Positions 1 through 64,000 of a DNA stretch of 64,000 bases are shown piece after piece. A program made the translations under genes and the position numbers. This stretch comes from Phymorhynchus buccinoides (Eukaryota > Mollusca > Gastropoda > Neogastropoda > Raphitomidae): assembly GCA_017654935.2 (NCBI GenBank), contig CM065712.1:16694319-16758318 (forward strand), in the 5' to 3' direction. The notes under the pieces are model-generated. The model saw only the letters and a program-made list of their open reading frames with translations, did not search any database and was not told the origin of the DNA. Positions within the stretch are counted from its first letter, which is position 1. Each line of letters starts with the position of its first letter.

Positions 1-9794
<9,794 letters not shown>

Positions 9795-10259
9795 TAACGA
9801 AATTTTGGACAAAGGGGTAGAACTCTCTTTCTAATTAAATCCCCTCCACCAAAGTTGATTACGATACCAATCATCTGTCAGTTCATAGTTACTGTCAGGT
9901 TGTTTTGTTTGTTTGATTCGTTTCTTTCTTTTCTGCAACCCCTAAGAAACACACTGTGACAGTGATATACGGACACAAATATTTTTTTTAGTCAGAATAT
10001 TTTTTTGACTGTAGAGGCGCTGTTGATTCGACTGAAGTCCTGCGGCCCATTACGATCCCTAACAGAAACAGTTTCGACGCTCATGGCCATTAAGAACACA
10101 TTTAGATATTTTGCCATCTTAATTTTTACTGACAGATTACTGTAAATATCATTTGCTTTTAAAAAAAAAAAAAAAAGGTGTCCAATGTCTGTATTTGTGA
10201 AGCTCAGAAACAAGCTCCATTATCATTGGTCTGTGTTCTGAACAGAACAAATTAATAAA
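9795..10259 (+). other. Probable ODAD4-like 3' UTR with polyadenylation signal
   Basis: The AT-rich sequence after the stop has no frame. AATAAA at 10254-10259 is the best candidate signal. An A-run at 10160-10175 is genomic and is not taken as a tail. Confidence 0.4.
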
Positions 10260-10369
10260 ATGTGCTATCATCATACAGATTTAATGCATCTGAATATTGT
10301 TTCTGTTAAAGTTTATTATCATGAAGGCAGTAGAAACATAACTATGATGTATATATGTATCAACATTAC

Positions 10370-10541
10370 CGTATTTTACGGACTACAAGGCGCACCTGAT
10401 TATAAGGCGCACCCCCCAAAATTACACAAAATTCAGATTTTGTTATTATAGTTTCTTACTATATTATCAGTCACATTATAAGGCGCAGGGGTCTCAGTCT
10501 AGGAAAAAATATCGCCTTATAGTCCGTAAAATACAGTATTA
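10370..10541. mobile_element. CCGTATTTT(A/T)CGGACTA MITE
   Basis: The left end CCGTATTTTACGGACTACAA pairs with the right end TTATAGTCCGTAAAATACaG. Related copies lie at 24247-24396, 40638-40794 and 20744-21321. Confidence 0.75.
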
Positions 10542-10936
10542 TTAATAATACCGCCTTATGTAACTGTTTTGTATGATTTTTTGAAACTGTATTTAGTTTT
10601 CATAAAGGGAAGGCATTTATTGAATGAAAATGCTCTTTTACAGTTTCTCCACAATGGGCAGACAAGCCACACACCTCAAATTGTTTGATCAATGCATGTT
10701 TTCAGAACTGTATCCAAGCTGCAGGGTGCGATGCTATCTATCCAGGAACAAAAGAAATCCCTTTTCAAGCACAGAATAAGATGTTTTTAGCTCCGAGTGT
10801 AGTCTTGTGTGAGTTTGTGTGTGCGTGTGCGTGCGTGCGTGGTGTGTGTGGGTGCGTGCGTGGTGTGTGTGTGTGTGCATGCATGCGTGTGGCGTTTGTG
10901 TGTGTGTGTGTGGGGGGGGGGGTTGTCTAATCACAC

Positions 10937-10938
<2 letters not shown>

Positions 10939-11012
<74 letters not shown>

Positions 11013-11097
11013 GTGAGAGTGAAAAATGGGGGTCGTGGCGGGGAAAAACCCAGATACACACAAACTAAAACAAGAGATACAGAGAGACAGAAACGGT

Positions 11098-11162
<65 letters not shown>
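10939..11162. repeat. (GA)n microsatellites
   Basis: Two GA blocks (10939-11007 and 11097-11162) preceded by GT-rich DNA from 10805. Confidence 0.95.
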
Positions 11163-11164
<2 letters not shown>

Positions 11165-11431
11165 TCACAGAGAGAGGGGAGGTGGAAGATAGAAAGACAG
11201 AGAAAGTGAGATATAGGGAGACCAAAAAATACAAATAAACCACAAAAATGAATAAAGTGATTGTGTTGTAATATTTAATGTCTCTCACCAAAACCAAAGA
11301 AACAAGCCGAGGCCATAAAAGTGTAGGGAAAAAACCACAGACAAAATAAATCAATAATGTACAACATGTACACTAAAACTCTGAAGGGTGAACGCCAGAA
11401 GGAGCTATCAGCCTTCCTTGTTCCCTCTGCG

Positions 11432-11849
11432 ATAGTACCTCTTCTTCTTCTTCCACTTGGGGATGTTTATCCTGCCCCACGCTCACTGGTCTTCATTCAG
11501 ACCATTAATAGCGCACAGGATGCGTGCTATGTGAATTCGTGTCATCCATCCCACCGGCACACACCGCCTACTCGTACCGAATAGTGGGATGGGCTTTAAC
11601 GTGTGCGCAAGATCTTGTGCATGCGTTCGCACACGGGACCTCGGTTTTTGAAGTCTCATCCGAAGGACTTTTTCCCCAACTGACGTCAGGTACCCATTTA
11701 CACCTGGGTGGAGTGAGGAAAATAGGAGTAAAGTGCCTTTCCGAAGGACACACCACTGTGAACCGAGCTGGGCTCGAACCCGCGCACTCGCAAACCTGAC
11801 AGATTACGAGCTAACGACTCAGACTTACCAACTGAGCTACAGTGGCTCC
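11432..11849 (-). mobile_element. tRNA-derived SINE with conserved metazoan core
   Basis: Read on the - strand, it starts with a tRNA-like head, GTAGCTCAGTTGGTAAG (A box), followed by GGGTTCGAGCC (B box). The core has ggcactttactcctattttc and CCACCCAGGTGTAAATGGGT, a central domain seen in many invertebrate SINEs. It ends in a (GAA)n tail near 11440. Confidence 0.8.
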
Positions 11850-11968
11850 TACCTTCCTGCGTTCACTTTAGAAAGTTTCCAATGTGCCATGCAAACAATC
11901 CTTTTATTCACTGTCCGATCAAATCCCAACATCTGGTTTGCTTAATTAGGATACATACACAAAGAATA

Positions 11969-12172
11969 AGGCCGTATACACACATAAGTGGAGATTCCGT
12001 GCGGAAACCCGTGCGCAATCCATAAATAAGTGAAAGAAAGAAGGGAAAAGATTTGCGCACGTGTCCGAATTTCCCCTATGTTATGCGTAAACTTTTACCC
12101 TTCTTTCTTCCACTTATTTAGGGTTTTCCTGTACGGAACTTACGCGTCTAATATGAACCCGGCCTTATTGTA
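11969..12172. mobile_element. Palindromic MITE
   Basis: AATAAGGCCGTATACACA at the left pairs imperfectly with the AACCCGGCCTTATT end, and the inner arms (ataagtg..gaaagaagg) pair too. Confidence 0.55.
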
Positions 12173-12324
12173 CGTAATTAATGTGATGGTGCATGTGAAA
12201 ACCACACATCGTGGAAGTCTTGCATAAATTGAGGCCTTGTTTTCTTATGGAAGATGGAGCTAGTGTTCCTGATAAAAAGACACTGAAAAGAGAATTTGAA
12301 TAACTTCGATCATTTTGACAATAA

Positions 12325-12553
12325 TTAACTCTTCCAGCAGCATGGGCGAATGTGCATCACTCTACTCTCCCACCAAATGCAAAGACATTCACTGCCAAGG
12401 CACCCTGCCATGTGTCTGTCTGCTTTTATAGCTTATATCGCCGTTTCTTGCATTGAAGCAGCAACTGCACACTCGAGGAAATACTTACTCCCCTCTTGTC
12501 GGTTGAGGTGCAACGGACAACCAAGAACGTCACACAATAGCTAGAAGAGTTAA
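12325..12553. mobile_element. TTAA-bounded MITE, family 3 (CTCTTC)
   Basis: It starts TTAACTCTTCcagcagc and ends gctaGAAGAGTTAA. The internal segment caccaaatgcaaagacattc is shared with 27763-27860. Confidence 0.7.
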
Positions 12554-12604
12554 AGAGTCAATTTGTCAAAGAATAAAAACAAGGTTGAAATGGGACCTGA
12601 AAAT

Positions 12605-13145
12605 ACGGTTTAAAGGGACAACCTGACGGATGAGTTTTTGCAAGAAAAACATCCAGATCACCAGGAAAACATCCTTTATAGAGATCGCAACACTCACATT
12701 GCTCTGGTTTCCTAGACATCAAACCGTCAAATCGGCGATTCCTCCTTGGCGGAGGTGCTGGAAGACAAATTCTTTCAAGAGAAGGCATGTGCCCTCTCTT
12801 TTTTAATGGCCGCCTGAATCGCTTAGACCAAATTTCCACAATACAAGCCTTTTTATTTACAGTTTACCAAAAGGAGTTTCGCTCACAACAAAATAAATAG
12901 CTCCATTTTTTGTTCACTGCACTACAAAGAAGAAAAAGCTTCAACCACTCTGAGTGTCCTCCACCCACCCCGTCCAAAATGGCTTCTCTCTCCGGCAACT
13001 CTGCCAAGAAGGAATCGCCATTTTGACGGTTTTAATTTATAGGAAACCAGAGCAAAGTGAGTGTTCCAATCCTTGAAAAGGCTGTCTTTCTGGTGATCTC
13101 GATGTGTTTCTTGCAAAAACTCATCCGTCAGGGTTCCCCTTTAAG
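12605..13145. mobile_element. Inverted-repeat element (CCTGACGGATGAGTTTTTGC arms)
   Basis: The left arm, about 12610-12740 (CTGACGGATGAGTTTTTGCA), recurs inverted at about 13020-13142 (tgcaaaaactcatccgtcag). The arms are over 100 nt and partly diverged. Confidence 0.65.
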
Positions 13146-13789
13146 ACTTACAAATAAACCACGACACAGTCATGGTAGGTCATTCTAAATTTGACATCCA
13201 TGTTAATCATTTGCAGGAATGAGCAACTTAGGACGATGATTTGACCACCAGGGGGCAATCAAACCAGTAGGGGCTTAGCACGTGATATATTCTTAGTTGG
13301 GCATAGTGAGAGACAGAGAGAGGGAGATGAGTCCCTCCCTCTCTCTCTCACTACGCCCAACTAAGAATATCACGTTGACCATTGACGTTAAAAAAAAAGT
13401 TTAAGCTTTTTGTTTCTAGTGATTTGGTTTAAAACATTATTAAATACACAGACTTCATTCAGATTATTTCATATTCTGGATATCGTTAGAATACATACAA
13501 ATGGAGATCAAAGATAAATATGACCTAAACCGAAATTTGATATTTTAAGGGTTGTTGGCTATATGTTTTGCCTTTGCTCAAAAATATGCTGAGCAGCTTA
13601 TGATGCGGGATTTTCTAACGCATCATCTTGAGGGGAAAAAGCACACACACACACATACACAAAATCAACCGTGTGAAGATTAATACTGATCTTATCAATA
13701 CTAGATTGTGACATTATTTGGGTTCACTTTATGTTTCCTTTTTTCTACTCTATAAACATTTTCTTCTTCTTCTTTTGCAGATGTGTTTT

Positions 13790-14277
13790 TCTATTTTGTT
13801 CACTTTGTTTGTTAGTTTGTGAATAATGTTTCTAAATATTGAAATAAATATTTTCTAATTGGTGAGAACACACCTTCCGTCATTTGAATCATATGTAATG
13901 TATTGTGTATGGGTACGTTATAAGCTACATGCAAACACAACACTTCAATCTTGTGTTCGTTTTTTAAATATTATCATTACACTTTCTTCTCTCACTTATA
14001 TATCGCCTCCCGAATGCAATACAGACGAAACTCAATTTTTATCGATTTAGAGATTTTTTGCTTATACATAGTACAAGACAAGACTCACCAACTTCATTAA
14101 CCGCAATTCCAAAAGATAAAGACTGGGTAACAACAAGCATATAGCTTATAACGTACCCATACACAATACATTACATATGATTCAAATGACGGAAGGTGTG
14201 TTCTCACAAATTAGAACATATTTTTTTCAATATTTAGAAACATTATTCACAAAACTAACAAACAAAGTGAACAAGAT
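13790..14277. mobile_element. Large fold-back element
   Basis: Arms of about 140 nt: gtgagaacacaccttccgtc at 13861 is inverted at 14190-14210, and the outer ttgtttgttagtttgtgaat pairs with attcacaaaactaacaaaca. No gene inside. Confidence 0.75.
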
Positions 14278-15149
14278 AGAAAACCAGAAAAGAAATAAAA
14301 GAATGACATTATGGGGAAAAATCACAAAAAAAGAAAGGAAGGAGGAAAACAAAAGGGGGATTGAGAGACAAATTAATGAACAATATGATGACTCAATATA
14401 ACACTCATTAAAACATCCCACAAAAGTGCTTACAACCATGCTCACATGTCTAGAACAAGTTATATGCTCACATGTCTAGAACAAGTTATTCAATCAATTA
14501 GCGACTCAGTGGGATTTTTCCTCATGCCAGGGGGCACGACGCCCGAGAGGGCCCACCACGTCACACCCCCAGTTGGGCGCAGAAGCTTCCACAAAACACA
14601 ATTTGACGTCATTTTACATTTCTGACGTCATAATTTCAGAAGAACATAAACAAAACATTTGCCGTTAGCGAAAACTAATGGCTTTAAAATCGCCGCCTGC
14701 ATGCAATTCAGACGCAACTCAATTTTTTTGATTTTGAGATTTTTTGCATATACAAGAATAAGATAGCAACATTCATCGAGTCAAATCAACAAATACTTTT
14801 GACAATTTCTCCCATTATTTTGTATCTAAAAAATATATTGGAGGGCGTATTGGAGTGCCAAGGTATTATCTCAACAATGCTTTAAAGCTTTTATTTTGGA
14901 CTAAAATTAATTTTCTTCTCAGTCTAAAACCACGATTTGGGGGCAAAATTTCTTATTTCAATATTACTTAAATAAGTCGTGATTTATTTGAAAAACTGAA
15001 GTGACAAAGTTATTTGATGGCTCGAAATAAAGCCGTATGAAAAAATCTGAAGCAATTTGACTTGAAATGACCGAAATAATCAGTTTTTTGCTTCTCCTGT
15101 GAAGTGACGTCTTTCGACTTACGTCTGTATTGCATGCGGGTGGCAATAT
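14278..15149. other. No gene seen
   Basis: AT-rich intergenic DNA with a short direct duplication of gctcacatgtctagaacaag (14431-14485) and diverged repeat pieces that resemble the 13.99 kb segment. No credible exon. Confidence 0.5.
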
Positions 15150-15369
15150 ATAGGGGAAGACGGGGTAAAAAGCGCATGGGCAGGTAAGAAGCCCACCCCA
15201 ATTATCTCATGAAATGAAGCAAATTTCAGTCTCATTTTGCCCATGAGACGAGCGTTAATGTCTAGCATTCGTCTCATGGGCAAATTTGACTGAAATTTTC
15301 TTTATTTCATGAGATAATTGGGGTGGGCTTCTTACCCGCCCATGCGCTTTTTACCCCGTCTTCCCCTAT
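15150..15369. mobile_element. Fold-back MITE, copy 2
   Basis: It has the same palindrome as 5209-5426, flanked by TATA on both sides. High identity between copies implies recent movement. Confidence 0.85.
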
Positions 15370-15694
15370 ATATATTTTTTTTATTTTTTTAACACGAACA
15401 TTACTCAAAGTTAACGTTAACTGGTTTTGTTTCTGAGGTTCACAAATAAAGACATTGGACACAGAAAAGTTTTATTAAAGCAAACTATATATATATATAT
15501 ATATATATGCTAGTTTACAATTACAGTAGTCAAATGTACTCAAGGCAACAATTTGACAGTGATCGATGAGCATAAGCGTAAGATGGGGTAGAAAGACATG
15601 GAGAAATCTGGTCCCTTGATTTAGGTATGCAGCTAACCCTACCGTAGTGCAAATCATTATAAGTTAACTGTACCTCGCAGTAAACGTATATTAA

Positions 15695-16342
15695 TATGTG
15701 ACCCAGCACCACTAGGATAGTTTCTCACAACAGGCTTGCAAAGTCACAAATATCATTTTTCATCAATTTTGGAGTTATGGGTATTTTCGTGCTCTCTAAC
15801 ATCTCATCTTTCAAATGTATAAAGGATAATCTTTATTATGGTATCTAAATACCCCCAAAAGTGCTTTGAAATGAGTAGGTTGATGCATTTTCTTCAGATA
15901 GGCCAAACTTTAGACTGCGATTTCTCAAAATGGCCGACAGTCACCCTACCAACTTTGAATGCCCATAACTCTCAATTGAAAAAAGTTACAATGGTTCTTA
16001 TATCACTTGAAAGAGAATTGTTTGAAGTTTTTAACTTGACCATTGTCTCAGAATGGTCATTTTGAGACTTAACCCTTTCACCGCCAGCCATATTTCAGCC
16101 AAAATGTCCATTAAATTAACCTGGTTAGAGAACAAAATCCATCTGCAGTTCTGGAGATTCTTCGGTGACATAAAATAAGGTATATCCTTACTTCCCAAAA
16201 CTTAACTATGACAATAGGGTCTTTGGATAATAGACCCCAATTTGATGCTTTTTAGTGACGTAGGTGTTAAATCACTGTGGTGCTAAAATGCGACTGTGGC
16301 GGTGAAAGGGTCAATGTCCCTTTCATGGTGCTGGGTCACATA
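15695..16342. mobile_element. GTGACCCAGCACC MITE with a nested TTAA element
   Basis: It has a TATGTGACCCAGCACC left end and a GGTGCTGGGTCACATA right end. It is interrupted at 16069-16314 by a family-1 TTAA MITE. The uninterrupted relative at 47776-48212 shows the pre-insertion order. Confidence 0.85.
16069..16314. mobile_element. TTAA-bounded MITE, family 1 (nested)
   Basis: TTAACCCTTTCACCGCCAG..GGCGGTGAAAGGGTCAA; the right TTAA has mutated to TCAA. The host MITE resumes directly with TGTCCCTTTCATGG. Confidence 0.85.
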
Positions 16343-16579
16343 TTGTAAAATCCATTATCTGAATATTATTTTGTTGTGAAAGTTGGCCACATTTTACTTT
16401 AAAAAGAATGTACAATTGAACTAAAAAACATCAAAACGCTACACTCACACAAGCACATGTAGGTGAAATAAACAACACACACGGTGAATAAAAAGAATGT
16501 AGTGAATATTCTACTTTGTCTTACAATAAACATATTTAGTTTTAGAATGTGAAGAAACGAAGCTGTCTGCTGGGTTCAA

Positions 16580-16775
16580 TACAATTCACAACAAATTAAA
16601 ACAAAGTCGAAATTAAAACCCAGAAGAAACGGTTTAATGATAAAAAAAACCCCAGAGCAAAACAAAACACGACGTTTCGGGTTCAACCCGTTGTCCAGTG
16701 GGTTTTTTAATCATTAAACCGTTTCTTCTGGGTTTTAATTTCGACTTTGTTTTAATTTGTTGTGAATTTTATTTT
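16580..16775. repeat. Long hairpin
   Basis: caacaaattaaaacaaagtc and the following ~70 nt recur inverted at 16710-16770 around a GTTTCGGGTTCAACCCG loop. Confidence 0.8.
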
Positions 16776-16824
16776 TATGCAGATAAACTAAAATTTAATA
16801 CTAAAATTTACCTGTCTTTTCAGT

Positions 16825-17206
16825 AACCCCTTCACAGGTGTGTGATGGATGGAAGTTCAGTTTAACGTCGCATATCGGCTTTCGCCATGTACGACGGGCT
16901 GAACAAACCAACCAGGGTATAAACACAAATTTATGTTCCTGAATCACTGTCTTAGCCAAAAGGCCGAGAAGCGATCAGGAAGTTTTCAAAGTAAAAACTC
17001 TGAAACTTGACGATAAGGTGTGTGATGTCATTGATGATGTCATAACTTTCATGTCATAGTCCTGGAATGATGGTTTTTGGTTTAGACAAGTCAGGAAAGA
17101 TGCATCTCTAGACCATTTTCTCAGATTGAGTCTAACCGGTCTCTTTCAAATTTAATAAGAAAATCGATAATTTCTCAACTTTTTTTCTCTGGCAGTGAAG
17201 GGGTTA
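16825..17206. mobile_element. TTAA-type MITE, family 2, carrying a SINE fragment
   Basis: The ends are TAACCCCTTCAC and tctctggcAGTGAAGGGGTTAA. Inside, 16847-16985 is a short repeat (ggatggaagttcagtttaac) found again inside another TTAA element at 59960-60097. Confidence 0.6.
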
Positions 17207-17446
17207 ACAAATCAATCAACCCAAACCAACCCTTGTACTTTTCCTCTCAGCCCATCCATAACTTTGAACTAAATCAGTGACTACACAGCACAATTCCCTT
17301 CCCTTCCTTGGTTATTTACAAGATGACTCATTTCTGCTGATTCCAACTGAAATGCTGACTTTCACATCATTATTATCACAGCATTATATGCGGACAGATT
17401 TTCATCAAATGACCAGATCAAAAACAAAAATTATGCAATTTGATGA

Positions 17447-17607
17447 TACAGAGGAACCTCCCTTATAAGACCTCCCATTATAAGACTCCCTCCCACATAA
17501 GACCTACTTCTCCGAGACATTGCCCTTCTTTGTAACTATTAAAATGACCTCTCTTAGACCTCATTTGGGTTGATTTTTGAAGGTCTTATAAGGGAGGTTC
17601 CACTGTA
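17447..17607. mobile_element. CAGTGGAACCTCCCTTATAAGAC MITE (TA-flanked)
   Basis: TACAGAGGAACCTCCCTTAT at the left and TAAGGGAGGTTCCACTGTA at the right. TA flanks and CAGTG ends suggest a Tc1/mariner-pogo-type origin. Confidence 0.75.
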
Positions 17608-17909
17608 CAGAGGAATGAATCCACACGCGTTTAGTTGTATGTAATCCATTCACAGCCTCTTTTAAAAATTAAAAAAATTGATTTTCATCTCCATAACGAC
17701 ATCAAATCTCAACCAACATTAAAAAAAAAAAATCATATTTAATCGTGATCCTGAATTAATATCTCAAAAGAAAAAAATTCCAGGCGTCAAGAATAGTCAG
17801 AAGTCTGACCCTCTGAAAACTCTGGTGCAAGGACCAACACAACGCCAGAGTAGACAGAAAACAAAACATGATCAAAAATTCATAGTTCAATCTAGTAAGA
17901 GATCACTTT

Positions 17910-18322
17910 GGGTAAAGGTAAAGATGTGCCCCCCCCCCCCCCCCCTACATTTCTCAGCTCTCCCCACACTTTCACACCTGCCTTTCTGACCAAACATTAA
18001 GCTGTATCTTATCAACTTTTTGAGCTAATTATCTTTGTTGAATAATTAATCGCAGTCATGATAAAGGCCATTATCTAATAGGAACCCCCCCCCCCCCCTC
18101 CCCCCATGTAGTGCAGTACACACATCGGCCGCGGAGCATTTGTCACAGGCCTGGTTCATTGCGTTTTTCCGTCTTGCCTTTATCTTCTACTATTATTGAA
18201 TGCATGTGTTTCATTATGTAAATGGATGGAAATTAGTGTTAAATATAGCAAACGATAGAGGATGAAGTTCTCAATCTGCAGTAAGAAAGGCAACACTGAA
18301 AAAGTGGAAACAACCCAGAAAT

Positions 18323-18353
<31 letters not shown>

Positions 18354-18370
18354 CGCATCTTTACCTTTCC
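17910..18370. mobile_element. Poly-C/poly-G bounded MITE
   Basis: It starts GGTAAAGGTAAAGATGTGC then a C-run, and ends in a G-run then GCGCATCTTTACCTTTCC. It is the same family as the two copies at 54725-55900. Confidence 0.75.
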
Positions 18371-19250
18371 CTCACTTTGAAATGCTACAGTAATTGACCG
18401 TAAAGATCACGCTCATCCGAAAAAAAAGACTTCCATCAACAGAACAAAATCCTCTATTAGCAATTTTTTCAATCTTCAGCACTTTGCAAATCTGACAATT
18501 CTGAGAACCTAATTTTATAACACACTACCGGTAATCTGTCTGTAGACAGCTTGCTCATAATACATTAATGGTAGCCAATATTTCACAAGAATTTTTGTTA
18601 AACATTTGAAGACTTCGAAGAAACAGCTTTACATCACATTCAGACACACAACAACAAATAAATTTCATTGTAAACCGTGTGCTCACTTTAAAACTCTAAG
18701 CGAGTCGCAAAATTCTTCCAAAAATACCATCCTACACAGATCTTCATTAATGTAATGAAACACACACAATGTTCACAAAACGAATGCTCACACAGTATAC
18801 CTAAGAAAGCTATGGATTTAAAAGGTAGAATCAACATTGTCAGATGCACTTAGGACAGGATATGTTCGCCAGACACAGAGGTTTACCAACAACCAGCTGT
18901 TTGAAGTATTCTAAAAAAATGTTTAATGTTCAGGGCCTGTATTAAATCCTATAGGACATTGGAAGAGCTTCTAAGTTAGCATCATGCTACGTCTCATGCT
19001 ATCTCAACGTGAATACAGGCCCTGGTCTTTCTTTTTTCTTCTTCTCGCTGTTACTCATGTTCAAGACAAACCTCAAGTCGAACACCGAGACAAAATGTTC
19101 GCAGTTTTGAGGTTTGGACGAAGGTTCAAATTACATATCAAAACTTCAAGTTCATACCAAATTCTTTAGAATACAGAAACTTTGTATTATCTTTTTCAAA
19201 AGAACACTCAAGTTCTTATCAAAATGTCTTTTAGAGAATAAAGAATGTCA
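18371..19250. other. No gene seen
   Basis: AT-rich intergenic DNA; both strands lack an exon-like frame longer than 60 codons with recognisable content. Confidence 0.5.
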
Positions 19251-19545
19251 AGAACATCGAGTTCTTCGGATGGCGACTTAAAGCAAGTCTGACCTGTGCA
19301 CTTTACGCACATAAAAATCCCACAGCAGTTAAAAGTCGATAAGAGCAGGGAGATCCCACTGCCTGGCATAAACCAAATTGATAGCTAGCTTTCCCAAGTC
19401 AGCCCCATCCCTTCTCCCCCATGACCTCGCACACCCCTTCCCCCTTCAAAAAGAAAAAGGCGCTGCGCTGACGGGGACACGTTCTCCAAGTGGAAGCAGC
19501 CCAAATTTCAGAGACTATGACTTGAAAATACCAAAATAATGGCAA
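19251..19545 (+). mobile_element. 5'-truncated tRNA-derived SINE (GGTGGCAGAGTGG family)
   Basis: It matches the body of the full copies at 41868 and 43512 (cttcggatggcgacttaaag, gctttacgcac-like motif, aaaatcccacagcagtt, aaattgatagctag). The tRNA head is missing. Confidence 0.75.
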
Positions 19546-20002
19546 CCTAAGAGAAAGAGTTTATATGCCCCGTGGCAACCTAACAACAAGTTTATATGCC
19601 CCGTGGCAACCTAAAAACAAGTTTATATGCCCCGTGGCAACCTAAAAACAAGTTTATATGCCCCGTGGCAACCTAACAACAAGTTTATATGCCCCGTGGC
19701 AACCTAAAAACAAGTTTATATGCCCCGTGGCAACCTAAAAACAAGTTTATATGCCCCGTGGCAACCTAAGAGAAAGAGTTTATATGCCCCGTGGCAACCT
19801 AAAAACAAGTTTATATGCCCCGTGGCAACCTAAAAACAAGTTTATATGCCCCGTGGCAACCTAAGAGAAAGAGTTTATATGCCCCGTGGCAACCTAAGAG
19901 AAAGAGTTTATATGCCCCATGGCAGCCTAAGAGTTTATATACCCCATGGCAACCTAAGAGTTTATATGCCCCATGGCAGCCTAAGAGCAACAGTTTATAT
20001 TG
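19546..20002. repeat. 31-bp minisatellite
   Basis: Around fourteen copies of tttatatgccccgtggcaac plus ctaaaaacaag. Copies start at 19560, 19591, 19622 and so on. Later copies change to agagaaagag and shorter spacers. Confidence 0.95.
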
Positions 20003-20097
20003 ATGGATTTCTGGTAAACCACAAGAAACTGGAGCTGGTTCATTAAACAATAAAGATAAGATTAAAATATATGGGGAAAAAATGGATTAAAATTAAT

Positions 20098-20490
20098 GCC
20101 GCTGGATATCCGCAAAATCCGGGAAACCATAAATGCTGGATATTCGCAAAATCCGGCAAACCATAAACGCTGGATATCCGCAAAATCCGGCACACCATAA
20201 ACACTGAATATCCGCAAAATCCGGCACACCATAAACGCTGGATATCCGGCAAACCATAAACGCTGGATATCTGCAAAATCCGGCAAACCATAAACGCTGG
20301 ATATCCGCAAAAATCCGGCAAACCATAAACGCTGGATATCCGGCAAACCATAAACGCTGGATATCCGCAAAATCCGGCAAACCATAAACGCTGGATATCC
20401 GCAAAAATCCGGCAAACCATAAACGCTGGATATCCGCAAAAATCCGGCAAACCATAAACGCTGGATATCCGCAAAATCCGGCAAACCGTT
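20098..20490. repeat. 34-bp minisatellite
   Basis: Copies of ccataaacgctggatatccg plus caaaatccggcaaa. Some units lack the gcaaaatcc block, giving about 24 bp. The repeat frames on the - strand (YPAFMVCRIFAD) are artefacts. Confidence 0.95.
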
Positions 20491-20727
20491 CAATCGCACT
20501 CCCTAAAAAAGAAGAAGCAAACTTTGATTACAAACAGTGCCAACTGCCCAGCAACACAAAACTGAGAACAGTTCTGCCAACTTTCACCGTGATCAGTTAC
20601 AGACGTTTATGCTGGAAGGAATTACCGCATTTTGCAGACTATAAATAAGTATAAGGCGCCTTCCGTTATCAACCCCCCACCCCCCACCCCCCACAATTCT
20701 GATACAAAATTCTGAGTTTATCATTAC

Positions 20728-22342
20728 CATATTTTTCAGACTACCGTATTTTTCGGATCATTAGGCGCTGCTGTGTATAAGGCGAATAGGGCAATTTTCA
20801 AGAAAAATCTGACAAAATCCAAGTAAAAGGCGCCCTCGTTTATAAGGCGATACACACCTCGCAATAGAAAGTCGAGGTTTGAAGCCCGTACACGTCCTGT
20901 AAATGATTACCGACCGCCATTATTATTGTCATAAACGAGAGTTGGCTCCCTTCTCAAATAATCGAAAGTTCTGTTTTTGCGACTTCCGGTTGAGTGTTTG
21001 GCCAATTCTTCGCGAAAACTGGTAGAATTACAGCATTTTAAGCTCTACAACGATGCTTTTTACATCCAATGAAGGGTTATGGCATCTGTTGGACGGTATC
21101 TCGGACGATAACAGGGATTTCGAAGCATTTTAACGCGAGTATTCGTCGTATCGGCGACTCGTTACCACTTTCGATGTTGTGACTCACAGTAGACTGTACT
21201 GAGTACGGCAATCGTTGCCTCTCTTCTCACGATTTTGTTCACTTATAGGGCGCCCTCGTTTATTAGGCGCATAGGTCGAAATTGGAGAAAAAAATATCGC
21301 CTTATAGTCCGAAAAATACGGTATAACGCAGTACTTTTCCCCCCAGACAGAGACCCCTGCGCCTTATGATATGACTGATAATATACAGCGATGGGAATTG
21401 TCCGCCAAACAGCACATTTCCGCTAAAATGACATTGCTTTTCCACCGAAAAAAAGGTCTGTCCGCCGAAACCCCAACAACCACAACTAAATGTATCCATT
21501 CTAATGCTGTTTTAGGGCTTCAGTGACCAAAACAGCTTCAGCATTACCCCCTGGACCCCTACTAGGGGCCTTTTGCGGCCCCTAGACCCCCGCTTTTCAG
21601 CTTTTTCTTTTAACTTTTCCAATGAGAGACTTAGTGCGATTTTTCTCACGCCAGAGGGCATGACGCTCGTGTGGGGCTAATCCTCTCTATATTATTAGTT
21701 GGGGATAAAGAAAGAGAGAGAGACAGTGAGTGGTTCTACCATCACTCTCTCTCTCTCACTACGCCCAAGTAAGAAAATCGCGTGATAAGCCCCTAGTGCA
21801 TTGACTGCCCTCTGGCGTGACAAATATCGCCATAGGTTGACCATTCCCATGCCTGGGTATAGTAAGAAAGTGTCTGTTGCTTGCCTGTCCGTCGTTTCCG
21901 ACAATGACTGCCAGATAGCAGAGAGGGCAGCTGCTATTCTGGCGGGCTGGGCTACAATTTATTTATGTTGGAAATGCCTTGCCCCAGGGTACATCCCCAC
22001 TCTCTCGGCCAAAGGGATTCGAGGACGAGAGTTGGCATTGGGGAAGGTCCCCAGAGGCCAACCAATCCCTTTGGCTGCAGCACCAGAGCCGGTGCAAGGG
22101 CCCCCTCGTTCGGGAGTCATAGTCTTCCACGAAAGACTAAGCTGTAGCATGATATTCCAATACTGTAGAATATCATGTATAGTACAGCTCTCATTTACTA
22201 TTGGCCCTTACTACAGTCTAATGTCAACCAGTGATAAAAGCCATCTGAGTAAGTATAATAACAAGAACTCACTGAGTTCTGTGCAAAACTTTTGGGGTGC
22301 GCCTTTATAATCAGGTGTGCCCTGTAGACCGAAAAATACAGT
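20728..22342. mobile_element. Nested CCGTATTTTTCGGA elements
   Basis: An outer MITE (taccatatttttcagacta .. gaccgaaaaatacagta) is split first by an inner element at 20744-21321 and again by unrelated repeat DNA from about 21390 to 22285. Confidence 0.6.
20744..21321. mobile_element. Inner ~578-bp CCGTATTTTTCGG element
   Basis: Flanked by TA on both sides. The left end is CCGTATTTTTCGGATCATTA and the right end TATAGTCCGAAAAATACGG. No transposase frame. Confidence 0.75.
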
Positions 22343-22975
22343 AGTCATAAGGGTCAGGAATCTCTATCCAGGGGAGAAAAAGGTTTTAAAAAGCAGGCAT
22401 GAAAACTACTGTTCCCCCAAAAAGAGAGATTTTTTCAGCTGATAAATCCTTCCACCCGGATTTTCAGCTGACGTCAGAAGTTTTGTTGAGGGGGGCAATA
22501 CTCTTATCAAAAATTTTTGTTGCACAAAATCACTAACGTCAGAACTTTTGTTCAGCGGGGGGGGGGGCTAATCTGTTCCCTAAAATTGGAAACGGCGGAG
22601 CTGTTTTCATACCTGATATTATTCTTCATGCACGGCTTGCTCTTCAGACGCCATTTTGGAAGTGATGACATCGGGAGGAGGAGAAGGCGCGAAATGATGA
22701 TCGTGCCGTTTAAAGACCCAGCATGCCGAGTTTTTATTCCATTTTCGAAAAAAAAATTTAGGCGGAGATTTTTTTTTTAATGCGGAGATTGGTCGATTTC
22801 GGAAAAAAATTAGGCGGAGAAGGCGGAGAAAATGGAGATGTTTTCATGCCTGAAAAATGTATCGCCATATAGTCAGTTAGTGACTGCCCACAGACACACA
22901 GATTGACAGAGAAATGCACAGGCGCTTGTTCCAAACTGCAAGGTACTCCCTCTTCTTACAACTGGGAGTACCATA

Positions 22976-23480
22976 TGGGTGCAACCACACAAAATGAAAA
23001 AACATGAAAGACCGGGGTCTAAAGGCGGCGACAGATCAGGTCATGACGTTTCACCTCATTTGCATACCATCTAACTCGATCAATCCGACTCAGTGGGGCC
23101 CAGTCAGGTGTCAGGTGACAGGGCCAAATAGGGCGGGTTCTAAATTTCACTGATCGAGTCTGATCGAGTCAGGTGGCTTGTGACCTCTTCTGTGCGGGAA
23201 ACAAAATGTGGTCAACGTCACGACCTGATTGAGTCATATGAGGCAGCCACATAGTCTGTCGCCGCCTTAAGGGCAATGTCCCCCTGCAGCTGAAGAAAAA
23301 AATGATTTATGAAGGTATTTTAGATTGCTTTTTCCAGTTTATACACATGCTTTAAAGTGTTTGAAAAATACAGTAGACACACAAAGATCTTGTTGGACAA
23401 CATTTAAAAAAAGGAAATTCCTTTTCTGGTAAAATTCAAAAACAGGAAATCCTTGTATACCAGGAAAAGTTGCACCCATG
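22976..23480. mobile_element. ATGGGTGCAAC MITE with a nested element
   Basis: It starts ATGGGTGCAACCACACAAAA and ends AAAAGTTGCACCCAT. Relatives: 29653-29936, 30003-30503, 35314-35670, 36622-36914 and from 44695. A different MITE sits inside at 23023-23267. Confidence 0.7.
23023..23267. mobile_element. 245-bp MITE with TAA target duplication
   Basis: AGGCGGCGACAGA at the left is perfectly inverted as TCTGTCGCCGCCT at the right. TAA lies at both edges. A 3-bp TAA (TWA) duplication fits the PIF/Harbinger type. Confidence 0.75.
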
Positions 23481-23699
23481 GAGTACAGTACACGGATAGA
23501 AAAAGAGAAGAAACGTACACAATTCACAGACACAGAAACGCACAGTGCCTTAATCCAATTGCAAAGTACTTCCTCCTTTCTCACAGAACTGGGAGAACAC
23601 GAAGAAAGAATACAAGGGGGAAAAAAGAAAGGCATTGTTGACACACACACACACACACATGCGCACGCACACACACACTTTTTTCTTTTTTTTTTGCTG

Positions 23700-23990
23700 T
23701 CCCATCTTCTGGGCCGTACAGTGGCGTTGCTCCCATGCCGCTCATTCCGAATCCCAATTCGCAGCCACACCCCGGCTTGTTCAGGTCGCAGAATCCGAGA
23801 CCAGCAGTTCAAGGGGAGCGAATCTATGTTAGGCCATCAGGAGGCAACCAACCGAGGAGACATTGCACTGCTGCTGAGTCACTTCGGTGGAGTTTTTTGT
23901 CTGAATCACTTTTAGTGGAAGGACGTTAAACTGAAGAACAACACACACACAAACACACACACACACACACACACAGAGCGTCAGAGCTCA
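23700..23990 (+). mobile_element. Unclassified SINE-like repeat
   Basis: The start ttctgggccgtacagtggc is repeated at 41371-41450. It ends ggaaggacgttaaactgaag then aacaacacac and a CA microsatellite, a tailed retroposon structure. Confidence 0.5.
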
Positions 23991-24246
23991 CAAGGAAATG
24001 TACAGTCCCTCAACCCAAATGCAAAGTACTCCCTCTCTTTCTCACATAAACTGGAAGCACAACACAAGTAAAACAAAAAGAAAAGCAGAGCTTCCAATAA
24101 CATACAAAAAAAATTCTCTGAAATGCTTTGAGAAATGAGCCAAAAATCCCTTAAATTTTTAGGGAGGGTTTTAGCTTTTCTTGTTAGTTCTGTTGAAATG
24201 TTGCAAAGATTTTGAAATGTCCGATTTTTAGCTGTCAGAACAAGCC

Positions 24247-24396
24247 GTATTTTACGAACAAGGGCGCACCCCCCAAATTTTACACAAAAATCAGTTTGCT
24301 ACAGTATAGTTTCTTACTGTATTATCAGTCACATTATAAAGCGCAGGGGTCTGTCTAGGAAAAAAGTATCGCCTTATAGTCCGTAAAATACGGTAT
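24247..24396. mobile_element. CCGTATTTTACGGA MITE copy
   Basis: gccgtattttacgaacaagg at the left and TATAGTCCGTAAAATACGGT at the right, with the same inside as 10370-10541. Confidence 0.75.
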
Positions 24397-25055
24397 TATC
24401 TTTGTTCCACCACTTTTAATACCCGAAAATAAAATTTTCTCCCCCCCAAAAGTTTTTTTCAATTTTCGTTGAAATCCCAAAAATTGGATAAAACAAAAAT
24501 AATTTGGAGCCGTGGAAAAGGAAAAGAGAGGGCAAATGTTAAGTTGAAGCCCCTGTTCGCATTCCTACGCTGGTTGGCTGATTGAATGGGCGGAGAGAGA
24601 GCTACTACAAGGCCTTGAACGGCCTCATCCACAAGCGTGAAACGGGAATGCAGTTTGGCTACTTTCGACCAAAACTTCTCATCAAACATTTCCACTAAGA
24701 TGCAACACTTTGCATTTGCCACGCTCTAAATTCAACTCAGTGAAGTTCAAGGTCGCCGGCAAGCGGCAAATGCCCTATTTATTGTTAAGGAAGCTGATTC
24801 GTTGATAAAAGGGGAAAACAAATCTCAACTGGCTTCTTTCCGTCAATGAATTATCTAAGAAGAATTAATTTCTGGTACATGCATACGAGCCCATTCAACC
24901 TAACTTCACGTTTAGCAGAGGGGAAGACACCGGTTAATGGAACAGCCAGGATGAAATGAAAGGGGCGGAGCTTCACGGGATGGAAGAGCATTGTATCCGG
25001 GAGAGTGCGTGAAGGAACAAGGGGCTTAACTTTGCCATTTGCCAAAGAGAGAGGC
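24397..25055. other. Possible SHMT 3' UTR / downstream region
   Basis: No exon seen. On the - strand AATAAA occurs at 24783-24778, about 840 nt past the SHMT stop, and could be its polyadenylation signal. This is weak evidence. Confidence 0.25.
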
Positions 25056-25615
25056 AGTATCCGGGGGGGGGGGGGGGGGGGGGGGGGGAGTAGTGGGTTG
25101 TCAGGGAGGGGGGGGGGAGGGGGGGGATGGGGGGGGGGGGGTAGTGTGTTGTCAGGGAGGGGTGGGGATGGGGATGGGGGTGGGGTGGGGGGGGTAGTGG
25201 GTTGTCAGGGAGGGGTGGGGATGGGGATGGGGGTGGGGGTGGGGGAGTAGTGGGTTGTCAGGGAGGGGTGGGGAGGGGGGTGGGGGTGGGGGGTAGTGGG
25301 TTGTCAGGGAGGGGGGGGATGGGGATGGGGGATGGGGGTGGGGTGGGGGGGGTAATGGGTTGTCAGGGAGGGGTGGGGATGGGGATGGGGGTGGGGGGGT
25401 AGTGGGTTGTCAGGGAGGGGTGGGGATGGGGGATGGGGGTGGGGTGTAGTGGGTTGTCAGGGAGGGGTGGGGATGGGGGTGGGGGAGTAGTGGGTTGTCA
25501 GGGATGGGTGGGGATGGGGATGGGGGATGGGGGTGGGGTGGGGGGGTAGTGGGTTGTCAGGGAGGGGTGGGGATGGGGGAGGGGTGGGGAGGGGGAGGGG
25601 GGATGGGGGTGGGGG
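25056..25615. repeat. G-rich minisatellite next to the SHMT stop codon
   Basis: Around ten units of gtagtgggttgtcagggagg followed by variable GGGGATGGGG/GGGTGGGG. It ends 5 bp from the SHMT stop, so it lies in the 3' UTR (C-rich in the mRNA). The + strand has many G-runs that could form quadruplexes. Confidence 0.9.
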
Positions 25616-25619
25616 GTGC

Positions 25620-25747
25620 TCATCTCTCCATGAACCCCGGCATGGGGAAGTCCTTGGCGAAGGACTGCACCTCAGCTTTCAGGGACTGCAGCTGGGAGGT
25701 CGCCTCTGAGTTCTCCTGGACGAACGCCTTGAACTCTCTGAGGTTTT
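25620..25747 (-). CDS. SHMT2: SHMT last exon
   Basis: 128 nt: [41 protein letters not shown], then TGA at 25622-25620. Acceptor cttttcacag. It matches the family C-terminus (FxxxFPMPGF). Confidence 0.94.
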
Positions 25748-25802
25748 CTGTGAAAAGAAGCAGATCAATCAATCAATCGATCAATCAATCAATCGATCAA
25801 TC

Positions 25803-25862
<60 letters not shown>

Positions 25863-25985
25863 ATCGATCGATAATCGATCGATCGATCTTATAAGACCGC
25901 TCCCTGATAAGACCTCATTTTGGATGATTTTTGAAGGTCTTATAAGGGAGGTTCCACTGTAATGGATCGATTGATCGATTGATCG

Positions 25986-26038
<53 letters not shown>

Positions 26039-28450
26039 GATCGATCGATCGATCGATCGATCGATCGATCGATCGATCAATCAATCAATCAATCAATCGA
26101 TCCATTACAGTGGAACCTCTCTTATAAGACCTTCAAAAATCATCCAAAATGAGGTCTTATAAGGGAGGGGTCTTATAAGGAGGTAATTTTAATACTTGCA
26201 AAGGGCAATGTGTCAAAGTAGGTCTTATATGGGAGGGAGTCTTATAATGGGAAGTCTTATAAAGGAGGTTCCACTGTAATCAGTTAAAGGCCTGCCACAC
26301 TACATACGATTTGCTGTCAATGCGATGCGATTGTGACGATGCGAGACATGATTCATGCGACATACTTCTGTCTAAAAAATAATTCTACTACTTTGGCTCT
26401 ACATACTCAAGTAGTCCCAATGCATGAATTTCACGTGAATCATGACCCGCATCGTCACAATCGCATCGCATTGACAGCAAACCGCATGTAGTGTAGCAGG
26501 CACTTATCCGCATCGCAATGATTTTGAATTATTCAAAAAACTCACAAATCACTCCAGTCATACACACAAACAAAACATACATAAACAAAAGGAGAAATGA
26601 AAGATTACAGGTTTTTACTTCAGGTTTAGACATAGGGAAGTGGTAGATCAGACTTTTTTTATATAGAGACTTTAGATAGAAAAACTCTCTACACCGATTG
26701 GTTCCCCCACAACGAACCACTACAAAAGCAAAGCCAGGGGCAAAATTGTGGTCTAAGGGAGTGAAGCGAGTTTAGAAGTGAACAAGGTATGGTGTGCACA
26801 CAGATTTACTTCCCTTGAAGCAAACGCATCAAATTGACAGCTATCAATGAATTCTGGACATATATGTCTGGAACGACTTGATTGAGTTAACTATCATTGT
26901 GACACACCTATCAATCAATCATGCAATCAATGAACAGACAAAAAACTACAACATAAAACCGCAGCTGATACACTGTTCTGGGTTCTTTTCCACGAAGGAA
27001 GCCTTGAATTCATTCAATAATAATAATAATAATGATTATTTACATAGCGCCTATTCTCTGACTTAGGGCTCTAAGTGCTTTACATATTTCATGCAAACAC
27101 AACATAGAATATGCATTATCTTATGCAATCAGATTATGACGAATGTACATACATTTTACATGAGTAGAATATAGAAAAGTACATATCGTTGCTGCCCGAC
27201 GCTAACCGTGTATTTACACAATCAGTGATTTAACAGGAGCATCAAAAAACATATTGTCGCCTGTTACAAAGTCAATCCCCATTTGATATACGCTTGACCC
27301 TTCTTCTTTACCGATGAGTAAACATGTGACACAATAAAAGTTGCATTAACACCCAAACTTTTCGTGACAATTCAGTTACACGGTTAGTCACAAAGTTAGT
27401 GCATTGTTCTCACAATGGGAGATACGACAGCTGCCGGCAGTTACACGATTAGCGTGACCAGTTACACGCTTATCGCGTCAAAACCAGCAACAACCCGCCA
27501 CATACACAATTATTTCCATGGCATCATGTGACAAATTTGAGCATTTTCATTGGTCGCAGACACAAGATATTTATAGAAGACCTGCGTGAGGTCACTGGAA
27601 GGAGTTTCAATAAAAAATCTATTTTTGTCAAATTTTGTAGATACACGGTTAGCGTCGGACAGCGACGATATACACAAAGGCACAAAAACGCATATCTTGA
27701 AAAAGGTACACAACTTACAGAAACACACACACACACACACAGACGTGCGCGGTCTCTGTGAATTAACTCTTTTAGCACCATGGGCGAATACAATCACCCA
27801 AGACATTACTCTACAGTACACTCCCACCAAATGCAAAGACATTCACTGCCAAGTATTTGGTATATTCAAGTCACAGAAACTTATCTCTATGAAATTCAGG
27901 CTGCTCTCCCCCGGAGAGCGCATCGCCGCAAGCGCAGCGCCTACCCAGTTTTTATTTTAAATTTGGGGGGGGGGGGGTGGAGGTGGAATCCTTCACAATT
28001 TCTATTAATAGAAACAAAGACACAATCAACAAACAAATCAATGGACGAAAAAAAACCAAATAAACAACTTAATGGGTAAATAAACAAAAAACAAAAAAGA
28101 TGGGAAAAAAGGGAAAACGAGAAAGAGACAGTCTGGATTTAAAAAAAATTCAACAGCAACAATAATTTATAACTAGTATGTCACTGTGTGTGTATGTATG
28201 TGTGTGTGTCTTTATGAAATTTGTAAATTGGAAAAAATGTTCAATCAAAAAATAATAGAACTGTAACAGTTGGTGTGTGTGTGTTAGTGCGTTGTGTGTG
28301 TGAGTGTGTTGTGTGTGTTCTGTGTGGGTATATCTGCTTGCATGTGTATGAGTGTATGCATACGCAGGAGAGATTGTGTTCGGCTAGAGGGGGGGGGGGG
28401 GGGGTGTGTGCGAGCATGTGTCTGTGAATGCGAGTACACGTGTGTGTTTT

Positions 28451-28500
<50 letters not shown>

Positions 28501-31500
28501 ATGTGCACATGTTTGTACAAGTGTATGTTTGAGTAAGTTTGTGTGCGTTTCAGTGAGAATGTGTTTTCTGTGTGTTTGATTAAATGTGTGTGGGTATGTA
28601 TCTGTATGTCTGTGTGCAAGAACGCGTTCACTCTCGTGCGTGCACGTACGTGCGTGTGTGTCTGTTTTGCGTGTGTGTGCTGTTGTGCGTGTGTGAGTGT
28701 TTCAATGCTGATTGTAAAGTGCTTTGTGCTCGATAAAAAGCGCTATATAAATATCCATTTATTATTATTATTATTATAACAGGATCCAGTGCAGATCTAT
28801 AAAAAAAACAAAAAAAACCAACAACAATGAATCAGGCATCAGAATAGTTTGAAGTCCAATTCTCTGAAAACCACGGTAAAAGGGCCATCAAGGCCTTTGA
28901 CTGAAGATTGATTTTTGATTGATTTAAACTCAAGTCTGTTCACACAATGGTGATATTAATTGACTGAAGAGGGACAACACAGAAACCAGTTCTGAACAAC
29001 ACCAAAAAGGCTTAATATAGTGAGAAATCACTTTAAAATGCTATTTAACACAAAGGATAACGCTCGATAAAAAGGCAAAACCTCTGACAGAAATTCTTAA
29101 TCCTCTGACAATTCTGATGCCTGATGAATGTACTCACTGGTCTGTTTTTGAACGTTCACAGCAATCTGAACTCCTCTGTCCAACAGTTCCACTACGCGGT
29201 CAAAGTCTGCTTCCTTGAAGCCGCGACTGGTCAGGGCGGGACTTCCTGTCGACAACATCATCATCGTTATCGATATCATCATCCTTATTGTCACCATCAT
29301 AATTTAAATTATCATAACCGTCATCATCATCGTCTTCATTACCATCGTCAATATCATACTCATCATCACCATTGTAGTCATCAACGCTGTCATCATTTTG
29401 AGTGTCATCATCATCATTATTGCAATTATAGCATTGTCTTATTTTTTTTTAATGTTGTACTTCACTGACCTAGTCGCAGCCCCCCGGGCGTCATGGCGCT
29501 CTTGTCGCCGGCACACGTGTTCTTGTTGACGGTGATGTAGCACAGCTCCAACACGCGCTCCACGCGCGCCCCGTCCGTGCCGTGAGGCTTCAGGTCAACC
29601 AGCACCAAGTGGTTCTCCGTGCCCCCTGGGAAGGGGAGAGACAAAACATACCATATATACATGGATGCAACTTAGAGAAAATCTAACAACAGGCAAGGCA
29701 GGGGTCCAGGCCCCTGGCAGGGTACAGTTGGGGGGGGGGGGGTCAGGGAGGCAACGCCCCCTGAAACTGAAGAAAAAGCAAAATCATACTCAATTTGAAG
29801 CTTATTCCAGGCTTGTACAGTGAGAATTCAACACTTTTCCCCCCTTAAACTTTGAATCAAATTTTTTTGGTGCTCAAAATTTTGAAAAACAGGCGCGGCC
29901 TCGTGTCCGAGGCCAGGTTGCATTCATGGACATAAGGCGATGCAACAAACTTTGAATTTTGAGTCAAGTTTGGGGGGTGCATCTTATAATCAGGTGCGCC
30001 TTATGGGTGCAACTCCCAAAAATGAAAACAAAAATGAAAGGTAGGGGTCCAGGAACCCATGGCCCCGGCAGGGTCACAGGGGCAGCGCCCCGTCGGACGA
30101 TTCAGGGGGGCAAGTTAAGAGAGAGATATAATGAGATAGACAGACAGTTAAAATGATAGACAGACAGTTTGAGTTTGATAAGCCTTGTAAAATTATTACA
30201 TTGCCTTTGTAATCTTCCAAGATAAAACAAACTAAATTCCAAACGCCCCAAATTGCTTGTGGTCCTCATTGTCCATCATGCAGACGAAGCTGTGGGGAAC
30301 AGAAAACGACCTTCAACAAACCGCCCATTTCATCAAAACCATCAAAATTTGGGTTTGATCAACCGGCCATCAGCACTTTTGGAACGCAGAAGAAGAAGCT
30401 TGTGGTTAATTTTGTTGTTGATCAATTAAAAAACACTGAAGTTCATTTTCTGGTAAAATTAAAAATACTGAAATCAGTGTAAAAATGAAAGAGTAGCACC
30501 CATGTCTGAGTCTGTAAAATACGGTACAGTACCCCCCCCCCCCCCTCCCCCCTCCCCCCTGGATGAAAGTCAAACATTCTCTCAATCCTGAAATAACACC
30601 TTTCAACATTCTCTGGATCTTCCCAATCCTGAAACAGTAAAAATAATGTTCAATGTGTGTCTGTCAGGATAGGTGGGGATAGTGTTGCAGTTGCATATTG
30701 TCGGTGAAATAAAAAAAAACCTTGCATCTCAATTTTGGTAGATTTGAGAAAAATGAACCAAAATTTTTTTTTAATTAACTGCGTTGACACAATTGATTAA
30801 CTATGATGAATATGTTGTTCAAGACATTGCGAGTTTAGTCCTGCATTTCGTTAAAATTATTTTTAAAAAAACATTTTTAGACTTGAAAAGAACGAAGATA
30901 CAAGGTTTTTGTCCTTACAGGTTTTTCTTCTACAGTGGTACCCCTCTAATAAGACCTTGAAAGTGCGGTGAAAAAAGTCTTATCTGAGGGGTGGTCTTAT
31001 TAGAGGACCAAGCATCTTTTCCGAGTCGCCATACGCGGCACATACGCGGATTTTCCCGAATCCATTAAAAAAAATTTTTATGCTGGTCGTCACCTGTGCG
31101 TGTAGACATCGTCAATCTCGGTAAAAACGAACCGTTCTCATGTCGAAATTGAAGAATTTAATCAGCCATATCACGATCTGACCACTAAATTTCACCACTT
31201 TTATGCACATGTGTCATCACTGAGCAGTTTATGATCAAAGTGTGAACTGAAACAGTCGCGATCGTGTCGATCTTTACGAACTCTGTGCACACGTAAATTA
31301 TGCGAAGTCAACTTCCAAGTTGAAACTAGGTGATCGGTCATACTCCATAAGTTGGAACTCAGTGAATCAGAATGGTTTCACTTTACAAAAAAAAAGTTGA
31401 AAAGCAGCTCCTTTCCGCTATCAGACTGATAAATCGGCGTTAGTGTGTGCACTACAACTCTCGCTGAATGCAAACAATTCACAAAATCCGATAAATGAAA

Positions 31501-34500
31501 GCAGCTGGCGCATTAGCGTTTGCCGTGATTTCGTATCTGCGGTGTATGCGGCGCCATTTTGTCAGCCGAGTTGTATGCGCGGTAAAAGTTCTGTGTGTGC
31601 AAACTGTGACTAAAAATGAACTGCCACAGCGTTACTTTGTCATGTTTTGTGTTGTGTTGTGTCGTTGTGCATAATCCAGTATTTAGTAGGTCCGTTATGG
31701 CGAAGATTAGGTCTGTACTGTTATGTGTAGTTTGTGTGTGAGTGCAACATGGGCCATCGAAGTTGCCATCGGACCCGTTGCCATGACTTTCGATCACGAG
31801 TTCGTCTGCTTTTCATCGAGAGATCGATTTGCACGAACTTGACTGCAAAAAGATAAGATTGTGGTCGCATCTCAACCCCTGAAATCGGGTCGTAAGTCGG
31901 AACTCAGGAAAGTCGTATTTGCGGCATAGGATATATAGTGGAATGTGTTCGGGAAGAAAAAAATCGGTCGTATGTGAGGAGAAGTCGCATTTACGAGCGT
32001 CTTATTAGAGGGGTACCACTGTATTTTCACAACTTCATTTACCCCAGATAGAAAGTCGTTAGAGATACGAGCTTTTGGTGGAAGGTGGCGGGAAAAATTA
32101 GAGTTACTAACTATGTATTAAACTAAAAAATATAAAAAATTCGAGATACGAGGTTTTTGAATTTCACCGACGATATCTTTCATTTTGTTGCTTTGATACA
32201 TGAAAATACCATTTTTGTTGTTGAAACTTCCATAGCAATTCTTGCTGAAATCCTGGCATGTCTAAAACATAAACTAGCATTCTAGGACTATGACACCAAA
32301 AGTTATGACATAATCAATGACATCACACACCCATGGGGGAAGGGGATACAATAAAATGGGGGGTGCAACTGACAATAGGAAGCTCCTTAAAGTGCATGAA
32401 TCCCCTGAAGTCGGAGTGTGGCTGTCCACGTGGCAGGGTAATCAAAAACGCGTCATGTTCTCATCCCTAGCTGATGCACTTGTACCATAGTGTTCAAGTG
32501 CTTCTGTTGTTGAGATGATCCCTGGAGTCTTTTAGCCAGGGTACGACAACAACAACAAAGTGTGCAATAAACGACACTAACACGCACACCACTGACCTGA
32601 CACGACCTTGTACCCTCGTTGTTGAGATGATCCCTGGAGTCTTTTAGCCAGGGTACGCCAACAACAACAAACAAAGTGCGTGAAAAACGACACCGATGAG
32701 CACCCTAGTCACTGACCTTGTACCCTCGTCGCATCAACGCGTCACACATGAAAAACGACACTGATGAGCACCCTAGTCACTGACCTTGTACCCTCGTCGC
32801 ATCAACGCGTCACACATGAAAAACGACACTGATGAGCACCCTAGTCACTGACCTTGTACCCTCGTCGCATCAACGCGTCACACATGAAAAACGACACCGA
32901 TGAGCACCCTAGTCACTGACCTTGTACCCTCGTCGCATCAACGCGTCACACATGAAAAACGACACCGACGAGCACCCTAGTCACTGACCTTGTACCCTCG
33001 TCGCATCAACGCGTCACACATGAAAAACGACACCGATGAGCACCCTAGTCACTGACCTTGTACCCTCGTCGCATCAACGCGTCACACATGAAAAACGACA
33101 CCGATGAGCACCCTAGTCACTGACCTTGTACCCTCGTCGCATCAACGCGTCACACATGAAAAACGACACCGACGAGCACCCTAGTCACTGACCTTGTACC
33201 CTCGTCGCATCAACGCGTCACACATGAAAAACGACACCGATGAGCACCCTAGTCACTGACCTTGTACCCTCGTCGCATCAACGCGTCACACATGAAAAAC
33301 GACACCGATGAGCACCCTAGTCACTGACCTTGTACCCTCGTCGCATCAACGCGTCACACATGAAAAACGACACTGATGAGCACCCTAGTCACTGACCTTG
33401 TACCCTCGTCGCATCAACGCGTCACACATGAAAAACGACACTGATGAGCACCCTAGTCACTGACCTTGTACCCTCGTCGCATCAACGCGTCACACATGAA
33501 AAACGACACTGATGAGCACCCTAGTCACTGACCTTGTACCCTCGTCGCATCAACGCGTCACACATGAAAAACGACACCGATGAGCACCCTAGTCACTGAC
33601 CTTGTACCCTCGTCGCATCAACGCGTCACACATGAAAAACGACACCGATGAGCACCCTAGTCACTGACCTTGTACCCTCGTCGCATCAACGCGTCACACA
33701 TGAAAAACGACACTGATGAGCACCCTAGTCACTGACCTTGTACCCTCGTCGCATCAACGCGTCACACATGAAAAACGACACTGATGAGCACCCTAGTCAC
33801 TGACCTTGTACCCTCGTCGCATCAACGCGTCACACATGAAAAACGACACTGATGAGCACCCTAGTCACTGACCTTGTACCCTCGTCGCATCAACGCGTCA
33901 CACATGAAAAACGACACCGATGAGCACCCTAGTCACTGACCTTGTACCCTCGTCGCATCAACGCGTCACACATGAAAAACGACACCGACGAGCACCCTAG
34001 TCACTGACCTTGTACCCTCGTCGCATCAACGCGTCACACATGAAAAACGACACCGACGAGCACCCTAGTCACTGACCTTGTACCCTCGTCGCATCAACGC
34101 GTCACACATGAAAAACGACACTGACGAGCACCCTAGTCACTGACCTGACACGACCTTGTACCCTCGTCGCATCAACGCGTCACACATGAAAAACGACACT
34201 GACGAGCACCCTAGTCACTGACCTGACACGACCTTGTACCCTCGTCGCATCAACGCGTCACACATGAAAAACGACACTGACGAGCACCCTAGTCACTGAC
34301 CTGACACGACCTTGTACCCTCGTCGCATCAGCACGTCACACATGACATAACGACACTGACGAGCACCCTAGTCACTGACCTGACACGACCTTGTACCCTC
34401 GTCGCATCAGCACGTCACACATGACATAACGACACTGACGAGCACACTGGTCACTGACCTGACACGACCTTGTACCCTCGTCGCATCAGCGCGTCACACA

Positions 34501-37500
34501 TGGCCTTGGCATTGCTCAGCACCTGCTGCTGGTAGTCCTTGAACTCTGGGGTCATGGCCTGAGGGGTCAAGATCAAAGGGTCAAGGTTTGAATTTTTTAC
34601 ATTGCCTTGCTATATGTTAGCAAAAAGCCTAAAAAGGGCGAAAAATCAAACAAATAAAAACAATTCTGCTTACAGAAAACTTATGAATAGTGTAGAGGAA
34701 GAACAGCATGGTGATTTAACCCTTTCACCGCCAGCCATTTCTTAGCCAAAAAATACCATGAAATTTAACCTGGGTGTTAAACCATTGTGGTGCAAAAATG
34801 TGACATTGGCGGTGAAAGGGTTAATACAATCTTTAGTTTGTGATGATAAGTCAGTCAGCTTTCTGCATTACAAGCTCAAGTCTATAGTTATGGCAGACAT
34901 AAATCGCAATGACCGGCATTTGGACAAGCCAGATCAAGCCATCAATGGCCACATTTCAACAGAATGTTCTGTGTGTGGAAGAGTTGTGCTGTTAGCCAAT
35001 AACACAGTCAAAAAAAAAACAAAAAAAAATTCAACGAAAATACCCAGCACCTATTAACACCAAAATCCCAAAAAGATTTGACAAAAAAATGTGCATACGG
35101 ACACATAACAAGTAAATGAGGACAGGAGAAAGAGTTGGGGGGGGGATCTGTCGGGGTTGCAGAGCTGCGACTGTTTAGGCAGATCTTGCGTGCCTCACGC
35201 TTTGCCTGCGATGTCTCGATACGGTGCGCCTCGAAGTTGGTGGCTCCATTTGTTACTGACACCACGCCATGCTGGTCTGTTCTGTGCCAGGGTTTCCCAT
35301 GAGGAGACATTAACATGGGTGCAACTCCCCAAAAGGAAAAAAAACTGAAAGGCAGGGGTCCAGGGACCCATGGCCCCGGCAGGGTACAGGGGCAGAGCCC
35401 CGTCGGACGATTCAGGGGGGCAACTTAAGAGAGAGATACAACGAGACAGACAGCTAAAATGAGAGACAGTTTGAGTCTGATAAGCCTTGTAAAATTAGCA
35501 CATTGCCTTTTGTAACCTTCCAAGATAGAACAACTAGACTAAGTTCAAAACGCCCCAAAACGCTTGTGGTCAATGGTTTTTTTAATGAATTACAAAATAC
35601 TGAAGTTCAGTTTCTGGTCAAATAAAAAATACTGAAATCAGTGTACAAATGAAAGAGTAGCATCCATGCATCGATGTTGAAGTTCTGTAGGGACACTATG
35701 GGGAAGCAAACTGTAAAAAGAATGTACCTCCCTCAAGGCGACGGCCACGCCGGCAATCTGGTGTTCGTGGGGCCCCCCCTGCAGCGCGGGGAAGACGGCG
35801 TTGTTGATCTTCTTCTCAAAGTCGTACAGGATCTCCTTCCCAGTCTTCTTGTCCACCCCCTTCACCCCTTTACGGTAAAAGATCATCCCTGACCTGCCAG
35901 AAAAACAACAGTGGAACCTCCCTTGTAAGACCTTCCCTTGTAAGACCTTCCCTTGTAAGACCTTCCCTTGTAAGACCTTCCCTTGTAAGACCTTCCCTTG
36001 TAAGACCTTCCCTTGTAAGACCTTCCCTTGTAAGACCCTCCCTTGTAAGACCCTCCCTTGTAAGACCTTCCCTTGTAAGACCCTTCCCTTGTAAGACCTT
36101 CCCTTGTAAGACCTTCCCTATTAACTCACTGGAGTCATGACGGCAGATGTCTGCCATCACGGTCAGTCTCTGTTCAGGTCATGACGGCAGACAACTGCCA
36201 CCTGAATTTTTCCGATTATTTTAGCACCCACTACAAGTAACGCTATTCGAGGGAGCTGAAAGTCAAAGCACACTCATTCATGCTTCGATTGCTTCCCTTA
36301 GACCCGTATCTCACAGCCATTTGGGGGCTTATTTTAGCGAGTTTCATCGAGTCACTTAGCAACAGCTGTGTTCTCTACACAAGCAAAATGGCCAAACAAA
36401 TCGGAAATTCCATTTTGGATACTTTACTGAGCGTATTTTTTACACAAAGGAGATGAGTAAGCCCACTAACTGTGTGTGGCATTTTATTTAGTAGACTTGT
36501 GCCTTTCTTTTGCAAAGTATTGTTTGTTTCTATAATTATTGATTAATTATTTGGAAGCAATTTTTTTTTAAAGTAGCCTGAAACGTGCTATTCCTGGGGG
36601 TCGACGCGCATCATCTGACTGCATGGGTGCTCCTGGGAAATTTCCAAACTCCTGCAAGGCAGGGGTCCAGTGGCCACCCAGGCCCCGGCAGAGTGCAGGG
36701 ACCCTCCAGAGGGTTCCGGGGGGGCAATGCCCCCTGGAAGCTGAAGGGAAACAACAGTTTCCAATGTAATTGACAGCATCTCGTTGCACTTTCACTTCTG
36801 GTTAAACTTCATGACCTCTATAACCGGCAAAATGCATCCTCTCAAATTCTCGTAATCCCGCAACTCTGGCTCCAGGCCAAAAACAAAATCCTGAAAGCAG
36901 GAGCATCCATGTGACTGCAACTCCACTGAGTTAAAGGCCACCAGATCAAATGTCAAAATCACGGGTTTTCCCTCTTATAGCTGGAAATAAATCTTGTTTT
37001 GACCAAGTCTGACTCCCATATAAATGGCCCCAAATTGGAACCGACACATCAGTTTAAAGAGCAGCCTCAATTTGAATATGGAGAAAATCGTATGTGGGTC
37101 ACAGCAACCCAGAAAAAAACAAGGGACTTAATCGTGGTGCGTCACTGGGTCTTTAAAAATACACTGACGCACCACGATTAAGTCCCTTGTTTTTTTTTCT
37201 GGGTAGCTGTGACCCGCATACAGATGTCCCCAACTTCAAATTGAGGCTGCTCTTTAAAATTATGTTTCGGTTTGAATTTGGGGGCATTTATATGGGACAT
37301 CCTGAAAGCAGGGTCATCCATGTGACTGCGACGCCAATGAGTTAAAGGCCACCAGATCAAATGTCAAAATCACGGGTTTTCCCTCTTATAGCTGGAAATA
37401 AATCTTGTTTTGACCAGGTCTGACTCCCATATAAATGCCCCCAAATTCAAACTGAAACATAATTTTAAAGAGCAGCCTCAATTTGAAGTTGGGGACATCT

Positions 37501-40500
37501 GTATGCGGGTCGCAGCTACCCAGAAAAAAACAAGGGACTTAATCGTGGTGCGTCAGTGTATTTTTAAAGACCCAGTGACGCACCACGATTAAGTCCCTTG
37601 TTTTTTTCTGGGTTGCTGTGACCCACATACAATTTTCTCCATATTCAAATTGAGGCTGCTCTTTAAACTGATGTGTCGGTTTCAATTTGGGGCCATTTAT
37701 ATGGGAGTCAGACTTGTTCAAAACAAGATTTATTTCCAGCTATAAGAGGGAAAACACGTGAAACCCGTGATTTTGACACGTGATTGGGTGGATCTTTAAC
37801 CCTTTCACCGCCAATGTCGCATTTTAGCACCACAGTGATTTAAATACCAATGTCACTAAAAGGCATCAAATTGGGGTCTATTACCCACAGACCCTATTGT
37901 CTTAGTTTTGGGAAGTAAGGATAGACCTTATTATATATATGTCACAGAAGAATCCCAATATTGCAGATAGATTTAATTTGTTCTCTACCCTAGTAAAATT
38001 TAATGGACATTTTTGGCTGAAATATGTCTGGCGGTGAAAGGGTTAAGAGACTCCCTCAAAGATGTGACCCACAAATTTTTCACCAATTTTCCCCCTTCTT
38101 ATCCGGACTACCGAGTGTTCACCTTCCAATCTAAGACCTTGAAAAATCATCCCCCAAAGGCCTGAATAGGGAGGTTCTACAGTGAAACAATATCAAACAA
38201 CAAAGGACAGGAAAGGACTTAACCCTTTCACCGCCAAAGCTGCATTTTAGCACCACAGTGATTTAACACCTATGTCACTAAAAGGCATCAAATTGGGGTC
38301 TATTATCCAAAGACCCTGTTGTCTTAGTTTTGGGAAGTAAGGATAGACCTTATTTTATATCTGTCACAGAAGAATCCCCGATACTGCAGATGGATTCTGT
38401 TCCCTACCCAGGTAAATTTCATGGACATTTTCGGTTGAAATATGGTTGGCGGTGAAAGGGTTAATGACTTTTTTTTCTTCTTCTTCTTCTCCTCCCATTA
38501 AGCATCCACAATCAACGGTTTGATTTTTGGTTACAGTTATGGTCGAGGTCGGAAGGTCAAGGGAAAAACCAAAACAAACAGGGAAAAACACCATACCGGT
38601 GCCAATCTACAAACGACATTGACCCAAATTTCCATTTGACATTGACATAAATTTCTGTAAGACCTTGACCCAAATTTCTGTTTGACTTTGACTCAGATTT
38701 CCATTGGACTTTGATCTAAATTTCCATTTGACATTGGCCCAAATTTCCCCAAAAAATTCCGTTTGACATTCACCTAACTTTCCATTTGACCAAAAAGATG
38801 TTGACCGAAACTTTCATTTGACCTTGATCAAACTTTCCCCCCCAAAAAAATAATTGACTCCCCAAAATTTCTATATGTATCCATGACCCCGACGTTCGTG
38901 CGACCTTGAACCACTAACCGTGGCCCACGGAGGGTCTTGTGCGTGGTGGAGGACACGACGTCGGCATGGTCGAAAGGGGAGGGAATCACGTCGCCCGCCA
39001 CCAGCCCAGAGATTTGGACCTCGACCCAAAGTTCCATTGGACCTCGACCAAATTTCCATTTAACTTTGACTCAAATTTCCATTGGACCATGACCCAAATT
39101 TCCATTGGACCTTGACCCAAATTTCCCCCTAAATTTCCGTTAGACCTTGACCCAAATTTCCATTTGACTGACCTAAATTTCCGTTAGGTCATGGCCCAAA
39201 TTTTCATTTGACCTTGACCCAAACTTCCATTTGACATTGACTCAAATGTCCCTAAAAATTCCATTGGACCTTGACCCCCAAAAAAAGATGTTGACCCAAA
39301 TTTCCATTCGACCATGATCCAACATATAAAAAAATTTGACCACACAAAATTTCAATAATGTATCCTTGACCCCAACGTTCACGTGACCTTGACCCACTGA
39401 CCGCGGCCCGCGGAGGGTCTTGTGCGTGGTGGAGGACACGACGTCGGCGTAGTCGAAAGGGGAGGGAATCACGTCGCCCGCCACCAGCCCAGAGATGTGG
39501 GACATGTCCGCTAGCATCACCGCCTTCACCTCGTCACAGATCTGCAGCACACACAAACACAGGGGCGCGTGCACAGGCACACAGATTTACACAAACATGG
39601 GTATGAGTACAGGCATACACTGATACAGATTTATAACATACACAAACACAGGGGCGTGTGCACAGATTTACACAAACATGGGTATGAGTATAGGCATACA
39701 CTGATACAGATCTATAACATACACAAACACAGGGGCGCGTGCACAGGCACACAGATTTACACAAACATGGGTATGAGTACAGGCATACACTGATACAGAT
39801 CTATAACATACACAAACACAGGGGCGCGTGCACAGTCACACAGATTTACACAAACATCACCGCCTTCACCTCGTCACAGATCTGCAGCACACACAAACAC
39901 AGGGGCGCGTGCACAGGCACACAGATTTGCACAAACATCACCTCGTCACAGACCTACAGCACACACAAACACAGGGGCGTGAGCACAGGCACACAGATTT
40001 ACACAAACATGGGAATGAGTACGGTACACAGATCTACAGCACACACAAACACAGGGGCGCATGCACAGGCACACAGATTTGCACAAACATCACCTCGTCA
40101 CAGATCTACAGCACACACAAACACAGGGGCGCGCGCACAGTCACACAGATTTGCACAAACATCACCGCCTTCACCTCGTCACAGATCTACTGCATGCAGT
40201 CACACAGATTTGCACAAACACTGTTGTTTTTCTTTCCCAATGATATCTCCCGAACCGCTTGACAGAATCGCTTCAAATTTTGTGTGGTGGTGTGTCACCC
40301 TGCGAGGAAGGCATCCGTGCATAAATTACCGCTGCCATGACCATGACCTTGATGCATGACCTTGAAAACCGAAAATCTTTAAGGGGTCATAACTTCCACA
40401 CCGTTGGTCTTAAGAGTCTTCAAACTTTGCATGTAGGCGCTTTGGCTTATGGCCGTTCTGATGATGGCATACTGATCAAGGTCAAGATGAAGTCTCAGGG

Positions 40501-43500
40501 AGATCGGTAGGCCTTGATTTCTTTTAAATTTTGTTTGCTATTGAACCCAAGCAAAGTTATAGTGTAATGTGTGTATTCACTGACTTTCGTTTTCTTTTTC
40601 TTTTCTTTCTCCTCTCTTCTGCTTCTTGTGTTCTATTACCGTATTTTACGGACTATAAGGAGATACTTTTTTCCTAGACTGAGACCCCTGCACCTTATAA
40701 TGTGACTGACCATATAGTAAGAAACTATAACAACAACATCTAATTTTGTGCAACATTTTCGGGGGGTGCCTTGTAGTTCGTAAAATACGGTACTTCTATA
40801 TAAAGAAGTTGGTCACCACCACAGAAGAAGAAGAAGAAGGAGAAAAAGAAAGACTTGCGCAAACAAACAAACAAAGGTTGTCATTCCTTTCACTGCCAAT
40901 GTCGCATTTTAGCACCACAATGGTTTAACACCCATGTCATTAAAAGGCATCCTATCCAGACCTGTTATCTGAAGACCCTATTTTCTTAATTTTGGGAGGT
41001 AAGGACAGGCCTAATGTTATATATGTCACAGAGGAATTCGCAATATCGCAGAAATATTTTTTTCTCTACCCAGTTTTGCTTAATGGTATTTTTTTGGCTG
41101 AAACATGGCTGGCGGCGAAAGGGTTATAGCAACATGGAATCAGGCAGAGACAGGAACCCCGGCCCACTCACCTCTCTGTACGCCTTGTAGTCGAGCAGTC
41201 TGGAGTAGGCCGTGGTGCCCGCGATGATCAGACGAGGCCGGAACAAGATGGCCGTCTCCCGAAGCTTCCCGTAGTCGATGAAACCCGTCTTTGGCTGGAA
41301 ACAAACATAATATCGTCGGTGAAATTCAAAAACCATGTATCTCGATATTTTTGTGTGTTTGTTTTTGGTCCCATCTTCTGGGCCGTACAGTGGCGGTGCT
41401 CCCACGCCGCTCATTCCGAGTCCCAACTCGCAGCCACACCTCCACACATAAATATTTCTTTAGTTAGTCAGCTCTCTCATTTTTCCCGCCACTTTCCACC
41501 AAAAGCTCGTATCTCTAACGACTTTCTATCTGGGGTAAATGAGGATGTGAAAATAGAAGAAAAATTCGTTAAGTCCCAAATTCATATCTAGTTAAGGACA
41601 AAAACCTGGTATCTTCGTTCTTTTCAAGCATAGAGAAAATATGTTTCAAAGTAATTTATTTTTACTGACTTCTTTTGCTTTAAAGTAATTTTAGCAAAAT
41701 GCAGGACTAAACTCACAATGTCTTGAACAACATATTCATCATAGTTAATCAATTCTGGTCAACGCGGTTAATTTTCAAAGTTTTTTTCATTTTTCTCAAA
41801 ACTACCAAAAAGTGAGATACGAGGTTTTTTAATTTCACTGACGATATCCAGTTCACATTACTGGAGAAAGGTGGCAGAGTGGTCAAGATGTTCGCCTGCC
41901 AAATGTAATGCGTGACTGCAGTGTGAATGACCCGGGTTTGAATCGCGGCCTCCTCGCCCTTTCTTTCTAGTTCGACAGGAAAATCGAACTGAACGTCCAG
42001 TCCTTCGGATGGGGACTTAAAGCTTGTCTGACCCGTGCGCTTTACGCACGTAAAAATCTCACGGCAGTTGAAAGTCGATAAGAGCAGGGAGAAATCCCGC
42101 TGCCTGGTATGGCCAAATTGATAGCTAGGTTTTAATACTTACAAAGAAGGGCAATGTCTCGGAGAAGTGGGTCTGATGTGGGAGGGAGTCTTATAAGGGA
42201 GGTTCCACTGTGGTCTGTCAAATAATCATTCATGCACACAGACAGAGAAACGCACAGCCCTCGTTCCCATGCCAATGTACTTCTGTTCTTACAGAAGTGT
42301 AAGTACTTACAAAACAAGAGGCAAAGCCTTCAAGGCTCACTCGAACAGGCACATGTGGGACAACAACAAACAAAGATTGAGGGGGGGGGGGGGGTCTAAA
42401 GTACAAGACTGCCAATAAAACTTAAAAGTACAAATGAAACTATCGTTAATGGATACAACTAAAAAATATATAAAAAAGTGCCCGTGCCGAGAATCAGACC
42501 CGGAACCATTAGCATGACAGACAGACACTCTACCAATGAGCTATGGAGGCTTTCAGTGTTGATGAGTTTCTTAACTCATGTTGCCTGTTGAATACTCTCT
42601 AACCCACTAATCTAAAATGTTATCTGTTTGCTATCTGTTTACAGTGTTGTTTTAAGTATTTAATTATTCAAATAATTATTGTTTGAAAGCTTGCATACAC
42701 ATCTATATGTGCAACATTTGAACAATATGACTTCTATTTCCCGAGAAAATGCCAGCGTTAAAGTTAGGAGATTAGACCACGGACGCAACACACATACATA
42801 CAACCGAACAACTATCTATAGACTCCCTTCGTGTTAACAGTTCATACAAAGCATTGAAAAATGGGACTTTGGGTTCAGAGGGTTGATCCAGTAGAACCTC
42901 CCTTATAAAGACCTCCCATAATTCAGGTGTTAACCTGAATTTCTCTTTTGTTGATATTAAAGCATACTTGAACTTGAACTTCGTTAACACAAGTGAGCCA
43001 AAACGGTGACTTACGTCCAGTCTGTAGGGCATGGACTCGAAGTACAGCGACGTAGCTGACACACGCTTGGTGTCCGTCATGAACCCATGAGTCAAACTGA
43101 GAAGAAAAAACACACGAAAATTAAACATTAGAGAGTGTGAAAACACTTTTAATGTCAGACAAACACACACACTGAGGGGTGTGTGTGTGTGTTCAGGAGT
43201 GCAGCGATGATGATGATAATAATAATGATGATGATGATGACCACAACAACGACAGCGACTCGCTGTCCCTCATCTGGCAACTCCATCAGCATATGTGTGT
43301 GCGTGTGTGGGGGGGAGTTGTGGGGGGGAGGGGTGTTCAGGAGTGCAGCCATGATCATGATGATAATGATAATGATGATGATGATGACCACCACAACAAC
43401 AATGACTCACTGTCCCCCATCCAGCAACTCCATCAGCATATGTGTGTGCGTGTCCCCGGGGGGGTGTTCAGAAGTGCAGCCATGATGATGATAATGATGA

Positions 43501-44614
43501 TAGCGACAACATGAAAGGTGGCAGAGTGGTTAAAACGTTCGCCTGCCAAAAGTAATGCGCGACTGCTACGTGAGTGACACGGGTTCGAATCCGCGGCCTC
43601 GCCCTTTCTTTCTAGTTTGACAGGAAAATCGAACTGAACGTCGAGTCCTTCGGATGGGGACTTAATGCTAGTCTGACCCATGCGCTTTACGCATGTAAAA
43701 ATCCCACAGCAATTGGAAATCGGCAAGAGTATGGAGAAATCCTGCTGCCTGGTATGGCTAAATAGATAGCTAGATTTTCCAAGTGTGTCCACACACCCTC
43801 CTTACCCTGTGCCTCCCCCCATCCCCCCTAAAAAAAACAAATTGGGTAGGCGCTGCACTTGCGGCAACATTATCTCCGGGGGAGAGCAACCCGAATTTCA
43901 CAGAGATAAGTCTCTGTGACTAGAATATTCCAAAGAATCAAGACAAAAACAACAACAACAATGACAACGACAACCACTCACTGTCCCCCATCCGGCAAAT
44001 CCAGCCCCATCAGTCTGTCGTGGGGATTCAAGAGCGCCGTGAACACTGCGAAGTTGGCGGGACTGCCAGAGTAAGGCTGCACGTTCACACCCCATTTCTC
44101 GGGGTCCAGGCGGAACGCTTCAAGCGCCCTCTGCTGACAGAGACGCTCCACCTCGTCGATGTGAATGTTGCCTCCGTAGTACCTGCCAACAAAACAAACA
44201 AAAAACACGCGGCTAAACAGTGGATGTTCCGCCCAAGTCAGGATTAATTTGGGTCTTTATGGCTGCCCACATGGCGGGGTAATCAAAAACAGGTCACATA
44301 CGTAATGTTCTCATCCCTAGCTGTTACATTTGTACCATAGTGTTCAAGTGCTTCGACTGTTGGGGCAATCCCTGGAGTCTTTAACTTAAGCCAGGGTACG
44401 ACAACAAATAATTAATAAAATAATTAATAAAATAATAAATAATGAATAATGCTTACTTAGCGCATAATCTTACTAAGCAACTCAATGCGCTTTTCACTCA
44501 CCATTCGTACAAACATTTCTAACAAACTGGTTCACGTATCCTCACCATACATCTCTATGAAAATGAATACATTAGAGAATGCATTGCATATAATCATAAC
44601 ACAACACACTAACA

Positions 44615-44646
<32 letters not shown>

Positions 44647-47600
44647 CCCCAACCATCCCCTCGTGTGTGGGGGGGAGTTGAACATAACAATAACATGGGT
44701 GCAACTACACAAAATGAAAAAAACCGGGGTCTAGGGGTAATGTCCCCCTGCAGCTGAAGAAAAAAAAAGATTTATGAAGGTATTTTAGGCTGCTTTTTCC
44801 ACAATTTATACAAATGCTTAATAATGTTTTGACAATCAGAATCTTCCATATAATTAAGGCACATCTGTCTACATGATCTTGTAGAGTCTAAAATCTAATA
44901 TTAAAAATGAACATAGCAATAAATAATACTACAAAATTTTAACACTCAAAGTCTTCCCTACCTGGCCCCAGGGTAGCCCTCGGAATACTTGTTGTTGAGA
45001 CATGAGCCCACGGCCTCTAGCACTGCGCGACTGGCAAAGTTCTGCAAAACATGACATGAGTTAAATAGTGGTGACACCTTGACCACCGTAAATCACCACT
45101 AAAACTTAACCCCTTGACTGCCATATAACGTATCACGTACTGACTCGATGACATCACTGATGACGTCATCAGATGAAGAGGAATAACTCTGATATGCTGG
45201 CTTAACACAATCAAGAGTTACATCCCCAGACCATTTTGCCAGATTGGCTCTATCAGTTGTCTTTTTCATGGCATGATTTGTCCAATGATTTTTTCTTTCA
45301 TTTTCTCTGGCAGTGAAGGGGTTAAAGGACTTTAACACTTCCATGACGGGAGCCTTCAAATGAAGGCCTAGCCTGGAGTTTCCATTGAATGACAAGACAA
45401 TTCCACCCAGTAGCGACTTTTCAAATACTTTTTTAAAGGATGTCAAACATGGGATTGCTTTATTTAGCTTACATTTAAATATATAAAATTTAGCCAATAG
45501 TATGATCAGATCCATGACTTTATCTGTTTTTTGGTTTTGTTTCCATCCTAGCAAAACTAGGGTTTCTGAGAGACTAAAATTCTGTGTATGGTTGCAAACG
45601 TCATGAATCCAAGAAATGAAGTTTGTCCAAAATACCTGAGCATGGTTACAAATCCAAAAAAGGTGGACTTAAGTTTCATCTTCTATGCCACAAAAAGTAC
45701 ATGTTTGAGAATGAGGAATTTTACATAAAAACAAGTATCTTTCAGTGGGCAGGAGTCTATGTAATACTCTCAACTGAAACCACCGCAGTTGACAATCAGT
45801 AGCAGTTTTGAAATGCTTTATGAATATTTTTTCCCATTTCAAGACTGCCTGTGGATATCGCTGTTGCCATTTTGTTACACTGGGTGGTGTAGTATCACAG
45901 TCTGTCATACTCTGGTATATGGTTTTAGTAGGTGTAAATTTAATTAAACTCCAAACTTTAGAATAGTCATTAGCTGAGTTATTACACAATTCTATCTCCA
46001 GGGATTCTCTATACTTAGTCACAGCTCTAACTATGCCACTGTATACAAGAAAGTTCGTTATAACCATAGGATATGCATTTCTAAAGCTATTAAACGTTAG
46101 AAAATTCCCTTCTGTGTCAACAAGAACTTTAATGGTGTTAATGTCATTTTCTGACCATTCTCTTAAATATACTGTTTTCATATCCCTGATGATATTGTTA
46201 TTGAAGTGAATACTTTCAGCATGAAATTCTTTGTGATTTTGTAGGCTTGCATTTTTCATACATTATTTTATAATGTTTTAATACATCTACCCAAAACAAG
46301 TTATCTGGAGCCCGGAGTTTCAATCATAGGTGATACGGTCTAAGCAGCAGGCCTGCCTACCTCCTGTCGCAGCTTCCAGGAACAAACTGCTTAAAAACCA
46401 GGGACAGAGACTTATTTCCAGGGGCAAACATCGCGATGTCATGCACCATGAAATATATTTCGTGATCTAGCAAAATGTCTGTGACTCTGGATACTTTGGG
46501 TAGTCTTTTTGTTGCTTTTCGGTGCCAACATGCTTCTAAGTTCTATACTCAAGATTCTTTTGGTGTTCAGTAACTTAACAGTAAGAAAATTTCAACAGTG
46601 CCTGCATTGTCTTGGGTGTTCCTGTGTTCAATAGTGACGTCAGCTAACAAGACAAGCCACTACTCTACAAAATTTTGATTCTACTCAGTTTCCAGGGACA
46701 CAAAAGTTGATTCCAGGGACAGGGTGCCCGTTTTAACTGTTTCCAGGGACAAATACCCCTTAGTGGGGATGGTAGGCAGCCCTGGTTGAGTAAAGGGCCT
46801 ACAACTGAACTACACTAAAACCTCCAAGCAGCATCAAACAACTCTGAGGCGATGAGTTCCAGGCAGTGGGCCTGACTGACCTTCTCCCTCTCTCCCTCTT
46901 CACGATAGCCATCAGCTCCCTGTCTTGCCCAGGATATATCCCTACTCTACACTAAGATCACAATACCTCAGAGGCGATGAGCTCCAGGCTGTGTGTCTGT
47001 CTAAACTTCTCCCTCTTGACGACAGACATCAACTGGCTGCCTTGCCCAGGGCACATCCCTACTCTACACTAAGATCACAATACCTCAGAGGCGATGAGCT
47101 CCAGGCCGTGTGTCTGCCTGAACTTCTCCCTCTTCACCATGCTGGCCATCAGCTGGCTGCCTTGCCAAGGGCACAGCCCTACTCTACACTAAGATCACTT
47201 TACAATACATCAGAGGCGATCAGCTCCAGGCAGTGTGTCTGCCTGAACTTCTCCCTCTTCACCATGCTGGCCATCAGCTGGCTGCCTTGCCAAGGGCACA
47301 GCCCTACTCTACACTAAGATCACTTTACAATACCTCAGAGGCGATCAGCTCCAGGCCGTGTGTCTGTCTAAACTTCTCCCTCTTCACCATGCTGGCCATC
47401 AACTGGCTGCCTTGCAAAGGGCACAGCCCTACTCTACACTAAGATCACTTTACAATACCTCAGAGGCGATCAGCTCCAGGCAGTGGGCCTAACTGACGTT
47501 CTCCCTCTTCACCATGGACATCAGCTGGCTGCCTTGCCCAGGGTACATCCCTACTCTACACTAAGATTAATTAACAATACCTCAGAGGCGATGAGCTCCA

Positions 47601-47733
47601 GGCCGTGTGTCTGCCTGAACTTCTCCCTCTTGACGATGGCCATCAGCTGGGGGTCAGCGGTGTCCAGGGCCTCCTGACCGTTGACCACAGGGCTGGACTG
47701 CAGGGCCGCCACATTGTGACACCCCCGCACCGC
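25620..47733 (-). CDS. SHMT2: Serine hydroxymethyltransferase, mitochondrial-type (11 exons, N-terminal exon not included)
   Basis: PLP enzyme that interconverts serine plus tetrahydrofolate and glycine plus 5,10-methylene-THF. Exons on the - strand: 47733-47581, 45041-44962, 44182-43982, 43096-43015, 41294-41172, 39541-39402, 35893-35728, 34558-34459, 29625-29470, 29245-29138, 25747-25620. They sum to 1437 nt, 478 codons plus TGA, with every phase consistent. Visible hallmarks are [82 protein letters not shown] with the Schiff-base lysine, [22 protein letters not shown] and [13 protein letters not shown]. The C-terminus [10 protein letters not shown] and the upstream [10 protein letters not shown] resemble vertebrate SHMT2 more than SHMT1. 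The length fits a mature enzyme; only the leader is missing. Exon edges are heavily duplicated in the introns, but the coding copies look intact. Confidence 0.93.
25773..26102. repeat. (AATC)n/(ATCG)n tetranucleotide array interrupted by a MITE end
   Basis: Blocks of AATC and GATC on both sides of a TTATAAGAC..GGTTCCACTGTA piece (about 25885-25961). The right block is partly the inverted form. Confidence 0.9.
26106..26278. mobile_element. CAGTGGAACCTC..TTATAAGAC MITE copy
   Basis: TACAGTGGAACCTCTCTTAT at the left and AAAGGAGGTTCCACTGTA at the right, TA-flanked. Confidence 0.85.
26290..26502. mobile_element. Palindromic MITE (GCCTGCCACACTACATACG)
   Basis: cctgccacactacatacgat and the following ~50 nt (gcgatgcgattgtgacgatg) recur inverted at 26440-26502. 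Confidence 0.8.
26504..27560. other. Intronic, no gene seen
   Basis: AT-rich. At 27017-27085 there is (AAT)n followed by tttacatagcgcctattctc, the inverted 3'-tail motif of LINE/SINE repeats also seen at 28725 and 60860. Confidence 0.5.
28165..28785 (+). repeat. (GT)n-rich block ending in a retroposon-like tail
   Basis: GT microsatellite variants, then gtaaagtgctttgtgctcga and aaaagcgctatataaatatc with (ATT)n. This tail signature recurs at 57280 and inverted at 60860. Confidence 0.7.
29138..29245 (-). CDS. SHMT2: SHMT exon: [14 protein letters not shown]
   Basis: 108 nt: [20 protein letters not shown] then [15 protein letters not shown]. Acceptor gtcgacag, donor GTGAGT. It includes the conserved substrate-binding Arg of the GLRLG..SR region. 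Confidence 0.94.
29470..29625 (-). CDS. SHMT2: SHMT exon: [17 protein letters not shown]
   Basis: 156 nt: [52 protein letters not shown]. Acceptor cttcccag, donor GTCAGT. Confidence 0.95.
30003..30503. mobile_element. ATGGGTGCAAC MITE copy
   Basis: ATGGGTGCAACTCCCAAAAA at the left and AAAGAGTAGCACCCAT at the right. The inside has gtaggggtccagg and ccccggcaggg motifs. Confidence 0.75.
30698..32178. mobile_element. GTCGGTGAAAT-ended element, split by a nested transposon
   Basis: The left end is TATTGTCGGTGAAATAAAA and the right end GAATTTCACCGACGATATC. An inverted relative lies at 41312-41848. The insert is 30933-32021. Confidence 0.75.
30933..32021. mobile_element. 1089-bp TA-flanked non-autonomous transposon (pogo/Tc1-like ends)
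   Basis: CAGTGGTACCCCTCTAATAA at the left, TTATTAGAGGGGTACCACTG at the right, TA on both sides. No transposase frame. Subterminal copies of GTCTTATTAGAGG occur inside. Confidence 0.85.
32380..32560. repeat. Interspersed repeat (gtaatcaaaaacgcgtcatg)
   Basis: It is shared with 44240-44405 (ttctcatccctagctg, gtgttcaagtgcttc, ccctggagtctttta, ccagggtacgacaaca). A second partial copy at 32610-32665 is fused into the left end of the SHMT exon array. Confidence 0.75.
32711..34458. repeat. Exon-derived minisatellite (21 x 68 bp plus 4 x 78-79 bp)
   Basis: Units begin at 32711, 32779, 32847 and every 68 bp to 34071, then at 34139, 34217, 34295 and 34374. On the - strand each contains ATGTGTGACGCGTTGATGCG ACGAGGGTACAAG ([11 protein letters not shown]), a GTCAGTGAC donor and ~30 nt of intron. 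The 68-bp units lack 10 nt of the real exon end (the GTCGTGTCAG stretch) yet still keep a GTCAGT donor. Confidence 0.97.
34459..34558 (-). CDS. SHMT2: SHMT exon: [15 protein letters not shown]
   Basis: 100 nt: [20 protein letters not shown] then [13 protein letters not shown], donor GTCAGT. Its last ~45 nt and donor are tandemly repeated on the downstream side. Confidence 0.93.
34716..34824. mobile_element. TTAA MITE, family 1, internally deleted
   Basis: TTAACCCTTTCACCGCCAGC..TTGGCGGTGAAAGGGTTAA in only 109 bp. Confidence 0.85.
35314..35670. mobile_element. ATGGGTGCAAC MITE copy
   Basis: ATGGGTGCAACTCCCCAAAA..GAAAGAGTAGCATCCAT; closely similar inside to 30003-30503. Confidence 0.75.
35728..35893 (-). 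CDS. SHMT2: SHMT exon: [17 protein letters not shown]
   Basis: 166 nt: [55 protein letters not shown]. Acceptor ttctggcag, donor GTACAT. Confidence 0.95.
35910..36120. repeat. 15-bp minisatellite grown from a MITE end
   Basis: acagtggaacctcccttgta (the end of the TA-flanked MITE family), then about 13 copies of gaccttcccttgtaa. It begins some 17 bp upstream of the acceptor of the SGMIFYRKG exon. Confidence 0.9.
36622..36914. mobile_element. ATGGGTGC MITE copy (diverged)
   Basis: cATGGGTGCTCCTGGGAAAT at the left and GAAAGCAGGAGCATCCATG at the right. Confidence 0.65.
36931..37799. repeat. Four alternating inverted copies of one MITE
   Basis: Copies of a ~230-bp element (TTAAAGACCCAGTGACGCAC .. 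ccagctataagagggaaaac .. GGTGGATCTTTAA) lie in orientations -,+,-,+ at about 36931-37155, 37152-37345, 37340-37567 and 37563-37799. The single copy at 61777-62018 is the reference. Confidence 0.85.
37796..38046. mobile_element. TTAA MITE, family 1
   Basis: TTAACCCTTTCACCGCCAAT..TGGCGGTGAAAGGGTTAA. Its left TTAA is the right edge of the inverted MITE cluster. Confidence 0.85.
38219..38464. mobile_element. TTAA MITE, family 1
   Basis: TTAACCCTTTCACCGCCAAA..GGCGGTGAAAGGGTTAA, nearly identical to 37796-38046 and 173 bp away. Confidence 0.9.
38615..39345. repeat. ~23-bp degenerate array (ttgacccaaatttccatttg)
   Basis: Many variant copies of ccttgacccaaatttccatt on both sides of the duplicated SHMT exon fragment at 38862-39018. 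Confidence 0.85.
38862..39018 (-). pseudogene. Duplicated 3' part of the SHMT PLP-lysine exon
   Basis: It copies the last two thirds of exon 39541-39402 plus intron: [32 protein letters not shown], then GTTAGTGG instead of GTCAGTGG. The frame is still open, but it has no acceptor or 5' part, so it is a non-functional duplicate. Confidence 0.9.
39402..39541 (-). CDS. SHMT2: SHMT exon with the PLP lysine (THKTLRG)
   Basis: 140 nt: [20 protein letters not shown] then [27 protein letters not shown]. The Lys of THK forms the PLP aldimine in this family. Partial copies of both edges lie in the neighbouring introns. Confidence 0.95.
39545..40215. repeat. Intron array containing copies of the SHMT PLP exon's 5' edge
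   Basis: Units of cacacaaacacaggggcgcg and cacagatttacacaaacatg. Several (near 39859-39888, 39938-39960, 40085-40110 and 40163-40190) carry accgccttcacctcgtcaca gatctgcag, which on the - strand is the acceptor plus ICDEVKAV. Confidence 0.93.
40638..40794. mobile_element. CCGTATTTTACGGA MITE copy
   Basis: ACCGTATTTTACGGACTATA at the left and GTTCGTAAAATACGGTA at the right, TA-flanked. Confidence 0.85.
40880..41127. mobile_element. TTAA MITE, family 1 (diverged)
   Basis: ccTTTCACTGCCAATGTCGC..TGGCTGGCGGCGAAAGGGTTA; the edges have decayed. Confidence 0.7.
41172..41294 (-). CDS. SHMT2: SHMT exon: [14 protein letters not shown]
   Basis: 41 codons, phase 0 at both ends. It contains [20 protein letters not shown]. 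Acceptor gtttccag, donor GTGAGT. Confidence 0.95.
41312..41848. mobile_element. GTCGGTGAAAT-ended element, second copy
   Basis: ATATCGTCGGTGAAATTCAA at the left and AATTTCACTGACGATATC at the right. A piece of the 23.7-kb SINE-like repeat sits at 41371-41450. Confidence 0.75.
41868..42132 (+). mobile_element. tRNA-derived SINE (GGTGGCAGAGTGG family)
   Basis: A-box-like GGTGGCAGAGTGGTCAAG and B-box-like GGGTTTGAATC in a tRNA-like head, then cagtccttcggatggggact and the family body ending at ttgatagctagg. Confidence 0.8.
42475..42550 (-). mobile_element. tRNA-like sequence (SINE head or tRNA pseudogene)
   Basis: Read on the -: TAGCTCATTGGTAGAGTGTC (A box), then GGTTCCGGGTCTGATTC (B box). The acceptor-stem ends do not pair, so it is not called a functional tRNA. 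Confidence 0.5.
43015..43096 (-). CDS. SHMT2: SHMT exon: [14 protein letters not shown]
   Basis: 82 nt encoding [20 protein letters not shown] then SMPYRLD. Acceptor tcttctcag, donor GTAAGT. Confidence 0.95.
43512..43930 (+). mobile_element. tRNA-derived SINE, most complete copy
   Basis: GGTGGCAGAGTGGTTAAAAC head, GGGTTCGAATC B box, body as in 41868, then a 3' part aattgggtaggcgctgcact shared with 19251-19545. It ends just before the SHMT exon at 43982. Confidence 0.85.
43982..44182 (-). CDS. SHMT2: SHMT exon: YYGGN..DLPDGG
   Basis: 201 nt. It encodes [40 protein letters not shown] and [13 protein letters not shown]. Acceptor gttggcag, donor GTGAGT. Confidence 0.96.
44962..45041 (-). CDS. 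SHMT2: SHMT exon: [16 protein letters not shown]
   Basis: 80 nt, acceptor ttttgcag, donor GTAGGG. It completes [20 protein letters not shown] and the [12 protein letters not shown] loop near the active site. Confidence 0.95.
45106..45325. mobile_element. TTAA MITE, family 2 (CCCCTTGACTGCC)
   Basis: TTAACCCCTTGACTGCCATA..CTCTGGCAGTGAAGGGGTTAA. An inverted relative lies at 52430-52660. Confidence 0.85.
45345..46259 (-). mobile_element. LINE ORF2 C-terminal remnant (L1/Tx1-like zinc-knuckle region)
   Basis: A 196-codon open frame includes [40 protein letters not shown] and [20 protein letters not shown]. After a stop it continues with [25 protein letters not shown] is the post-RT cysteine motif of L1-like elements. 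The RT core is absent. Confidence 0.75.
46348..46784. mobile_element. hAT-like MITE (CAGGSCTGCCTACC)
   Basis: CAGGCCTGCCTACC at the left and GGTAGGCAGCCCTG at the right. An internal ttccagggac motif occurs several times. The target duplication is unclear. Confidence 0.55.
46842..47580. repeat. Six tandem copies of the SHMT LELIASE exon edge
   Basis: Copies start at 46842, 46967, 47084, 47208, 47334 and 47459 (period 117-126 bp), then the real exon at 47581. On the - strand most carry GGCCTGGAGCTCATCGCCTC TGAG (GLELIASE) and GTATTG. Spacers contain agtgtagagtaggg. Confidence 0.97.
47581..47733 (-). CDS. SHMT2: SHMT exon: N-terminal region to LELIASE
   Basis: 51 codons, phase 0 at both ends. 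It runs [20 protein letters not shown] ... [17 protein letters not shown], then GTATTG. The first ~20 residues are poorly conserved, as expected for the end of a leader. Confidence 0.92.
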
Positions 47734-47775
47734 CTGACAAAGACAGAAAAACACAACGACACGAAGTTGTTATTA

Positions 47776-48212
47776 TATGCGATCCAGCACCACGAAAGGG
47801 ACATTAAGTCGCTGGGCTAATTTCTCACAACAGGCTTGCAAAACCAAAACAATCTCTAATTTCTTATAAATTAAGTTATGGGTATTATCGTGCTCTCTAA
47901 GACCTCATCTTTCCATATTTATAAAGGATAATCTTTATTATGGTCTCTAAATACTACAAAAATTGCTTCGAAATGAGTAGGTTGATGCATATTTGTTTTT
48001 CCAGATAGGCTAAACTTTAGACTGTGATTTTTCAAAATGGCCGACAGTCACCCTACCAACTTTGAATGCTCATAACTCTAAAACGAAAAAAGTTACAAGA
48101 ATGGTTCTTATATTATTTGAAAGAGAATTGTCTGAAGTTTTTAACTGTACCATTGACTCAGAATGGTCATATTGACATTTAATGTCCCTTTCATGATGTT
48201 GGGTCACATATG
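47776..48212. mobile_element. GTGACCCAGCACC MITE, uninterrupted copy
   Basis: TATGCGATCCAGCACCACGA..GATGTTGGGTCACATA. It serves as the empty-site reference for 15695-16342 and 59702-62169. Confidence 0.85.
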
Positions 48213-49512
48213 TATGGGACCTGACGACATATTGTCACACGGCTATTGTTACCTCCCTTTGCGTCTCCCTAAAAAACAATATCAACGAACAATTCCAAAG
48301 AACGAAAACTCTGGAGAAACTCGAGGGAAACGCAAAGAACAGTAACTCTGGAGATGGCATCCCATCGCACTGTGACACTGCCACACTATCTGTGCTTAGT
48401 TAAAGTAAGGAAAAACACATCAAGATCTTAAATTGTAAACCTCCCTCCACGCTCAGTGATGTCCTGAGGCTCCGGTCATAGGACATTGGCCTATTAAAAT
48501 TGAAAATGTCCCATTGTGTTCTCCCCTGCCAGGACAAATGTCTGATAAAAATTTTAACACTGGCATGCTTTGTCTTATTGATTTCTGCAAGAGCCAGGAC
48601 ATTGTCCTATTGATTTCTCTACTCTCAGGACAGCTGAGTTTGTCCTATCACTTTTCAATCCTCAGTACATCAATGCACATAATCTCACTATCTATGCATA
48701 AGTCAAACACAGCAACTTGAGCAAGATGTTACATTGTGACACATCTGCGGATAAATTAGCAAAGAAAAAACAGCAAAGCGTTAAATGCATATCAAGTGCT
48801 GTTGCCGAGAACGTCAGCGTGGCATCCCCTTCCACCTCTTTTTCCCACCCACCTTTTTCAAGGTCAAAGGCCGAGAGGTTATACTTATAGTCAACCAACA
48901 GAACAATGTCAGTTTCAAGCATTAGCTAATATAACACAGTAGAAACATTTGGAGTGATTCTGTGCCATGGCTTACAGGAAACTACATCGTCAGACAACAA
49001 AGAAATAGAGTACTATAACACTGAACATTTTGAGTGATTCTGTGCCATGGTTTACAGGAAACTACATTGTCAGACAACAAAGAAATAGAGTACTATAACA
49101 CTAGAACATTTTGAGTGATTCTGTGCCATGGTTTACAGGAAACTACATCGTCAGACAACAAAGAAATAGACTCGGGCAACTGCAACAAACCGAAACGTCA
49201 ACACCACATTTTTATTGTAAAGTTGTCATCACTCAAATGACAGCTCAAAATCCAGCAACAGCAAAAGAATGTTGCCGAGTATGTGCAGTGATTCACAAGA
49301 TATTGCTCAAACAAACAAAAAAATCAAACAAATAGATAAAAAAAATCAGGTATAAACAATTGTACATGCATGATATAAGCCCAAGGCTCTTCGTGGAGTG
49401 GAGGAAGGCTAATGAAAAAACAACCCACACAATTTCCAAGCACAAACGGCACAATCCATTATTATTCATGTATCAATTAATCTAAAATTTCAGGGCATGA
49501 TCTTGGGAGTGG
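48213..49512. other. Intronic or intergenic, no gene seen; contains a 3 x ~80-bp repeat
   Basis: Three near-identical units (gagtgattctgtgccatggt, ggaaactacatcgtcagaca) span about 48944-49170. The rest is unassigned AT-rich DNA. Confidence 0.6.
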
Positions 49513-49677
49513 TACAGTGGAACCTCCCTTATAAGACTCCCTCCCATATAAGACCTATTTCTCTAAGACATTGTCCTTCTTTGTAAGTATTAAAATTACC
49601 TCCCTTAAAGACCCCTCCCTTATAAGACCTTCAAAAAATCATCCAAAATGAGGTCTTATAGGGGAGGTTCCACTGTA
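49513..49677. mobile_element. CAGTGGAACCTCCC MITE copy
   Basis: TACAGTGGAACCTCCCTTAT..TAGGGGAGGTTCCACTGTA, TA-flanked. Confidence 0.85.
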
Positions 49678-50089
49678 GTATAATAATCTTCAACACAATT
49701 TCATCAAAATCGGTCCATAACTTTGGTAGCCAGGCAACAGAAAAGGACAAAAGCAAAGAAGTTAAGATGGACTGAGGCAGACTGGCAGACAGACAGGCAG
49801 ACAGACACTGAGACAGACAGGCAGACGATGACATCATCTCTTTCAGGGCGGAGGTAACAACGGCCTTTTGACACAACCATCAGCTGTATGCAATGCTGTC
49901 TTACTCTTATCCCTGATGTATTGATTGTGCGAGCTGCGAGTGCAGTCTGACATTTTGCATGAATCTATTAGATCTGCCGGTGAAGACAAACAGATCGAAG
50001 TAAAACAATAGCCCAGAGAGTGAGAAGTCTGCGGGGAGAGACTTAGTTAATTAAGTTAGTGCTAGGGGAAAAAGAGGAAAGTAGGGATC

Positions 50090-50324
50090 AGGGAGAAAGA
50101 GACAGAGATAGTGGAGTGGTGGAGAAAGAGAGAGAGAGACTGAGAGAAAGATGGGGGGGTGGGTGGAGGGGGGGAGAAAGAGAGAGAGACAGAGTGTGTG
50201 TGTGTGTGTGTGGTGTGTTGTGTGTGTGTGTGTGTCTGTCTGTGTATGAGGTGTGTGTGTGTGTGAGAGAGAGAGACAGAGTGCTTGAGAGAGAGAGAGA
50301 GAGCTCGGTGAGAGAGAGAGGGGA

Positions 50325-50404
<80 letters not shown>

Positions 50405-50466
50405 ACTCAAACTCAATTTTTTGTTGTTGAGGGTAAACAGATAAGCATAATGTGCTTTTTTACACC

Positions 50467-50549
<83 letters not shown>

Positions 50550-50550
50550 G

Positions 50551-50575
<25 letters not shown>
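50090..50575. repeat. (GA)n/(GT)n microsatellites
   Basis: Long GA tracts at 50333-50402 and 50469-50570. The frames here are Ser-Leu or Arg-Glu artefacts. Confidence 0.95.
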
Positions 50576-50582
<7 letters not shown>

Positions 50583-51004
50583 AGCAAAAAACTAGCATCC
50601 ATGTCTTATATTTTGCATGCATGTGTGTGTATGGGGGTGAGTGGATATGTGCAAGGGCACATGTGAGCAGCAATGCGAAACTGCTTCATTCGTTTGTTCA
50701 TTCACATGTTTTCTCTCTCTCTCTAACTCTACCCCACCACCACCACCACCCCAACTCACCCTATCTCTTACTAAGTTTGAGGTTACTTGTTATCTCTGGG
50801 CAGAGCCCTGTCATGACATTTCTTGTCTTGTCTGCCTGAGGATACACTGTCTGTCTGGCCTGTGCTTTCTGTGTCAGTGTGCACAACCACCTCTTGACAT
50901 TCAGCCTCTTTTATCTTATCTCTAGACATAAAGAAACAATTCATGACCGTGCACAGGAAATTGAGCAGTCAACTAGTTTGTCCCCAAGCACATGATTACT
51001 TCAA

Positions 51005-51444
51005 GACACACTGACGCACCACGATTAAGTCCCTTGGTTTTTTTCTGGGTAGCTGTGACCCACATACAAATGCCCCCAACTTCAAATTGAGGCTGCTCTT
51101 TAACCCTTTCAGCCCAAAAATATAATTAAACTTACCTGAGTCACAGAGAGAAAAAAATCCGCAATATTGCAAATTCCCCTGTGACGTGCATAACACTAGC
51201 TAGGCCTATCCTTGCCTCCCAGAATTTAAAAAATAGGGTCTTCACATAGCACGCCCTGATTTGATGCTTTTTTAGTGACATGGGTGGTGCAAACCATTGT
51301 GGTGCAAAAATGCGACGTTGGCGGTAAAAGGGTTAAAATGATGTTTCGTTTTCAATTTGGGGGCATTTGTATGGGAGTCAAACCTGGTCAAAACAAGATT
51401 TCTTACCAGCTAGTGTAAGAGGGAAAACCTGTGTGGGTCTTTAA
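51005..51444. mobile_element. GACGCACCACGATTAAG MITE split by a TTAA element
   Basis: It is the same family as 61777-62018. It reads to ggctgctcTTTAA, then the family-1 insert 51100-51336, then resumes AATGATGTTTCGTTTTCAAT. Confidence 0.85.
51100..51336. mobile_element. TTAA MITE, family 1 (nested)
   Basis: TTAACCCTTTCAGCCCAAAA..TTGGCGGTAAAAGGGTTAA inside another MITE. Confidence 0.85.
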
Positions 51445-51694
51445 CCCTTTCACTGCCAGACATATTTCAGCCAAAAATGTCCATTGAAGTTACCTGGGTA
51501 GAGAACATTTAAACCAATCTACAGTATTGGGGATTCTTATATGACATATATAAAGTAAGGTCTATCCTTACTTCCCAAAACTAAGACAATAGGGTCTTTG
51601 GATAATAGACCCCGATTTGATGCTTTTTAGTGACATAGGTGTTAAAATAAATCACTGTGGTGCTAAAATGGGACTTTGGCAGTGAAAGGGTTAG
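51441..51694. mobile_element. TTAA MITE, family 1
   Basis: TTAACCCTTTCACTGCCAGA..TTTGGCAGTGAAAGGGTTAG, abutting the end of the previous MITE. Confidence 0.85.
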
Positions 51695-51821
51695 AACTGT
51701 GCAGGAAAATGAGTCTTGTGACTAATTCTAAAGCACATTATAACTTCAAATCCTCTGAGCTTCAGATTGTTAGCAGGCCCGGGTCATTGAACCCTCCCAG
51801 AGAACATGATTTTTATTTTAT

Positions 51822-51993
51822 TTAACCTTTTCGCTGCCCACGACATATATATATATACGTCCTCTATAGCGCTTCAGTACTTGCCACCGACGTATATATA
51901 CGTCGCCGCTAAGTAGAGATATCGCTGCGTTCAAAAATCGCGCGGCAAGCCGGCGGCGCATGCGCAAGTAGTAGGCGGCACTGAAGGGGTTAA
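51822..51993. mobile_element. Short TTAA element (CCTTTTCGCTGCC)
   Basis: TTAACCTTTTCGCTGCCCAC..GGCACTGAAGGGGTTAA with inner atatatacgtc inverted motifs. It shares its right TTAA with the next element. Confidence 0.7.
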
Positions 51994-52294
51994 CCCTTTC
52001 ACCACCAATGTCACATTTCTGCACCACACTGACTTAAATGTCACTAAGAGACATAAAATTAGGTCCTGTCATACATGGCGAAAGCCGATACGCAACGTTA
52101 AACTGAACTTCCATCCTAAAATTAGGGTCTGTTATCCAATGACCTTATGTTGTTAATTTTTGGAGATAAGAAAAGGCCTTATTTGATACACGTCATGCAT
52201 AGGGGATTAACACTATTTCAGATGCCAACTCTTCTTTATCCAGGTAAGTTTGAAAAAAAAAAGGCTAAAAAATGGCTGGCAATGAAAGGGTTAA
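51990..52294. mobile_element. TTAA MITE, family 1, with a SINE-like insert
   Basis: TTAACCCTTTCACCACCAAT..ATGGCTGGCAATGAAAGGGTTAA. 52066-52110 is the inverse of the ggatggaagttcagtttaac repeat. Confidence 0.75.
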
Positions 52295-52429
52295 CCCTCC
52301 TAGACAACAGAAGAAAAAAATATCAAAGTGCTGTAGTAGTAGATAACAACATTCAACCAAAATATAATAAGAATTTAACATCATAGAACAATTAGGGTTT
52401 TTTCCGTTTTTTGCTTTCAGTGTTTGTGT

Positions 52430-52660
52430 TTAACCCCTTGACTGCCAGAGAAAATGAAAGAAAACAAATCATTGTACAAATCATGCCATGAAAAAGACAA
52501 CCGATAGAGCCAATCTGGCAAAATGTTCTGAGGACATAACTCTCTTGACTGCGTTAGAGCAAAAGCCAGCATACCAGAGTTATTCCTCTTCATCTGATGA
52601 CATCATCAGTGATGTCATCAAGTCAGTACGTGATACATTATACGGCAGTCGAGGGGTTAA
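52430..52660. mobile_element. TTAA MITE, family 2
   Basis: TTAACCCCTTGACTGCCAGA..CGGCAGTCGAGGGGTTAA, the inverse of 45106-45325. Confidence 0.85.
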
Positions 52661-52928
52661 ATTTAACATACTAAATCATCATAAGAAAACATTACTCTAT
52701 AAGTATAACTAGCCTAAGGAACAAAAAGGCATAGCTTGTGAAATGCGGTCAATGGCGGAGGGGTTGTTGCAGTACTTAATGTACATGCATTAACAACAAT
52801 AACACAATTGTTTTGCTTGTTTTACTTTATTTTAGTTTGAGAAAGGGTCGAACAACTTTTTTTGGCGATTTGGGTTCTTTATTTTTTCTCATAAAAACAA
52901 ATCATCAGAAGTGAAGTGATTCACTGGA

Positions 52929-52952
52929 CACAACAACAACAACAACAACAAC

Positions 52953-53026
<74 letters not shown>
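52929..53026. repeat. (CAA)n microsatellite, tail of the adjacent LINE fragment
   Basis: About 32 CAA units. It lies at the 3' side of the - strand LINE fragment. Confidence 0.9.
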
Positions 53027-53027
<1 letters not shown>

Positions 53028-53430
53028 TACAGTATTCATACGGCGCTGAATCTTGATAGAAATCAAATCAAAGCGCACACACACGTTAGCATTCATAACG
53101 CATTCAAACAAAAATGCAATACAAAGCGAACACGCACATATGACATAAATGGTATACAGCAGAAACAGACCTAAAGGCAAGAGAGAGAAGAGAAAGAGAG
53201 TGGAGCCTCAATGACGGGGGGACAGGTGGGTTTTGAGGTTAGATTTGAAAGCAGAGAGGGTCGGTCGCTGACGGAGGGAAAGAGGAAGTTTGTTCCAAGA
53301 TGTCAGTCCTGAGACAGCAAAAGAGCGCCGACCAACAGTTGAAAGCTTATACCTAGTTGGACAGCGTCACTGGCTTTCTTCAAATATCACTTTAGGTGTG
53401 AACAGACCGAAAGCTAAAGAACGAACGTCA
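53027..53430 (-). mobile_element. LINE 3'-end remnant
   Basis: The - strand reads RYKLSTVGRRSFAVSGLTSW, NKLPLSLRQRPTLSAFKSNL, KTHL. This is the same post-RT terminal motif as at 2730 and 61330. Confidence 0.7.
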
Positions 53431-53438
53431 TTGATTGA

Positions 53439-53888
53439 TTAACCCCTTCACTGCCACAGGAAAACTGAGAAATCATCGATTTTCTTATTATAGAGCTTAA
53501 CCCTTTCACCGCCAATGTCACAATGGTTTAACACACATCAAAAGGCTTCAAACCAGGGTCCGTTGGATCCAAAGATCCTATTTTCTAAATTTGGGAGGTA
53601 AGGATAGGCCTAATGTTATACATGTCACAGAGGAATTCCCAATTTTGCAGATATTTTTTTCTCTACCCAGGTAAGTTTAATTGTATTTTTGGGGCTGAAA
53701 AATGGCTGGCGGCGAAAGGGTTAAAAAGTAAGAAATCTGTTTAGACTCACACTGACCTTGATGGGAGGGGGGGGGGGGGGGGGGGGGACTGTTGATCCTT
53801 GCAGGAGAGCTAGTCAAACTTTGCAGCTTAGCCTGGTAAAAAGAGCTAAGCTGGAAAGGTTGACCAACTCTCTCTACCAAGGATCAGC

Positions 53889-53949
<61 letters not shown>

Positions 53950-54473
53950 ACCCCCCCCCCCCCCCTATCAAGGTCAGTGTTTGTTGTCCTGATCCAGCAG
54001 TCAACACTTTTCTCTTCATTGCTGTTTGACTCAATCTGACAAAACGGTCTTTCCTGGCTGATCTAAACCAAAAACCATCATCCCAGGACTATGACATCAT
54101 CAATCATCATCATGCCCAGTATTGCTCTCTAAATATCGAATGATCAATATGGACTTTTTTCGTAAGTATGATAATACCAAGGATATTTTAAATGACGCAG
54201 AAATTGACATTACTGTAATTGCAAAAGCAATGCTGTCCTCAACTATTGGAAGACTACTGTAGAGGTTTTCTTTACTTTTTTTAAAATATGTCGTTCTTAT
54301 GCATGTTATTTTACCTTTTTTTTCTTTTTTTTGTGTATGTGTGCTGTCTAAAATCACGATCTATGTGAAAAGACATTAAATTAAAGATTCATTGACATCA
54401 ATGACATCATCAATGACATCATCAATGACATCATACACTACTAGACTATCTCGCGTAGCAGGGAAGGGGTTAA
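53439..54473. mobile_element. Composite TTAA element holding a second TTAA MITE and poly-G/C
   Basis: TTAACCCCTTCACTGCCACA at the left and GCAGGGAAGGGGTTAA at the right. Inside are a family-1 MITE (53497-53724) and a hairpin-like segment (53757-53980) with long G and C runs and inverted flanks. Confidence 0.6.
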
Positions 54474-54701
54474 AGCCAGGTGAGCATTCTCACCCATTGT
54501 CGTAAGGTCCCCCATTCTTGAAAAACAAAACTGAGAAAGCAATGACAGTGCTCGTCCCAGGTGAAGGTGAAGGACACGGTGAATGTCAAGGTCAAATGGT
54601 TTATAGGAGCTGTAGTGTCGAAAATAAAAAGACTTGATTACGGTATTTTTCGGACTATAAGGCGATACTTTTTTTTCTCAGATTCAGACCCCTGCGCCTT
54701 A

Positions 54702-56100
54702 TAATATGACTAATAAAATATTAAGAAAAGAGGTAAAGGTAAAGATGTGCCCCCCCCCCCCCCCCACCCTGCATTTCTCGGTTAATTTGCAATTTTCCGT
54801 TTTTGCCTTTCTTACCAAACATAAAGCTGTATTTTATTAACCTTTTTAGCTAATAACCTTTTTGGAATACTAACCCTATCCCTAACCCTACCCCTACCCC
54901 CCCCCCCCCCCTATAAGACGGGAAAACGCAATGAACCACGACTGTGACAAATGGCGCTGTGTACTGCAATACATAGGGGGGGGGGGGGGGTTCCTATTAC
55001 ATAATCGCCTAGGGTTAGGGATAGGGTTAGTATTCCAAAAAGGTTATTAGCTAAAAAGGTTAATAAAATACAGCTTTATGTTTATGTTTGGTAAGAAAGG
55101 CAAAAACGGGAAAATGGAATTAACCGAGAAATGCAGGGGGGGGGGGGGGGGGGGGGCACATCTTGACCTTTACCAGAAAATATATATTATAATAACCAAA
55201 TCTGAAATTGGAGTAAAATTTCGCCTTATACAAAGGTAACGCCTTATAGTTCGAAAAATATGGTGGTTGTCATGGGCAAGGGGGGGGGGCTGTTGGAAGG
55301 AAGCTGGCAGATATTGGAGCTTGAGGGGGGGGGGGGGGGGAAGGGGAGGGGGGAATAGTAGAGGATGTTTCTCTCTATAATATGACTAATAAAATATTAA
55401 GAAAAGAGGTAAAGGTAAAGATGTGCCCCCCCCCCCACCCAACCCCCTACCACCCACCCACCATTTTCGGTATTTAATTGCCCCCCTACATTTCTCGGTT
55501 AATTGCAATTTTTCCGTTTTTGCCTTTCTTACCAAACATAAAGCTGTATTTTATTAACCTTTTCAGGAAATAACCTTTTTGGAATACTAACCCTAGCCCT
55601 AACCCTACCCCTACCCTACCCCCCCCCCTATATAGACGGGAAAACGCAATGAACCACGACTGTGACAAATGGCGCTGTGTACTGCAATACATAGGGGGGG
55701 GGGGGGGGGTTCCTATTACATAATCGCCTAGGGTTAGGGATAGGGGTTAGTATTCCAAAAAGGTTATTGGCTAAAAAGGTTAATAAAATACAGCTTTATG
55801 TTTCATGTTTGGTAAGAAAGGCAAAAACGGAAAAAAAATGGAATTAACCGAGAAATGCAGGGGGGGGGGGGGGGGGGGGCACATCTTGACCTTTACCAGA
55901 AAAATATATATTATAATAACCAAATCTGAAATTGTGGAGTAAATATTTCGCGCTTATACAAAGGTACGCCTTATAGTTCGAAAAAATATGGTGGTTGTCA
56001 TGGGCAAGGGGGGGGGGCTGTTGGAAGGAAGCTGGCAGATATTGGAGCTTGAGGGGGGGGGGGGGGGGGGGGGGAGGGGGGAATAGTTGAGGATGTTTTC
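54702..56100. repeat. ~0.7-kb tandem duplication with poly-C/G MITEs
   Basis: tataatatgactaataaaat at 54700 and again at 55377 starts two parallel units. Each holds a GGTAAAGGTAAAGATGTGC..GCACATCTTGACCTTTACC MITE with C-runs and G-runs, CTAACCCTA..TAGGGTTAG inverted motifs, and then gggctgttggaaggaagctg. Confidence 0.85.
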
Positions 56101-56626
56101 TCTCTTACGAGGACCAAGAAAAAGGGGGAAATGCAGAGGAGAAGGGGACAATTCTATAAAAGAACATGTCTTTTGAAAAAAAAAGATGAATATGGATTCA
56201 ACTGAAAATACAGTGTACTCAGGTGACCAAAAATCGCTTAGTCATCTTGCTGGCTTCTTCGCTTCAGGCAAGTCGTTTGCAATCATTTGAATAAATAACA
56301 TTTGATTAGATATTCCATTACATGTCTGAACGCATACATGTACACTAGTCTACTACTAGCCTTGATTAATTTAAGTTGTCTTTTTGCCTGGGGTGCACAA
56401 CTGCTAACGACCACTTGTAATTTAAATGAACTATTCACAAACAGTGAAACACACACACCACCTGCCTCTCTGACTCTGAGTATCTCCCTCTCTCTCTCCC
56501 TCTCATTCATCAAATATCACATAATGTAGTAGTAGTGCATAAACATGCAGACCAACACACACACACACACGCATGCACACACACACACACATGCATGCAT
56601 GCACGCACGCACTCAGACACACACAC

Positions 56627-56850
56627 CAGGGCTCCCAGGGACCCTCATTTGGGGGTCTATGAAGTACTAGAATTCTAAAGGACCCTCTAAAAGAATGTGC
56701 AGGGGGTCCCAGGAATGCACTAGAAAAAATATTTTTAGCATTCGCAATGCCACTGGGACCCTCTATCCCGCCTCTAGGACCCTCTATATTGTAAGTGAAG
56801 GAGTCCCTGGGACCCCTTGACCTTGTTTTGCGGAACGATTGGGAGCCCTG
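56627..56850. mobile_element. hAT-like MITE (CAGGGCTCCCA)
   Basis: CAGGGCTCCCAGGGACC at the left and CGATTGGGAGCCCTG at the right. The flanks are CA repeats, so the 8-bp duplication cannot be read. Confidence 0.65.
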
Positions 56851-57089
56851 CACACGTACACACACAACTAATGTACTAAATCTGGTAATTAACCTTCTCT
56901 CGTAATTGCAGTTGTAATTGTAGGCCGATACTAGATAGGCGTGATAAAGATATGCTTTGAAGGTGACTTGCCAACAGATATATTTAGTGACGCATTTAAA
57001 AGAGATTAACGACGGAGAATGATGTTTCCGCTAATAGAGTACTTTCATTATTTCAATGTTAACTGCACACCCTTTAGTCTAACTGAGTG

Positions 57090-57091
<2 letters not shown>

Positions 57092-57176
<85 letters not shown>

Positions 57177-57397
57177 ATGTGTATGCGTGTGTGTGTAAGA
57201 ATGTGAAGGATAGGGAGGGGGGGTATGTCTGTGGATGTATGTAAGGGGATGTTTTTAATGTGAATCATTTTAGTGCAATTGTAAAGTGCTTAGAGCTTAA
57301 GGGTGAAGCGCTATATATATATAAATTTTCTTAAACTAAATCAACTTGTCCAATCAGAGAACAACACACACCCACACAAAAACAGCTATAGACGCTT

Positions 57398-57431
<34 letters not shown>

Positions 57432-57438
57432 ACAGACA

Positions 57439-57486
<48 letters not shown>

Positions 57487-57545
57487 AGCACACACACACC
57501 ACTTCAGACAACACACCCACACATTGATCTATAGACCTCGACACA
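57092..57545. repeat. (GT)n and (CA)n blocks around a retroposon-like tail
   Basis: (GT)n at 57092-57176; ttgtaaagtgcttagagctt and gaagcgctatatatataaat at 57278-57326; (GACA)n then (CA)n at 57405-57484. Confidence 0.85.
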
Positions 57546-57756
57546 CACACACAACACAGTGACACACACACACACATCTATAGACTTCTCACAGACACAC
57601 TGCTGAGATAGAATGAGACACAGAAAAAGAGTGAGAATGAGAAAGTAAATGATAAATGAATATAACATCAACACAGAGAAAAGATTGATATTCTTACTCG
57701 AACTGGTGGTCTGCAGCATTACACAGTATGCATACAAATATCAGTTAATTTTTACT

Positions 57757-59165
57757 ACAGATCTGAAAGGAGCACAGTTGAGCAGATCTTCAACTACCGT
57801 GTAAATTATAGAAAAAACATTTACAGCATCAAAAAAGAACTCTACCATAATTTCATTGACTTTCGCAAGGCATTTGACAGAGATTGGCATGCTGGTTTGT
57901 GGCAAGTCATGAGAGGCTTCAACATCGAGGAAAGCCTTTTTCAAACCACTGAGGCACTCTACAATAACTCAAGTAGTGCAGTTCTCCTCAATAATCAACT
58001 CGGAGAATTTTTCAAAACAACAGTAGGTGTCCGTCAAGGATGCTTACTTTCTCCAGTACTATTCAACAAACAGCGTTCCCTGCCTGGAGAAGATCATGGC
58101 AAAAGACCCAAAACCAAAACCCTTTCAATGACCCCACCATACTCTTTAACTTTTTTTTTACACCATACTTCCCATCCTTCCATCTGGTGAGGAGAAGACT
58201 GAAGGACCGCTGTTAAGCTTGTTCAAATGTGCAACCTGCGTTTTGATTGTGCTCTGAATTGACCACAGACCAGAGACCTTGTTGGTTTTTGGCGAAATTT
58301 TAGGACACTTTGGATGTGGTCTATTGTTGGTTTTTTGGGCGCAGCAAGAACAAGAACGAAACAATCTTATCCAGGAGCTCACATGACAATCTTAGTGAAC
58401 GAAGCGCTGCTGGGGGGGGTCATAAAAACCGGAATGGAAGTCAGCCATGAGAAAAGCAAAGTCATGGTGAACAGTGTAATTGACAACACCGCTGATATCA
58501 CTATGAACGGTCAAAATCTGGAAGAGGTGAAGAACTTCAAGTACTTGGGAGCACTTCTGTCCAAAGATGGCAGTTGCACCGCAGAGATCCATCAGTGGAT
58601 GACACAAGCTACAGCAGCTATGACTAGACTGAGCAGAATTTGGTAAAGCAACATCAGCTTCACTACAAAGTACATACTCTACTACCAGTCACTCGTAATC
58701 ACCATCTTTCTCTACGTGTGTGAAACATGGACTCTGCTGGCTGACTCCGAGAGAAAAATTCAAGCTTTTTTTAAACAAAATGCCTGAGAAAACTGCTGTG
58801 CATTACATTACCTAGAACGCAAGACAAATGAATATGTCCGCAACAATATCCGCAGAGCTGGTTGGGCCACAAGTACACCTTTTGACGAGTCCAGTTAAAT
58901 GTGCGTCGCAAGCTCATCTGGTTTGGCCACGTCAACCGTCACGAATCCTTGTCGAATACCATTCTCCAGGGAACAGTGGAAGGGGGCCACCGTCGCGGCC
59001 GACAAAAGAAGAACTGGGTCGACAATATCAAAGAATGGACCAACATGAAGGGATGAATGACCTGATCCCGGCCGCCCAACAGAGGCAGAACTGGAGAATG
59101 TTGTCTGCTGCTGCTGCCCATCAATCCCCCCAACAACCACAGCGGTCAAGGGGACTAAAGGAAGG
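57757..59165 (+). mobile_element. Degenerate non-LTR retrotransposon (reverse transcriptase remnant)
   Basis: Reading + with frameshifts: NFIDFRKAFDRDWHAGLWQV, NNSSSAVLLNNQLGEFFKTT, VGVRQGCLLSPVLFN (RT motifs). After unrelated DNA (58070-58400) it continues MEVSHEKSKVMVNS, LEEVKNFKYLGALLSKDGSC and TWTLLADSERKIQAF with stops. The catalytic (F/Y)ADD segment is missing, so it is dead. Confidence 0.85.
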
Positions 59166-59471
59166 AAGGAAGGAACGGAGTAGTCGTGTTGTTAGAGTAG
59201 AAGTAGATAGTAGTAGTAGTAGTAGTATAGTAGTAGTAGTAGTAGTAGTAGTAGAGTAGGGGCAAACACAAGCCATGAAGTCTTCATGCAATCACCAAGT
59301 GCTGCTTTGACAACATTTGGTGGTCAAAGGATTGAAAGTGTCACTGTCCGACACAAAAGGTACTTGACCGATATGATAGCCTAGTGACACTGCTACAGTG
59401 CCAACTGTATTGTTATTCAAGGGGCTTGACCCATTTCTCATGTGTGTACAGCTTATCAGGAAAATCTACAA

Positions 59472-59577
<106 letters not shown>

Positions 59578-59859
59578 TGAGAAACAGAGACAGAGAGAAA
59601 GAGAGACAGAGAGCACAGACAGAGAGAAAGACTAAAAAGAAAGACTGACAGAATAAATTGAATAATTCTGTGATGCACAGCAGTTGTTTCCACATCATTA
59701 TTATGTGACCCAGCACCTCGACGAAAGGGACATTAAGTTGCTGGGCTAGTTTCTCACAACAGGCTTGGAAAGTCAAAAATCTCATTTTTGTCAATTTTTA
59801 GTTATGGGTATTTTCTTGTTTTCTAACATCTTATATTTCATATTTATAAAGGACAATCT

Positions 59860-60550
59860 TTAACTCTTCTACTACCGTCAGCGGGTTGACCCGCCGGTTT
59901 ACCGTATTCCGTTGCTAGCCACGGGCGGGTTTGACCGCCAGATACTAGGGAAACCCCGGTGGATGGATGGAAGTTCAGTTTAACGTCGCGTATCGGCTTT
60001 CGCCATGTACGACGGAGCTGAACAAACAAACCAGGGTATAAACAAATTTTATGTTCCTGAATCACTGTCTTAGCCCAAAGGCCGAGAAGCGATCAGAATA
60101 TGAACATTGATGATCAATGGAAACCCCGGTGTCCCCCTTTGCGCTATTTATATCAAGTGACATCATATCCTTTACTTCCGTGACATGTGCAATTCGCTCA
60201 GGGAAAGCACAACCTTCCACCATCTTCATTTGTAGGCTACATTTTGTAATTTTCAAACTGACAAATTTTGGCGTGAACCTCTACAAGATAGTGATAGTGC
60301 CAACGAAGCATTTACTGTGGAAAAAGTGGCAGAATCTGAACTTAGGCGAATCAAAAAGAGCATCGAAAGTGTTGAAACGATCTTGGGTTTGCAGCAGCAG
60401 ATCGACACAGGTAAATTTAGTGATGATCCAAGCGAGTATTTTTAAAATTAATTTTTAAAGTGAGTGTGTGCGAAAATCAGTGCAGCGGCAAAAATTACTT
60501 GGTGCGCAACGGTAAACAGTCTAAGTAATACTTGGTAGTAGAAGAGTTAA
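59860..60550. mobile_element. 691-bp TTAA-bounded element, family 3
   Basis: TTAACTCTTCTACTACCGTC at the left and GGTAGTAGAAGAGTTAA at the right. A SINE-like block (59960-60097) sits inside. No transposase frame. Confidence 0.85.
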
Positions 60551-60857
60551 TACGGTCCCTAGATGGTCTTATAAAAAATATATAAGCGCTTTGAAACGAG
60601 TAGGTCAATGCATTTTCTTCAGTTAGGCTAGACTTTAGACTATGTTTTCTCAAAGTGGCTGACGCTCACCCTACTAACTTTAAAGGCCTATGAACCAACC
60701 CATAGAAGTAAGAACCTGGTAACTCTAGTCCGACACATATACCGTACCGTGGATTGTGAGATGTGCCGACTCGCACAACAGAGAGAAAAGAAGAGTAAAG
60801 CTTCTCTGCCACAAGCCGTAATTCAGATGATGCTGCGTGCTACCACCTCCCGCCTTT

Positions 60858-61220
60858 TATAATAATAATAATAATAATAGTGAATCATTTATATAGCGCA
60901 TTCCTCCACCAATGTGGAGCTCTATGCGCTTAACAACAACAAAAATTAAAAGCAACAAATTCAACAACACGAAATAATCGCTCACGCACATGCAAATAGG
61001 CATACACATACACACGCCCACCCACACATACACGCACGTACCGGCACATACAGCATACACACACACACACACATTCACACACACAAGCACACACACCCAC
61101 ACACACACACACACACACACCGTTACCATCACCACCACTCACCCCACCCAAAAAACACAATACAAAATACAATCAGTTGAACAAAGCATCAACACACACA
61201 CACACACACACACACACCTA

Positions 61221-61253
<33 letters not shown>

Positions 61254-61673
61254 CTCGCAAACAAAGCTGACGTACACATTGCAGTCAACACACACTAGTG
61301 AAACTAATATGGGGGGAGGGGAGTGTGTGTGTGAGAATAGAGTCCAGAAGTAATGTGGCCTAAAGTTTGTGATGTAGCTTGAATAGGTGGGTCTTGAGAG
61401 CTGATTTGAAACATTGCAAGGACTGGATATGGCGGATTTCGCGTGGTAAGGAGTTCCAAACTGATGGGCCGAAAAGGAAAAGGAGCGCTCACCAAACATT
61501 TTTGTTCGTGTACTAGGAACACAGAGAATTTTGGAATCTGAAGATGACAGCAATTGCCTTGATGGAGTATAGACAGAAAGCATGTCAGAAATGTAGCTAG
61601 GGGCATTTCCAGAGAAATAAGAATGACATAGAGTGGAAATTTTGTAGTCAATACGTGCTTTGATGGAAAGCAC
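60858..61673 (-). mobile_element. LINE 3'-end remnant with (ATT)n tail
   Basis: - strand: KARIDYKISTLCHSYFSGNA, PSYISDMLSVYTPSRQLLSS, TKMFGERSFSFSAHQ, then CA repeats, gcgctatataaatgattcac and (ATT)n. Confidence 0.75.
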
Positions 61674-61776
61674 AATGAAGGGATATCAGGAGTGGTTGAA
61701 CATGATGATACTTAGAGACCTTGAGTACAAGTCTGGCAGCCCAGAGTTCTGGACTTTTTATAGTGCCTGTGCGGGT

Positions 61777-62018
61777 TTAAAGACCCAGTGACGCACCACA
61801 ATTAAGTCCCTTGTTTTTTTCTGGGTTGCTGTGACCCACATACAAATTTCCCCATATTCAAATTGAGGCTGCTCTTTAAACCGAAGTGTCGCGGTTCGAG
61901 AATTTGGGGCCATTTATATGGGAGTCAGACTTGGTCAAAACAAGATTTCTTTCCAGTTATAAGAGGGAAAACACGTGAAACCCGTGATTTTGACACCGTG
62001 ATCTGGTGGATCTGTTAA
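61777..62018. mobile_element. GACCCAGTGACGCACC MITE, single copy
   Basis: TTAAAGACCCAGTGACGCAC..TCTGGTGGATCTGTTAA. It is the reference unit for the cluster at 36931-37799. Confidence 0.8.
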
Positions 62019-62657
62019 GTGCTCATATTATTCATAACTCTGGGACACGGAAAAAGATACAAGAATGGTTCTTGTATTCATTAGAAAGAGAATTGTCTGA
62101 AGTTTGTATAATTTTCTCAGAATGGTCAGTTGGACACTTAATGTCCCTTCCATGGTGCTGGGTCACATATCATATCCAGGCATGGTGTGGTACTGAAGGA
62201 AACTGAAACTGAGTGAAAGGCATAAGCCATTATTCTCTGAAAACACTTTGGAGGTTAAATTAGAGAAATCACTATGAGATGTCTCGACAAGGAATAGTCA
62301 AACCCTGGATAAACAGCCCTTTGGCAATTCATTTCGAAAATGATAGGGGAGGGGGGGGTGGGGGGGATATAAGCTTAAAAACTTTCTCCAACACATTTTG
62401 CTGTTCACACCAGGATTCTACATTCACTTTTCTCTTCTAATTGTCTGTTTCATGCACATGCGCGCGCACACACACACACACACACAGTGACACACAGTCA
62501 CACACTGACACACAGTATGACAGTGTCACAAACACAGTGACACAGACACATAGTCATAGACCACACACATGCGCGCGCATGCGCGTTCACACACACACAC
62601 ACAAGGTCAACCGACTCCAACTCAATCCAAGTTAACATCTAAAAACACTTATAGTTA

Positions 62658-62867
62658 TACAGTGATACCTCTCTTATAAGACCTTCAAAAATCACCAAAA
62701 GGCAAAACTGAGGTCTTATATTATAACAAGGGAGGGGTCCTTATAATGGAGGTAATTTTAATATGTACAAAGAAGGGCAATGTCTCAGAGAAGTAGGTCT
62801 TATATGGGAGGGAGTCTTATAATAGGTCTTCCGAATACCTATAAGTTATAAGGGAGGCTCCCCTGTA
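62658..62867. mobile_element. TA-flanked CAGTGATACCTC MITE copy
   Basis: TACAGTGATACCTCTCTTAT..AAGGGAGGCTCCCCTGTA. Confidence 0.75.
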
Positions 62868-63430
62868 CATATATTGAAGGGACTGAAATTTTATTTTGAG
62901 ATAGCCAATATTTTGAGTGAAAAAGACTTTTTAACATAAAGATAAACTGGGACCAAAAAATCATTGCGAGTTAGTCTACCCAGTGTTTTTGAGTTATCGT
63001 GATTCCACTGTAGATCTAAATTCTACCGGTCTGTCCGCTCTGTCGCCGTGTACTAACATGGCTCAAGCCGGCAAGGCCGGGCACTCCTTTCAAAGGCCAA
63101 AATGGATGATGCCGATCAAAATAATCTAAGTTGACTGATAAATCGCCTCGAAGCTTCAGAGCATCAAAACAGCACCAGCCCGATTCTAAGGGCAAAGCAG
63201 AGCAAGCAGTCAACTCATGCGATACATCAATATGATGAAATCACTGTTTTTAGACTCGAGTCAAGAAAGTGAGAACAAGCTTTCAAGGCCAAGTGACACC
63301 GTACACGTGATCATTTCGATGACCATCCAGATGGACACCGTTTTATCATTATTGATCACATGGATTCCATCGATATGCTGACCGTCATCTCTTCTAGTCA
63401 CTAGTGCTAGAAATCCTACACGGGCCTTAC
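62868..63430. other. No gene seen
   Basis: No convincing exon or repeat structure. It would lie in intron 1 if the exon at 63431-63468 is real. Confidence 0.4.
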
Positions 63431-63468
63431 CCTGTTCGCGAAAAACTTGACAGTCGAGACAGCAGCAT
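63431..63468 (-). CDS. Candidate first SHMT exon (mitochondrial leader)
   Basis: On the - strand, aaccgccATG opens MLLSRLSSFSRTG and runs into a GTAAGG donor. It is Arg/Ser/Leu-rich without acids, typical of a mitochondrial targeting start. It ends in phase 2, whereas the exon at 47733 begins in phase 0. An unseen small exon of 3n+1 nt, or a sequence error in a G-run, would therefore be needed. It could also belong to another transcript. Confidence 0.35.
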
Positions 63469-64000
63469 GGCGGTTATCACAGCAACAAGACAAGCTTAAA
63501 GCGGGCGCTTCTACTGAATTATATGTAAGCGAGGCGAAGGTGAAGGTCAGAGTTCACTAAAAATGTGTGGTTTCACGCCTCTAAACGAACTAATAGAGAA
63601 TGTAAGCAGTAAGGTTCTAATGCACAACTAAAAATCGAATACATGACATCCTGTTTTGAGGCCGGCTCAGCTCCAAAAGAGTTAAAATATATTATAATAT
63701 CCTGAGTGTCTTTACAAGAACTTAACACAATAAAAAGATGAATATCTGGTGATAGTTTAACAGCATTGTAAAATTAAGATCCAACTCAGAAATCCTTGTT
63801 TCAATAAGTCAAAATCATAAGGGTTTTTCAGTGTCCATGCACAAAATGTAATGCACCCGGAAAATGGGTGGAAAAAAGAAATTAAGAAATTTTCTGATCA
63901 AGGCTTCATCATATTAATCGAACAAACGTGTTGTAAGATTAGCCCCCATTCCCAATCCCCGTATTAATGATGCCAGTAGGGCAACAAGGAATAGACAGAC
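63469..64000. other. Possible SHMT 5' flank, nothing specific recognised
   Basis: Upstream of the candidate ATG. No CpG-rich promoter, TATA box or RNA gene could be assigned with confidence. Confidence 0.25.

Follow-up and report, generated by a model that had tools for sequence, protein, structure and literature searches.

A splice-donor minisatellite in a gastropod SHMT gene, and exon borders as possible birthplaces of tandem repeats

How the end of a coding exon, together with its splice donor, has come to stand in 27 copies, and whether such an array matters for the splicing of its gene, is the question raised by exon E8 of an SHMT gene in the 64,000-nucleotide stretch of Phymorhynchus buccinoides DNA analysed here (the window; Table 1). 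The frame of this gene is open throughout the mapped exons, and the hand-joined protein has been found to be 89% identical to its nearest SHMT, that of Babylonia areolata, with exon joins that agree with the Babylonia protein and no array-derived insertion in the mapped coding sequence; a first, targeting-signal exon has not been found alongside the 11 coding exons. E8 lies between the acceptor CCCCTCAG and the donor CAG/GTCAGT, and its in-phase join to E9 reads GYKVVSGGTENH, a stretch that is identical in the Babylonia areolata SHMT.

Table 1. Features of the window, with positions counted from its first letter
Feature	Positions	Strand	Remarks
Acceptor-edge array, 142 bp x 2.7, TPR gene exon, ODAD4/TTC25-like	3283..3650	+	acceptor TTTTCAG/CTTTGCC taken at 3595
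Probable donor-edge array, 163 bp x 3, same ODAD4/TTC25-like TPR-gene exon	3735..4228	+	
SHMT gene, 11 coding exons, E1 47733-47581 to E11 25747-25623	25623..47733	-	borders by eye at GT and AG
Distal relic, undeleted copy GAGGGTACAAGGTCGTGTCAGGTCAGT, anchor 32617	32506..32680	-	direct reading, regular-expression scan
21 short units, 68 bp, 10-nt deletion GTCGTGTCAG, donor AAG/GTCAGT	32681..34087	-	Tandem Repeats Finder and regular-expression scan
Four full-length decoy units, 79/79/78/78 bp	34088..34458	-	exon end, donor and intron start; MCDVLM.. in first two
SHMT exon E8, 100 bp	34459..34558	-	5' splice site CAG/GTCAGT at 34459/34458; phase 1 join to E9 at 29625
E6 donor edge, duplicated, second copy 39013-38918	38615..39500	-	inside 23-bp-repeat region
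Array including E6 acceptor edge, exon 39541-39402	39515..40207	-	5 copies here, 2 in each other gene copy
E3 donor-edge array, exon 44182-43982	43189..44022	-	3 copies here, 1 in each of three other gene copies
E1 donor-edge array, unit of ~125 bp	46833..47650	-	exon end (47733-47581), donor GAG/GTATTG and intron start

The array behind E8 has been confirmed by direct reading, Tandem Repeats Finder and a regular-expression scan, which agree with each other. Tandem Repeats Finder has called positions 32681-34460 with a period of 68, 25.6 copies and a match of 97%, and positions 34074-34502 with a period of 78. The exon copy carries the anchor GAGGGTACAAGG at 34479, and is followed by full units of the form GTCGTGTCAGGTCAGT with anchors at 34400, 34321, 34243 and 34165 (spacings 79, 79, 78 and 78) and by the short units, whose 21 anchors run from 34087 to 32727 at a spacing of 68 bp. 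A sequence-only reading had described an exon edge and its donor turned into a minisatellite of 25 units bearing GTCAGT (4 of 78-79 bp and 21 of 68 bp), the distal 21 of which share a 10-nt deletion; all of this has been reproduced, with E8 verified by its splice sites and phase and the ten nucleotides GTCGTGTCAG absent from 21/21 short units. Its count of 26 donor copies holds for the exon and the 25 units and falls short as a total, as a 27th, undeleted copy with its anchor at 32617 had been missed. This relic is flanked by two copies of a ~60-bp intron stretch (32680-32618 and about 32564-32506) and is the distal end of the oldest duplication, of ~110 bp. GTCAGT is kept in all 26 extra copies of the edge in the window, i.e., the 25 units and the relic. 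The spacer variants of the 21 short units are ordered RRGAAAGGAAAGGRGGRGAAG from proximal to distal (A=CTCATCAG, G=CTCATCGG, R=CTCGTCGG), and the blocks that had been read as traces of unequal exchange are indeed visible, but do not go beyond shuffled orders, either in the run test (12 runs, mean 14.3, P=0.19) or in the longest internal repeat (6, P=0.096), and have been rejected as proof of such exchange, being not significant on their own.

Besides the E8 donor, four further SHMT splice edges in the window sit in arrays, with the copies at the E1 donor numbering 6 by a blast criterion and 7 by tblastn. A second SHMT copy (P2; C33:16.60-16.62 Mb), lying 121 kb off on the contig and 90-98% identical in aligned blocks, has an E8 array of its own with 14 edge copies (exon, 6 full units, 6 short units and relic); in one of its units (anchor C33:16607554) GTCAGT is replaced by CTCAGT, and the donor is therefore lost there. 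Edge copies have been compared over four gene copies, given here in the order window, P2, C21 minus and C21 plus: 6/5/5/5 at the E1 donor, 3/1/1/1 at the E3 donor, 5/2/2/2 at the E6 acceptor, 2/2/2/2 in the unchanged array at the E6 donor, and 27/14/0/0 at the E8 donor, the E8 exon itself not having been found in either C21 copy. The 16 remaining edges have shown one copy or none in each of the four. The E3 array may have been gained in the window copy, although the P2 and C21 copies group more closely with one another, and a single loss in their ancestor would also account for the counts. The instability in length is seen between gene copies (27 vs 14, 6 vs 5, 5 vs 2, 3 vs 1). Of the length-polymorphic regulator once suggested for this locus, the variation in length has stood, and the regulatory role is not supported.

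Tandem arrays at splice edges have also been counted in a sample from the 2.1-Gb genome, comprising 82 edges from 44 exons in the chaperonin and myosin families, with both TPR-gene arrays of the window kept outside the edge statistics. The chaperonin part retains 26 of 30 loci, from 54 matches, after two long open frames taken as intronless (L018, L022) and two copies of L024 and L027 (L025, L028) had been dropped; the myosin part takes the leading 18 of 68 matches, in a batch of 8 followed by a batch of 10. Splice borders have been set by a scoring rule (donor weights and an acceptor rule) with some hand choices: the acceptors of L040, L057, L062, L068 and L070 are hand-chosen and not the best-scoring, that of L033 is one of two ties, and the acceptor of L060 and the donors of L043, L044, L045, L059 and L067 are left out. 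Of the 82 edges, 23 lie in tandem arrays, where 6.7 would be expected after reduction of every array to a single unit (P about 1e-7); this count was made after repeats had been looked at in the chaperonin loci and in the initial batch of 8 myosin loci, and in it exons of one gene, several of them sampled, are not independent. Acceptors (14/43) and donors (9/39) are both affected, as are 19 of the 44 exons, and the excess persists when units must match each other at 90% or more (14 edges vs 4.6 expected, P 2e-4) and after removal of the low-complexity filters. The replication set alone (L064-L073 only, 10 exons, borders set with the repeats in view, L065, L066 and L067 sharing genes by position with L062, L063 and L061) has given 4/19 edges vs 1.8 expected (P=0.094). 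Collapsed coverage amounts to 39% at 0-15 bp from the splice site, 35% at 15-40 bp and 18% at 40-80 bp, and to 6.5-11% past 80 bp (about 8% beyond 250 bp). In this one genome, such an excess of array coverage may mark splice sites as a hotspot.

Regarding the choice of null, raw, uncollapsed coverage of noncoding DNA, at 16% in the window and up to 22% in the DNA flanking the chaperonin exons, has been tried first and then replaced by collapsed coverage because long arrays are over-counted. Under the raw null the excess is smaller, with 4/21 SHMT edges in arrays (no excess over raw coverage) and 20/60 chaperonin edges by a tolerant count (only mildly above it). Random genomic controls have been set aside as a null since only two of eight 5-kb pieces were fully readable (39% and 31% raw coverage), the other six consisting of N to 48-100%. 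High GC as a driver has been rejected, the GC content being 46.5% around array edges vs 49.7% around edges without arrays (P 0.047, 34-exon set). The decoy dinucleotides are largely kept, GT in 55/58 and AG in 39/40 copies (34-exon set and four SHMT donors, with 26 of the 58 donor copies contributed by the E8 array), and these counts give no sign of loss by selection against decoy sites, in a test that is weak because the arrays are young and homogenised.

We consider it likely that the E8 array is a 'mirage' minisatellite, one of many, for which exon borders serve as centres of tandem duplication, followed by unequal exchange and tolerated by the gene; it is no one-off, given that about a quarter of the sampled borders in other genes sit in tandem repeats. 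At the outset, a duplication of ~110 bp spanning the end of E8 would have left the relic, before the 78/79-bp unit spanning the border was duplicated several times. In one unit the 10 nt flanked by a pair of GGTC repeats, AAG[GTCGTGTCAG]GTCAGT, would then have dropped out, probably through slippage, and further slippage or unequal exchange would have multiplied this deleted unit, to a different outcome in the two gene copies. The succession of duplication, deletion and expansion put forward earlier is supported by the full form of both the exon and the distal relic, and the presence of both forms in both gene copies. As the exon copy cannot take the 10-nt deletion without a frameshift, purifying selection would hold the exon-proximal end while the distal array turns over. 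As a point against the hotspot, conservation of the exon copy allows arrays at exon edges to be recognised more readily and perhaps to survive longer. We expect splicing to be normal and the array to be tolerated, presumably as neutral sequence, since transcription reaches the true donor ahead of the decoys and this donor ends an exon of ordinary length.

More tentative is the wider reading that the junction is a duplication hotspot coupled to transcription or splicing, with splice-site arrays at both donors and acceptors in a large part of all genes, a positional rule for decoys and a standing supply of new introns and exons; we regard it as possible, and exon borders may be birthplaces of repeats. 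Candidate couplings would include polymerase pausing, R-loops and exon-positioned nucleosomes, and the rule would select the first donor and the last acceptor among dozens of equal-strength decoys. Minisatellites might instead arise evenly, with the excess at edges due to the conserved exon copy, next to which old arrays remain alignable or neighbours are refreshed by conversion. That arrays abound throughout (16-22% of noncoding positions before collapsing), that edge and non-edge units are similar in size (median 123 vs 106 bp) and that the replication set is not significant by itself would all suit such an even origin, which we nevertheless judge rather unlikely, since the excess remains for units at least 90% alike (14 vs 4.6 edges) and without low-complexity filters, and since coverage falls within 80 bp, though an intron position 15-40 bp from the splice site should be under hardly more constraint than one 300 bp away.

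The proposal of a decoy-donor landscape or a length-polymorphic regulator of SHMT splicing draws on the intact GTCAGT of all extra window copies and on the copy numbers that vary among gene copies, but these numbers are unconserved, one P2 donor is gone, and the same kind of array, whether at a donor or at an acceptor, occurs at E1, E3 and E6 and in genes unrelated to SHMT, and is not gene-specific. Moreover, readthrough past the true E8 donor meets an immediate stop (GGT CAG TGA), so decoy use would truncate the SHMT protein; the proposal is not supported, and we hold it to be very improbable. Slightly less credence still is given to the view of the array as an intermediate in intron gain or exonization, in which edge copies with intact signals become new exons or introns. 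Splice dinucleotides are intact in nearly all copies, and the model has been published for amphioxus globin genes, as far as the consulted parts of that paper describe it (PMC3087553), yet the E8 units, judged by eye, have no good acceptor ahead of the repeated exon piece, stops fall in all three frames of the array (33, 33 and 36 per about 615 codons each), and the SHMT joins fit the Babylonia protein, without any inserted residues that stem from an array. Tandem arrays are also prone to misassembly, but an artefact is very unlikely here, as the unit series of two gene copies on one 34-Mb contig are unlike in length and in arrangement and carry private variants, and similar arrays recur at other loci.

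The mirage minisatellite favoured here is a known kind from amphioxus, of which the present array is a gastropod case. In the available portions of the literature, and among the matches listed, exon-border mirages have been found for amphioxus and none beyond it; the consulted sections of a cone-snail intron paper (PMC3862624) and of a gastropod hemocyanin paper (PMC7931591) have yielded no such structure, and the nematode "mirage" (PMC7960049) is, in the part seen, a transposon and thus carries another meaning. According to the same partial sources, amphioxus mirages occur in Adh3, the globins Gb6 and Gb9, PGBD5 and troponin C (PMC3087553, PMC3902484), with the original Adh paper cited there as Nucl Acids Res 2002; their units measure 10 to 160 bp, many with AG/GT signals, and their copy number differs between haplotypes (PMC3087553). 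If about a quarter of splice sites sit in their own tandem arrays, this snail genome would offer a natural experiment on the choice of the spliceosome among identical sites and would test, if true, whether exon borders are fragile DNA; mirages would then turn from an amphioxus curiosity into a recurrent mutational process able to seed new introns. Judged by the excerpts of the related papers, splice signals are copied in tandem as in the intron gain by AGGT-segment duplication of potato RdRp (PMC4974935), whereas the snail copies lie inside an existing intron and no new intron is apparent from the SHMT joins. Minisatellite number differs between paralogs as for internal tandem repeats in segmentally duplicated human genes (PMC2812944), half of which reportedly change the protein, unlike the mapped SHMT coding sequence with its lack of insertions. 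With the amphioxus mirages, so far as these are described in the passages at hand (PMC3087553), the snail arrays share a unit that spans the exon-intron border and a location at both 5' and 3' borders of several genes (SHMT, chaperonin, myosin); they differ in that splicing was examined by RT-PCR in amphioxus and is predicted here from the uninterrupted SHMT reading frame and its GT/AG exon limits, and in their gastropod host, the 27 copies of one edge, the several gene families and the measured excess at splice sites.

The tandem array of the E8 exon edge that a sequence-only reading had described in this 2.12-Gb genome (3962 contigs) is real. It belongs to a minus-strand serine hydroxymethyltransferase (SHMT) gene of the window (C33:16694319-16758318). 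Eleven coding exons (E1-E11) of this gene have been mapped, with in-phase GT and AG borders placed by eye; no exon carrying the start and the targeting signal was located. The hand-joined protein shares 89% identity with Babylonia areolata SHMT, which puts the animal probably among the caenogastropods, close to the neogastropods. Downstream of E8, four full-form units (anchors at 34400, 34321, 34243, and 34165) are followed by 21 units with 68-bp spacing, each carrying a 10-nt deletion, and an undeleted relic of the edge has been located at 32617, 110 bp beyond the last short unit. A GGTC repeat stands on each side of the deletion, the pattern expected from slippage. The relic is bracketed by a repeated stretch of downstream intron (32680-32618 and about 32564-32506), the mark of an older, roughly 110-bp duplication. 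Elsewhere in the gene, a 15-bp minisatellite (TCCCTTGTAAGACCT, 13 copies, 35919-36119) occurs ~25 bp upstream of the E7 acceptor.

P2, a second SHMT copy on the same contig and strand about 121 kb away, shows E8 followed by six full units, six short units and a matching relic, with one unit lacking the donor (GCTCAGT). Both regions are co-linear, with aligned blocks 90-98% identical; when the exon end was searched against the genome, the E8 array turned up, within the sensitivity of that search, at these two sites only. As both unit forms occur in both copies, they are older than the gene duplication or were exchanged later; the unit numbers have altered since then. The proposed history of duplication, deletion and expansion of the deleted form is thereby largely retained. 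Since a deleted unit entering the exon would cause a frameshift, selection should hold the exon-proximal block in full form, the form found there in both copies. Two truncated SHMT copies on contig C21 (3.68-3.71 Mb) face each other as inverted-repeat arms of about 11 kb, 89-96% alike (loci L009-L015 cover C33:16.60-16.63 Mb and C21:3.68-3.71 Mb). Another SHMT gene, on C1, has a partial exon-start copy with a stop immediately upstream of the exon (C1:46983477-46983560), probably another acceptor-edge duplication.

Exon-edge repeats in the window
Feature	Position	Strand	Remark
SHMT E1 donor array	46833-47650	-	splice edge within repeat
SHMT E3 donor array	43189-44022	-	splice edge within repeat
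SHMT E6 acceptor array	39515-40207	-	splice edge within repeat
SHMT E6 donor edge, second copy	39013-38918	-	
SHMT exon E8	34558-34459	-	donor edge repeated downstream
TPR-protein exon, acceptor	3283-3650	+	in 142-bp repeat
TPR-protein exon, donor	3735-4228	+	probably in 163-bp repeat

Each SHMT edge, with 40 bases per side, was compared by blast with the four gene copies (window/P2/C21 minus/C21 plus), giving 6/5/5/5 copies for the E1 donor, 3/1/1/1 for the E3 donor, 5/2/2/2 for the E6 acceptor, 2/2/2/2 for the E6 donor and 27/14/0/0 for the E8 donor, and one copy or none for the remaining 16 edges; four of the five arrays therefore vary in number. The top matches of the TPR exon among solved structures are engineered TPR proteins, the best natural one being ODAD4/TTC25 (8j07, E 1.8e-12); its two arrays were kept out of the statistics. 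A long plus-strand open frame (6633-9791) holds a 57-bp tandem duplication (8438-8556), in frame as its period is divisible by 3.

To ask whether edge arrays are general, exons were sampled irrespective of repeats from chaperonin (PF00118; 54 matches, 30 loci, 26 kept) and myosin head (PF00063; 68 matches). The first eight myosin matches were read, followed by the 10 after them. Splice borders came from phase-aware scoring, with some picked by hand. Arrays were called from same-strand self-alignments (offset 25-700 bp, at least 40 bp, at least 70% identity), and an edge was counted when an aligned copy spanned it plus 15 bases each side. Because an exon edge corresponds to a single position before expansion, the null counts each array as one unit. 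Under a binomial test that assumes independent edges, which the sampled ones are not fully, arrays hold 19/63 edges of the first 34 exons (5.0 expected, P 2.5e-7), 4/19 of the next 10, the replication set (1.8 expected, P 0.094), and 23/82 overall (6.7 expected, P 1.1e-7), the latter comprising 14/43 acceptors and 9/39 donors in 19 of the 44 exons. The excess is unaffected by dropping low-complexity filters, and it persists when units must be at least 90% alike (14 edges, 4.6 expected, P 1.7e-4). Over all 44 exons, collapsed coverage falls from 39% at 0-15 bp from the splice site to 35% (15-40), 18% (40-80), 11% (80-150), 11% (150-250), 6.5% (250-400), 10% (400-600), and 8% (600-900 bp); the replication set alone is noisier (30, 36, 21, 12.5, 21, 2, 13, and 8% in these bins). 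In the 34-exon set, 21/24 edge arrays extend 38-116 bp inside the exon and the other three run further, their median unit is 123 bp vs 106 bp in other arrays, and GC is slightly lower at array-bearing than at array-free edges.

In raw coordinates the contrast between edges and noncoding DNA is smaller than with the collapsed null: arrays cover 16% of noncoding DNA in the window and 22% in chaperonin-exon flanks, against 20/60 chaperonin edges (tolerant count) and 4/21 SHMT edges. We consider the collapsed null the correct choice and take the raw figures to show how frequent arrays generally are in this genome, in which edge arrays seem frequent and centred on splice sites. Two chaperonin loci, a gene piece duplicated 70 kb apart (C7:36026380 and C7:35956050), carry nearly the same edge arrays at either end of one exon. 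At a myosin exon (C14:59942576-59944752), arrays flank both sides and end about 5-20 bp before the splice sites, not spanning them.

The E8 array had also been read as a possible regulator of SHMT splicing, which is unlikely. The frame beyond the true donor reads GGT CAG TGA, so any decoy, if used, would place a stop directly after the normal exon end. In the 34-exon set plus four SHMT donors, with E8 supplying 26 donor copies, GT is kept in 55/58 donor and AG in 39/40 acceptor copies, with no sign of purging of decoy signals among them. Changes in acceptor copies (1/80 core vs 45/1080 neighbouring letters) are too few for a claim of upkeep, and at donors the E8 deletion dominates such a comparison. 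The simplest reading would be that splicing disregards the decoys, given that the true donor precedes its copies and the true acceptor follows its own.

Among the literature matches listed, no exon-border repeats of this kind have been found outside amphioxus papers. According to PMC3087553 and PMC3902484, such "mirages" affect Adh3, globin Gb6 and Gb9, troponin C, and PGBD5, the Gb6 copy number differs between haplotypes (6 vs 3), Adh3 shows somatic instability, and splicing seemed normal, with the mechanism called unclear by the authors. As in the snail, both border types are affected there, and the E8 array fits the class in each feature open to test. It belongs to a known class, the surprise being the apparent frequency and splice-site centring of such arrays in this genome. 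The snail case extends mirages to a new phylum and contributes a very large array, a gene-copy comparison, and a measure of that centring.
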